Origin: Isoetes taiwanensis
Lineage: Eukaryota; Streptophyta; Lycopodiopsida; Isoetales; Isoetaceae
NCBI GenBank assembly: GCA_021234155.1
Contig: JAJEKV010000393.1
Span: 1 to 64,000 of the forward strand
DNA: 64,000 bases
Direction of reading: 5' to 3'
Notes under the pieces: model-generated
What the model was told of the DNA's origin: nothing
The model's input: only the letters and a program-made list of their open reading frames with translations
Databases searched by the model: none
Position numbers and translations under genes: made by a program
Shown here: positions 1 through 64,000 of the stretch, piece after piece
How the letters are laid out: each line of letters opens with the position of its first letter
How positions within the stretch are numbered: position 1 is the stretch's first letter

Positions 1-3000
1 TGCCATTAAGACCTCCCGGTGCGAGCGACAAGACAACTGCCCCGGTTTCTACAAGGCCCGAGCCTGGGGCTTGGCGGTTCAGCAAGTTCTCGGGACGATC
101 TGGAATCTTTTGGGCCTTCGAGGGGCCCCTAGAACGGAGGATCAACGGTCGGATAGGGGAACCCGGGCTCGGGAGGGTGGTCGTGGCGTGCAGCCCGGAA
201 GCGAGCGGGGAAGAGCTGCCTCGGGAACTTTTGGATCCGCCTCTTGGGGTCAGGACTCTCCCCTCTTGTGAGGGATCCTGCCAAGGTCTGGCCTCGTTTG
301 ACTTGGGGAAGGGTGCCGGCTCGGTTGCCACACCGCAGCGGGCTGCCCCGACGGAGTTCTATCTTAACCCTTTGACCCTAGACCTTCTCCAGAAATTTAG
401 AAAATTGGGGTAGTGTCTCTGGGAAATGGATTAGGATTCGGTGGCAAAAAATCCAAATTTATTTTAGGTACAATGCATTAATTAATTTATGAATGTCTTG
501 CTGCCAAGCCCCGACTGCTTGCCATCGGGAGGAGGAGGACAGGCCCCAAACTCCGCTCCGTCAGTTCCCTTGCTCCGTATTACCGGTGCGGCTCACCGGC
601 CCGAGGTCCCAAGTGCAGCGGATAGCCAAGTCACCATTTAAAAGCATAAACCCTTCTAGAACACGGCAGCCCGCGGGGTTTCACGTTTTTGGAGGCCCTC
701 TCATGTCGGTCGGGCGGCACCTTAGCGGTGACTTGGCGATGGAGTGGGGGTGTTAGCCAGCGAACATACCGGACCCTAAAATCCCAGGCTGCTTGCCCGA
801 ATTTCCTCTCCCCAAGGCCACAGGGGCCGGGCTGATGACCTCCCTCTCGAGGTGCGGTTGACTCTTGCCAATGGATTTCGAGCGTCGGCGTTGCCACGGG
901 GACCAAGTTAAAGTGGCGAGAAGACCACCCGACCTCCAAGCAAGCCAAAGTAGCTCACTTCCATCACACTTTCGTAGTCAATTGGCCTAGGATGTGGATC
1001 ACGGGGATACTCCGGAGGCGTGAGTGTTTTCTTTCTTTTGCAAAACCGACCTTGTAACTTGCTCCCTAGGGTAATTTAGCCATTCAGGGCGATTTTGGTC
1101 GAGGTGCCATTCGAACCTCGATTGCCGACGACAAGACACTGCGGTTTCTACCATAAAGGCTGACCTCGGGGCGCCAGCGGTTGACAAGTTCTCGGGCCGT
1201 CTGGAATCTTTTGGGCCTTCACAGAAGAGGGAGCCTGAGCGGAGGATCAGCGGTCGGATAGAGGCAGGGCTCGGGAGGAGTGGTCGTGCGCGTGAGGCAG
1301 GGGGCCGCGAAGGGCTGCCTCGGGAACTTTTGGATCAGCCTCTTGGGGTCGGACTCTCCCCTCTTGTGAGGATTGGCTGCAAAAGGTCTGGCCTCGTTCG
1401 AAGCAGGGGAAGGGTGCCAGCTTCGGTTGATTTATACTGCGGGCTGCCCGGCGGATTCTAATCTTAACCCTTTGACCCTAGACCTTCTCAGAAAATTTAG
1501 AAAATTGGAACGTAATGTTTGGAAATGGATTAGGATTCCTGGCAAAAATCAGAATTTATTTTCGTTACAATGCATTAATGCGCAATTTATGAATGTCTTG
1601 CCGCGCAAAGCCCCAGCTTCTACTTGCCACATCGGAGGAGGACAGGCCCAAACTCGCTCCGTCGGTTCCCCTTGCTCGGTATTCTCGGCTGCGGCTCCTC
1701 GGCCGGGTCCCAAGTGCAACGAGACCAAGTCTTCGGCCCCCAAAGCACAAACCCTTCTAGGGCACGGCAGCCCACGGGGTTTCACGTTTGGAGGCCCTCT
1801 CCTGTCCATTCAGGCGGGACCTTTAGCCCGTGACTTGACGTGGAGTGGGGTGTTGGCCTTGACCGCGGACCTAAAATCCCGAAGCTGCTTGCCCGAATTT
1901 CCTCTCCCAAGGCCACGGGGGCCGGACGGGCGACCTCCCTCTCGGGAATTGCGATTTGGCTCTGCCAATGGACTCGAGCGTCGGCGTTGCCACAGGGGAC
2001 CAAGTTAAAGTGGCGGGGAAGACCACCCGACCTCAAGAAGCCAAAGTAGCTCACTTCCATCACACTCGTAGTCGATTGGCCTAGGATGTGGATGCGGGAT
2101 CTTGTCGTGGAGGGCGTGAGTGTTTCTTTCTTTTTGCAAAACCGACCTTGTAACTTGCTCCCTAGGGTAATTTAGCCATTCGGACGATTTGGCAGGGTCG
2201 ATTTGCCATTCGGAGCCTCCCGGTGCGAACGACAAGACAACTGCCCGGTTTCTACAAAAGACCGACCGGGGCGCCCATGGTTTGACAAGTTCTCGGGACC
2301 GATCTGGAATCTTTTGGGCCTTCGAAGAGGGGCCCTGAGCGGGAAGGATCAGCGATTGGGATAGAGGCCGGGCTCGGGAGGGTGGTCATTAGCGTGCAGC
2401 CCGGGGCGGCCGGGGAGGGGAGCTGCCTCGGGAACTTTTTGGATCCAGCCTCTTGGGGTGGGACTCTCCCCTCTTGTGAGGGATGGCTGCAAGGTCCTGG
2501 CCTCGTTTGACTTGGGGAAGGGTGCGGCTCGGTTGCCTCGCAACGGGCAGCCCCGGACCGTTCTAATGCTAACCCTTTGACCTAGACCTTCTCAAAATTT
2601 AGAAAATTGGGTCGTGTCTTTGGAAATGGATTAGGATTCCAGCTGGCAAAAAATCAGAATTTATTTTAGGTATAAATGCATTAATGCGAATTTATGAATG
2701 TCTTGCCATACTTCAAAAGCATTATTGGTATTCTACTTGCCACATTATTGGGAGGACAGGCCCAAACTCCGATTCGTCGGTTCCCCTTCTCTGCATTCTC
2801 GGCTTTCACTTCTCACAGGTCCCAAGTGCAACAGACCTTGCTTCTTGCCCCCAAAACGCAAACCCTTCTAGAACTTTGCTACCAGATCCCACTTGGTTTC
2901 TTTTTGGAGGCCCTCTTCCTTGTTCGATCTTCTTGCTACGGGGACCTTCACCTTGTTCATTGACGTGGAGTTACTTGATCTTGATCCTTGTTCCGGACTA

Positions 3001-3175
3001 CAAAAATCCCCAGGAAGCTCCCTTGCCTATAAATTTCCTCTCCCAAAGGCCCTTGATACAGGATCTTGTTCCGCCCTCCCTCTCTTCTTTGCTATTTGAT
3101 CTTCTTGCCAATGGACTGAAACGTGTTCTTGCCACAGGGGACCAAGTTATGTGACGAAGACCCTCATGTTCACCC
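1..3175. repeat. GC-rich ~1.1-kb tandem array I (runs in from the left edge)
   Basis: Direct reading shows a recurring unit of about 1,100 bp. Its anchor AACCCTTTGACC(C)TAGACC lies at about 366, 1466 and 2571, giving periods of 1,100 and 1,105 bp. Other landmarks recur in the same order: CAATGCATTAAT, ATGAATGTCTTGCC, GGAGGCCCTCTC, CCTTGTAACTTGCTCCCTAGG and GACTCTCCCCTCTTGTGAGG. Copies differ by many small indels. Short frames occur on both strands but do not agree between copies, so I treat the array as non-coding satellite-like DNA. The last unit is partial and grades near 3,175 into the CACTA-bearing module. The same array with the same right flank recurs at 15.32-19.24 kb, so array and module were duplicated together. 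An alternative reading is that it is an internal tandem part of the CACTA element. Confidence 0.88.
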
Positions 3176-3289
3176 AACTAAGAAATGTTGTTAAAATCGT
3201 CGGCGTATGTATTAAAATCACGTTCCTTATTTGGTTATCTTGACGTGGTTTAACTATTTTTATTTTTGTTGTGTACATGTTTGATCTTG

Positions 3290-3670
3290 CGGGGCATGTT
3301 TGAGCCTAGACAATGCTTGAGCCTAAGAGGCTTGTTTGAACCTAGGTAGCGCCCCGGAACCCTAAGGGAAATGCAACGTTACACGCTCAACGCCTATAGG
3401 CTCCTCATGCTTCACTCTATGTATTTGGACTTGTTCACCCTACAAAATACCATTATTATTATCATTTGAAAGGTAGAGCGTTGATCCACAACAGAAAAAG
3501 CTAGTGGATAGCATCAAATTAAGCAATGATCTTAGGTTAACTTGGTGGTGGCACCGGTTTAAGGTTAGAGAAAATCTAAGTAACTAAGATACCATTGAAG
3601 ACTCTTTGCATGTTCTAGTCTAGAGGCAATGCTTGAGCCTATGTGGCTTCTTTGAGCCCATGTTCCAGCC
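3290..3670. repeat. Short TTGAGCCTA-type repeats at the 3' end of the CACTA gene, copy 1
   Basis: The motif TTGAGCCTA or close variants occurs near 3,300, 3,318, 3,337 and 3,630, each time near AATGCTTGAGCC or GGCTTGTTTGAACC. The same cluster recurs at about 19.36-19.73 kb. Clusters of 10-20 bp motifs near both ends are typical CACTA transposase-binding regions, so this is the likely subterminal region. That function is inferred. Confidence 0.45.
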
Positions 3671-3854
3671 GTTCTTTATTCCTCCGATATAATGTATACC
3701 AAAAGGGGGGGAGGGGGGGAGAAAAAAGAATTGAATTGAATGGGTTTTTATTGCACACGAAGACCAATAGACATAGCCTATCAGAAGGATTGCACTGAGG
3801 ATGTGCATAATATTTGACATATAGAATTTAATGATCGTCTCCTCTAGGTGCTAA

Positions 3855-4526
3855 CTAGGAGTCGTCATTGTTAGCATTGCCAACATTTGTATTAAAATGC
3901 CTGAAGTACATCTGTATTTCGTGGAATTGCTCTGGTGTAAGATGCTGCATGAGAGCTGGTGGTCCAACCTCTTGATGCTCGTTTTCCGGTGAGTTTGAAT
4001 GCCTTGATCTGCCAGAGGGCTCTTCAGACGTTATTGACTCCTCTAGCACAACACCTTGGAATATTGGGCGTGTAGTTTGTATGATAAACCACCATGTTGG
4101 GTCTTGTCGATCGGTAAAGAAAAAAATATGGTCAAAGAAGCTGGACGTGAGATTGATATTGATGGTCTAAATTTTGAAGTGGATATGTGTATGTGTGTAC
4201 TGTTCACGGTGAAATCCGGAAGGACAAGCCGCCTCACTACTGTGGTACATCTTGCTAGAGTTGACATCATCAAAAAAGCCACTTGTTCTATCATACTTTC
4301 TTTGTAGGCCTGGCCCCTTAATTGAAGGTCAAAACCAATCGACATCGAATATGAAGGTCTTAAAATTGCCACCAACATCCACCTCCATTATAGTCTTTAA
4401 CCTCAGGACCCAATCACGGGTGGCTTCCTGACGATCACGATCGGCAACACTTGATTGAAACTCCATCGTGAATGATGCCATGACTCCGCAGTCACAAGTC
4501 TTCCTGTGTATGTCAAGAGAACTCAC
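3855..4526 (-). pseudogene. DUF4216 region and C-terminal tail of the CACTA transposase, copy 1
   Basis: At 4,526-4,330 the frame reads TCDCGVMASFTMEFQSS and later DWVLRLKTIMEVDVG then FDVDWF, matching the start of DUF4216 found C-terminal to DUF4218 in CACTA proteins. The domain continues in a shifted frame, where DPTWWFIIQTTRPIFQGV can be read near 4.11-4.04 kb. It then passes to an acidic tail in a third frame (4,049-3,855, beginning LEESITSEE, stop after NNDDS). At least two frameshifts are needed. DUF4216 has no assigned activity and is used here only as a family marker. Confidence 0.75.
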
Positions 4527-5298
4527 ACGATAGTGGGTCCCATGCCACCATATCGAGGAGTAAGATATATACTGTCAAAAGCACCATTAATGTCAATAGA
4601 TACAATAACATCAAAAGAAAATACTCGATTTCGACATCAACATAATTTGTTGCAACTACCTTTTTCATGACACCTTGTGCGTATGCCCATTCCGTAGCTG
4701 TAATATACTCCCCCTTGTGATATGCATCGGTCAAAGCCTGTAGTACCCATTCTCTTTCCATCTTGTCCGGCAAGGGTTCATATCCATCAGGGTACGGGGC
4801 TCGTCTATTATGTCGTCTCCATTCATGCCTCTTCTCTTCCATTTCTTCCTTTGCGTTCTCATAACGAGCAATCCATTTTGCCATTGGTGCCGAATTGTAA
4901 AGAAGAAATTGATTAACCTTAATGATCATATAAGGCGGAAATGACTTCTGCATACCATTGCCTTCTGCCACTACCCCCACAATCTTCTCGTCCCCTTCAT
5001 CACTCCATAAGCGAGGTGCATCTGGATGTACGGCGGAAATATATTCTGTCATATAGAAAAGTGACTCTTTCGCAAGCCATCCCTCTGCCATACTACCTTC
5101 AGGACGTGCTCTTTGACGCACCATATCCTTCAATACCTTCATAAACCTTTCCAAGAAAAACATCCATCTGGCATGTACAGTTCCCGCGAGCTCCACTTCC
5201 TCAATAAGATGTACCAAAAGATGGGTTTGACTGTCAAGAAAGCTCGTAGGAAACTCCTTCTCCAACAAGCAACATGCCTCTGCCATTTTCACTTTCAT
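4513..5298 (-). CDS. DUF4218 region of the CACTA transposase, copy 1 (261 codons open)
   Basis: This is the longest intact stretch of the copy-1 gene. Near the N-terminus it reads CCLLEKEFPTSF, then HLLVHLIEEVELAG, RWMFFLERFMKVLKDMV and RARPEGSMAEGW, the conserved core of DUF4218, which lies between TNP2 and DUF4216 in plant CACTA transposases. The rest is charged (KEEMEEKRHEWRRHNRR). The last ~45 residues are hydrophobic and probably belong to a shifted frame or an intron rather than to a membrane protein. The first ATG is not a true start, because the polypeptide should continue from the TNP2 block upstream. In copy 2 the same region (about 20.48-21.36 kb) is broken into several frames. Confidence 0.85.
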   Translation of the reverse strand: MKVKMAEACCLLEKEFPTSFLDSQTHLLVHLIEEVELAGTVHARWMFFLERFMKVLKDMVRQRARPEGSMAEGWLAKESLFYMTEYISAVHPDAPRLWSDEGDEKIVGVVAEGNGMQKSFPPYMIIKVNQFLLYNSAPMAKWIARYENAKEEMEEKRHEWRRHNRRAPYPDGYEPLPDKMEREWVLQALTDAYHKGEYITATEWAYAQGVMKKVVATNYVDVEIEYFLLMLLYLLTLMVLLTVYILLLDMVAWDPLSCEFS

Positions 5299-5791
5299 CT
5301 CTTCAATTTCGCTCTTTTTCGGTATAGTTTTTTACACATCCACCTATGAGGTCCAAAACAAAAACTTAGCCACAAATAAAATAGGCAGGGGACCACTAAA
5401 TCAACATGGGTAACAACCTTATGACCTTTGATAGGGCACTTATTGCCTCCAATGGTCCCTTGTCTAAAACTCCCCTAAAGGTCAGGGGCATGAAGAACCG
5501 CATGATCCAAACACCAAATATAAGTTATGGGTTACATTTTATAGTAGTGCATATATATGTGGACTTCAATTGCTTACATGCAAGAACTTATGCGATCATG
5601 GGACTTTAAACCATCAACTCCCCCACTACTTGTGAATGCGGTTACCAAATGATTGCATGTAACCGGTTGGTGTTCTAAGGGCCCTTAAATCATCATAAAT
5701 AGCTCGATGGTCAGCCCTAGCAATAACCCATTTTGCTTGGGAGGAAGTGGTTGCCCTTCACCTCGGATCCATGCCTCTTTCTTTGTATTAC

Positions 5792-6741
5792 TTACCTTAA
5801 GGTCCATCCCCGGCATTTGTTGTGTCTTTTTGACCAAATACATGCTTCCATAAAGAGTTTCCCACGTTCTTGAAGATATGCATCGGGTCTAAAAGGTGTT
5901 GAATCAAGTAGGTCGGTCCAATATGGTAGTCTATAAAAAACAGACTTCCTTTTCATATTGGCTTGTTGTGAAGACTTCCTCCTCCTTTGGCTTCCCTCGC
6001 CACCATTTGTATAATTCCTCATCCTCACCATCTAGGTCGGCTTTCGACCTCCTTTCCTCTTCTTGCAGTGCCCCCCACGGATTTCCCCTTCGGATTTTCC
6101 CCTCTTCCTTCTTATCCCAACGCTCACCCCATTCTCGTATGGTAATTCTGCTTGGTGGTTCAGATAGTCTCTATTGCCACCGACTGTGTCTCCCATTGCT
6201 TTGAAAGGGGTGCGTGGAGGCAAATACTTCCTAAAACCCTCGTATACTACTTTCTTGGATGCTTCTTCGGTCTTTGCAAGAACTTTTTCCCCACATATCA
6301 TGCAAGGGAAGTGCCCCCGATGTCTTAAACCAGAACATTCTTTCGGCAAACCCGGGAAAGTCATGCATAGTCCACAATAGTATACCTCTAAGATTAAAAC
6401 GTCATTTTTATGGGCATCGTGAGACTGAAATAGTTCGTGTTCCACAAAGGGAGTAACTCATCCACAATTATTCTTAGGTACACATCTAAATTACTTGGTT
6501 TTTTCTTCCCAGGTATCAATAAAGTCATCATAATGTGCCCACTCTTCATCAACAACCATGGGGGTATGTTGTAGTTCACTATCATCACTGGCCATGTAGA
6601 CCATGCAGTCGATTGTGTACCATATGGGTTTACGCCATCGGTGGCCAGGCCCAAACGCACGTTACGTGGTTCTTTTCCAAAGTCAGGCCATGTCGCATCG
6701 ACATGCTTCCAAGCTGCACTGTCGCTCGGGACTCGCATCAC
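5792..6741 (-). pseudogene. TNP2 (Transposase_21) core of the CACTA transposase, copy 1
   Basis: From 6,741 downward the frame reads MRVPSDSAAWKHVD, then PRNVRLGLATDGVNPYG, WPVMIVNYNIPPWLLMK and LLIPGKKKPSNLDVYL, all hallmark TNP2 motifs. A second frame (6,445-6,032) gives CSGLRHRGHFPCMICGEK and YEGFRKYLPPRTPF, the Cys-rich and HRRFLPxxHPF-like segment. A third (6,031-5,792) gives KSVFYRLPYW. At 5,897-5,863 LLDPMHIFKNV, the family's LDVMHIEKNV motif, is readable one frame over. The catalytic core is therefore complete in content but broken by at least three frameshifts. CACTA transposases cut the element ends and usually leave 3-bp target duplications. Confidence 0.88.
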
Positions 6742-6899
6742 ATCATCACTAGACTAGTTAAGTGCCCAGCGTTGCTGGGCATAGTTTGGAAACTTGTAAA
6801 TGATAATCCAGCAATCAAAAACCTTCTTTCCATATTTACTTCCATGTGTTCAAGACGTTAATCATAAGGGCTTCTTGTGACCTTCATTCAAGCAATAAT

Positions 6900-7130
6900 C
6901 TCTCATTAGGTTTTAGAATATGATTATTGCTATATACATGGATGCACTGATCAATTCTCTATAGTAGAATTAGAATGATTATTGTCTATAGTGTGTTAGG
7001 TAGAATTAGAATATGATTATTGTGTATAGTGATCCATTCCTCCAAAACATTTAGATGACATTTATTGATCCATTCTCCATAACATTTAAGTAGAATTAGA
7101 ATATGTTTATTGTCTATAGTGTGCGATAGT
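6900..7130. repeat. Degenerate tandem repeat GAATTAGAATATGATTATTG, copy 1
   Basis: About four imperfect repeats of a 35-70 bp motif containing GAATTAGAATATGATTATTG followed by TCTATAGTG. The repeat recurs at 22.97-23.19 kb with nearly identical sequence. It sits just 5' of the TNP2 block on the coding strand, inside the intron-like gap. No function is visible. Confidence 0.7.
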
Positions 7131-10100
7131 TAGTAGATGCCAATGCACTATAATAATTGAAGCCATAATGTGGTCATCAGATAGTAAATATTGGCTATAT
7201 AAGAGCGTCAATGCAAATTTGGCCTCCATTATATCATTGCTAAGTGTAAGGACATGTGAATAAATTATTGGTCCAACGCCGTGTTGTTTAATGTGAATAC
7301 CAATTTTTAAAGATAAAGCAAAAGTGAAGACAAACTGGCTTGAATTTAAGTTGGTATCCTATAACACTTAAAACGTGCTTAAAATGTTGATTATTGATGT
7401 GACCGGTTTAAGTTCCTATCTCACCTTGCCTATTGTTTCTAAACCTTGTTGATGAGCTTGCTTCCAGGGCACATTTAGAAGAAGCATACACTATGAATAA
7501 ATATTGGTCCAATGTCAAACTACAATATAGATTTTAGCTATACACAATTTAAAAAAAGGAGGAAAGCCACATGAAGATGTAACAACATAAATCGCCCTTT
7601 TTTCTCTTGAATATTGCTGAACTCCAATCTTAGCATGAGCATAAGAAATGCTTTCATTTTTTTATACTTGAGACTTGATAAAATTAGATATTGATGGAAA
7701 TGCATGGGATTGTGATATGTGTGGTATGAATGAGTGGGAAACAAATTAAAAAGAACCAAATACCACTCTCCTCTAACAAAAGATAGCATTAATTCCATCA
7801 CATTAGGAGAAGAGCAATGAAGGCATCAATCCCCTTGCCTTCTTTTCCTAGAATAAGACAAATTTTTCCATTATAGTGAGAAGTCTCCCAATCCATATGC
7901 TAGTTTAAAGGCTTTCCTAACTTCTATATCAACATCATAAACATGCCTATGTGAGCTATCCACAACCGAATCAACCGAATCTTATCGGGGATATGGAGTC
8001 CTGAATTCGCATGAAAATCTTATCGGGATACTCATCAACATATTGGCAAATCCATGGAGCTTATTTTGTTGTCCCCCCCCCGGATCTTGTTGGTGAAAAC
8101 AAATTTCTTCGCAGATTTTAAATCATTCTTTTCAATTCACCACATGATGTTATTTATGGATGTTAACAAAAAGCATTGCCAAAGTGATTCAATGGTAATC
8201 AAGGCAAATGTTCCATGCATCCAATCACGGCTTGAAATAGAGTCCTTTCTCGAAGAAGCCAATGATCTTGCTTTGCATATTCTCCACCATATGTGCCTAC
8301 ATGTTATCCCACCGGGGGTATGCTACTCTATGGACATAACAATGATCTCATCATTGGAGCTCTTTCTACAAATTTGCCATAAACACCGACATCTTGTAAA
8401 CATGTATAGTTAAGCTCTGTTCTTGAAAAAGGGTAAGTGATCAAGGGTAAAGAGCCTCCGAGTTTATGGCAAACAATCTGACTCTATAATTTCATGAAGT
8501 TTCGAAATGTTGTTCTATCTGCAATCTTGCAATCTGACAATTATAGCACATACCTAAATTTATACCTCCACATGAGAATCTCATAACCAGTGGAGTTTAT
8601 GGCAAACACTCTGACTCCATAATTTTATGAAGTTCTAAAATGTTGTTCCATCTGCATTCTGATTATTGTAGTACATACCTAAATTTATACTTCAACATGA
8701 GAATCTCATAACCTGTTACATCAGAACCTTCCTAGATTTTAAGCATTTCCTTTCCAATCTTTGCTCTTCAAACCACCACCCCACAAACTTTGGTCTCTTC
8801 CACAAAGCATAACATGAATCAAATACAGTTTATTGGACCAGATTTCTGAATAAGAACATACCAACAGACCTCTTCAAATGCCAAAGCTTACCTCTGCAAA
8901 TGATGGATAGTTGCAAGCAGGCGAGTGTTCTTCCTACTCTCTGCAGTAACTTCCCCCAACCTGCACAAACACAACCTCTTCTGTACTTCCAACCTCTAAT
9001 CATGTTGGAAGTACAAAGAGATACCAATTAGAAAGTGCATTCGGCTGCAGTTGTGGCTCTAAAAATCATGGTACCAGATTGATAACAGTACAAAAATTAT
9101 GAGAGAAGCCCTATTTAACCAAAGCCTTACATTGCACAAATAATAGTCCATATGTTGGTGAAGCAAGCCAATTGCACGGAGATTTTTTTGTTGAAAGATT
9201 GAAAAGCAAGATTGCTAAATTATACATTGAATCTTCACTTATTTCCTATGAGAATGGTCTGTCCCAGACCAAGATTTAGCTCTGAATAGAGGCATTTTTC
9301 TATCTATGCACAGGGCATCCTAAGTGAACAAATGAAAGCTTTATCACAAAAAAGGTCGTCAACAGCGGACTCATGACGTTTCCTAATGAAGCCCCAAATT
9401 ATACTCAAGAATTATAAAAGTTCGGAGAGCACTACCTTATCTAGATGTTTGCCGCATGAATCACTGCAGTTTTTGCTTGTTGATTCGTGTGTTCCAATCG
9501 AGGAGAGGCAGGGTTGGCATTGGAAGGGTTCTTCGCACGCCAATACAATCGACACCCCCGTAAGCAATGGCTTGTGCACATTTCATTTATTTTGCAAGCA
9601 TAAAAAATTTATATGGGCTTTAGCAATTACACGCGCTACTCGAAGCTCCTCAAAGGTGTGCATAATCTGAAGTGATCATAGCCATCAAGAAACCGCAAAT
9701 ATATGCAGATGCCCAAATTGAAACCAACCTAATCAAAATTAAAATTATTCGGGGATATTACCCGATGCACATGAAATGCAAATCGTATTCCTAAGTGAAG
9801 TAAATACTCTCTCATTGGTTTTTTAAGTAAGCAAACTAACCCTTTAATTATCCTCCTCATATACTACTTTGCTAATTTTGACGGAAAGAATGTTTGATCT
9901 GCAAAGTGAAAAGGGACACTGCAGAATAGGAAATAGTTTAAAATCGGGAGAATCGAAGAAGTATTGGGCATGGTGGTAAGTACCTTGCCTACTATTCCGA
10001 ATCAAGAATCCAATATACAGGAATGCGGCCATCCAATTTTTACTGTTAGTGGTGGAAATAGATAGATATTTCATGTATTAGAGACGTTCCATATGTTCCA

Positions 10101-10600
10101 AACCTAAATGTCAGTGCCCAAGCAAAATAACAAAGACATGCCTATTCTCTTCCCTCGCCTCGCAAATGCATCCTCTGCCGCTTTAGGCACGGGATCCATT
10201 TCCTCAATTACTAACCATCACCATCCGGATGACTTGGCTTTCCAAGCACGGCCTCAGGATGATGGATGCAATTTTTTCCAAGAGAGCAATATGAAAAGAC
10301 AGAAAAGCTTACGGTAGAGTCATAACTTCTTAAAACACTGATTTTCAAAATACTGCTTAACGTAGGCACAAAGAATAAGGGCGTCCGACGGAACCATCGC
10401 CAAATCCGGCTACCTGTTTTGATCTTGACCCCGCTCTTGTTTTGCAAAGAATTAAGGTCGATTGCTGTTGGTTCCACGACCGTCCAACTTTTAAATCAAA
10501 GAAATCATGGCCGTCGAAAATTTTAGGGTTTTATGCACGACATACACTAAAACTTTATAATAAAGGATGCATGTGTAGCCGTGAAGTCCATTAGGCTAGC
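7131..10600. other. Intron-like or nested non-coding interval inside CACTA copy 1
   Basis: About 3.5 kb of AT-rich sequence lies between the IHACPNDC block and the TNP2 core. Scattered frames of 65-120 codons exist on both strands (for example plus-strand 8,054-8,413), but their frames are not preserved in copy 2 and they show no motif I recognise. I therefore call the interval non-coding. It could be a very long intron or the footprint of another element that lost its coding part. The nucleotide sequence is well conserved between copies, so it was duplicated with the module. Confidence 0.5.
8460..8712. repeat. Two-copy ~130-bp tandem repeat, copy 1
   Basis: Two adjacent copies start with GAGTTTATGGCAAACA and end with GAGAATCTCATAACC (8,460-8,590 and 8,592-8,712). 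Both copies are also present in module 2 at about 24.54-24.79 kb. Comparing the four copies is instructive: the differences sit mostly at CTG or CAG. Confidence 0.8.
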
Positions 10601-10639
10601 CAATGTCTTGCAACGGAACATCAACTTTAACCTATAGAA

Positions 10640-11410
10640 TAAATTATAGGCAACATATAAGTACCGAAAATAAGTGAATTTACAACTATTTGTAAGAAGT
10701 GGTGATGCATATACCTTGGGATTATTGGAAAGTGTCGAATAACCTTCTGAGGTACCGTTTTTCCCTTTAGGTCATTCCCCGTATCTCTGGTTCATTACAT
10801 ACGAGACAATGAGTGGACTTCTCATGCTCTAAGAGGGGGATAGAAGATCATACAATCATTTGGACATGCATGTATGACTTTATAACCAAGGCCGGTGCGC
10901 TTGAATCATTTTCTTAACTTGAGATCCGCCGGTAGGCATATTGTTCTTCTCCGGAAGGATCTTCTCGTTGCAATAACCGCAAGATCTAAGAGTGGTAAGA
11001 TAAAAGATGGAGATGGTGGTAAGATAGAAAGACTTGATAAGTATGTCACCTCAATAGAGCAGAGACACTTGCATTGCTCCACTTGAACTTGGTTTGAGAT
11101 TGAGAATTAGCAGCACGCCGACAAAGCGAGAGGTTGGGAGGCGAAGGAAATGCGTTTACGCTTCGATAACAATAGGGTCATCGTCCAAGACGACCAATCC
11201 TCGAAGGGTATCCAACATCTTCTACCATATCCTCTCCACCACCATCCTCGACATCATCTAAATCAATATCGGGTAATTCTTGAAGAGCGTGCAACATATC
11301 GAAAGCATCGGCTCGTCCATTTTAAAGACTTCGTTCTCGGGTTCGTCAATAGTTTCATCCTCTTCATATTGATCGACGCAATATCTTCATGTTGGTGCGC
11401 CTCGGCTTGA
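10640..11410 (-). pseudogene. N-terminal conserved part of the CACTA transposase, copy 1
   Basis: Reading down the minus strand, an acidic segment contains LPDID and DDVED-like runs (about 11.30-11.21 kb). Next comes GLGYKVIHACPNDCMIF at 10,893-10,843, matching the IHACPNDC signature of TNP2 N-terminal regions. After a frameshift comes KVIRHFPIIPRYMHHHF at about 10.73-10.68 kb, matching the KVLRYFPLIPR motif that normally precedes the TNP2 core. CCAAG/GTATATG at the end of this motif could be a splice donor opening the long gap to 6.74 kb. Indels break the frame in both copies. Confidence 0.75.
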
Positions 11411-11951
11411 AATTCCGCGACGATAGGTTTCCCTTTGCGTAACTTAGAACTAATGGATCGGGATGGAGACCGCTCTGAATGAGTTCATTAAACGGGGAGT
11501 AACGTATTAACCATCATGTCAAATAATGTAATAAGTATAAAATACATACAACCATTTGTATAGACTCACGAATGACAAAAACATATTAAAAAAAAAAACC
11601 TCTTTATTCCTTTTTTTAGTACAACAATACTATTGTTCCATCTCAAATGGGAGAGGTCTATCATAGCGATAGTTGATAAATAACTCATCTCCAATGTTTA
11701 TGCTTTTAATAGCACACACCATGATATATCTTTTTACGGATCTTGTAAAAAATCTTCCTCCCCTCCCTTGACACTCTAAAAATTCACAATTGCATCGCCA
11801 CGGTTGTCAATAGAACTGTTGATGAACCCCGCAATATTGCCATGAACCCCGGCCGACCATCAATAAACTTCAACTCCTCATCACATGCCCCCACAAACTA
11901 TCGACGCTAAAGATTGGAATTCATTCCATAAATCCTCATCGCCAAGCATAT

Positions 11952-12440
11952 TTAGTCAAAGTTTGCCAAGTTTTCCAATCGCATTTCGGGACCTGCATAT
12001 GGCATTAATGGAATGTGGGTATCTCGCTCCACTTCTATACGGCGTCGCAGGAGATAAAGGCGAATCCCACGGACAAATGCGGCTCCGCGATAATGATGTA
12101 TCTTCTTCCCCAATAAGCAAATTCTTGATCCATAGGGATAGGTAAGTCTACTGGCCACAAGCCAAATGTCTTGCGGTGCCTAACAAAGGGTCGGACTAAT
12201 CTTTGCAATTCTTCAGGAATTTCACGCTCGGGCAGTGAGGCCAAGCGTTCTTGGGAAATGTGCGACACATGCAATGTTCTCATGATTGTAGCCCTTCGTG
12301 TTCTTTCACGCAGGGGAACACTCAGCGTTGAGCGGCACCCATCCACATTATTGATGAATCGGGTTACTGCTTCAGTTTCATATGCCTCTATGGACAACAT
12401 TAAACCAAAATCCACATCTAGTTTGGAGGAGACATCAGCA
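11952..12440 (-). CDS. Second coding piece of the CACTA gene, copy 1 (product part unknown)
   Basis: A splice-acceptor-like TATGTAG precedes an open frame beginning VDDADVSSKLDVDFGLM and running through RFINNVDGCRSTLSVP, RPFVRHRKTFGLWPVDLP and IPMDQEFAYWG. With one frame correction near 12.09 kb it continues KKIHHYRGAAFVRGIRLYLLRRR to a stop near 11,952. I do not recognise this segment from known domains. It lies between the first piece and the acidic/IHACPNDC region, where CACTA proteins are poorly conserved. Copy 2 (28.02-28.51 kb) preserves the words RPFVR, PIPMDQEFAYW and LENLANFD. It could also be a separate TNPA-like gene. Confidence 0.5.
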
Positions 12441-12536
12441 TCATCTACCTACATATTTAGATATCATAAACATCTTGAATATATACTTGAATTGGGAGAG
12501 ATACTCTTAAAAAAAAAAAAAAAACAAATAATAATT

Positions 12537-12648
12537 GTATACCAACCTGATATCCATGACGAGCATCAGATCTGGTGGGTTGTTCAAATGTACCAAATCT
12601 TATCAGATGGTCTTCAACAACCGTTCTAAGTCGTCTCTTCAGCCCCAT
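12537..12648 (-). CDS. First recognisable coding exon of the CACTA gene, copy 1
   Basis: The frame MGLKRRLRTVVEDHLIRFG followed by TFEQPTRSDARHGYQ ends at GATATCAG/GTTGGTATAC, a good plant splice donor. The intron, with a long A/T homopolymer at about 12.51 kb, would end at TATGTAG near 12,440 and rejoin VDDADV in the same frame. The identical exon is present at 28,606-28,717. The ATG is the first in frame here, but an upstream exon is possible. No domain is recognised in the 37 residues. Confidence 0.5.
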
Positions 12649-12760
12649 ACATCTTTTACAATCGCCAAACTATTTTGTCCCCTCCGCCAATTACAAAAGG
12701 TAAGTACTATATACCGCACAATAGTTTGAACACCAGTGATAGATACAATATATGGTAGTA

Positions 12761-12808
12761 TAAACCCTAAACCCTAAACCCTAAAACCCTAAACCCTAAA
12801 TCCTAAAT
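12761..12808. repeat. Interstitial telomere-like (CCCTAAA)n block, copy 1
   Basis: Five to six consecutive CCCTAAA units, one with an extra A and the last TCCTAAA. This is the Arabidopsis-type telomere repeat of most plants. It is not a chromosome end: it lies about 110 bp upstream of the first recognised exon of the CACTA gene and is duplicated at 28.83 kb. Short AAACCCTAA telo-boxes are known plant promoter elements, so a promoter role is possible. Confidence 0.9.
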
Positions 12809-12819
12809 GGATAGAATTG

Positions 12820-13110
12820 GGCGGGACACGTAGTCCTCTCCACTCAAGGTGAAGCCGACCATGCCCTTTCGAAAAGTAATGACCCTTTATATAAGTTTCA
12901 ATTTCAATAAAGATCTTTTGGAGACGCCAGCTAGCCCACGATACATAGAGTCCCTCCCACCAAGGTGAAGTCGACATATGACCTTGACTCACGCTGACAC
13001 CTCAATTTTGTAATCTACATTGTATTTTAGTAAGGTATGAAGGTGAGTTTGGGCTGGCACACCCGGTCCTCTCCACTCAAGGTGGAGGCGCACTGGTGTC
13101 CTTGACCAAA
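12820..13110. repeat. ~117-bp direct repeats upstream of the CACTA gene, copy 1
   Basis: CTCTCCACTCAAGGTG or a close variant recurs at about 12,834, 12,951 and 13,067, spaced about 117 bp. Each is followed by a GTC-GAC or GACC-TTGAC-like context. At least two of the repeats remain clear in copy 2 (about 28.97 and 29.09 kb). This is likely part of the 5' subterminal or regulatory region of the element. Confidence 0.6.
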
Positions 13111-13196
13111 ACACTGCGTTTTTTACTACTCGCATTACATCGCCTCTCCTAGTTTATATATGTCTAGGCTACTAAATACAAGAATCGGTAACTTAC

Positions 13197-13287
13197 ATGT
13201 GACGGTTCGATATCCGGCCTCCCCGGTGGTAAGACAACATCAACTGTCTCCGGCCATCTCCAAAGGCCGATCATGCCGAATGACCAT
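13197..13287 (-). pseudogene. Possible upstream exon of the CACTA gene, copy 1
   Basis: In copy 2 the corresponding frame (29,308-29,217) reads MVIGMIGLWRWREMIDVV and on to DILNRH, ending at CACAT/GTAAGTTAC, a consensus splice donor. In copy 1 one extra base breaks the frame but the donor is intact. No known domain is visible. The telomere-like block would then lie in the intron. The evidence is only an open frame plus a good donor. Confidence 0.3.
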
Positions 13288-13419
13288 GGCGATCCATGTA
13301 GAGGCGGCAACAAGTATAAGATATGGTTAAAAAGAAGAACACCAAAGGCTTAGGCGGGAAGAGGAGCGAAAGAAAATAACAATGAATGCCGAAAAAGTTG
13401 TTTATATAGAAATCTGTAA

Positions 13420-13720
13420 CGTCGCATGCGACGTGACGTCGCCGGCGACGTAGTGTCATCCGGTCACATGCCGGGTCACCTACGACTTGGCGCACACAAC
13501 GAAGTACGCATGGGCGTGTCATACGTACGTGTAGACCACGCCGCATGCGGCGATATAGTCAATCTGGTCAAAATCTAGGTCACATGCGACGGCGCATTAC
13601 ACGCGATAATGATGCGCGGCGTGTCTTAGGTTCTGCAATGTCACATGACGTCGCATGCGACGTCTGACATTTGTCGTGACATTTGTCGTGACATTTGTCG
13701 GTTATGAAATTTATGTATAC
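13420..13720. repeat. CpG-rich TGACG / GCATGCGAC motif field, copy 1
   Basis: A locally CpG-dense stretch in an AT-rich region. It contains repeated GCATGCGACGT, TGACGTCGC, GTCACATG and the palindrome GCCGCATGCGGC (near 13,541), and ends in three consecutive TGACATTTGTCG units (13,670-13,700). More TGACATTTGTCG-like units occur at 13,850-13,875. The field is repeated at 29.44-29.73 kb. Dense short palindromic motifs here fit a CACTA subterminal transposase-binding region. TGACG cores also match plant bZIP (TGA-factor) sites. Either role is inferred. Confidence 0.55.
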
Positions 13721-13729
13721 CTATCTTCG

Positions 13730-14940
13730 TTACGAGCAACCTAAAATCTCGAAAGCAAGTTTTGTGTAACAACCTAAAATCGCATACCTCAAAACACTTG
13801 AACATAGCTTGATTAGTTTGCATCCTGAGCAAATTGCGTGGATGTGTCCGACATTTGCCGTGACATTTGTCGTGGACGATGCCGGGTGGGCGATGGCATT
13901 TTTAGGCAAATTTTGATCGGACGCTTTGACATGGGACATTAATGCCTTGGATTTGCAAGGAGTCGTCGGCGCTTCTCCCACTATGCTGGACACCAAGTTC
14001 CTCATTCAGATTGCATTTTGTTGCTTCTCTAAAGATGTTGGACTGAGGATATGGGAGTCCCACTTTTTGACTACCCAATCTTCTCGTTGTAGAAATTCTA
14101 GGGGTAAATCCATATGTCATTTCTAATTCCTTCTTTTTCTCTTTCTCCGGATCAACCGTGAAGCTAAATTATGAGCTCAAAAATACGGATCAACCATTTT
14201 CCAACTCCATGTCCATCACTAAATTCATCCGCTTTTTCAAAATACCCATAGCACAAATAGGCCTATATAAATTAAAACAAGCAATATTATTGTCATATCC
14301 TTATTCATCGTGGCATTCATCTTCTTTGATATCCATCGATCATATTCATCTTCTTCATATTTTTATCTTCAAATTCCATTTTGAAAAACCGATTTCGAAA
14401 TCTATATCATATCATATATCCAGGTTTTTGTATTCTACATCATGCTTATATACATAAGGAAAGGCCTCAAAAAATACGGATCAACTATAAGCTAAATTCT
14501 CGAGCTCAAAAATTACGGATCAACCAGAGCTAATGTCGAGCTCAAAACTACCATATTATAGTTATATCAAAAGATAGAATTTAAGTTGCTTCAATACAAA
14601 TATCGACTCAAACAATGAAAACTTTTCTCAAAAGGGTCTGTTGCATCCTCGTGATCAACAATTGTAATTTCCAAAGACTCGCCAGAAGGATCCTTCACAT
14701 GGTGATGTAAAATTTTTACCTTGGATATCTCTCTCAAACTAAACCACATCATTCACCGCAAATTCTTTGCCTTGACAAATCTGCTCCGGGACCTTTTTGT
14801 GAAGACATAACTTTGGGAACTATCCCAATAACAAGATCTAAATTTCCACATGCATTGATTTTCATCTTTTTTTTTTCTCCACAATTCCATCGCAAGGCAA
14901 ATGTTAGCTCGTTGATTTTGGAATGACGAAATGAAACAAA
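13730..14940 (-). other. Left part of CACTA module copy 1 with weak coding remnants
   Basis: Two minus-strand stretches are conserved as protein in both module copies. The first (about 14,120-13,902) has RRLGSQKVGLPYPQSNIFRE and SLQIQGINVPC. The second (about 14,890-14,690) has KINACGNLDL, ICQGKEFAVNDVV and FERDIQGKNFTS, with one in-frame stop here that is a serine codon in copy 2. I recognise neither. They could be exons of a second element gene. Poly-A/T runs and AT-rich sequence separate them. Confidence 0.3.
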
Positions 14941-15319
14941 AAATCCATTACAAGTTTATTACAAAAAACATTACAAGTTCATTACAAGTTAATTATGCCA
15001 TCCATGTCAAATAGCTTTAGGGGCGTCCAGATTGAACAAGGGCATTCTAAGCTATCCATATGCCTTGATCTTGAAACACAACCATCATCACAAAGCAACC
15101 AAATCTAACCCCCAACCCGCACTAGTCTTTTGCTTTTTACGTAATCATTTATCTTCATTCTAGTAGTTATGATGCTTTTCCGTAATCATTTATCTTCATT
15201 CTAATAGTTATGATGCTTATATTCTCAATGCAATCTTAGACCAAGTATAACGCCCAAATGAGCCAAAGGTCAACCCCAAGTACAACGATCCCACAAACTC
15301 CATTCCTTTGACCTTAGCT
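14941..15319. other. Spacer between module copy 1 and array II, with a 45-bp duplication
   Basis: This sequence is not present after copy 2. It contains TTACAAGTT(C/T)ATTACAAGTT repeats at about 14.95-14.99 kb and two tandem copies of a 45-bp stretch containing CGTAATCATTTATCTTCATT (about 15,140-15,225). It ends with CCTTTGACC-like words leading into the array. No gene is seen. Confidence 0.6.
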
Positions 15320-18300
15320 AACCCTTTGACCTAGACCTTCTCCTCAAAAATTTCAAAATTGGGGGCGTGTCTTTGGAGATGGGTTAGGAATCCAGTGGCA
15401 AAAAATCAGAATTTATTTTTAGTACAATGCATTAATTGCGAATTTATGAATGTCTTGCCAGTAAAAGCGCCCCAGACTTCTACTTGCCACATCGGGAGGA
15501 GGGACGGGCCCAAACTCCCGCTCCGTCGGTTCCCCTTGCTCCATATTCTCGGCTGCGGCTTCTCGGCAGTCCCAAGTGCAAGAGACCAAGTCTACGCCCC
15601 CCAAAGCATAAACCCTTCTAGAACACGGCAACCCACGGGGTTTACGTTTTGGAGGCCCTCTCCTTGTCCGGTCGGGGGACCTTGGCGCGTGACTTGGCGT
15701 GGAGTGGGGGTGTTGGCCTTGAGCGGACCCTAAAATCCCAGGAAAGCTGCTGCCCCGAATTTCCTCTCCCAAGGCCCAGGGGCCGGGCCGAGGCGACCTC
15801 CCCTCTCGAGAATCGTGATTTGACTCTGCCAATGGACTCACAGCGTCGGCGTTGCCACAGGAACCAAGTTAAGGTGGCGAGGAAGACCACCCGACCTCCA
15901 GAAGCCAAAGTAGCTCACTTCCATCACACTCGTAGTCAATTGGCCTAGGATGTGGATCGCGCGGGATCTCTTGTCGTGGAGGGCGTGAGTGTTTCTTTCT
16001 TTTGCAAAACCGACCTTGTAACTTGCTCCTAGGGTAATTTACGCCATTCAAGGACGATTTGGCAGGGTCGATTTGCCATGAGGAGCCTCCGAGGTGCCCG
16101 AACGACAAGACAACTGCGGTTTCTACAAGGTTCCTCGGGGCGCCGCTGGGTTTGACAAGTTCTCGGACCGATCTGGAATCTTTGGGCCTTCCAAGAGGGG
16201 GCCCGACGGAGGATCCAAGCGGCCGGATAGGGAACCGGCTCGAGGGTGGTCATTAAGCGTCGGCCGGGAGCGCTGCCAGAAGGGCTGCCTGGGAACTTTT
16301 TGATCCCGCCTCTTGGGGTCCTGGACTTTCCCCTCTTGTGAGGGATCCCCGCAAGGTCCTGGCCTCGTTTGACTTGGGGAAGGGTGCTCCTGCTTCGGTT
16401 GAATCCTGCTGCCTGCCCCGTTTCTAATGCTAACCCTTTGACCTAGACCTTCTCCGCCAAAATTTAGAAAAAATTGTGCTCGAAATGGATTAGAGTTCCA
16501 GTGGCAAAAATCGACTTATTTTCGTACAATGCATTAATTGCGAATTTATGAATGTCTTGCCACCGCAAAGCCCCAGACTTCTACTTGCCACATCGGAGGA
16601 GGACAGGCCCAAACTCCGCTCCCGCCGGGTTCCCCTTGCTCCATATTACCGGCTCGCGGCTTCACGGCCAGGTCCCAAGTGCAACGGACCAAGTCTCGGC
16701 CCCCAAACGCCAAACCCTTCTGGGGAACACGGCAACCCGCAGGGGTTTACGTTTTGGAGGCCCTCTCCTTGTCGGTCGGGGCGGGACCTTGCCAAGTGAC
16801 TTGGCGATGGAGTGGGGGTGTTGGCCTTGAGCACGGACCCTAAAATCCCCCGGGCGCACTTGCCCCGAATTTCCTCTCCCCAAGGCCCCTGGGGCCCGGA
16901 CGGGCGACCTCCCCTCTCGGAATCGCGATTTGACTACGCCAATGGACTCGAGCGTCGGCGTTGCCACGGGGACCAAGTTCCGTGGCCAGAAGACCACCCG
17001 ACCTCCAAGAAGCGCCAAAGTAGCTCACTTCCATCACACTTTCGTAGTCAATTGGCCTAGGATGTGGATGCGGGATACTCGTGCGGAGGGTGAGTGTTTC
17101 TTTCTTTTGCAAAAACCGACCTTGTAACTTGCTCCCTAGGGTAATTTCGCCATTCAGGACGATTTGGCCAGGGTCGATTTGGGAGCCTCCAGGTGTGCCG
17201 AACGACAAGACAACTGCCCGGTTTCTACAAGTGACGCCTCCGGGGGCCCTTGGTTTGACAAGTTCTCGGACCGATCTGGAATCTTTTTGGGCCTTCAGAA
17301 GAGGGGCCCCCAGAACGGAGGATCCAACGGCGGATAGGGGAAGGGCTGGGGAGGGTGGTCATTAAGCGTGAGCCCCCGGGAGCGGCTGCCGAGGGGAAGG
17401 GCTGCCTCGGGAACTTTTTGGATCCCCCCTCTTGGGGTCAGGACTCTCCCCTCTTGTGAGGGATCCCCGCAAGGTCCCGGCCTCGTTTGACTTGGGGAAG
17501 GGTGCGGCTTCGGTTGCCCCCGCAGCGGGCTGCCCCGACTGTTCTAATACTAACCCTTTGACCTAGACCTTCTCGAAAATTTAGAAATTGGGAACGTGTC
17601 TTCGAAATGGATTAGGATTCCAGGCGCAAAAAATCAGAATTTATTTTCCTACAATGCATTAATTGCGAATTTATGAATGTCTTGCCAGCCCCCAGGCTTC
17701 TACACCCACATCGGGGAGGGGAGGACAGGCCCAAACTCGCTCCGTCGGTTCCCCTTGCTCCGTATTCTCGGGTTGCGGCTCCTCGGCCGGGTCCCAGGTA
17801 AGTGCAATGAGACCAAGTCCGGCCCAAAAACGCCAAACCCTTCTAGAACATGGCAACCCGCGGGGTTTACGTTTTGGAGGCCCTCTCCTTGTCCGATTCG
17901 AGGCGGGACCTTTGCCGTGACTTGACGTGGAGTGGGGGTGTTGGCTTTTGAGCACGCGGACCCTAAAAATCCCCCTAAGGCTGCTTGCCCGAATTTCCTC
18001 TCCCCAAGGCCACGGGGACCCGGACGGGCGACCTCCCCTCCTCTCGAATGGGCATTTGACTACGCCAATGGACTCGAGAACGTCGACGTTGCCCTGGGGA
18101 CCAAGTTCCGTGGCCAGAAGACCACCCGACCTCCAAGAAGCGCCAAAGTAGCTCACTTCCATCACACTCGTAGTCAATTGGCCTAGGATGTGGATGCGGG
18201 ATACTGTCGTGGAGGGCGTGAGTGTTTTCTTTCTTTTGCAAAACCGACCTTGTAACTTGCTCCTAGGGTAATTTCGCCATTCGGACGATTTGGCGAGGTC

Positions 18301-19240
18301 GATTTGCCATTCCGAGCCTCCCGGTGCGAACGACAAGACAATGCCCGGGTTTCTACAAGGCCCGGAGCCCCGAGGGGGCCGGGTTTGACAAGTTCTCGGG
18401 ACCGATCTGGAATCTTTTGGGCCTTCCCGAAGAAATTTTTGAGCGGAGGATCCAACGCGGGCCGGATAGGGGAAGGGCCCAGGAGGGTGGTCATTAGCGC
18501 TAGGCGGCCCGGGAGCGCTGCAGAGGGCTGCCTCGGGAACTTTTTGGATCAGCCTCTTGGGGTGGGACTCTCCCCTCTTGTGAGGGATCGCTGCAAGGTC
18601 CCGGGCCTCGCTTTGACTTGGGGAAGGGTGCTTCGGTTGCCCCGCAACGGGCTGCCTCGACCGCTCTAATGCTAACCCTTTGACCTAGACCTTCTCCGAA
18701 AATTTAGAAAAATTGGGCCGTAGGCGGAAATGGATTAGATTCCAGCTGGCAAAAAAATCAAATTTATTTTTCGTACAATGCATTAATTGCGAATTTATGA
18801 ATGTCTTGCCACTACGCAAAAGCGCCCCCGACTTCTACTTGCCACATCAGGAGGAGGACAGGCCCAAACTCCGTCCGCCGGTTCCCCTTGCTCCGCATTC
18901 TCGGCCGCAGCTTCGCCAGGTCCCAAGTGCAACAGCACCAAGTCCCGCCCCCAAAACGCAAACCCTTCTAGAACCCTCGGCAACCCACATGGTTTTACGT
19001 TTTGGAGGCCCTCCTTGTCGGTTTAAGGGACCTTGCACCGCGGACTTGACGTGGAGTGGGGGTGTTGGACCCAGAGCACCTGACCCTAAAAATCCCGAAG
19101 TCGCTTGCCCCGAATTTCTCTCCCCAAGGCCCTGGGGGGCCGGGACGCGCCCTCCCTCTCCGAGTCTGCGATTTGGCTCGCCAATGGACTAACGCCGACT
19201 TGCCCCCGGGGACCAAGTTATGTGACCGAAGACCACTCAT
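15320..19240. repeat. GC-rich ~1.1-kb tandem array II
   Basis: Anchors AACCCTTTGACCTAGACC lie at about 15,320, 16,432, 17,552 and 18,673 (periods 1,112, 1,120 and 1,121 bp). All landmark words of array I recur in the same order. The fourth copy is partial and passes into the CACTA module near 19,240 exactly as array I does near 3,175. Some frames here exceed 200 codons because GC-rich sequence has few stops. They shift between units, so I do not call them genes. Confidence 0.9.
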
Positions 19241-20481
19241 GTTCACCCAACTAAGAAATGTGTTTTAAACGTCGGCGGTAATACGATGCGTCACGCGGCG
19301 TATTTGGTTATAGCGACGTGGTTTAACTATTTTATTTTTGTTGTGTACATGTTTGATAATGGGGCATGTTTGAGCCTAGACAATGCTTGAGCCTAAGAGG
19401 CTTGTTTGAACCTAGGTAGCATGTTCGACCCTAGGGGAAATGCAACGCCTACACGCTCAACGCCTATAGGCTCCCTCATGCTTCACTCTATGTATTTGGA
19501 CTTGTTCACCCTACAAAATACCATTATTATTATCTGTTTGAAAGGTAGAGCATTGATCCACAAATGTAAAGCTAGTGGATAGCATCAAATTAAGCAATGA
19601 TCAAAGTTAACTTGGTGGTGGCACTGGTTTAAGGTTAGAGAAAATCGAAGTAACTAAGATACCATTGAAGACTCTTTGCATGTTCTAGTCTAGAGGCAAT
19701 GCTTGAGCCTATGTGGCTTTTGAGCCCATGTTCCGGCCGTTCTTTTATTCCTCCGATATAATGTATACCAAAAAGGGGGGGGGGAGAAAAAAAAGAATTG
19801 AATTGAATGGGTTTTTTATTGCACACTAAGACCAATAGACATAGCCTATCGTAAGGATTGCACGAGGATGATGCATAATATTTGACATATAGAATTTAAT
19901 GATCGTCTCCTCTAGGTGCTAACTAGAAGAAGTCATTGTTAGCATTGCCAACATTTGTATTAAAATGCCTCGAAGTACATCCGTATTTCGTGGAATTGCT
20001 CTCGTGTAAGATCTTGCATGAGAGCTGGTGGTCCAACCTCTTGATGCTCATTTTCGGTGAGTTTGAATGCCTTGATCTGCTTGGAGGGCTCTTCGGACGT
20101 TATTGACTCCTCTAGCACAACACCTTGGAATATTGCGTCCCCTGTAGTTTGTATGATAAACCACCATGTTGGGTCTTGTCGATCGGTAAAGAAAAAAAAA
20201 ATCTGGTCAAAGAAGCCGGGCGTGTGAGATTGATATTGATGGTCTAAATTTTGAAGTGGATATGTGTATGTGTGTACTGTTCACGGTTGTGCGGAAGGAC
20301 AAGCCGCCTCACTACCGTGGTACATCTTGCAGAGTTGATGTTTGAAAAAGCCACTTGTTCTATCATACTTCTTTGTAGGCCTGCCCCTTAATTGAAGGTC
20401 AAACCAATGGAGCATAGAATATGAAGGTCTTAAAATTGCCACCAACATCCACCTCCATTATAGTCTTTAACCTCCAGCCAA

Positions 20482-21360
20482 TCACGGGTGGCTTCTCGAC
20501 GATTTACGGTCAAGAACAATTTGATTGAAACTCCATCGTGAATGATGCCATGACTCATGATCACAAGTCTTCTTATGTATGTCAAGAGAACTCACACCTA
20601 TAGTGGGTCCCATGCCACCATATGGGGAGTAAGATATATACGCCAAAAGCACCATTAATGTCAATAGATACAATAACATCAAAAGAAAATACTCGATTTC
20701 GACATCAACATAATTTGTTGCAACTACCTTTTTCATGACACCTTGTGCGTATGCCCATTCAGAGCTGTAATATACTCCCCCTTGTGATATGCATCGGTCA
20801 AAGCACTCAGGTACCCATTCTCTTTCCATCTTGTCCCAAGAAGGGTTCATATCCATCGGTAATGGTGCCGGCTCGTCTATTATGTCGATCTCCATTCATG
20901 CCTCTTCTCTTCCATTTCTTCCTTTTATGTTCTCATAACGAGCAATCCATTTTGCCATTGGTGCGAATTGTAAAGAAGAAATTGATTAACCTTTTTAATG
21001 ATCATATCAAAGCGGAAATGACTTCTCGCATACCATTGCCTTTCTGCCACTACCCCCACAATCTTCTCGGCCCCTTCATCACTCCATACGAGGTGCATCC
21101 TGATGTACTCCATGAAATATATTCTCGCCATATAGAAAAAGTGACTCTCTTTCGCAAGCCATCCCTACGCCATACTACCTTCGTGACGTGCTTTTGGACG
21201 CATTCATATCCTTCAATACCTTCATAAACCTTTCCAAGAAAAACATCCATCCGGCATGTACGGTTCCGCTGAAAGCTCCACTTCCTCAATAAGATGTACC
21301 AAAAGATGGGTTTGACTGTCAAGAAAGCTCGTGGGAAACTCCTTCTCCAACAAGCAACAT
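20482..21360 (-). pseudogene. DUF4218 region, CACTA copy 2
   Basis: Counterpart of the 261-codon open stretch in copy 1, split here into at least three frames. Fragments SEWAYAQGVMKKVVATNYVD (about 20.76-20.70 kb) and VNQFLLYNSHQWQNGLL (about 20.99-20.93 kb) place the region. Frame breaks coincide with small indels relative to copy 1. Confidence 0.7.
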
Positions 21361-21767
21361 GCCCTCGCCATTTTCACTTTCATCTCTTCAATTGGTTTTC
21401 TAGATAGTTTTTACACATCCACCTATGAGGTCCAAAACAAAAAAACTTAGCCACAAATAAAATAGACCTGGGACCACTAAATCAACATGGGTAACAACCT
21501 TATGACCTTTGATAGGGGCACTTATTGCCTCCAATGGTCCCTTGTCTAAAACTCCCTAAAGGTCAGGGGCATGAAGAACTGCATGATCCAAACACCAAAT
21601 ATAAGTTATGGGTTACATTTTATAGTAGTGCATATATATGTGGACTTCAATTGCTTTACATGCAAGAACTTATGCCGGGTCATGGACTTTAAACCAGTCA
21701 GCTCCCCACTACTTGTGAATGCGCGGTCGCAATGATTGCATGTAAACGGTTGGTGTTCTAAGGGCCC

Positions 21768-22830
21768 TTAAATCATCATAAATAGCTCGATGGTCAGCCC
21801 TAGTAATAACCCATTTTGGGGAGGAAGTGGTTGCCCTTCACCTGGGATCCATGCCTCTTTCTTTGTATTACTTACCTTAAGGTCCATCCTGGCATTTGTT
21901 GTGTCTTTTTTGACCAAATACATGCTTCCATAAAAGAGTTTCCCACGTTCTTGAAGATATGCATCGGGTCTAAAAGGTGTTGAATCAATGGAGGGTCGGT
22001 CCAATATGGTAGTCTATAAAAAGCAGACTTCCTTTTCATATTGGCGAAGAAGACTTCCTCCTCCCAATGGCTTCCCTTTCGCCACCATTGTATAATTCCT
22101 CATCTCATCGTCTCCAGGTCGACTCTGACCTCCTCAGTTCTGTGTGCCCCCCCACGGATTTCCCCTTCGCGGTTTTTCCTCTTCCTTCTTTATCCCAACG
22201 CTCACCCCATTCTCATTATGGTAATTCTCGCTGGTGGTTCTCAGATAGTCTCTGATTGCCACCGGGTGTAATTTTGCTTTGCCAAGGGGGCGCGTGAGCG
22301 GCAAATACTTCCTAAAACCCTCTAGATACTACTTTCTTGGATGCTTAGAGTGACGGTCTTCGCAACTTTTCCCCACATATCATGCAAGGGAAGTGCCCCG
22401 ATGTCTTAAACCCCAACACCTTTAAAACCCGGGAAAGTCATGCATAGTCCACAATAGTATACCTCTAAGATTAAAAACGTCATTTTTATGGGCATCAGAG
22501 ACTAATACCATGTTCCACAAAGGAGTAACTCATCCACAATTATTCTTAGGTACACATCTAAATTACTTGGTTTTTTCTTCCTGTATCAATAAAGTCATCA
22601 TAATGTGCCCACTCTTCATCAACAACCATGGGGTATGTTGTAGTTCACTATCATCACGGCCATGTAGACCATGTCGATTGTGTACCATATGGGTTTCGCC
22701 ATCTATGGGCAGGCCCAAACGCTGCTACGTGGTTCTTTTTCCAAAGTCAGGCCATGTCGCATCGACATGCTTCCAAGTCAGACCGCCGGGACTCGTGATC
22801 ACATCATCACTAGACTAGTTATGCTCAGCG
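21768..22830 (-). pseudogene. TNP2 core, CACTA copy 2
   Basis: Homologous to 5,792-6,741. The stretch YGSMYLVKKDTTNARMDLKV and then KEAWIPGEGQPLPPQNG is readable downstream of the LDPMHIFKNV-equivalent position, giving residues lost in copy 1. Upstream motifs are in other frames. The sequence has several indels relative to copy 1. Confidence 0.72.
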
Positions 22831-22969
22831 TTGCCGGGCATAGTTTGGAAACTTGTAAATGATAATCCAAAGAATCAAAAACCTTCTTTCCATATTTACT
22901 TCCATGTGTTCAAGACGTTAATCATAAGGGCTTCTTGTGACCTTCATTCAAGCAATAATCTCTCATTAG

Positions 22970-25900
22970 GTTTTAGAATATGATTATTGCTATATACATG
23001 GATGCACTGATCAATTCTCTATAGTAGAATTAGAATGATTATTGTCTATAGTGTGTTAGGTAGAATTAGAATATGATTATTGTGTATAGTGATCCATTCC
23101 TCCAAAACATTTAGATGCCGTTTATTGATCCATTCTCCATAACATTTAAGTAGAATTAGAATATGTTTATTGTCTATAGTGTGCGATAGTTAGTAGATGC
23201 CAATGCACTATAATAATTGAAGCCATAATGTGGTCATCAGATAGTAAATATTGGCTATATAAGAGCGTCAATGCAAATTTGGCCTCCATTATATCATTGC
23301 TAAGTGTAAGGACATGTGAATAAATTATTGGTCCAACGCCGTGTTGTTTAATGTGAATACCAAGCTTTTAAAGAGTAAAGCAAAAGTGAAGACAAAACTG
23401 GCTTGAATTTAAGTTGGTATCCTATAACACTTAAAACGTACTTAAAATGTTGATTATTCTGCATGCCAGTCAGTTTAAGTTCCTATCTCACCTTGCCTAT
23501 TGTTTCTAAGACCTTGTTGATGCTTGGCTTGCTTCCATCGCACATTTAGAAGAAGCATACACTATGACCAGCGATAACAGCAATGTCAAACTACAATATA
23601 GATTTTAGCTATACACAATTTAAAAAAAGGAGGAACTGGCCACATGAAGATGTAACAACATAAATCGCCCTTTTTTCTCTTGAATATTGCTGAACTCCAA
23701 TCTTAGCATGAGCATAAGAATAGCCTGCTTTCATTTTTTTTATACTTGAGACTTGATAAAATTAGATATTGATGGAAATGCATGGGATTGTGAGCAGTCT
23801 GGTGTGGTATGAATGAGTGGGAAACAATCTGAAAAGAACCAAATACCACTCTCCTCTAACAAAAGATAGCATTAATTCCATCACATTAGAGCAAGAGCAA
23901 TGAAGGCATCAATCCCCTTGCCTTCTTTTCCTAGAATAAGACAAATTTTTCCATTATACCAGTCTCCCAATCCATATGCTAGTTTAAAGGCTTTCCTAAC
24001 TTCTATATCAACATCATAAACATGCCTATGTGAGCTATCCACAACCGAATCAACCGAATCTTATCAGGATATGGAGTCTGAATTCTGGCATGAAAATCTT
24101 ATCGGGATACTCATCAACATATTGGCAAATCCATGGAGCTTATTTTTGTCCCGCCCGGATCTTATTTGGTGCAAAGCAAATTTTTGCCGCATTTTAAATC
24201 ATTCTTTTCCAATTCACCACATGATGTTATTTATGGATGTTAACAAAAAAGCATTGCCAAAGTGAGTCAATGGCACTGAAGGCAAATGTTCCATGCATCC
24301 AATCACGGCTTGAAATAGAGTCCTTTCTGAAGAAGCCAATGATCTTGCTTTGCATATTCTCCACCATATGTGCCTACATGTTATCCTAAGGGGGGTATGC
24401 TACTCTATGGACATAACAATGATCTCATCATTGGAGCTCTTTCTACAAATTTGCCATAAAAACCGACATCTCGTAAAACATGTATAGTTAAGCTCGTTTT
24501 TTGAAAAAGGGTAAGTGATCAAGGGTAAAGAGCCTCGGAGTTTATGGCAAAACAATCGACTCTATAATTTCATGAAGTTTGAAATGTTGTTCTATCCGCA
24601 ATCTTGCAATGGACAATTATAGCACATACCTAAATTTATACCTCCACATGAGAATCTCATAACCCGATTGGAGTTTATGGCAAACACTCGACTCCATAAT
24701 TTTATGAAGTTCTAAAATGTTGTTCCATCCGCATTACGATTATTGTAGTACATACCTAAATTTATACTTCAACATGAGAATCTCATAACTTTGTTACATC
24801 AGAACCTTCCTAGATTTTAAGCATCTCCTTTCCAATCTTTGCTCTTCAAACCACCACCCCAAGAACTTTGGTCTCACCTTACAAAGCATAACATGAATCA
24901 AATATGGTTTATTGGACCAGTTTAATAAGAACATACCAACAGACCTCTTCAAATGCCAAAGCTTACCTCTCGCAAATGATGGATAGTTGCAAGCAAAGGA
25001 GTGTTCTTCCCTACTCTCAGTAAATCCCCCAACCTGCACAAACACAACCTCTTCTGTACTTCCAACCTCTAATCATGTTGGAAGTACAAAGAGATACCAA
25101 TTAGAAAGTGCATTCGGCAAGTAGGTTGTGGCTCTAAAAATCATGGTACCAGATTGATAACAAGACAAAAAATTATGAGAGAAGCCCTATTTAACCAAAG
25201 CCTTACATTGCACAAATAATAGTCCATATGTTGGTGAAGCAAGCCAATTGCCCGGAGATTTTGTATCAAATAAGTTGAAAGATTGAAAAAGCAAGATTCC
25301 AAGCTAAATTATACATTGAATCTTCACTTATTTCCTATGAGAGAATGGTCCGCCCCGCACCAAGATTTAGCTCGAATAGAGGCATTTTTCTATCTATGCG
25401 AGGGCATCCGCAAGTGAACAAATGAAAGCTTTATCACAAAAAGGTCGTCAACAGACTCATGACGTGCCGCCCTAATGAGAAGCCCCAAATTATACTCAAG
25501 AATTATAAAAGTTCGTGAGAGCACTACCTTATCTAGATGTCGATCCTTTGCATGAATCACCGCAGCTTTTTTGCTTGTTGATTCGCGGTGTTCCAATGTG
25601 GAGAGGCAGTTGGCATTGAAGGGTTCTTCACGCCAATACAATCGACACCCAACAGCAAAGAATGGCTTGTGCACATTTCATTTATTTTGCAAGCATAAAA
25701 ATTTTATGCTTTAGTAGCAATTACATGCGCTTACCGGCTCCTCAAAGGTGTGCATAATCAAGTGATCATAGCCATCGACAGAAATCGCAAATATGCGGAT
25801 GCCCAAATTGAAACCAACCTAATCAAAATTAAAATTATTGGGATATTACCCCGATGCACATGAAATGCAAATCAGATTCCTTGCGTATATAAATACTCTC

Positions 25901-26600
25901 TCATTGGTTTTAGCTAAGTCAGAACCCTTTAATTATCCTCCTCATATACTACTTTGCTAATTTGATGAAGAATGTTTGATCTGCAGTGAAAAGGGACACC
26001 GCAGAATAGGAAATGATTTAAAATCGAGAATCAAGAAGTATTGGGCACAACCGGTAAGTACCTTGCCTACTATTCCGTAATCAAGAATCCAATATACGTG
26101 AATGCGGCCATCCAATTTTTATCGTTAGTGGTGGAAATAGATAGATATTTCATGTATTAGAGACGTTCCATATGTTCCAAACCTAAATGTCGCTGCCCAA
26201 GCGTAATAACAAAGACATGCCTATTCTCCCCGCCCAAAATGCATCCTCTGCTGCCTAGGCACCGGGATCCATTTCCTCAATTACTAACCATCACCATCTC
26301 GACGACTTTTTTTCCAAAGCGGCCTCGGGATGATGGATGCAATTTTTCCAAGAGAGCAATATGAAAAGATGAGAAAAAGCTACGGTAGAGTCATAACTTC
26401 TTAAAACACCGATTTTCAAAATAATGCTTAACGTAGGCATAAAGAATAAGGGCGTCCGACGGAACCATCGCCAAATCCGGCTACCAATTTTTGATCTTGA
26501 CCCCGCTCTTGTTTTGCAAAAGAATTAAGGTCGATTGTCGTTGGTTCCACCTAATCGGTCCAACTTTTAAATCAAAGAAATCATGGTCATTTAAAATTTT
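22970..26600. other. Intron-like or non-coding interval, CACTA copy 2, with internal repeats
   Basis: Collinear with 6.9-10.6 kb. It contains the GAATTAGAATATGATTATTG repeats (22.97-23.19 kb) and the two-copy ~130-bp repeat (24.54-24.79 kb). Frames on either strand are not shared with copy 1. No gene is called. Confidence 0.5.
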
Positions 26601-28825
26601 AGGGTTTTATGCACTACATACACTAAAACTTTATAATAAAGGATGCATGTGTAGCCGTGAAGTCCATTAGGCTAAATTTAATGTCTTGCAACTTAACATC
26701 AACTTTTAACCTATAGAATAAATTATAGGCAACATATAAGTACCGAAAATAAGTGAATTTACAACTATTTGTAAGAAGTGGTGATGCATATACCTTGGGA
26801 TTATTGGAAAGTGTCGAATAACCTTCTCGAGGTACCGTTTTTCCCTTTAGGTCATTCCTCGTATCTCGGCTCATTACATACGAGACAATGAGTGGACTTC
26901 TCATGCTCTTCTAGGGGATAGAAGATCATACAATCATTTGGACATGCATGTATGACTTTATAACCAAGGCCTGGCCGCTTGAATCATTTTCTTAACTTGA
27001 GATCCTATTTGGTAGGCATATTGTTCTTTCTACGGAAGGATCTTCGGTGCAATAACTGCGATCTAAGAGTGGTAAGATAAAAGATGGAGATGGTGGTAAG
27101 ATAGAAAGACTTGATAAGTATGTCACCTCAATAGAGCGAGACACTTGCATTGCTCCACTTGAACTTGGTTTGGAGATTGAGAATTAGGTGTACCGACAAA
27201 CGAGAGGTTCGAGACGCAGGAAATAATCTGCGTTTCGGGCGGGATAACAATAGGGTCATCGTCAAGACGACCAATCCTGAAGGGTATCCAACATCTTCTA
27301 CCATATCCTCTCCACCACCATCCTCGACATCATCTAAATCAATATCGGGTAATTCTTGAAGAGCGTGCAACATATCGAGCATCGGCCGTCATTTTAAAGT
27401 TCTTCGGGTTCGTCAATAGTTTCATCCTCTTCATATTGATCGTACGCAATATCTTCATGTTGGTGCGCTCGGCTTGAAATTCACGGCGATAGGTTTCCCT
27501 TTGCCTCGTAACTTAGAACTAATGGATCGGGATGGAGACCGCCTCAATGAGTTCATTAAATGAGTAACGATAACCATCATGTCAAATAATGTAATAAGTA
27601 TAAAATACATACAACCATTTGTATAGACTCACGAATGACAAAAACATATCAAAAAAAAAAAAAAAAAAACCTCTTTATTCCTTTTTTAGTACAACAATAC
27701 TATTGTTCCATCTCAAATGGGAGAGGTCTATCATAGCGATAGTTGATAAATAACTCATCTCCAATGTTTATGCTTTTAATAGCACACACCATGATATATC
27801 TTTTTACAGATCTTGTAAAAAATCTTCCTCCCTCCCTTGACACTCTAAAAATTCACAATTGCATCGCTTTCACGGTTGTCAATAGAATCGTTGATGAACC
27901 CCAATATTGCCATGAACCCCCTCGCCAACCATCAATAAACTTCAACTCCTCATCACATGCCCCACGCCTATCGACGCAAAGATTGAATTCATTCCATAAA
28001 TCCTCACACGCCAAGCATATTTAGTCAAAGTTTGCCAAGTTTTCCAATCGCATTACTCGGGACCTGCATATGGCATTAATGGAATGTGGGTATCTCGCTC
28101 CACTTCTATCGCTGCGTCGGGAGATAAGGCGAATCCGGCTTACGGACAAATGCGCTCCGCATAATGATGTATCTTCTTCCCAATAAGCAAATTCTTGATC
28201 CATAGGGATAGGTAAGTCTCGGCCACAAGCCAAATGTCTTCGCGATTGCCTAACAAAGGGTCGGACTAATCTTTGCAATTCTTGTGAATTTCCACGCTTC
28301 GGGCGGTGAGGCCAAAGCGTTCTTGGGGAAATGTCGCGACACATGCAATGTTCTCATGATTGTAGCCCTTCGTGTTCTTTCACGCGGGGAACACTTCAGC
28401 GTGAGCGGCACCCATCCACATTATTGATGAATCGGGTTCTTGCCGGTTTCATATGCCTCTATGGACAACATTAAACCAAAATCCACATCTAGTTTGGAGG
28501 AGACATCAGCATCATCTACCTACATATTTAGATATCATAAACATCTTGAATATATACTTGAATTGGGAGAGATACTCTTAAAAAAAAAAAAAACAAATAA
28601 TAATTGTATACCAACCTGATATCCATGACGAGCATCAGATCTGGTGGGTTGTTCAAATGTACCAAATCTTATCAGATGGTCTTCAACAACCGTTCTAAGT
28701 CGTCTCTTCAGCCCCATACATCTTTTTACAATCGTGAAACTATTTTGTCCCCGCCAATTACAAAGGTAAGTACTATATCTTGCACAATAGTTTGAACGAC
28801 TGTGATAGATACAATATATGGTAGT

Positions 28826-28873
28826 ATAAACCCTAAACCCTAAACCCTAAACCCTAAACCCTAAATCCTAAAT
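28826..28873. repeat. Interstitial telomere-like (CCCTAAA)n block, copy 2
   Basis: About six CCCTAAA units ending in TCCTAAA, in the same position relative to the CACTA first exon as the block at 12.76 kb. The unit with an extra A in copy 1 is regular here. Confidence 0.9.
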
Positions 28874-29216
28874 GGACAGAATTGTGCCCTTTCCCAGAAT
28901 ACGACCCCTTATATAAGTTTCAATTTCAATAAAGATCTTTTTGGCTGCTTAGCCCCCGATACATAGAGTCCCCTCCACTCAAGGTGAAGTCGACATATGA
29001 CCTTGACTCACGCGACACCTCAATTTTGTAATCTACATTGTACTTAGTAAGGTATGAAGGTGAGTTTGGGCACGCACACCGGGTCCTCTCCACTCAAGGT
29101 GGAGGCGACGTGGTGTCCTTGACCAAAAACACTGCCACTTTTTACTACTCGCAATTACACGCCCTCTCCTAGTTTATATATGTCTAGGCTACTAAATACA
29201 AGAATCAGTAACTTAC

Positions 29217-29308
29217 ATGTGACGGTTCAAGATATCCACCTCCACGGTGGGTAAGACAACATCAATCATCTCTCGCCATCTCCAAAGGCCGATCATGCCG
29301 ATGACCAT
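29217..29308 (-). CDS. Possible upstream exon of the CACTA gene, copy 2
   Basis: The open frame MVIGMIGLWRWREMIDVV continues to DILNRH and stops at a consensus donor, CACAT/GTAAGTTAC. It is the better-preserved version of 13,197-13,287. Without a transcript or an identified acceptor this remains a guess. Confidence 0.3.
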
Positions 29309-29439
29309 GGCGATCCATGTAGGGCAAAACAACAAGTATAAGATATGGTTAAAAGAAGAACACCAAAGGCGCCAGCCGGAAGAGGAAGAAAAGAAAATAA
29401 CAATGAATGCCGAAGAAAAGTTGTTTATATAGAAATGCA

Positions 29440-29730
29440 ACGCCGCGATGCGACGTGGACGCCACGCGGCGACGTAGTGTCAACGGTCACATGCGGGTCA
29501 CCTACGACTTGGCGGTACACACAACGAAAGTACGCATGCGGCGTGTCACACGTCGTGTAGACCACGCCGCATGCGGCGATATAGTCAACGGTCAAAATCT
29601 AGGTCACATGCTTAACACGGCGGACGCGGGGCAGATGCATCGACGTGTCTTAGGTTCTGTAATGTCACATGACGTCGCATGCGACGTCTGACATTTGTCG
29701 TGACATTTGTCGTGACATTTGTCGGTTATG
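29440..29730. repeat. CpG-rich TGACG / GCATGCGAC motif field, copy 2
   Basis: Duplicate of 13.42-13.72 kb, with the GCCGCATGCGGC palindrome near 29,567, GACGTCGCATGCGACGTC near 29,671, and three TGACATTTGTCG units at about 29,690-29,724. The CpG density contrasts with the AT-rich flanks. Confidence 0.55.
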
Positions 29731-30978
29731 AAATTTATGTATACCTATGCTGTTCTGAGCAACCTAAAATCTGAGCAAGTTTTGTGTAACAACCTAAAAT
29801 CTGCATACCTCAAAACACTTGAACATAGCTTGATTAGCTGCATCACAGAGCAAATTGCGTGACAGGTCTGACATTTGTCGTGACATTTGTCGCGGGACGA
29901 TGCGTGTGGGCGATGGCATTTTTAGGCAAATTTTTGATCAGACGCTTTGACACATGGGACATTAATGCCTTGGATTTGCAAGGAGTCGTCAGAAGCAGTT
30001 CTCCCACTATGTTGGACACCAAGTTCCTCATTCAGATTGCATTTTGTTGCTTCTCTAAAGATGTTGGACTGAGGATATGGGAGTCCCACTTTTTGACTAC
30101 CCAATCTTCTCGATTGTAGAAATTCTGGGGGTAAATCCATATGTCATTTCTAATTCCTTCTTTTTTTCTTTCTCGGATCAACCAGAAGCTAAATTATGAG
30201 CTCAAAAAATTCTGGATCAACCATTTTCCAACCCATGTCCATCACTAAATTCATCCTTTTCAAAATACCCATAGCACAAATAGGCCTATATAAATTAAAA
30301 CAAGCAATATTATTGTCATATCCTTATTCATCGTGGCATTCATCTTCTTGATATCCATCCTGATCATATTCATCTTCTTCATATTTTTATCTTCAAATTC
30401 CATTTTGAAAAACTGATTTTTAAATCTATATCATATCATATATCCGTTTTTGTATTCTACATCATGCTTATATACATAAGGCAGTGCCTCAAAAATTCTG
30501 GATCAACCATAAGCTAAATTCTGAGCTCAAAAAATTCTGGATCAACCAGGAGCTAATCTGAGCTCAAAACTACCATATTATAGTTATATCAAAAGATAGA
30601 ATTTAAGTTGCTTCAATACCAAATATCGACTCAAACAAACTGAAAACTTTCTCGCAGAAGGGCTGTTGCATCCATCATCAACATTTGTAATTTCCGGCAC
30701 CTGTGAAGGATCCCTTCGCCACTGATGTAAAATTTTTACCTTGGATATCTCTCTCAAACGAAACCACATCATTCACCGCAAATTCTTTGCCTTGACAAAT
30801 GCTCCACGACCTTTTGTGAAGACATAACTTTTGGGAACTATCCCAATAAAGATCTAAATTTCCACATGCATTGATTTTCATCTTTTTTTTTTCTCCACAA
30901 TTCCATCTTAAAGGCAAATGTGCCTGCGTTGATTTTTGGAATGACGAATTTGAAACAAAAATCCAACGAATCAGTTAA

Positions 30979-31152
30979 TCAAATCAAATCAAGCTGCCCA
31001 CTTGGTTGCACAAGCACGAAATGAAATGCCGTCTCAAGGACTTTCTTATCTAACCAATCTACACTATCTTGAGAGCCAACTAGATCCACCACAGAAATAT
31101 CTGGTGGAGTGTCTAGCATAATATCCTCTAGGCTGAACTTTGTGGCACGCAT
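30979..31152 (-). CDS. Short open frame of unknown function next to element A
   Basis: Fifty-seven codons from an ATG at 31,152, starting MRATKFSLEDIMLDTPP, then DISVVDLVGSQDSVDWLDKK, ending at TGA. The composition is protein-like (charged helix, few rare codons), but I recognise no family. Element A is inserted about 17 bp upstream of the ATG. On the far side of element A the minus strand reads SIENDARHLLRELGFTFD up to the target site, so one gene may have been split by the insertion. It could also be chance. Confidence 0.3.
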   Translation of the reverse strand: MRATKFSLEDIMLDTPPDISVVDLVGSQDSVDWLDKKVLETAFHFVLVQPSGQLDLI

Positions 31153-31554
31153 GGCTCAAAAGATCAAACCCCGGGGGGTTCACCTCTATGTAAAGGGGAT
31201 ATGGCATGTGCGTTCGTGGGCCTGGAGAAACCCCTCCGTATCGGCTCTCCCCATAGAAACCCCTATGTATACTGATCCGGGTGTTTGTGAAAAATAATAC
31301 CTGATTCCATACTTTTACGCCTAGTCCACTCCCCATTGACCCTACCCTTAACCTTATTTTCACGCCAGGATATCACTAATGTAGCCTACCCTCTACCTTA
31401 TATTTACATTCGACCTCCTAATTTTGCACAGGACTAGAGGACTGTAGAGCTCCATGAAGGTTTAGGGTTCAATGGTTCAATGGTCCCTCTTAGTTCAATG
31501 GTGGTCAAACAGGTGGTCACTGAAAAAAAGAAAAAGGGGGAACACCAACCAAGG

Positions 31555-31745
31555 GGTTAATGATTTTTTATTGGGTTAATAGTTAGGGGTTAATGGATTC
31601 TATTATTGTGTTAATAGGGTTAGGCTAATAGTAGGCTAATAGTGTTAATAGTTAGGCTAATAGTGTTAATAGTTAATAGTTATTGGGTTAATAGATTGAA
31701 TTATTGTCCCATTATTGTGTTAATAGAATAGGGTATTAGGGTTTA
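31555..31745. repeat. TTAATAG-rich simple repeats in element A
   Basis: Many TTAATAG, GGCTAATAG and GGGTTAATAG units in irregular order, mirrored at about 54.30-54.48 kb in element B. Likely a subterminal repeat field near this end of the transposon. Confidence 0.65.
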
Positions 31746-31838
31746 TTATTGGGGCACGCCTTTTCGTGATTTCACATTATGGCAATAGGATTTTTCATTA
31801 AGGTTTATCATTAAGGTTTTGGCGGGGCTAAGATGCAA

Positions 31839-31846
31839 CTATATAA
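31839..31846 (+). promoter_or_regulatory. Probable TATA box of the element A accessory gene
   Basis: CTATATAA lies 80 bp upstream of the accessory ATG, followed by a pyrimidine-rich leader with repeated CTTCCATCTC words. The same arrangement is kept in element B at 54,183-54,190 on the other strand. Confidence 0.5.
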
Positions 31847-31926
31847 TCCGACCTCCATCTCCCGACTTCCATCTCATTCGTTCGCCTTCCATCTCCTTCG
31901 CCTTCTACCTCTTTCAATTTGTCCGA

Positions 31927-32260
31927 ATGGCCCTGACCAAGACCATCGCCAAACGCTTTGGATGAATGGGGTCGGATCCGGATCTGGATCCGGTTCAATC
32001 CGTTTTTTCGAAAGCATTCTGGTGGTTCCGCACCACAATGAAAATTGTGGCTCGCTTTTAGCCGTGAAGAGGTGTCTCGCTTGTAAGAAATAGGAGCTTA
32101 CCTTTCGAAAAGGTTTTGCAAAGTGGGTTGATCGGGTGCATGTCAATGAAGAACTAATCGTTGGAGATGAAGATTTTGCTGAAGACAATGAACTGCTCGC
32201 GGAGCTGAGGATGCCTCCTCCGCACGATGTAGTGGCTTGTTCCCCTTCTTAGTATCCTAG
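31927..32260 (+). pseudogene. Small accessory gene of element A, frame-broken
   Basis: Homologous to the 338-bp gene of element B (54,100-53,763). Here the start reads MALTKTIAKRF before a frameshift. HHNENCGSLLAV is in frame, and the C-terminal part is in another frame, ending FLVS-stop at 32,260. Comparing A and B, the frame breaks lie at homopolymers (TTTT versus TTT; GGAAGAGG versus GAAGAGG), so a continuous protein of about 113 residues is plausible. The middle and C-terminal part is helical and charged (EVSRLQEIGAYLFKKVLRKV in B). No known domain is identified. It is convergent with the transposase gene. Confidence 0.45.
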
Positions 32261-33262
32261 GTTTTTGCTTTCACGGCTATGTATATGAAATCACCCGGGC
32301 TCCTTAACTTATGTTGTGAACAAGTCTGATGTAAACTTTTGGGCCAGATCTTTTTTTTTGTGCATGATATGTAAACTGGTTCCTTTTTATGTGAATCCCA
32401 TGTGAATACATAATATGATATGATATGTTTTCTGAAATTTTGTCTCTTGATTTCGTAGTGCAACATATATTCAGGTTAGGTTAGGTAGTTTGGAAGTATA
32501 GTCCAGAGGAAAAATGGCGCAGTTATCATATGAAATCTCTTTTTTCTATTACTTGACAGGAAATTAAAGATCTGTAGGTAGGGTTATTCATTTGATACAT
32601 CAGATCAATACAGTGCCTTATTTACGACCTGTGTTTAAATGTTTATAACCCTGAAATGTTCATGCTTAAATCAGTGTTTAGATGTTAAAATGTCCATGTA
32701 ATAATGTTCATGCTTTGCTAAAAATAATTGCATACCTCTGTTTGCTTTTCAGAAGGAAAGATACAAGTGCATGCATCCATTTTTCAAGAAGACCATAAAC
32801 TCTATAAAGCATATCAAGAAACCATTGTTTCGCCTTTAAACAATCACAAGTAAAACCCTTAAGTAGGATCACAATCGCCACAATCACAAGTAAAACCCCT
32901 AAAGTGTTTTGAACATAATGTTTAAGCAAACGATTGTTATTGCATTCCTGTGGCAAAATTGACCTTTATGTATCAAAATCGGGCATAGAGTTTTAGGCAT
33001 CCGAAGTTATGCAACTTCAAACCGTAATACTATCTTAAAACTAAGTTGTTTGCCGGATAGGACATGAAATTATTCCAAGTATCTTTCCCATTGTCTTCTC
33101 CTTTCAAACCTTAGGTTCATCATGTAGCCTGGCATCTCATAAAGTAAACCAAGCCGAAGTTCTTGGTTTTTCTCAAGGTCGATACTTCTTCTCTTAAGGC
33201 TAAAATATAAATGGCAAAATGTAGTCTTACCATGCCGCCATAAGGAGTATCCGCTTCCATAA

Positions 33263-36200
33263 TTAAACATTTGCATGTTGTTTGATAATACACTGATTGG
33301 GAACAAATATCCGCCTCACTCTTTTGCATTCCCTAAAGCTTTTGCTTTCCCTTGTCCCCTACAAAACAAAAAAGAAATAATAGTTAGTAGCGGACTATAA
33401 CCATTTAGTGGCCCTAATGACAAAGACAATCCTACCATTATTTTGCTCACGCATAAACTTATTCAGTGTATCCTATCATTATCATGCAGGATGGTAAATG
33501 TTTTTAAGGGTGGTCATATTTTTAAACATGCAGGGATATGATAGACTCAAGGTCTATGAGTCTATTATCGGTCGGATCGTATGTAAACCATATGGACTTG
33601 GCATCCTTGCCAACGTGTTTTCGTAATATGCTAGATTTAGTGAACTTCAAAGGAAGGGCGTTTAACCAAGTCCACGGGCTCTCTACTCTCTCTCCACGCG
33701 ACCGCCGGACTTCCTCCTCATGCTCAATACCCTTCCAAGGTACCAAACCTTTTGAATTGACACAGTTTACCTTCTTTTTGGTCGTAGCATGTCTAGTGCG
33801 GGTGGTACCACCGTTTCTTCCATTGTGTTCTTCAAAGTAGACCGCTGATCACGTTTCCAATGCCTAGTAGAGTCGTGGCACTAACATTATTATCTTCAAT
33901 GGAATATACCAAAGTCCTAACTCTAGTCAACCTATCCTTCAAAGCCCGGGTTTCCATTTAAATGACTCACAATGGTTGACTTAAAGATTCTCTTCCCTTC
34001 CATCTCAACATGCCAAGATACATGAGAGGGCTTTTTCCTTTCACATTCGTCCAACATTTCATCAAATACATGACGTAATTCAGATCTGGCCACATCAGCC
34101 TCACTTACTACTTCTTCACCTTGAGGCTCCGTGCTCTCTTCCACAACATCGGTCTCATCTCCTACAATGTTAGAACTCAAGTCTAGCGAGAAATTACTTT
34201 TAAAGCAATCCTCAAATTTCCATGGTTCATTAAACCATGGATCAGTGCCCGTGCATGTAATACCGACACTCTCGCACAATTCTTGTGCAGCAATAAGCCC
34301 TTCCTTTAAAGCAGCAACAATCTTCTCGTCCGTATCCACGCCACTGAAATCTGAAAGGTCACAGTTCAGCACTTTACCATCAGTATCTACCTTTTTTCTA
34401 ACTCCGCCAAATGTGCTCTTGCTTGACATGAGTGCTGGAAATAAGAGGGTCGTGGCAGCCCGAAATTCGTGAGATATGATTCAAAGTGAGGCACTCTCCA
34501 ACAAGTCCGCCCCATCATACTGACCTCTCATTACGCACCATGCCACCCACTTTGGAGAAGAAGTTTTCGCGACACGTCCGATCCCATGGTAATCGTAAAG
34601 GGCAACTCTAAATGGCCAAATTTATCCCCCGAAATACTTAATGAGCAAAGACAACAAAATGACATGACAATTGCACATCTATGAAAGTTTCCCGACTAAT
34701 GAAGTTTTTACTCAACGAATACGTGCTTTGGTCCTTCAACCATAGCCTCCAAAGTCTGTTATGAACAAGAACTTGAATCATTAGCAAATTCCCAGAATTT
34801 CAGTTAACAATCCAAACTAAAAGAAGCAAAAGCTATTCTTGCACACCTAAAAAAAAAAAGAAAACTATTGCAGCAGCCTTAACCCTTGCTCTCAGGTCCA
34901 TAGTAGGTGACAAGAAGATGTCAATATAGGTCGCCACAATTTCCAAATAAACTTTTGTCCCCAAATTCCGAGCTGGTGGGCCTGCAGTACCATTTCTGAG
35001 GTCATCCAAGCACCCTTGAACCTTTCTAGAGGCAAGGCGTTGGGCAGCCCTCCAGTTTTGCCTATCCTGCCGCTTCACATCTCCAAGTTCCAGCCCATGC
35101 CTCCCTTGGCACAACTCAAAGACATGGTGTATGTCATTAAGAGTGACTAGCTCGTTCCCTAAGTACAATCTTCTAGATGCACTGTCCAACGGATTGACAA
35201 GCTTCTTGCCATTGTGCACGAAATCTTGATCATGCAGGCCATAAACATCATCATTAATTGAGGCACTTAAAGGCCAACCAATCCATGGCACTTCAAATGT
35301 AGAGTCCCTAGAGCCCTTTGATGTGTAGTCCTCAAACATGCATGCTCTTCGTCTTGAATCTCCATCCGAGCTGTGGCCGATTAGAGGGCCAACTACCATT
35401 CTCAAGTGTGCATTCCACAACTCCCCGGATTCGGTTCCACCGACATCTTACTTCAAGGTGATCAATCTATTACACGAAGAATAATAGCAAGGACAAGCTT
35501 GGGCAGCTTCTTGTGCAATGGGTTTACAATAAGAACTCTTGCATAGTGAGAAATCACATTCTCCTCGAAGGCCTTCGTAATGACATTGTAGCCCTCTTCA
35601 TTGCAGCCAACAATCACCTCAAAGGTGCCATTGCAGACATGTCCTTCCTTCTTTCCACAAAAGCCTAGTAAACAATCATCTCTAGGAATCCAACGAATGG
35701 CCCCTCTCTTCACCACGGCCTCATCCTCGGCCACAATTGCTGGAATTCCACCCAAATCAAGTCTTCTTTGGCGTTCCATGTGTCGAGAATAGGTTTGAGC
35801 AAGATGCTTGAATGTGTCTTCCCCGATAACGACTTTGTAAAAGAAGCTTTCGTGTAGAGTTTTATCGTGGTGGACATACTTGGGCCCTGCAAAGTTTAGA
35901 GAAAGAAAAAATTGTGCATTCTTCTCCCTCCCCAAATCTTTATTGTTTCAAACAATGCTTTTGTGGTTTTCTCTATATCTTCTTCTATGGCCGAGGTCTG
36001 ATTATGTTTTGAGCTATGTCCCTTAAAAATCCCCACAAAGCTGGCCTACCACTAAATTTTCCTTGCCGATGTGCCTCCACTATGTCTTGGCAAAAACTGT
36101 TCACATCCTTTTCTGCTCATGGACTCCTCCAAACTTCCTCTAAGTGACCTTTCCTTCATTGACAATGCCACAACTCTCATTAGGAAAACATTAACTCGCT

Positions 36201-38055
36201 TTCAACTTCCTTATCTCGCACTCCAAACAGACCTAGCCATTTTTTAACCTCTATGCTATTAGATAATCCGATCTAATACGTAATTTAGTAGTTCTAAGTC
36301 CCCTTGCTACCTTATCATCGGTTTGCCTATGCACCCTCATGTAAAATCTTTTCCTTCTTGAATAGCAAAGACAAAGTGAACATTGATAATTAACAAAGGG
36401 TTCACCACTAAGGCTAATCCTCTTGCACTCGTGATGCCTAAACGCGTGCCACTAACATGGATTACATTACGCCCAACCACTAATGTATGCTGAATGTAGG
36501 TTCACAATACCATTTTGTTCCCATTTTCAGCTCATGCGAGAAAGGGTCTTAAATCCTTGGCTTTATCTCCATACTTCCCACCATACTTATATTTGTTTTA
36601 TAAAAAGCCCCAACATAGTAAAGCCAAAGTCAAGTTTCGTTGGGGAAAGACAACTAAGTCTAAATAATCTACAAACTTACAATACAATAAATGTTAAAAG
36701 GCTTACAAGGCAGTTTTGTATACTCACGTGAACTATTACTTTGACGATGCTTGGCTGCTCAGTAGATGGAGGGTAGCTGCAAAAACAAGGCAAAGTAAAA
36801 ATCAGTGAGAGAAAAACAAGGTATAGAAGGTAAAGGAGCAAAGTAAAAATCGATTAAGAAGAAAGACAAGGTAAAATATGAACACTTGTAGCAAATAAAA
36901 TGTAGCACCCTTTGCAAAAAACTTAAGCAAACTCCCTTGATTCGGTCCGGTTCAGCAGATTTCTTGGGCCGCCCACCTCTTGTTCTTTGCTCATCTCAAT
37001 CCTTCTCAATATTCATGACGGCATGCACGTGCCTCTTTGAGAGAATATGGTCTTTCATATGGCCAACGAGACTTCCAGATTTGGGAAACAGCTCAAGGAG
37101 CCTTTCACACATGACACAAATGATAATGTAATGTCTTCAACACTTACAAATCCACCAATGGTATTCTCGTAAAGCTTAAACACAACATCGAATACTCTAG
37201 TTTCCTCTTGAAACTTTGCAATGGCAGCAGAAAACGTACTTTCAACTAGAGCTTGGTTCTCTTTGGATACATGCAACTCTTCCTCTTCATTACAAGGCTG
37301 ATCCTCTGTTTCCTCGTCTGCGGACCCTCCCAGAGACCCTTTTCTTCATCCTTGAGGTTACGCTCATAATTCTCAAAGATGGCCTTGGAATTTAGATGGG
37401 CTGCGTTCAAAGTTACACATGGTATCATCTCCGCCTTTCCCATATTTCTTTTCACATTCAATACACCAAATAGAAAATCTTGCTTTACCATGGACATCAT
37501 AAGAGCACAATTCAAACTCGTCCTTTCGATTTCTTTGCTTCAACTTCCGCTCCAACTTCTTCCGCGGCATGTTGCCATCCGGCAACATCAAATTTAGTTG
37601 CTAACTTGGATAGCAACTTGCCCTTTGTGAACTCGGATCCGCACATCATCTAAAAAGGAAGCATTTTCAACTAGATGGAGTTCATCGTCGTTTACCTCTT
37701 CATTGGTGCGATCCTCGGCTATGACAAAGTTTGATCTATCATCACAAATTGGTGATTTAGAGATGCAATGCTTTCAACTCGCAGTCCTTTGCCTTTTATG
37801 TGCATGCTCCCCAACCACCTTGATTGTAATCTCGCCAAGTAGAAACCTTAAACCTTAGCTCCCTGCCTTGGTGTGAAGGCCACTTCCCTATCTCCAAGAA
37901 ATGCAAATTCTTTGTCATCCTCTAGCAACCCCGTCTCCGCCTTATTTAAGCCCATTACATCCAAGATAAGTGCACTCCGTGGGAGACGATGACAAGGCCA
38001 AGGTCGATCCACAACTCCACACCCATCATTCAACTTGATGACATTGTCTTCTCCA
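33263..38055 (-). pseudogene. Transposase-like zinc-finger gene of element A, multi-exon, frame-broken
   Basis: Counterpart of 48,006-52,767 in element B. The ATG at 38,055 starts MEKT. Later pieces read LLEDDKEFAFLGDREVAFTP (38.0-37.86 kb), ENTIGGFVSVED (about 37.2 kb), GIPAIVAEDEAVVKR (about 35.7 kb) and EVPWIGWPLSASINDDVYG (about 35.3 kb). They continue with FVHNGKKLVNPLDSASRRLY and DVARSELRHVFDEMLDECER (about 34.0 kb). The proposed stop TAA is at 33,263. The 195-codon frame at 35,420-34,833 and the 165-codon frame at 34,429-33,932 are longer than their equivalents in B, while the 49.4-50.6 kb segment is longer in B. The two copies thus complement each other, which argues for one family protein of roughly 1,000 or more residues. 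The superfamily is not assigned. Confidence 0.6.
34833..35420 (-). CDS. Best-preserved internal segment of the element A transposase
   Basis: 195 codons open: VVGPLIGHSSDGDSRRRACMF, then FEDYTSKGS, VPWIGWPLSASINDDVYGLHD, LYLGNELVTLNDIHHVFELC and YLEIVATYIDIFLSPTMDLR. The segment follows the acidic AEDE-containing block and precedes the TGSDVCENFFS-like block, so it probably lies within the large catalytic region. Element B has the same residues split by frameshifts at 50.6-51.2 kb. It may be preceded by an intron or frameshift near 35.45 kb. Confidence 0.6.
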   Translation of the reverse strand: MWNAHLRMVVGPLIGHSSDGDSRRRACMFEDYTSKGSRDSTFEVPWIGWPLSASINDDVYGLHDQDFVHNGKKLVNPLDSASRRLYLGNELVTLNDIHHVFELCQGRHGLELGDVKRQDRQNWRAAQRLASRKVQGCLDDLRNGTAGPPARNLGTKVYLEIVATYIDIFLSPTMDLRARVKAAAIVFFFFLGVQE

Positions 38056-38628
38056 TTTTTGTCAAACTCCGCAAATAAGAAGCATCAAATATTAGAGCAG
38101 AAAATATGCACCGAAAACTTGTAGAAAGGACCTAAAATGGAGGCACGGGAATCTCAAAGAACAAAACTAAGAAATGTATTTACCTAATCCTCAAAGAATG
38201 TCTTCGTGTTTTTAAAAAAGTACTTCTAATCCGTTGATAAGAAACTATAAAAACAGGTTTTGTGAGGCAAAAACTGTACTGGGAAAAAAAAATTTCAAAA
38301 CATAACTCCGGAAATGCAAGAACCCTTAAACGTATCTGTCCTCCAGTTTTGATCAAAGCTTCAAAGCCCCCTTAACGTATTTGTAAGTCCGTCCACCTGC
38401 ATCGAATGCGCCCTGAACCCGTGGATATACAGCAGATCGGGCGCCAAAACGTAAGGCGCTCCTTAGGTATACGTACTTCAAAATGGCAAAAAAACCCCTT
38501 CATCGCCCACGCACATGTTTTGTACGGAAAACAAAGGTGAACCCCCCGGGTATCAAACGTGAATCCAAGCTCTCTTAAAAGATGACGCGCATCATTTTCT
38601 ATACTCCTTGCCAACCCTGATTGTTTGC

Positions 38629-38964
38629 ACCTTGATTGTTTGCCCTAAATCGCTTTAAAAACAATGGGAACATGAATTGAAGGAAAAAGTAGTACCATCT
38701 ATCAAGCTATCTGTGTACATATACCATGAAGATCAGAGAAGAATAAATTGTGTTGAATTTTGTAAGCACGACATTGTGCTTACTACATATGGAACCATTT
38801 GTTCTGAATTACAGAAAGCCATCTGAAGAGGATGAAAAGAAGCAGCCCCCCAGGCTAAGGGGCACACTGTCGAACATTAGGTGGTTTAGAATTATTCTGG
38901 ATGAAGCTCAATCCATTAGAAATGCTCACACTAAAAGTTCATGTGCTTCTTTGGGGCTTAAAGG
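38629..38964 (+). pseudogene. SNF2-family (DEAQ-type) helicase fragment
   Basis: Reading the plus strand gives TLIVCPKSL then an in-frame TAA, QWEHELKEKVVPSIKLSVYI, and CKHDIVLTTYGTICSELQK. After a frameshift near 38.81 kb it gives RLRGTLSNIRWFRIILDEAQ and SIRNAHTKSSCASLGLKG. These match SNF2 motifs of the RAD16/HLTF-like group: the CPxSLLxQW block, the DIVLTTYG block, and the DEAQ Walker-B motif followed by SIRN. The family would remodel chromatin or act in DNA repair using ATP. Only the first helicase lobe is present, with no Walker A in view. The in-frame stop and the frameshift make it a remnant or an error-laden exon. Its start lies about 70 bp right of the target site of element A. Confidence 0.7.
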
Positions 38965-39047
38965 GCACAATGAAGATGGTGCCTTTTCGAACATGCGACC
39001 TTCTACCTACGACACATATGTCACATACACGTCACATATATCAAAAG

Positions 39048-39156
39048 TTCTAGAATGTTCTAGAAAGTTTTAAAAAGTTTTAAAATATAAGAGAATCTTG
39101 GGTGAGCCTAAGGAATCCTTCTAGAAAATTCCAGAATGTTGTAGAAAGTTCTAGAA
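39048..39156. promoter_or_regulatory. Dense heat-shock-element (HSE) array
   Basis: At 39,048-39,065 four 5-bp HSE units run in perfect phase (TTCtaGAAtgTTCtaGAA). At 39,119-39,156 eight units run in phase with one mismatched base: TTCtaGAAaaTTCcaGAA, then tgTTGtaGAAagTTCtaGAA. The nGAAnnTTCn alternation is the binding consensus of heat-shock factors, and such arrays occur in heat-responsive plant LTR retrotransposons and heat-shock promoters. No downstream gene is evident. It could be a remnant LTR. Confidence 0.65.
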
Positions 39157-39399
39157 TGAATGTTGCGAGAGAATACACTTATTTTCTTCCCAAAGCATTT
39201 TGCTAGATGACCAATTAAAATATTTTGGTTCAACCAACTCCACAATTCTCTTGATTTTCGATGAACAAACTTGTCCAAGAAGGCAAAGCCTCCACAACCT
39301 CGAGAATGGCCATAATGAAGAAATTAAAAAGGCGGTTAAGAGATTTTTAAAAAAATGCATTTTTTTTGCCAGATGTTGTATGTTGTATTTTCGGATCAT

Positions 39400-40150
39400 A
39401 CAATCGATGCAAAGAAGAACCCATAAAAATCTTGGCGCTCAAACGGAACAAGTTCATGAGTCATGAAGCGAAAACAACCGAGCATGGCGTTAAAAAACTG
39501 CACCAAAGGATCTGATTTTGGCATGTAGGAGCGAAGAGAGGTCGTTTTTCGGTATTGGGTGTTCGTGAAGAACCCCATGATGTCGGCAAAGCTCAACCGC
39601 CTTGTGATCCCTAAGCTCCAGGTGAAGCCCATTTTCCTTTGCACCATGACATGCTGCGCTTTTGAAGACTTTCCAAGGTAACGGTGGCGGTTTAGATACT
39701 CTTACTGCATAGCCCCGAGCTATGTTCCAATTCCACTTTCCATGTATGGATCTCCAAACAAGGCCATCAACGAGTGTAGCCACATAGTATCTCGGCATTT
39801 CAAAATCCTCATCAATGGGGTGGCTTCATATGTAACTTGTGCAATTTGAAGCGCAAATTCCTCCACCATCATATATCACAAAATCATCCGGGCGTTTGGC
39901 GGTGTAAAGTTGCAAGTTCAAGCATTGCCGCCGATTCCAACCTTGATGTTGATCTTTCAACTTCCATAGTGCCATTAAATTACTTGTATACCCAAAGATG
40001 AGATTTTAGATCATAACCTTCTTCCCCGTATTGACGTATCCATATGTGCTTCTTTGGTTTCTTTGATATAGTTCCGGACAATATTTTTCAAGCTCTTGCA
40101 AGCTCTCAAAGCCCCAAAAAAAACCATTTTTCCGCAGTTCGGTTTCTGAA
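39400..40150 (-). pseudogene. Unknown minus-strand coding remnant
   Basis: A chain of protein-like stretches with a few breaks: LQELEKYCPELYQRNQRSTY (about 40.1 kb), TSNLMALWKLKDQHQGWNRR, LQLYTAKRPDDFVIYDGGG (about 39.9 kb), then EMPRYYVATLVDGLVWRSIH and GKWNWNIARGYAVRVSKPP (39.80-39.69 kb). Near the end another frame (39.65-39.40 kb) reads SLGITRRLSFADIMGFFTNT. I do not recognise the family. Spacing and amino-acid composition suggest a degraded gene or transposon ORF rather than chance. Confidence 0.4.
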
Positions 40151-40760
40151 GAGTCTAGATGAAGGAGGTAATTCAGACGCCGAAACCCACGCCGCTAAAT
40201 GACCATTCTCTTTCACATCTAGAGATAAGATTACTTCGAGAAAGACGATGAAGCCGCATTGATATGGACAGATCAATCAGTCAATAATCAATAAATCCCT
40301 TTTGCCGGGGATGTTTCTGAATTAACGCTATGTTTCAGAATTCGCCATCGACCTAAACCTAGAATCCGCCATTAGGACGCGTCGGGACAAGCGGCTGCAA
40401 GTCATATTAAACACTATAATGCTTGGCCCGGACAAAAGGTAAAAGTGTGGGATTTTTCTTGTGTTCTTGCACAAATTTTAAGGCTTTATCTTTTCTTCTC
40501 AAAGAACAATGATTGACAACAAGCCTATTGTCAAGTTACCTTCAAGGATTGTAAACTTGGAACAACTAGATTTTGACACAGAACAACGTCAGTTTTATAA
40601 TGAACAATTTATAGCGGTAGCATATCTATCGGGTGATGATGCATACGCTTGCAACACGCTTAAATGAAGTGCGGGTTGGTCGCCGAGTCTTTTTAGGCCG
40701 GTATCAATCGGGGACTATTGAATTTGTAATCCTAAAAAACCATTAACCTTCGTATATAAA
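40151..40760. other. Unassigned intergenic sequence
   Basis: No convincing frame on either strand. It contains ACGCCGCTAAATGACCATTC (from about 40,189), which recurs with one change at about 41,270, and some AT-rich sequence. I see no RNA gene or terminal repeat. Confidence 0.4.
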
Positions 40761-40770
40761 AAATATACGT

Positions 40771-40900
40771 CACATGCGACCACCTACGTCACATATACGT
40801 ACTGACGTGTCATATACGTCACATATACATACTGACGTGTCATATACGTCACATATACGTACTGACGTGTCATATACGTCACATCGTCATATATAAATCG
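40771..40900. repeat. 30-bp minisatellite built on TGACGTG / ACGTCACAT
   Basis: ACTGACGTGTCATATACGTC starts at 40,801, 40,831 and 40,861 with exact 30-bp spacing, and partial units lie on both sides. Each unit contains TGACG and ACGTCA cores, so it reads similarly on both strands. A minus-strand frame here gives the repetitive peptide MTRQYVYVTY, which I treat as an artefact. Confidence 0.85.
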
Positions 40901-41270
40901 ACGTGTCATATAACGACACATACGCCACATAACGTCACATATACGACGCCGCATGCGGCGCCACGCGTCGTAAACATCCACTGGCGAGACACTCGCCGTC
41001 CACCAGCGCCAAGCCCACTCGGCGGGCGAGACAGATGGGCCATCAGACGCCGTGATGCGACGCATGACGCCGCAAGCGCCCACCGGGCGCGGACACCTGC
41101 CGCCCACCCGGCGCAAGCGCCCACCGGCATGACAGACCGCCACGCCACGGTGTCGACGTCGCACCACACGCCGCGATGCGACGCGGTTCCGCGACGCGGA
41201 TCGCCGCATTGACGCCGCGATGGTGACGTTATTTCGCGACGCCACGCCGCACATCACGCCGCGGAAGCCC
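40901..41270. other. CpG-rich island related to the CACTA upstream motif field
   Basis: GC- and CpG-rich sequence with GCCGCATGCGGC (near 40,948), ACGCCGCGATGCGACGCGG and repeated GCGCCCACCGG. The GCCGCATGCGGC palindrome and TGACG cores are shared with 13.42-13.72 and 29.44-29.73 kb, so this may be a fragment of a related element. No supported gene. Confidence 0.45.
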
Positions 41271-41302
41271 ACGCCGCTAAATGTCCATTCTCTTGTTGTG
41301 TT

Positions 41303-42022
41303 TAACCCTTAATGTATCATATGCCACACATCGGCAATGTATGGTCCTCGCCTTCAACTCCGATTTGTGTTATAAACCTTACAATACCTTTGATCTCTCG
41401 GTATGATATGTCCCCATCTACCTGCTTTCCACCCCCAAATGATGTGAGCTAAGACGTATCCTCGCTAATAGTATGTCTCTTTCGCATTGATATATTTGCT
41501 CAGTAAATGTATTTGCGCCCCAAGTCGGGTTTATATTTATGTAAAATCATCTTAGTCTTAGGTCGCATCCATAGGCTTTTACGTGTATCAGGCTAGACAA
41601 CCATTGCCTTAGATCCAAATTGGTGAGAGCATTTCATCCGCTCAATACCCCATCTAGCAAGCCATTTTGCAAGTATCATGCCATATCCCTTCTCTTTCTT
41701 TTTGGATATCGGGGCCCTATGTGCAAGCCGAGACTCATCTTGGGCTAACACCTTCTTGAAGTAGGTAACACACCTCAAAATTGCTTCTCCTTCAAGTGGC
41801 ATGAGGCCACTTTCTTTCTACTAACATCATTGGGTATGGTGTTTGGGTCTTGACTTCTAGCTCTCGCCTTAAAACTTCTTCAAGACTTGTTCCATATCAT
41901 CCCATAGACCAGAAGACCGGCCCCCAAACCAGCACCCATACAAGAGCACACTCTGCACTGGGGATTGATACAATTTCACCTTAAGAGTCCAAGACCATAA
42001 ATGTATTCTTGACACATGCTGT
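41303..42022 (-). pseudogene. LINE reverse-transcriptase polyprotein, C-terminal part, unit 1
   Basis: The minus strand reads LYQSPVQSVLLYGCW, typical of the segment just after the RT domain of plant LINEs. It continues LEGEAILRCVTYFKKVLAQD, ESRLAHRAPIS, and KWLARWGIERM, then enters the terminal zinc-knuckle region in broken frames. The RT and endonuclease domains are missing: the remnant is 5'-truncated at the polypurine tract near 42,030, as is usual for LINE insertions. The C-terminal end is cut by the unit boundary at 41,303. Confidence 0.7.
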
Positions 42023-42044
42023 GAATGCATATAGTGCTCTTTCC

Positions 42045-42180
42045 AGAGAGAGAAGGGAGAGGGAGAGGGAGAGGGGGAGAGGGGCAAAAGTGGAGGGAGG
42101 GGTTTAGGGAAAGGGGCAAAAGAAGGGAGGGAGGGAGGGAGGGAGGGAGGGGGAGGGAGGGAGGGAAGGAGAAGATGGGG
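42045..42180. repeat. Polypurine (GGGA/GGGAGG)n tract, unit 1
   Basis: An almost pure purine run on the plus strand made of GAGAGGGAG and GGGAGGGA units. Equivalents lie at 55.72-55.77 and 62.14-62.27 kb. Length differs strongly between units. Encoded Arg/Glu/Gly or Pro/Ser/Leu frames are artefacts. Confidence 0.9.
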
Positions 42181-42525
42181 AAGATTGGGCAAGGGGGAGG
42201 GTTAGGGGCAAGGAGAGTTGGGAGGAGGAGAGGATCTCCCGGTAAAAAAAATAAAAATAAAAAACTAAATTTTATAAATTAAAGAAAGAAATTAAATCTC
42301 ATATTAAAAATAAAAATTAAATATTATTTAAAAAAAAAATGAAATACTAGTATTAAATTAAATATTATTATTAAATTAAATAGTAGTTCTCGACTCACTA
42401 ATCGAGAAGGCATAAGGCCCAAAAAAAAGGCAAGGCCAAAATGAACCTAAATAATAAGAAAAAAAGAAATGAATAGCGGGGAGAGGTAGAAAAGAAGTAA
42501 GCTGAGGAGGTAGACAATAAGTAAA

Positions 42526-43430
42526 GTGCAAGTCAAAAGCTTCGGGTTTCAATCGATTGTTTCCCAAGAACATGCTATGGCGGCTCCAAAAGATTCGAAA
42601 TCCAGAATCCGGAAGAAGAGGAGGCGATCCAGAAGAAGAATATGGAGGCGTAGAATCCGTAAGAAGAGGAGGCGATCCAATCCGGGCCCGTTCAAAGGGC
42701 ATTTTTTTGAAGCGGCCGGCGAGTTATGGCATTTTTTCTAAAGTACCGATTCATACTCGATGTAGTCATTTGAAGCAGATTCATCACTGATGTGGTCGTT
42801 TGAAGCAGCCTTCTGTTGATTATCGAATCAAGTATCAGCTCTTCGTCTTCTTCGCAGTCTGCTACCGATCCGCTGCCGTACCCCCATTCGCAAATTCGTC
42901 GACCTGTGCCGTTTTTTCTTCCGCCCAAAGGAAAAGGGGGCTCTTAAGAGCTGGAGATGGCTGTGTTTGCTTCCCTGGTGGGACAATTTGCAGCAACGCT
43001 TTGGTAGATTCGGTTTGGATTTGCGGCTGCTATTGATTTAAAGGGCTTCATGAGGGAGCACTTCCGGCACCATCTTGCAGAGATGGTGGGTCTTCTGATC
43101 CATCAGAATAGCCAGAGGTCTTCTGACTCACATCCAGAAGCCCAGCATTTGGCAGACCAAGTGCAAGCTTCTGGATGCATCGGCCTGCAGGCAAAGCAAA
43201 TGCATGTATCAGGCCTGCATCAGGAAACAATTAGTTTCGACGGATCTACAGACCTACTGCTTAGTCAGCGGGAATGCCGGATCCAAAGCTTGAAGCACTT
43301 TCATTTTCGGATCTGCAGCCTTCTTCAGCAGTTTCTTGCATGGCCATGGTTATACCATTCTTGGAACAGTCTCCCTAGCTTTTTGGAGAGCGGCTTAAAG
43401 GAGTCGAGGATTAAGGCAGACACGCCATGA
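42526..43430 (+). pseudogene. Unknown plus-strand coding remnant of the 6.4-kb unit, copy 1
   Basis: Two parts. At 42.55-42.70 kb there is a short internally duplicated charged segment, read as KSRIRKKRRRSRRRIWRRR in one frame or as acidic PEEEEAIQ-type repeats in another. At 43,050-43,430 there is a 126-codon frame, MREHFRHHLAEMVGLLIHQN through FLESGLKESRIKADTP, also open in unit 2 (125 codons, 56,645-57,022) but broken in unit 3. An alternative frame reads FSDLQPSSAVSCMAMVIPFL and later FDAIARAFSIATIVG and SVPSLGKDTCPKCLL. The true frame is therefore uncertain and no family is recognised. Confidence 0.35.
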
Positions 43431-43544
43431 GCTTCGATGCCATAGCCAGGGCGTTCTCCATAGCCACGATTGTGGGTGTAAGTGTACCAAGTCTCGGGAA
43501 AGACACATGTCCTAAGTGTCTTCTTTAAAAGGTATGTACCAAAT

Positions 43545-44142
43545 CTCCCCCCTTTTTAAATTTCAAATTTCGAATCTCCCCCCTTTTTAAATTTCAAATT
43601 TCGAACTGTAAGCATGAGTGGAAGAAAAAAGCGGGATATAGAGTGTACGTAACAAAAAAAGGCGGGGTATAGCGTAGCCAATGGGATATTTATCTAAGGC
43701 CAATGGGTATAGATTAAAATATTATATATAAATTCTAATGCCATATGTTATATATTATTTTAGATTATAGTATATTGTTTAGCTCGTCTTATAATTAAAA
43801 TCCCATTTTTTTCAAGCAGAAAAAAGCGGGGCATCAATGGGATATTTATCGTATGGGATATATGTCGTAGAAAATATATGGTGTCGATTGGAAAAAATAC
43901 ATATTAAGATAAGACAATAAACTATGGTGTGATAAAACAATAAACTAAGATGAGAAAAAATAATAAACTATGGTGTTTTAGAACTGTATTTTCTATGTTT
44001 TAGAACTATGGTGTTTTGGCATTTAGAAAATACATACTATATTTATTAGAAAATATATAGAATAGGATATTGTATTTATTAGAAAACATTGACATACTAA
44101 AAAGGGGAAAAGGCCTAGGGGGGTTTCTATTTTTGGTCTATG
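43545..44142. other. AT-rich stretch with a two-copy 31-bp repeat
   Basis: CTTTTTAAATTTCAAATTTC occurs twice in tandem (43,550-43,605), and again in units 2 and 3. The rest is very AT-rich with repeated AATGGGATATTTAT and AAACTATGGTGTTTTAGAAC words. No gene. Confidence 0.6.
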
Positions 44143-44838
44143 TCGGGGATAGGTTCTCAGACGTATGAAATTATTTTTTCAGACATTATAAAAGTCTAAA
44201 AAATCACGTATTTTTGGGAAAAAATACGTATTTTTCAGATTTAATACCACGGGAAAAAAAAATTTCACAGAAGTTTAAACCTTTTCGCTTTCACGCGAAA
44301 CTTTTTTCAGCAAGTAGTTTAAACCTTAGTTTCACGCCACGCTGGAAATTTTTTAAAAAAAAAAATTTTTCGCGAAAGCGAACCTTTGATTTTTTCGCTT
44401 TAATAAACCGCAGCGTAAAGCAAAAACCTTCTGGGCGTTTTAAACTACGAAACAAATTTTAATTTTCGTGGCGAAAACCTTGTTTAAACGCAGCGAACGC
44501 TGATTCAGCGTAAGAAAAATCGGAAGGTTTAAACGCAAAAAAAAAAAAAAAAAAAACTGTTTTTTTTTTTTTTTTTTCCACAGTAGTTTAAATTCGCATA
44601 AGCGAACAGAGGTTTATGAATTAAAAAAAAAAAAAAATGTTTTTAGCGTAAACCGGAAGGTTAAACGCGAAAGCGGTTTTCACGTAAGTTTAAACGGAAG
44701 GTTTCGCTTCACATAAAAATTTTTCGACGGAAATTTTTTTGGACGTATTTTTGACGTATTAAACGTCAAATTTGTGTCAGTATCAAGCGAAAATCGTATT
44801 ACATGATAAAACGATATCTGATGATTGAACCTATCCAC
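44143..44838. mobile_element. Non-autonomous hAT-like MITE (696 bp) with 8-bp target duplication
   Basis: GGTCTATG flanks it on both sides (44,135-44,142 and 44,839-44,846). Unit 2 has a single GGTCTATG at 57,734-57,741 in the same context, an empty site. Termini are TCGGGGATAGGTTC on the left and, reversed, GTGGATAGGTTC on the right, so the TIR is short with GGATAGGTTC in common. The interior is fold-back-like: poly-A followed by poly-T (about 44,539-44,578), and repeated GTTTAAACG, CGGAAGG and TTTCGC(TT) in both orientations. A plus-strand frame at 44,214-44,462 is not credible as a gene. The 8-bp duplication fits hAT or P-like elements. Confidence 0.85.
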
Positions 44839-45059
44839 GGTCTATGTATACATAGAAAATGCATAGGTATAGTGTGTAGAAAATACATAGGATATGGTGC
44901 AACTAATAATGATTTGCACTCTATGATATTGGAGGTAGAAAACTATGTTTGTAGGCAAGTAGGTTCGCCACATTTGTTGTATGTTTGATCACATTTGAAC
45001 AAAGGTATAGTATTATGATATGATGTTTGAAAGTTTCATTTTTTTACCTCCTCCCGGAC

Positions 45060-45770
45060 TGTTGTGTTTTCACTCCTAAATGGCCTTGACACCCAAAACT
45101 GCGTTTTTTAAGCTTTGAGTTGCCTTTTTTCATTTGCGAGTCGAGAAAGGCCTTCAACTTCTAGCACCTTTTTCGACTCGCGAGTCGAGAAACCTCCAAC
45201 CCTAAAACTGCGTTTTTCGCTTTGGTACGCCTTTCTGCCGACTCGCGAGTGAAAGGCCTCACCCTAAAACCCGCGTTTTTTGGCTTTTGGTGCCTTTCTG
45301 CGACTCGCGAGTAGAAGAATAACTCGTTTTTAAGCTTTGAGCTGCCTTTCACCATTTCGCGAGGTAGAAAACCTTCCCTAAAACTGTGTTTTTAGCTTTG
45401 GTTGCCTTTCTCGACTTCATGAGTCGAAAGGCCTTTCAACCCTAAAACGCGTTTTTTAAACTTTTGTACGCCTTTCATTTCGCGTGCCAAAAGGCCACGT
45501 TTTAGTTTTGGTACGCCTTTCTCGACTCCGACTCGAGTCGAAAGGCCTTCGACTCTAAAACCTGCGTTTTTGCTTTTTTCTCGCCTTTCGAAGTCGAGAA
45601 AGGCCTTCCCCCTAAAACCTGCGTTTTGGCTTTGAGCTTGCCTTTTCGACTCGGGTCGTCGAAAGGCCTTCGACCCTAAAACCCGCGGTTTTCGCTTTAG
45701 TCGAAAGGCCTTCGACTGTGTTTTTCCCTTCGAGCCGCCTTTCGCGAGTCGAGAAAGGCTTTCGGGCTTG
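45060..45770. repeat. Minisatellite of TCGACTCGCGAGTCGA palindromes, unit 1
   Basis: About eight tandem units of 75-95 bp. Each has CCTAAAAC(T/C)GCGTTTTT, then GCTTTGAGCTGCCTTTC, then a palindrome around TCGACTCGCGAGTCGA and GAAAGGCCTTC. The best palindrome, GCCTTTCTCGACTCG joined to its reverse complement, would form a 15-bp-stem hairpin with no loop. Copies vary mostly by small indels at CTG/CG. The same block is in unit 2 (57.97-58.72 kb). Confidence 0.85.
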
Positions 45771-45861
45771 TATTTTCCAAAAATGGCCCTAAGAACTGCG
45801 TGTTTTATTTTATTTTTTGCTGTAGCATCACTTGACTAACTTGATTTTGTCTTTTGCAAAT

Positions 45862-46010
45862 CCTTATCTCGACCGGATGGTACATGCTTGGGAGCAATGA
45901 AAAGACCAGTTCATTGAAGAAAGGTGCCGAGAAGAGGGTGGTGACATCAGTTGGACATACAAGCGCATTGACCCATGAAGGAACTCCTCATACAAATTTC
46001 TATCGTCCGT
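45862..46010 (+). pseudogene. Exon-like remnant after the minisatellite, unit 1
   Basis: Preceded by TTGATTTTGTCTTTTGCA (acceptor-like; AG is present only in unit 2) and followed by TATCGTCC/GTAAGTTGC (good donor). The shared frame in unit 2 reads PYLDQMVHAWEQ, then an in-frame TGA, KDQFIEERCREEGGDISWTY, and THEGTPHTNFYR. Unit 1 differs by small changes. No family is recognised. Confidence 0.35.
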
Positions 46011-46600
46011 AAGTTGCTCCGTGACTTGGAGAGAGCTCCACGCGCCGTTTGCACTAGCTGGTTCATGTGTGAAGAGGGTGTAATCATTGTGATAATACGA
46101 CCACTATGGTCTCTTCACCCACTGTAATATATATTGTAATGAGCCCATTTATAAATATAAGGTATCTCAAAACTAGTATTTTTTGGTGATTAAGTAAACA
46201 ATTTGCTTAATTTTTGTTGGAATTTGTGATCTCTTGTCTACCCACCTAAGAAAATAGAGCCAAAATGTTCAACTAAGAATCTTTTTCAACTAGAACTTTG
46301 GTTTCAATCTGTAATGAAATTCCTATGTTTGAGTTGCATTGTTCTTGTTCTCGACCCGCTATCCGAGAAAACTGGAAGAAAGCCTGGATGCACACTAACA
46401 GACAAAAATTCGAATTATGGACAGTTTTCGGGTCGGGGTGCTCCTTTTTGTGTAAAATAACAGGGTTCCGAAAAAAAGTGGGAATGGAATGAGACCCACT
46501 TTAATTAAATAGTGCTTGGTTGATGAAACTGCAGATGTGTTCAAATTTTGAAAGCGGATCACGACTTCTTGAGCGATATGGTAGGCTAATCATTTTACTC
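46011..46600. other. Non-coding stretch upstream of the (CT)n tracts, unit 1
   Basis: Contains TTCACCCACTGTAATATATA, GGGTTCCGAAAAAAAGTGGG and ATTAAATAGTGCTTGG words that recur in unit 2. No gene or structured RNA is recognised. Confidence 0.5.
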
Positions 46601-46603
46601 TTC

Positions 46604-46895
<292 letters not shown>

Positions 46896-47219
46896 GCGGG
46901 GATGAAACTTATATATCTTGAGTCGGGCTTTAGAGAGGAGGAGTCTGAGTGGTTGGGATTTGTGTCTAGCCAACAAGTTTAACTATTTCACATCCCGAGC
47001 AATGTAGCATTTCTTACGTTGTCATACATTAGTTTGTCAATTTTAATGGTTAAACACTATTTAATTAAAGTGGGTCAAATCTAAAATTTGGGACTCGACT
47101 GAAAAATGGGACTCATACTTACCGAATAGAATTTTTTCTTACTAAAACAACAATAACATTTACAAAGAACAATCCGAGAAAAGAAGAGGAGACAGTGGGA
47201 AAAAAATGGTAGGAAGGAA

Positions 47220-47365
47220 GGGGAGATGAAAGGGAGGGAGGGAGGGAGGGAGGGAGGCAAAGGAACGAGGGAGAGGGAGGAGGGAGGGAGAGGTAGGGAG
47301 GCGAGGGGGAGAGAGAGAGGGAGGGAGGGAGGGAGGGAGGAGGGAGAGAGAGAGAGAGAGGAAAG
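47220..47365. repeat. Second polypurine (GGGA)n/(GA)n tract, unit 1
   Basis: Runs of GGGAGGGAGGGAGG and GAGAGAGAGA on the plus strand just downstream (LINE sense) of the LINE stop codon. Equivalent at 60.99-61.13 kb. A purine-rich tail after a LINE 3' end is compatible with a degenerate LINE 3' tract. Confidence 0.85.
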
Positions 47366-47416
47366 AAAGTTTATTATGTCCATTGAGAGGCCTCAAAGGC
47401 CTATTAGACAATCAGT

Positions 47417-47518
47417 TTAAATATCTTCATAAAATAATAGACGAGTCTCCATATCCTCATCTAGCTCATCACTCTCACTCCAGTTATCTGAATCACCCTC
47501 ATCAATATCCTGTTGTGA
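47417..47518 (-). pseudogene. C-terminal tail of the LINE ORF, separated from its body by element B
   Basis: Reading away from element B the minus strand gives ESQQDIDEGDSDNWS(E/K)SDEL and DEDMETRLLFYEDI, then TAA at 47,419-47,417. The body of the same ORF continues at 54,872 on the far side of element B. Unit 3 (61,532-61,188) has the uninterrupted version, which proves the split. Confidence 0.8.
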
Positions 47519-48005
47519 TTCTAAACCCGGGGTTCACCTTTGTTTCAATTACAAAACATGTGCGTGGGCGATGAAGGGGTTTTTGCCATTTTGAAGCACG
47601 TATACCTAAGGAGCGCCTTCACGTTTTGGCGCCCGTCTGTAGATATCCACGGGTTCGGCGATTCGATGCGGTGGGCCGGACTTACAAATACGTTAAGGGG
47701 CTTTGAAGCTTTGATCAAAACTGGAGGACGAACGTTTAAGGGTTCTTGCATTTTGAGTTATGTTTTGAAATTTTTTTCCCAAGATGCTTTTTGCCTCACA
47801 AAACCTGTTTTTATAGTTTCTTATCAACGGATTAGAAGTACTTTTTTCTGAAACACGAGAAGACATTCTTTGAGGATTCGCCGTCTGCATTTTAGTTTTG
47901 TTCTTTGAGATTCCCGTGCCTCCATTTCGGTCCTTTCTACAAGTTTTCGGGTCTGCATATTTCTGCTCTAATATTTGATGCTTCTTATTTGCAGGTTTGA
48001 CAAAA

Positions 48006-51000
48006 ATGGAGAAGACAGTAGTCATCAAGTTGAATGATGGGTGTGGAGTTGTGGTGACCTTGGCCTTGTCATCGTCTCCCACGAGTGCACTTATGCGGAT
48101 GTACGAAGCGAAATAAGACGGGACGGGTTGCTAGAGGATGACAAAGAATTTGCATTTCTTGGAGATAGGGAAGTGGCCTTCACACCAAGGCAGGAGCTAA
48201 GGTTTAAGGTTTCTCTTGGCGAGATTACAATCAAGGTGGTTGGGGAGCATGCACATAAAAAGGCAAAGGACTGCAGTTGAAAGCATTGCATCTCTAAATC
48301 ACCAATTTGTGATGATAGGCAAGCTGTCATAGCGAGGATCAGACCAATGAAGAGGTAAACGACGATGAACTCCATCTAGTTGAAAATGCTTCCTTTTTAG
48401 ATGATGTGCCGGATCGAAGTTCAGCAAAGGGCAAGTTGCTATCAAGTTAGCAACTAAATTTGATGTTGCCGGATGGCAACATGCCGTGAAAAAGTTGAGC
48501 AGGAAGTTGAAGCAAAAGAAATCGAAAAAGGACAGGTTTGAATTGTGCTCTTATGATGTCCATGGTAAAGCGGTATTTTCTATTTGGTGTATTGAATGTG
48601 AAAAGAAATATGGGAAAGGCGGAGATGATACCATGTGTAACTTTGAAGCGCCACCATCTAAATTCCAAGGGCCATCTTTGAGAATTATGGCGTAACCTCA
48701 AGGATGAAGAAAAGGGTCTGCGCGGGAGTGCGGATCGAGGAAACAGAGGATCAGCCTTGTAATGAAGAGGAAGAGTTGCATGTATCCAAAGAGAACCAAG
48801 CTCTAGTTGAAAGAAATCGTTTTCTGCTGCCATTGCAAAGTTTCAAGAGGAAACTAGAGTATTCGATGTTGTGTTTAAGCTTTTACGAGAATACCATTGG
48901 TGGATTTGTAAGTGTTGAAGACATTCGTATCATTTGTGTCATGTGTGAAAGGCTCCTTGAGCTGTTTCCCAAATCTGGAAGTCTCGTTGGCCATATGAAA
49001 GACCATATTCTCTCAAAGAGGCACGTGCATGCCGTCATGAATATTGAGAAGGATTCAGATGAGCAAAGAACAAGAGGTGGGCGGCCCAAGAAATCTGCTG
49101 AACCAGACCCGAATCAAGGGAGTTTGCTTAAGTTTTTTGCAAAGGGTGCGCTACATTTTATTTGCTACAAGTGTTCATATTTTACCTTGTCTTTCTTACT
49201 GATTTTTACTTTGCTCCTTTACCTTCTATACCTTGTTTTTCTCACTGATTTTTACTTTGCCTTGTTTTGCAGCTACCCCTCCATCTACGAGCAGCCAAGC
49301 ATCGTCAAGTAATAGTTCACGTGAGTATACAAAACTGCCTTGTAAGCCTTTTAACATTTATTGTATTGTAAGTTTGTAGATTATTTAGACTTCGTTGTCT
49401 TTCCCCAACAGAAACAGCTTTGGCTTTACTATGTTGGGGCTTTTGGCAAAACAAATATAAGTATGGTGGGAAGTATGGAGATAAAGCCAAGGATTTAAGA
49501 CCCTTTCTGCATGAGCTGAAAATGGGAACAAAATGGTATTGTGAACCTACATTGCAGCATACATTAGTGGTTGGGCAGAATGTAATCCATGTTAGTGGCA
49601 CGTTTAGGCATACGAAGTGCAAGAGGATTAGCCTTAGTGGTGAACCCTTTGTTAATTATCAATGTTCACTTTGTGCTGCTATTCCGAAGGAAAAAGATTT
49701 TTACATGAGGGTGCATAGGCAAACTGATGATAAGGTAGCAAGGGGACTTAGAACTACTAAATTACGTATTAGATCAGATTATCTGAATAGCATAGAGGTT
49801 AAAAAAATGGCTAGGTCTGCTGGGTCTGAGATAAGGAAGTTGAAAGCAGAGTTAATGTTTTCCCGAATGAGAGTTGTGGCATTGTCAATGAAGGAAAGGT
49901 CACTTAGAGGAAGTTTGGAGGAGTCCATGAACAGAAAGGATGTGAACAGATTTTGCCAAGACATAGTGGAGGCACATCGGCAAGGAAAATTTAGTGGTAG
50001 GCCAGCTTTGTGGGATTTTTTAAGGGACATAGCTCAAAACATAATCAGACCTGGCCATAGAAGAAGATATAGAGAAACCACAAAAGCATTGTTTGAAACA
50101 ATAAAGATTTGGGGAGGGAGAAGAATGCACAATTTTCTTTCTCTAAACTTTGCAGGCCCAAGTATGTCCACCACGATGCGCTCTACACGAGAAAGCTTCT
50201 TTTACAAAGTCGGTATCAGGGAAGACACATTCAAGCATCTTGCTCAAACCTATTCTCGACACATGGAACGCCAGCAGCTTGATTTGGGTGGAATTCCAGC
50301 AATTGTGGCCGAGGATGAGACCGTGGTGAAGAGGGCTGTTCGTTGGATTCCTAGAGATGATTGTTTACTAGGCTTTTGTGGAAAGAAGGAAGGACATGTG
50401 CGCAATGGCACCTTTGAGGTGATTGTTGGCTGCAATGAAGAGGGCTACAATGTCATTACGAAGGCCTTCGAGGAGAATGTGATTTCTCACTATGCAAGAG
50501 TTCTTATTGTAAACCCATTGCACAAGAAGTTTGCCCAAGCTTGTCCTTGCTATTATTCTTACGTGTAATAGATTCGATCACCTTGAAGTAAGATGTCGAG
50601 TGGAACCGAATCCGGGAGTTGTGGAATGCACACTTGAGAATGGTAGTTGGCCCTCTAATCTACCATTACGGCTCGGATGGAGATTCAAGACGAAGAGCAT
50701 GCATGTTTGAGGACTACACATCAAAGGGCTCTAGGGACTCTACATTTGAAGTGCCATGGATTGGTTGGCCTTTAAGTGCCTCAATTAATGATGATGTTTA
50801 TGGCTGCATGATCAAGATTTCGTGCACAATGGCAAGAAGCTTGTCAATCCGTTGGACGCTGCATCTAGAAGATTGTACTTAGGGAACGAGCTAGTCACTC
50901 TTAATGACATACACCATGTCTTTGAGTTGTGCCAAGGGAGGCATGGGCTGGAACTTGGAGATGTGAAGCGGCGGGGATAGGCAAAGCGGAGGGCTGCCCA

Positions 51001-52767
51001 ACGCCTTGCCTCTAGAAAGGTTCAAGGGTGCTTGGATGACCCTCGAAATGGTACCTGCAGCCCACCATTTCGGAATTTGGGGACAAAAAGTTTATTTGGA
51101 AATTGTGGCGACCTATATTGACATCTTCTTGTCACCTACTATGGACTGAGAGCAAGGGTTAAGGCTGCTGCAACGTTTCCTTTTTTTTTAGGTGTGCAAG
51201 AATAGCTTTTGCTTCTTTTAGTTTGGATTGGTAGCGAAATTCGGGAATTTGCTAATGATTCAAGTTCTTGTTCATAACGGACTTTGGAGGCTATGGTTGA
51301 AGGACCAAAGCACGATTATTAGTTGAGTAAAAACTTCATTAGTCGGGGAAACTTTCATAGATGTGCAATTGTCATGTCATTTTGTTGTCTTTGCTCATTA
51401 AGTATTTCAGGGATAAATTTGGCCATTTAGAGTTGCCCTTACAGTGCACAGGATCGGACGTGTGCGAAAACTTCTTCTCCAAAGTGGGTGGCATGGTGCG
51501 TAATGAGAGGTCGTATGATGGGGCAGACTTGTTGGAGAGTGCCTCTGCTTTGAATCATATCTCGAATTTCAGCCGCCCACGACCCTCTTATTTCCGTGAC
51601 TCATGTCAAGCAAGAGCACATTTGGCAGGAGTTAGAAAAAAAGGTAGATACTGATGGTAAAGTGCTGAACTGTGACCTTTCAGATTTCAGTGGCGTGGAT
51701 ACGGACGAGAAGATTGTTGCTGCTTTAAAGGAAGGGCTTATTGCTGCACAAGAATTGTGCGAGAGTGTGATTATTACATGCAGACCGATCCATGGTTTAA
51801 TGAACCATGGAAATTTGAGGATTGCTTTAAAAGTAATTTCTCGCTAGACTTGAGTTCTAACATTGTAGGAGATGAGACCGATGTTGTGGAAGAGAGCACG
51901 GAGCCTCAAGGTGAAGAAGTAGTAAGTGAGGCTGATGTGGCCAGATCTGAATTACGTCATGTATTTGATGAAATGTTGGACGAATGTGAAAGGAAAAAGC
52001 CCTCTCATGTATCTTGGCATGTTGAGATGGAAGGGAAGAGAATCTTTAAGTCAACCATTGTGAGTCATTTAAATGGAAACCCGTGGCTTTCGAAGGATAG
52101 GTTGACTAGAGTTAGGACTTTGGTATATTCCATTGAAGATAATAATGTTAGTGCACAGACTCTACTAGGCATTGGAACAGACTGTGCGGTCTACTTTGAA
52201 GAACCTGTGGAAGAAACGGTGGTACCACAGACTAGACATGCTACAGCCAAAAAGAAGCAGAAATCTGTGTCAATTCAAAAGGTTTGGTACCTTGGAAGGG
52301 TATTGAGCATGAGGAGGAAGTCTGGCAGTGCGTGGAGAGAGAGTAGAGAGCCCGTGGACTTGGTTAAACGCCCTTCCTTTGAAGTTCAGCTAAATCTAGC
52401 ATATTACAGAAAACACGTTGGCAAGGATGCCAAGTCCATATGGTTTACATACGATCTGACCGATAATAGACTCATAGACCTTGAGTCTATCATATCCCTT
52501 GCATGTTTAAAATATGACCCTGCCAAAAACATTTACCATCTGCATGATAATGATAGGGTACGGTGAATAAGTTTTAATGCGTGAGCAAAATAATGGTAGG
52601 ATTGTCTTTGTCATTAGGGCCACTAAATGGTTATAGTCCGCTACTAACTATTATTTCTTTTTGTTTTGTAGGGGACAAGGGAAAGCAAAAGCTTTAGGGA
52701 ATCGGCGGTCGAGGCGGATATTTGTTCCCATCAGTAGTGTATTATCAAACAACATGCAGCTGTTTAA
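48006..52767 (+). CDS. Transposase-like zinc-finger gene of element B, multi-exon
   Basis: The ATG at 48,006 (MEKTVVIKLNDGCGV) lies just after an intron acceptor, TTATTTGCAG. Regions in order: GLLEDDKEFAFLGDREVAFT; a Cys-containing segment FSIWCIECEKKYGKG (about 48.58 kb); ICVMCERLLELFPKSGSLVG then HMKDHILSKRH (C2H2/BED-like, about 48.93-49.03 kb); and GGRPKKSAEPDPNQGSLLKF. A small exon follows at 49,273-49,320, with introns bounded by TTTTGCAG and GTGAGT...CCAACAG. Then comes the 49.4-50.6 kb core, EVPWIGWPLSASINDDVYG, and TGSDVCENFFSKVGGM at 51,448-51,495. An acidic C-terminal region follows (SNIVGDETDVVEESTEPQGE), and the proposed stop TAA is at 52,767. Several frameshifts remain. I infer an RNase-H-like DDE/D transposase, but the third acid is not assigned. 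Confidence 0.6.
49412..50568 (+). CDS. Core of the element B transposase, longest intact frame (~385 codons)
   Basis: This is the longest believable frame in the window. It opens after the CCAACAG acceptor with TALALLCWGFWQNKYKYGG, then a finger-like HTKCKRISLSGEPFVNYQC SLC segment, charged helices (MARSAGSEIRKLKAELMFSR) and SRHMERQQLDLGGIPAIVAE. AEDETVV follows at 50,308-50,328, then RWIPRDDCLLGFCGKKEGHV and a beta-rich stretch. An acidic DE pair about 15 residues before a xxDxxxGFxG turn resembles the first catalytic motif of P-element/THAP9-like transposases. That is my inference from pattern, not a database match. Confidence 0.7.
50619..52566 (+). pseudogene. C-terminal half of the element B transposase, frame-broken
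   Basis: Pieces: LWNAHLRMVVGPLIYHYGSD (50.62 kb) to WPLSASINDDVYG; a shifted stretch to 51.2 kb; FRDKFGHLELPLQCTGSDVC and ENFFSKVGGMVRNERSYDGA (51.40-51.51 kb); DTDGKVLNCDLSDFSGVDTD (about 51.65 kb). A 269-codon frame at 51,757-52,566 holds KKPSHVSWHVEMEGKRIFKS, TLVYSIEDNNVSAQTLLGIG and KHVGKDAKSIWFTYDLTDNR. The ENFF-containing block recalls the conserved E/N-F-F region near the last catalytic acid in P-like transposases. Element A preserves some of these pieces in better frame. Confidence 0.55.
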
Positions 52768-53762
52768 TTATGGAAGCAGATACTCCTTATGGCAGCATGG
52801 TAAGACTACATTTTGCCATTTATATTTTAGCCTTAAGAGAAGAAGTATCAGCCTTCAAAAAAACCAAGAACTCGGCTTGGTTTACTTTATGAGATGCCAG
52901 CTACATGATGAACTGAAGGTTTGAAAGGAGAAGACAATGGGAAAGATACTTGGGGAATAATTTCATGTCCTATCCGGCAAACAACTTAGTTTTAAGATAG
53001 TATTACGGTTTGAAGTTGCATAACTCAGATGCCTAAAACTTAATGCCTGATTTTGATACATAAAGGCTGGCCTGGGAATGCAATAACAATCTGTTTGCTT
53101 AAACATTATGTTCAAAACACTTTAGGGGTTTTACTTGTGATTGTGACGATTGTGATCCTACTTAAGGGTTTTACTTGTGATTGTTTAAGGCAGAAACAAT
53201 GGTTACTGATATGCTTTATAGAGTTTATGGTCTTGCTGAAAAATGGATGCATGCACTTGTATCTTTCCTTCTGAAAAGCAAACAGAGGTATGCAATTATT
53301 TTTAGCAAAGCATGAACATTATTACATGGACATTTTAACATCTAAACACTGATTTAAGCATGAACATTTCAGGGTTATAAACATTTAAACACAGGTCGTA
53401 AATAAGGCACTGTATTGATCTGATGTATCAAATGAATAACCCTACCTACAGATCTTTAATTTCCTGTCAAGTAATAGAAAAAAGAGATTTCATATGATAA
53501 CTGCGCCATTTTTCCTACAGACTATACTTCCAAACTACCTAACCTAACCTGAATATATGTTGCACTACGAAATCAAGAGACAAAATTTCAGAAAACATAT
53601 CATATCATATTATGTATTCACATGGGATTCACATAAAAAGGAACCAGTTTACATATCATGCACAAAAAAAAAGATCTGGCCCAAAAGTTTACATCAGACT
53701 TGTTCACAACATAAGTTAAGGAGCCCGGGTGATTTCATATACATAGCCGTGAAAGCAAAAAC

Positions 53763-54100
53763 CTAGGATACTAAGAAGGGGAACAAGCCACTACAGCGCT
53801 GCGGGGAGGAGGCATCCTCGGCTCCACGAAGCAGTTCATTGTCTTCAGCAAAAATCTTCATCTCCAACGGTCGTTCTTCATTGACATGCACCCGATCAAC
53901 CTTTCGCAAAACCTTTTTGAAAAGGTAAGCTCCTATTTCTTGCAAGCGAGACACCTCTTCCACGGCTAAAGCGAGCCACAATTTTCATTGTGGTGCGTAA
54001 CCACAGAATGCTGAGTAAAAAAACGGATTGAACCCGGATCAGATCCGGATCCGACAGATTCATCCAGGCGGCGTTTGGCAGTGGTCTTGGTCCGGGCCAT
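53763..54100 (-). pseudogene. Small accessory gene of element B (histone-H3-tail-like N-terminus)
   Basis: The ATG at 54,100 reads MARTKTTAKRRLDES, a Gly/Ser-rich linker (VGSGSDPGS), then IRFFTQHSVVTHHNENCGS. One base is missing relative to element A (TTT versus TTTT). The following frame gives EEVSRLQEIGAYLFKKVLRK, VDRVHVNEERPLEMKIF and AEDNELLRGAEDASSPQR, ending at TAG (53,763). The first eleven residues resemble the histone H3 tail (MARTKQTARKS), but the rest has no clear histone fold. Element A reads MALTKTIAKRF, so the key arginine rests on CGG versus CTG and is uncertain. A TATA-like box lies 83 bp upstream. DNA-binding or chromatin interaction is only a hypothesis. Confidence 0.5.
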
Positions 54101-54182
54101 TCCGACAAATTGAAAGAGGTAGAAGGCGAAGGAGATGGAAGGCGAACGAATGAGATGGAAGTCGAAGGAGATGGAGGTCGGA

Positions 54183-54190
54183 TTATATAG
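54183..54190 (-). promoter_or_regulatory. Probable TATA box of the element B accessory gene
   Basis: CTATATAA on the minus strand, 83 bp upstream of the accessory ATG and conserved in position in element A. It is followed by a pyrimidine-rich leader with repeated CTTCCATCTC-like words. Confidence 0.5.
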
Positions 54191-54289
54191 TTGCATGCCG
54201 AGCCCGCCAAAACCTTAATGATAAACCTTAATGAAAAATCCTATTGCCATAATGTGAAATCTGAAAAGGCGTGCCACCCAATAATAAAC

Positions 54290-54480
54290 CCTAATACCCT
54301 ATTCTATTAACACAATAATGGGACAATAATTCAATCTATTAACCCAATAACTATTAACTATTAACACTATTAGCCTAACTATTAACACTATTAGCCTACT
54401 ATTAGCCTAACCCTATTAACACAATAATAGAATCCATTAACCCTAACTATTAACCCAATAAAAAAATCTATTAACCCCCA
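54290..54480. repeat. CTATTAAC-rich simple repeats in element B
   Basis: Inverse counterpart of 31.56-31.75 kb: irregular CTATTAACAC, AGCCTAACTATTAAC and CCCAATAA units near this end of the element. Confidence 0.65.
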
Positions 54481-54871
54481 TTTGGTTGGTGTTCCCTGCT
54501 TTTCTTTTTTTCAGTGACCACCTGTTTGACCACCATTGAACTAAGAGGGACCATTGAACCATTGAACCCTAAACCTTCATGGAGCTCTACAGTCCTCTAG
54601 TCCTGTGCAAAATTAGGAGGTCGAATGTAAATATAAGGTAGAGGGTAGGCTACATTAGTGATATCCTGGCGTGAAAATAAGGTTAAGGGTAGGGTCAATG
54701 GGGAGTGGACTAGGCGTAAAAGTATGGAATCAGGTATTATTTTTCACAAACACCGTGATCAGTATACATAGGGGTTTCTATGGGGAGAGTCAGATCTGGA
54801 GGGGTTTCTCCCCCCGACTCGAACGCACATGCCATATCCCTTTACATAGAGGTGAACCCAGGGTTCTAAAC

Positions 54872-55710
54872 ATGTATCTCTATGTATAAAAGTTCAATCA
54901 AATAACTCCCCAGCATATCACTATCATATGTGAAGAGAGTCGGAAGATCTACATGGTCTATTCCATATTTAACCCTTAATGTATCATATGCCACACATCG
55001 AAGTAATGTATGGTCCTCGTCTTCAACCTGATTTGTGTTATAAACCTTACAATACCTTTGATCTCTCGGTATGATATGTCCCCATCTACCTGTTTCCACC
55101 CCCAAATGATGTGAGCTAAGACGTATCCTGCTAATAGTATGTCTCTTCTGCATTGATATATTTGCCTGTAAATGTATTGCTGCCCCCAAGTCCGGGTTTA
55201 TATTTATGTAAAATCATCTTAGTCTTAGGTCAAGATCCATAGCTTTCTCGCGGTATCCAGGCTAGACAACCATTGCCTTAGATCCAAATTGACTGAGAGC
55301 ATTTCATCCAGCTCAATACCCCATCTAGCAAGCCATTTTGCAGTATCATGCCATATCCCCTTCTCTTTACTGGATATCAGGGCCCTATGTGCAAGCCGAG
55401 ACTCATCTTGGGCTAACACCTTCTTGAAGTAGGTAACACACCTCAAAATTGCTTCTCCTTCAAGTGGCATGAGGCCACTTTCTTTCTACTAACATCATTG
55501 GGTATGGTGTTTGGGTCTTGACTTCTAGCTCTCGCCTTAAAACTTCTTCAAGACTTGTTCCATATCATCCCATAGACCGGAAGACCGGCCCCAAACTTCA
55601 AGACCCATACAAGAGCACACTCTCGCACTGTGGATTGATACAATTTCACCTTAAGAGTCCAAGACCATAAATGTATTCTTCGACACATGCTCAGTAATGC
55701 ATATAGTGCT
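54872..55710 (-). pseudogene. LINE reverse-transcriptase polyprotein, C-terminal part, unit 2
   Basis: The 5' limit is the polypurine tract near 55.72 kb. Motifs: LYQSTVRECALVWVLKFGAG (broken), LEGEAILRCVTYFKKVLAQD, KEKGIWHDTAKWLARWGIEL, then RHTISRIRLSSHHLGVETGR and WGHIIPRDQRYCKVYNTNQV with EDEDHTLLRC. The last is a zf-RVT-type knuckle (CX2CX9HX4C) whose second Cys reads Tyr here and in unit 1, but Cys in unit 3. Element B cuts the frame after LIELLYIEIHV. RT and endonuclease domains are absent. Confidence 0.8.
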
Positions 55711-55719
55711 CTTTCCCCG

Positions 55720-55765
55720 AGAGAGAGAAGGGAGAGGGAGGGAGGGAGGGAGGGAAGGAGAAGAT
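55720..55765. repeat. Polypurine tract, unit 2 (short allele)
   Basis: GAGAGAGAAGGGAGAGGG followed by GGGA repeats. About a third of the length of the tract in units 1 and 3, with the internal GGCAAAAGTGGAGGG segment missing. Confidence 0.85.
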
Positions 55766-56099
55766 GGGGAAGATTGGGCAAAGGGGGGAGGGTTAGGGGC
55801 AAGGAGAGTTGGGAGGAGGAGAGGATCTCCCCGGTTAAAAAAAAAAAAATAAAAACTAAATTTTATAAATTAAAGAAAGAAATTAAATCTCATATTAAAA
55901 ATAAAAATTAAATATTATTTAAAAAAAATGAAATACTAGTATTAAATTAAATATTATTATTAAATTAAATAGTAGTTCTCGACTCACTAATCGAGAAGGC
56001 ATAAGGCCCAAAAAAGGCAAGGCCAAAATGAACCTAAATAATAAGAAAAAGAAATGAATAGCAGGAGAGGTAGAAAAGAAGTAACTGAGGTAGACAATA

Positions 56100-57022
56100 A
56101 GTCTGCAGTCAAAGCTTCTGAAGCTGAATCAGTTGTTTCCCAAGAACATGCTATGGCGGCTCCAGTATTCCCGAAATCCAGAATCCAGAAGAAGAGGAGG
56201 CGATCCAGAAGAAGAATATGGAGGCGCCGAATCCAGAAGAAGAGGAGGCGATCCAAATCTGGCCTGTTCAAAGGGGCATTTTTTTTGAAGCAGCGACAGA
56301 GTTATGGCATTTTTTTTTTTTTTCTAAAGCGCCACCGATTCATAAATCGATGTAGTCATTTGAAGCGATTCATCATCATGTGGTCGTTTGAAGCAACCTT
56401 TCCGTTGATTATCGAATCAAGTATCGCTCTTCGCCTTCTTCGCTGATGCGCTCAACCGATCCATTGCCGCACCCCCATTCGCCAAATTCGCCGCGATCCG
56501 CCGCTTTTTTCTTCCGCCCAAAGGAAAAAGGGGCTCTTAAAATTTGGAGATGGTGTGTTTGCTTCCCCGGTGGGACAATTTGCGCTAACGCTTTGGTAGA
56601 TTCGGTTTTTTGGATTTGCGGCTGCTATTGATTTAAAGGGCTTCATGAGGGAGCACTTCCGGCACCATCTTGCAGAGATGGTGGGTCTTCTGATCCATCA
56701 GAATAGCCAGAGGTCTTCTGACTCACATCCAGAAGCCCAGCATTTGGCAGACCAAGTGCAAGCTTCGGATGCATCGGCTACCGCAGCAAAGCAAATGCAT
56801 GTATCGGGCGCATCATCGAAACAATTAGTTTCGGCGGATCTGAGACCCTCTTTGCTTAGTCACGGAATGCGGATCCAAAGCTTGAAGCTCTTTCATTTTC
56901 GAATCTGCAGCCTTCTTCGGCAGTTTCTTGCATGGCCATGGTTATACCATTCTTGGAACAGTCTCCCTAGCTTTTTGGAGAGCGGCTTAAAGGAGTCGAG
57001 GATTAAGGCAGACACGCCATGA
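56100..57022 (+). pseudogene. Unknown plus-strand coding remnant of the 6.4-kb unit, copy 2
   Basis: It has the same two parts as in unit 1. AVKASEAESVVSQEHAMAAP precedes the charged KKRRRSRRRIWRRR segment (56.1-56.25 kb). The 125-codon frame at 56,645-57,022 (MREHFRHHLAEMVGLLIHQN ... SRIKADTP) differs from unit 1 by indels that keep the frame, weak evidence for coding. The downstream alternative frame with PSLGKDTCPKC is also present. Family unknown. Confidence 0.35.
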
Positions 57023-57129
57023 GCTTCGATGCCATAGCTGTAGGCGTTCTCCATAGCCCGCATTGTGGGTGTAAGTGTACCAAGTCTCGGAAAGACACAT
57101 GTCCTAAGTGTCTTCTTTAAAAGGTATGT

Positions 57130-57960
57130 ACCAAATCTCCCCCCTTTTTAAATTTCAAATTTCGAATCTCCCCTTTTTAAATTTCAAATTTCGAACTCAG
57201 TAAGCATGAGTGGAAGAAAAAGCGGGATATAGAGTGTGCGTAAAAAAAAGCGAGGGTATAAGCGTGAGCCAATGGGATATTTATCTAAGGCCAATGGGTA
57301 TAGATTAAAATATTATATATAAATTCTAATGCCATATGTTATATATTATTTTAGATTATAGTATATTGTTTAGCTCGTCTTATAATTAAAATCCCATTTT
57401 TTCAAGCAGAAAGTAAAAAGCGGGGCATCAATGGGATATTTATGCATTATGGGATATATGTAAGAGAAAATATATGGTGTCGATTGGAAAAAATACATAT
57501 TAAGATAAGACAATAAACTATGGTGTGATAAAACAATAAACTAAGATGAGAAAAAATAATAAACTATGGTGTTTTAGAACTGTATTTTCTATGTTTTAGA
57601 ACTATGGTGTTTTGGCATTTAGAAAATACATACTATATTTATTAGAAAATATATAGAATAGGATATTGTATTTATTAGAAAACATTGACATACTAAAAAG
57701 GGGGAAAAGTAAAGGGAGGGGGTTCTATTTTTTGGTCTATGTATACATAGAAAATGCATAGGTATAGTGTGTAGAAAATACATAGGATATGGTGCAACTA
57801 ATAATGATTTGCACTCTATGATATTGGAGGTAGAAAACTATGTTTGTAGGCAAGTAGGTTCGCCACATTTGTTGTATGTTTGATCACATTTGAACAAAGG
57901 TATAGTATTATGATATGATGTTTGAAAGTTTCATTTTTTACCTCCTCGGACCTGTTGTGT
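57130..57960. other. AT-rich stretch of unit 2 with the empty MITE site
   Basis: Collinear with 43.54-45.05 kb minus the MITE. GGTCTATG at 57,734-57,741 sits in CTATGTATACATAG, a small palindrome that was the MITE target in unit 1. No gene. Confidence 0.7.
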
Positions 57961-57964
57961 TTTT

Positions 57965-58715
57965 CACTCTAAATGGCCTTCTGACACCCAAAACCTGCGT
58001 TTTTCGCTTTGAGTTGCCTTTCTCGACTTCGGCAGTCGCTTTTGAAAGGCCTGCGACTCGAACCCCTAAAACCTGCGCCTTTTTTAAGCTTTGCTGCCTT
58101 TCTCGATTTCATGAAGTCGAAAGGCCTTTTCCTTCCCCTAAAACCCGTTTTTAAGCTTTGAGTCGCCTTTCTCGACTCGGGCGGTCGAAAGGCCTTCGAC
58201 CCTAAAACCCGTTTTTGCTTTGAGCTGCCTTTCGACTTTCGCGAGTCGAAAGGCCAACTGGATTTTTAAGCTTTGAGCGCCTTTTCTCGACTCGCGAACC
58301 GAGAAAGGCCTTCACCCCTAAAACTGCGTTTTTGCTTTGAGCTGCCTTCGACTTCGCGTCGAAAGGCCTTCCCCCTAAAACCTGCGTTTTTGGCTTTGAG
58401 CTGCCTTTCTCGATTTCGCGAAGTAGCGAAAAAGGCCAACTCGTTTTACGGCTTTGAAACGCCTTTCGACTTCGCGGTCGAGAAAGGCCTTCCCACCCCT
58501 AAAACCGCGTTTTTGCTTTGAGCTGCCTTTCGACTCTCGAGTCGAAAGGCCTTCTACTTCCCTAAAACTGCGTTTTTCGCTTTTGAGCTGCCTTTTCGAC
58601 TCGAGTCGAGAAAGGCCTCTCGACCTTCTAAAACTCGCGGTTTTAAGCTTTAGTCGAGAAAGGCCTTCTGACCTGTGTTTTTCCCTCTGAGCTGCCTTTC
58701 GCGAGTCGAGAAAGG
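57965..58715. repeat. Minisatellite of TCGACTCGCGAGTCGA palindromes, unit 2
   Basis: Eight or nine units of 75-95 bp as in unit 1, with CCTAAAACCTGCGTTTTT, GCTTTGAGCTGCCTTTC and palindromic TCGACTC(GC)GAGTCGA cores plus GAAAGGCC. In several units the palindrome centre differs from unit 1 (for example CGACTTCGCGGTCG). Confidence 0.85.
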
Positions 58716-58817
58716 CTTTCAGGCTTGTATTTTCCAAAAATGGCCCTAAGAACTGTGTTTTATTTTATTTTTTTTGCCTGTAGCATCACTTGACTAACTT
58801 GATTTTGTCTTTTGCAG

Positions 58818-58966
58818 TCCTTATCTCGACCAGATGGTACATGCTTGGGAGCAATGAAAAGACCAGTTCATTGAAGAAAGGTGCCGAGAAGAGGGTGGTG
58901 ACATCAGTTGGACATACAAGCACGTGACCCATGAAGGAACTCCTCATACAAATTTCTATCGTCTGT
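58818..58966 (+). pseudogene. Exon-like remnant after the minisatellite, unit 2
   Basis: The acceptor GTCTTTTGCAG and the donor TCT/GTAAGTTGC enclose a frame PYLDQMVHAWEQ, an in-frame TGA, then KDQFIEERCREEGGDISWTY and KHVTHEGTPHTNFYR. TGA in place of an expected Trp-like codon is shared by both units. No family is recognised. Confidence 0.4.
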
Positions 58967-59553
58967 AAGTTGCTCCGTGACTTGGAGAGAGCTCCACGCG
59001 CCGTTTGCACTAGGTGGTTCATGTGTGAAGAGGGTGTAATCATTGTGATAATACGACCACTATGGTCTCTTCACCCACTGTAATATATATTGTAATGAGC
59101 CCATTTATAAATATAAGGTATCTCAAAACTAGTATTTTTTGGTGATTAAGTAAACAATTTGCTTAATTTTTGTTGGAATTTGTGATCTCTTGTCTACCCA
59201 CCTAAGAAAATAGAGCCAAAATGTTCAACTAAGAATCTTTTTCAACTAGAACTTTGGTTTCAATCTGTAATGAAATTCCTATGTTTGAGTTGCATTGTTC
59301 TTGTTCTCGACCCGCTATCCGAGAAAACTGGAAGAAAGCCCGGATGCACTAAAGACAAAAATTGAATTATGGGCCGGTTTGAATCGAGGTGCTCCTTTTT
59401 GTGTAAAATAACAGGGTTCCGAAAAAAAGTGGGAATGGAATGAGACCCACTTTAATTAAATAGTGCTTGGTTGATGAAACTGCAGATGTGTTCAAATTTT
59501 GAAAGCAGATGCAGCTTCTTGAGCAGTATGGTAGGCTAATCATTTTACTCTTC

Positions 59554-59745
<192 letters not shown>

Positions 59746-59746
<1 letters not shown>

Positions 59747-59960
59747 AGACGTTAAACTGCCATACCCAAGGTCACGGGTTCAACGCCTTGTTGTGAAAGT
59801 GGCCATGCAATGTAAAGTTGGTGGGGGGAGGACCCACTTCAGCAATATAAAGTGGTGGGGGCAGGACCCATCTGGGTGTGTTGTAAAGTGTCACATGTCC
59901 GATAGGACGCTGCCTTGTGGCGTGACGTTAAAATCTCTTCTTCTTCTTCTTCTTCTTTTC
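59746..59960 (+). repeat. Possible SINE-like insert
   Basis: Follows the (CT)n tract with AAGACGTTAAACTGCC, then CACGGGTTCAACGCC, which contains a good RNA polymerase III B-box (GGTTCAACGCC). It continues with a duplicated AAAGT-GGTGGGGG-AGGACCCA word and ends in GTGACGTTAAAATCT(TCT)n. No A-box is visible upstream, so this would be a 5'-truncated SINE or a tRNA-derived fragment. It is absent from unit 1. Confidence 0.35.
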
Positions 59961-60514
59961 CAATCTTGCAAAAGGTTTTCTTTTGAGCAATCAAGTCTTA
60001 ACAGGAGCCAAGTATAAACTTTCAAAAAACTATAGACATAGCTGGAGATTAGTTTTGATCATATAGTACTAGTTGAATAGAAGAAGAGGTTGAGAAAGGC
60101 ATATTAGTACTGAAGCTATAGATATAAAATTTGAATGGGATCTATGTGCTTAAAATCTTCTCGTCCATATGTTGTAATTATTCCTATCTGTTTAATACAA
60201 AATTGCTTTCTTTGAGAAAGCAAAAAAAGAAAGAGATAGCACTCGAGGCAAGCGCAAGTGCGAACATCATTAACGCCATGCCAAACAAAGCCTGGATGCA
60301 CACACACAATGCAGACAAAAATTGAATTATGGACGGTTTTGGTCGGGGTGCTCCTTTTTGTGTAAAATATACAGGGTTCAAAAAAAAGTGGGAATGGAAT
60401 GAGACCCACTTTAATTAAATAGTGCTTGGTTGATGAAACTCAAGTAGATGTGTTCAAATTTTGAAAGCAGATCTGCTTCTTGAGCGATATGGTAGGCTAA
60501 TCATTTTACTCTTC

Positions 60515-60621
<107 letters not shown>

Positions 60622-60984
60622 CCCTCCCATCTCTGTATTGTCTAAGTCAACATGTGGCCAATGCAGAGAAAGGGATGAAACTTATATATCTTGAGTCGGG
60701 CTTTAGGGAGGAGGAGTCAGTGGTTGGGATTTGTGTCTAGCCAACAAGTTTAACTATTTCACATCCGGACAATGTAGCATTTACGTTGTCATACATTAGT
60801 TTGTCAATTTTAATGGTTAAACACTATTTAATTAAAGTGGGTCAAATCTCGAAATTTGGGACTCGGGACTGAAAATGGGACTCATACTTACCGAATAGAA
60901 TTTTTCTTACTAAAACAACAATAACATTTACAAAGAACAATCCGAGAAAAGAAGAGGAGGCAGGTGGGAAAAAATGGTAGGAAG

Positions 60985-61135
60985 GAAGGGAGATGAAAGG
61001 GAGGGAGGGACGGAGGGAGGGAGGCAAAGGAATGGGGAGAGGGAGGAGGGAGGGGAGAGGTAGGAGAGGCAGTGGGGAGAGAGAGAGGAGGGAGGGAGGG
61101 AGGGAGGGAGGGAGGAGAGAGAGAGAGAGAGGAAA
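60985..61135. repeat. Polypurine (GGGA)n/(GA)n tract next to the LINE 3' end, unit 2/3 junction
   Basis: GGGAGGGAGGGAC, GGGAGGGAGGGAGGGAGG and GAGAGAGAGA runs, equivalent to 47.22-47.37 kb, just after the LINE stop at 61,188. Confidence 0.85.
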
Positions 61136-61187
61136 GAAAGTTTATTATGTCCATTGAGAGGCCTCAAAGGCCTATTAGACAATCAGT

Positions 61188-62110
61188 TTAAATATCTTCA
61201 TAAAATAATAGACGAGTCTCCATATCCTCATCTAGCTCATCACTCTTACTCCAGTTATCTGAATCACCCTCATCAATATCCTGTTGTGATTCTAAACATG
61301 TATCTCTATGTCGCAAAAGTTCAATCAAATAACTCCCCAGCATATCACTATCATATGTGAAGAGAGTCGGAAGATCTACATGGTCTATTCCATATTTAAC
61401 CCTTAATGTATCATATGCCACACATCGAAGTAATGTATGGTCCTCGTCTTCAACCTGATTTGTGTTACAAACCTTACAATACCTTTGATCTCTCGGTATG
61501 ATATGTCCCCATCTACCTGTTTCCACCCCCAAATGATGTGAGCTAAGACGATCACGCTAATAGTATGTCTCTTACGCATTGATATATTTTGTTCAGTAAA
61601 TGTATTGCTGCCCCAAGTCCGGGTTTATATTTATGTAAAATCATCTTAGTCTTAGGCTGCATCCATAGCTTTCTGTGTATCCGGCTAGACAACCATTGCC
61701 TTAGATCCAAATTGACTGAGAGCATTTCATCCAGCTCAATACCCCATCTAGCAAGCCATTTTGCAGTATCATGCCATATCCCCTTCTCTTTACTGGATAT
61801 CAGGGCCCTATGTGCAAGCCGAGACTCATCTTGGGCTAACACCTTCTTGAAGTAGGTAACACACCTCAAAATTGCTTCTCCTTCAAGTGGCATGAGGCCA
61901 CTTTCTTTCTACTAACATCATTGGGTATGGTGTTTGGGTCTTGACTTCTAGCTCTCGTCTTAAAAACTTCTTCAAGACTTGTTCCATATCATCCCATAGA
62001 CCAGGGAAGACTGGCCCCAAACTTCAGCACCCATACAAGAGCACACTCGCACTGAGGGGGATTGATACAATTTCACTTTAAGAGTCCAAGACCATAAATG
62101 TATTCTTCGA
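61188..62110 (-). pseudogene. LINE reverse-transcriptase polyprotein, C-terminal part, unit 3 (uninterrupted tail)
   Basis: Most complete copy. From the polypurine boundary it reads LEGEAILRCVTYFKKVLAQD (61,893 onward), KWLARWGIELDEMLSVNLDL, and TKMILHKYKPGLGAAIHL. After a frameshift near 61.55 kb it reads GVETGRWGHIIPRDQRYCKV, then CNTNQVEDEDHTLLRC (intact CX2CX9HX4C) and TYDSDMLGSYLIELLRHRDT. The tail CLESQQDIDEGDSDN ends at the stop TAA (61,188). It contains the empty target site of element B between RDT and ESQQ. RT and endonuclease domains are missing. Confidence 0.82.
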
Positions 62111-62134
62111 CACATGCTCAGAATGCATGCATAT

Positions 62135-62270
62135 AGTGCTCTTTCCCAGAAAGAGAGAGAAGGGAGAGGGGAGAGGGAGAGGGAGAGAGGGGCAAAAGTG
62201 GAGGGGAGGGGTTTAGGAAAGGGGCAAAAGAAGGAGGGAGGGAGGGAGGGAGGGAGGGAAGGAGAAGATG
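62135..62270. repeat. Polypurine tract, unit 3 (long allele)
   Basis: GAGAGGGGAGAGGGAGAGGG, a GGCAAAAGTGGAGG spacer, then (GGGA)n. Matches the long form of unit 1. Confidence 0.9.
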
Positions 62271-62635
62271 GGGAAGATTGGGCAAAGGGGGGAGGGTTAG
62301 GGGCAAGGAGAGTTGGGAGGAGGAGAGGATCTCCCGGTTAAAAAAAAAAATAAAAACTAAATTTTATAAATTAAAGAAAGAAATTAAATCTCATATTAAA
62401 AATAAAAATTAAATATTATTTAAAAAAAATGAAATACTAGTATTAAATTAAATATTATTATTAAATTAAATAGTAGTTCTCGACTCACTAATCGAGAAGG
62501 CATAAGGCCCAAAAAAGGCAAGGCCAAAATGAACCTAAATAATAAGAAAAAGAAATGAATAGCAGGAGAGGTAGAAAAGAAGTGGCCCGAGGTAGACAAT
62601 AAGTCTCAAGCATCAAAAAGCTTCGTCCGGAATCA

Positions 62636-63480
62636 TTGTTTCCCAAGAACATGCTATGGCGGCTCCAAATATTCTCAAATCCGAATCCAGAAGAAGAGGA
62701 GGCGATCCAGAAGAAGAATATGGAGGCGCCGAATCCAGAAGAAGAGGAGGCGATCCAAATCTGGCCTGTTCAAAGGGGCATTTTTTTTGAAGCAGCGACA
62801 GAGTTATGGCATTTTTTTTTTCTAAAGCAGCGCCGATTCATAACTGATGTAGTCATTTGAAGCAGATTCATCACTGATGTGGTCGTTTGAAGCAGCCTTC
62901 TGTTGATTATCGAATCAAGTATCAGCTCTTCGTCTTCTTCGCATGCTTTCACCGATCCGCTGCCGTACCCCATTAATAAATTCGCCGATCGTGCCCGTTT
63001 TTCTTCCCCAAAGGAAAAGGGGGCTCTTAAAATTTTGGAGATGGTGTGTTTGCTTCCCCGGTGGGACAATTTTGCAAGCAACGCTTTGGTAGATTCGGTT
63101 TGGATTTCGCGGCTGCTATTGATTTAAAGGGCTTCATGAGGGAGCACTTCGGCACCATCTTGCGAGATGGTGGGTCTTTCGATCCATCGAGAATAGCGGA
63201 GGTCTTCGACTCACATCCGAAGCCCGGCATTTGGCAGACCAAGTGCAAGCTTACGGATGCATCGGCTGCAGCAAAGCAAATGCATGTATCGTGGGCTTTG
63301 CATCAGGAAACAATTAGTTGACGGATCTCTGAGACCCTCTTTTGCTTAGTCGGCGGGAATGCGGATCCAAAGCTTGAAGCACTTTCATTTTTGGGATCTG
63401 CGGCCTTCTTGGCTAGTTTCTTGCATGGCCATGGTTATACCATTCTTGGAGCAGTCTCCCTAGCTTTTTGGAGAGCTTAA
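62636..63480 (+). pseudogene. Unknown plus-strand coding remnant of the 6.4-kb unit, copy 3
   Basis: The acidic frame NPNPEEEEAIQKKNMEAPNP is readable here (62.68-62.76 kb). The second part reads DFAAAIDLKGFMREHFGTIL and DGGSFDPSRIAEVF but then breaks. It is more damaged than in units 1 and 2. Unknown family. Confidence 0.3.
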
Positions 63481-63559
63481 AAGTCGAGGATTAAAGGCGG
63501 AACCGCCATGAGCCGATGCCATAGCGAGGCATTCTCCATAGCCCGCGATTGTGGGTGTA

Positions 63560-64000
63560 AGTGTACCAAGTCTCGGGAAGACACATGTCCTAAGTGTCTT
63601 CTTTAAAAGGTATGTACCAAATCTCCCCTTTTTAAATTTCAAATTTGAATCTCCCCTTTTTAAATTTCAAATTTCGTGTAAGCATGAGTGGAAGAAAAAG
63701 CGGGATATAGAGTGTAATGCGTAACAAAAAAGTGGGGGTATAAGCATAGCCAATGGGATATTTATCTAAGGCCAATGGGTATAGATTAAAATATTATATA
63801 TAAATTCTAATGCCATATGTTATATATTATTTTAGATTATAGTATATTGTTTAGCTTCGTCTTATAATTAAAATCCCATTTTTTCAAGCGAGAAAAAAGC
63901 GGGGGCATCAATGGGATATTTATCATTATGGGATATATATATCGTAGAAAATATATGGTGTCGATTGGAAAAAATACATATTAAGATAAGACAATAAACT
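63560..64000. other. AT-rich stretch of unit 3
   Basis: Repeats CCCCTTTTTAAATTTCAAAT twice, then the AATGGGATATTTAT-rich sequence seen in the other units. No gene. Confidence 0.6.

Follow-up and report, generated by a model that had tools for sequence, protein, structure and literature searches.

Element B and its family

The analysed window, a 64,000-nucleotide stretch of contig JAJEKV010000393.1 from the quillwort Isoetes taiwanensis, contains a 7,337-bp terminal inverted repeat (TIR) transposon, element B, at positions 47,527-54,863. Element B carries a transposase gene on the plus strand and a shorter, convergent gene near its right end. Its limits are fixed by the sequence TTCTAAAC, which lies directly on both sides (47,519-47,526 and 54,864-54,871), together with an unfilled copy of the same sequence at 61,290-61,297. 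The original prediction of a 7.3-kb TIR element with an exact 8-bp target duplication and an empty site within the window was therefore correct: the 126 bp before the unfilled copy and the 138 bp after it are 99.2% and 97.8% identical, respectively, to the flanks of B. The empty site belongs to a neighboring paralogous repeat and is not an allele of the B locus. TTCTAAAC was also said to have this single further occurrence, but we found two more, one at 7,437 and a reverse-complemented one at 38,884.

The left TIR of B (47,527-47,539, plus strand) reads CCGGGGTTCACCT, where the family has CCCGGGGGGTTCACCT; its tip, CCGGGG, is shorter than the family form CCCGGGGGG. The right TIR (54,850-54,863, minus strand) reads CCCTGGGTTCACCT when followed inward. 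The inverted repetition of the termini is as first described, with GGGTTCACCT at 47,530 recurring reverse-complemented at 54,850, and CATGTGCG at 47,557 recurring in the same manner at 54,824. A second full-length copy, A (31,170-38,550, minus strand), is 94% identical to B, ends in CCCGGGGGGTTCACCT on both sides, and is flanked by GTTTGATA and GTTTGATC, which match at seven of eight bases. Both copies are frameshifted, and relatives with open exons are present elsewhere in the genome. B had been called complete, which holds for its length, but both its transposase and its second gene are broken by frameshifts.

The surroundings of B consist of tandem paralogous repeat units of about 6.4 kb, excluding the element (41,301-47,518 and 54,872-64,000), with B inserted into one of them. 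These repeats had been identified as a LINE. The flanking open reading frame (ORF) presumably resembles the zf-RVT end of a LINE, but it has no Pfam match and the identification was not confirmed. Elsewhere in the window, a 272-aa ORF (4,513-5,331, minus strand) may correspond to the DUF4218 region of a CACTA element. Scanning the window for Rfam families and for tRNAs returned no match.

The genome (1,658,258,908 bases in 1,110 contigs) contains 66 matches to the light-harvesting family PF00504, which marks its owner as a photosynthetic eukaryote. We searched it for both ends of the family, whose common form on the left and right is CCCGGGGGGTTCACCT, a 16-bp inverted repeat. At least 40 matches were found for the left end (40 scored of 738 candidates) and at least 41 for the right end (40 scored of 568 candidates), and these were paired by position. 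Seven of the 40 left-end matches had no usable partner, and two extra left ends of a single locus on contig C1034 were dropped. The remaining 31 (A, B, and 29 further loci at which both ends were read) were paired, and the addition of the relative L041, which is flanked by a perfect AATCAATA duplication, gave 32 copies. One counted pair, on contig C919, spans 46 kb, presumably due to nested insertions.

An exact 8-bp duplication flanks 25 of the 32 copies, at one fixed position in 19 of them, and 28 copies show a duplication when one mismatch is allowed. Mispaired ends gave one exact duplication, none at the fixed position, and 16 with one mismatch, each among 992 control pairs. Four copies (L056, L058, L074, and L084) lack a duplication even with one mismatch and were scored as misses. 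The length of the duplication is eight: four of the 19 fixed-position pairs extend by one further base, no more than expected by chance. These 19 duplications share no motif and show weak base preferences (G at the first position in ten, T at the seventh in ten). An assembly or tandem-repeat artefact could in principle produce both the duplication and the empty site of B, whose flanks are paralogous repeats, but the exact 8-bp duplications of these 25 copies lie at different places, and we consider such an artefact highly improbable.

Several flanked copies fall far short of 7.3 kb, the smallest measuring about 2.4 kb by match coordinates, and are internally shortened. At one locus on C1034 (15447565-15455320), three left ends lie about 1.8 kb apart within one copy, and the duplication GTACGATC adjoins both the outermost left end and the right end; this locus is a single insertion whose 5' part has been duplicated in tandem. 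Overall, this quillwort genome contains many members of the family, and B is a decayed one.

The transposase and its putative catalytic residues

The first coding part of the transposase (47,997-49,165, plus strand), located by tblastn with a coding part of the relative L012, is spread over three frames in B and corresponds to an N-terminal domain with two C-x2-C...H zinc-finger-like motifs. The core exon (49,411-51,190, plus strand), with an AG just before 49,412, carries the residues D, D, and DxxH, and its frame is broken near 50,530 and again later. The last large coding part (51,282-52,557, plus strand), located by tblastn with a coding part of L041, contains the motif CENFF, with a putative catalytic E, and a C-terminal domain. 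These frame-interrupted coding parts and the AG before 49,412 bear out the prediction of a large, intron-containing transposase gene. The open stretches of L012 are 441, 594, and 194 aa long, and those of L041 are 302, 643, and 455 aa, with one frame change near the second zinc motif. Adding up the coding parts that we used (382, 580, and 437 aa) gives a transposase of about 1,400 aa, with approximate exon borders and start.

A genome search with a transposase exon, in which 104 of 987 candidates were scored, gave at least 105 matches with 55-100% identity. Between subfamilies, the core exon has a dN of 0.22-0.31 with saturated synonymous sites (pS 0.76-0.90); this low core dN marks the transposases as old proteins under purifying selection. 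In the stretch fetched around L040, a relative with 63% identity, we recognized neither a TIR nor the second gene. No relatives were found in viral contigs or in genome contigs, the latter from prokaryotes only and hence uninformative about the distribution among plants.

No Pfam model scored above its cut-off in ten window ORFs, four core proteins, two N-terminal parts, and one C-terminal part, and sequence searches of the PDB with the transposase gave chance-level matches only. The best matches of the transposase below the Pfam cut-off were to zinc-finger models (PF18445, E 0.0095; PF12756, E 0.02). The description as a zinc-finger transposase thus has weak support, from the C-x2-C...H patterns and from these Pfam matches below the cut-off. 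The first 80 or so residues of the L041 and L012 transposases look, on our assumption, ubiquitin-like; the N-terminal parts of L012 and L038 matched neither a ubiquitin-like nor a THAP model in Pfam. A predicted fold of a window ORF, based on alignment rows from the window only, had a mean pLDDT of 33 and was discarded. With no Pfam model above cut-off and no significant PDB match, the family is one to which we, like the original prediction, can assign no name. We found no account of it in the literature searched; a name may exist in Repbase or Dfam.

In an alignment of four transposases, residues D295, D414, D463, and H466 (within AEDETV, SSDGD, and DFxH) are invariant in all four rows, and E649 of CENFFSKVGGM is invariant in the three rows that reach this position. 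The decayed copy L028 reads CANFF, with A in place of E. We infer from this pattern that these residues form the catalytic set. The spacing of these candidate residues is 119 from the first to the second aspartate (D1-D2), 49 from D2 to DxxH, and 235 from D2 to E, with about 185 residues separating DxxH from E. An RNase H fold received no support from Pfam above cut-off or from a significant PDB match.

The second gene and histone H3-like protein starts

The second gene of B (gene 2; 53,829-54,100, minus strand) is frameshifted and begins MARTKTTAKRR; in relatives, it encodes about 100 aa. Its counterpart in copy A (31,927-32,231, plus strand), also frameshifted, begins MALTKTIAKR. L041, L039, A, and B all contain an ORF, or pieces of one, for a protein of about 95-100 aa near the right end on the strand opposite the transposase. 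A genome search for gene 2, in which 150 of 724 candidates were scored, gave at least 150 matches. We compared these with the 104 transposase loci, leaving out the short second match C1034:8384448, and found 13 gene pairs within 9 kb (at 12 transposase loci), where 0.17 would be expected by chance. Gene 2 lies downstream of the transposase in all 13 and is convergent with it, as had been proposed for B. It was also recognized in 12 of 21 further stretches (four of eight diverged members and eight of 12 close members, the single L040 stretch being negative); since these stretches were placed by guess, the misses do not prove absence. Gene 2 is under purifying selection between subfamilies (dN 0.42-0.55 versus dS 1.35-2.19), while in two close pairs dN/dS is about 0.54-0.56 (0.054/0.100 and 0.037/0.066), indicating weak constraint.

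We aligned the gene 2 starts of 24 copies, 20 of which were chosen among the 127 of 150 matches whose alignment begins at residue 1. Numbered from the residue after the initiator methionine, A1 is present in 24 copies, R2 in 23, K4 in 24, T6 in 22, and A7 in 23. Position 3 varies (T in 13, I in seven, L in three, P in one), and position 5 may be any residue but is never Q. The next positions hold R (15) or K (8), followed by K (16) or R (5). This start matches at least six of the ten residues of the H3 tail, ARTKQTARKS, in 22 of 24 copies (range 4-9, with two copies matching nine). By comparison, 1,664 decamers from elsewhere in the same proteins match at most four, and shuffled gene 2 N-termini reach six or more in 79 of 48,000 cases. 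The codons for A1, R2, K4, and A7 differ among copies by synonymous changes, a pattern indicative of selection at the protein level. Weaker starts also occur outside these 24 copies, including that of A and those of L112 (MARMKFTAAK), L113 (MARIKVTGRR), and L110 (MARIKVIAS). The likeness to H3 is confined to about the first ten residues. We considered a protein that is histone-like throughout and dropped this idea, as no Pfam histone model matched three gene 2 proteins and no PDB histone matched the one searched.

An alanine after the initiator methionine makes removal of the methionine likely, so the gene 2 protein would probably expose a free A1, as H3 does. The PHD fingers of BAZ2A and BAZ2B are described as requiring R2 and T3 for binding and as binding a Q5A peptide more tightly (PMC5415848). 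Given this need for T3, gene 2 variants with I or L at position 3 may not bind such readers.

A degenerate DNA pattern for MARTKxTARK matched the whole genome 1,200 times (595 + 605), and its reversed control did not match; the gene 2 variant MARIKYTARK gave 28 matches, again with none for the control. Position 5 is Q in 89 of the 100 MARTKxTARK places listed. We read 20 of these 100, a choice that over-represents variants (13 with Q, seven with another residue). Three of the 13 Q starts belong to true histone H3 (L159, L164, and L169) and ten to other proteins; none of the seven non-Q starts is H3, and 17 of the 20 starts read thus belong to other proteins. These 17 are of several kinds (for example MARTKQTARKPRPGE..., MARTK[CF]TARKY..., and MARTK[AS]TARKYQARE...), several of their frames run into stops, and by eye none resembles gene 2 past the start. 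The non-histone proteins are often acidic and apparently unrelated, as at L151, L152, L157, L161, and L168. About 5.6 kb downstream of one site, a reverse transcriptase is weakly matched (PF00078, E 0.0004, below cut-off), which is suggestive of some of these ORFs being extra retroelement ORFs. Judged from sequence, this genome carries H3-like starts on several repeated proteins that are apparently not related.

A simpler account of gene 2 is that its start is a basic stretch, such as a nuclear localization signal, that resembles H3 by chance on a DNA-binding helper protein. We give this account slightly less than an even chance. The stretch is indeed basic, positions 3 and 5 vary, constraint among close copies is weak, and conservation of the H3-like segment (mean pairwise identity 0.70) is barely above that of the remaining protein (0.64 and 0.67). 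Shuffling of the N-terminal residues rarely reproduces the match, however, and A1, R2, K4, T6, and A7 are each retained in 22-24 of 24 copies. Moreover, unrelated proteins of this genome begin with the exact sequence MARTKQTARK. The literature searched held no account of H3-tail mimics carried by transposons.

Proposed mechanism and comparison with known transposons

Element B is, with high probability, a full-length but defunct member of a large cut-and-paste family that encodes a DDE transposase and, convergent with it, a small protein with an H3-tail-like start. In our model, the gene 1 transposase, with its zinc-finger-like N-terminal part, D/D/DxxH/E core, and C-terminal domain, would bind the element ends, cut the element out, and insert it into a target opened with an 8-bp stagger, a step that would account for the 8-bp duplication. 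This chemistry and a P-like fold of the core are predicted; the ends, the 8-bp duplications, the two-gene layout, the shortened flanked copies, and purifying selection between subfamilies on the core and gene 2 were observed. Our best guess for the gene 2 protein is a chromatin-facing helper that may bind or decoy readers or writers of the H3 tail, through which the element would escape silencing or be tethered to chromatin. Anti-silencing proteins are known from plant elements, as the VANC proteins of VANDAL are described as removing silent marks from elements of the same type (PMC10398659), and an anti-silencing role for gene 2 is on this ground a reasonable guess, no more.

What surprises most in these findings is the second gene, together with the H3-tail starts across the genome. 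Histone mimicry is known from viruses. A bolder reading, which we find doubtful, is that a new superfamily-level land-plant transposon, with a P-like catalytic layout and no recognizable relatives, encodes an anti-silencing H3-tail mimic, and that other quillwort mobile-element families have adopted the same trick. If so, repeats of more than one kind would employ mimicry within a single plant genome, and if gene 2 is a real H3-tail mimic, it would offer a directly testable case of transposon interference with host chromatin. A recent review lists six superfamilies of plant TIR transposons (PMC9033089). An abundant two-gene family with an unrecognized transposase would add a lineage and give a name to its repeats.

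Since no P, hAT, MULE, or THAP model matched the transposase, we file it in no known superfamily; we infer a DDE cut-and-paste transposon outside P, hAT, and MULE. The ends of P elements begin with CA and those of hAT elements with CAGGG or TAGGG, Kolobok targets TTAA, and D2 and E lie about 324 residues apart in the hAT transposase Hermes. hAT and MuDR elements are common in plants, and 8-bp duplications are also made by Zisupton and Novosib.

That the family is instead a divergent member of the P superfamily in a land plant has, in our estimate, a little less than an even chance. The catalytic residues are reported as D230, D303, D339 (DxxH), and E531 in Drosophila P transposase and as D304, D374, D414, and E613 in human THAP9 (PMC8230255). 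The D2-E spacing of 235 residues is within seven of both (228 in P, 239 in THAP9), and the D2-DxxH spacing of 49 compares with 36 and 40. The order D, D, DxxH, E, the long insertion that separates DxxH from E, and the 8-bp duplication, reported for P as well (PMC7776569), are further points of likeness. In contrast, D1-D2 is 46-49 residues longer here (119 versus 73 and 70), the ends begin CCCGGGG rather than CA, and the element has a second gene and a land-plant host. Pfam searches gave no P, THAP9, or THAP match; PF21787 was without a match in the genome, in a search that was equally silent in every control genome. The D/D/DxxH/E resemblance is one of apparent layout and, without a fold, does not make this a P transposase.

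It is improbable that the family belongs to hAT, MULE, or another known superfamily that makes a long duplication and is missed by the Pfam models. hAT elements share a duplication of about 8 bp (PMC3706591), and the C/DxxH motif is described as common to hAT, MuDR, P, Kolobok, and Dada (PMC10045372, PMC3706591). However, no hAT transposase, hAT dimerization, or MULE model matched, the duplication is eight rather than 9-11 bp, the D2-E spacing differs from that of Hermes, and the ends are unlike those of hAT elements, as is the presence of a second gene. Kolobok and Dada are likewise placed in the C/DxxH group of transposases (PMC10045372), but Dada is reported to make 6-7-bp duplications in small-RNA genes (PMC3706591), and the 19 fixed-position 8-bp duplications of the present family, none of them shared between copies, fit neither this targeting nor that of Kolobok. 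MULEs differ from the present family in its 8-bp duplication and in its gene 2 protein of about 95 aa with an H3-like N-terminus, but MuDR and the VANC-bearing VANDAL elements of Arabidopsis resemble it in carrying a protein besides the transposase.
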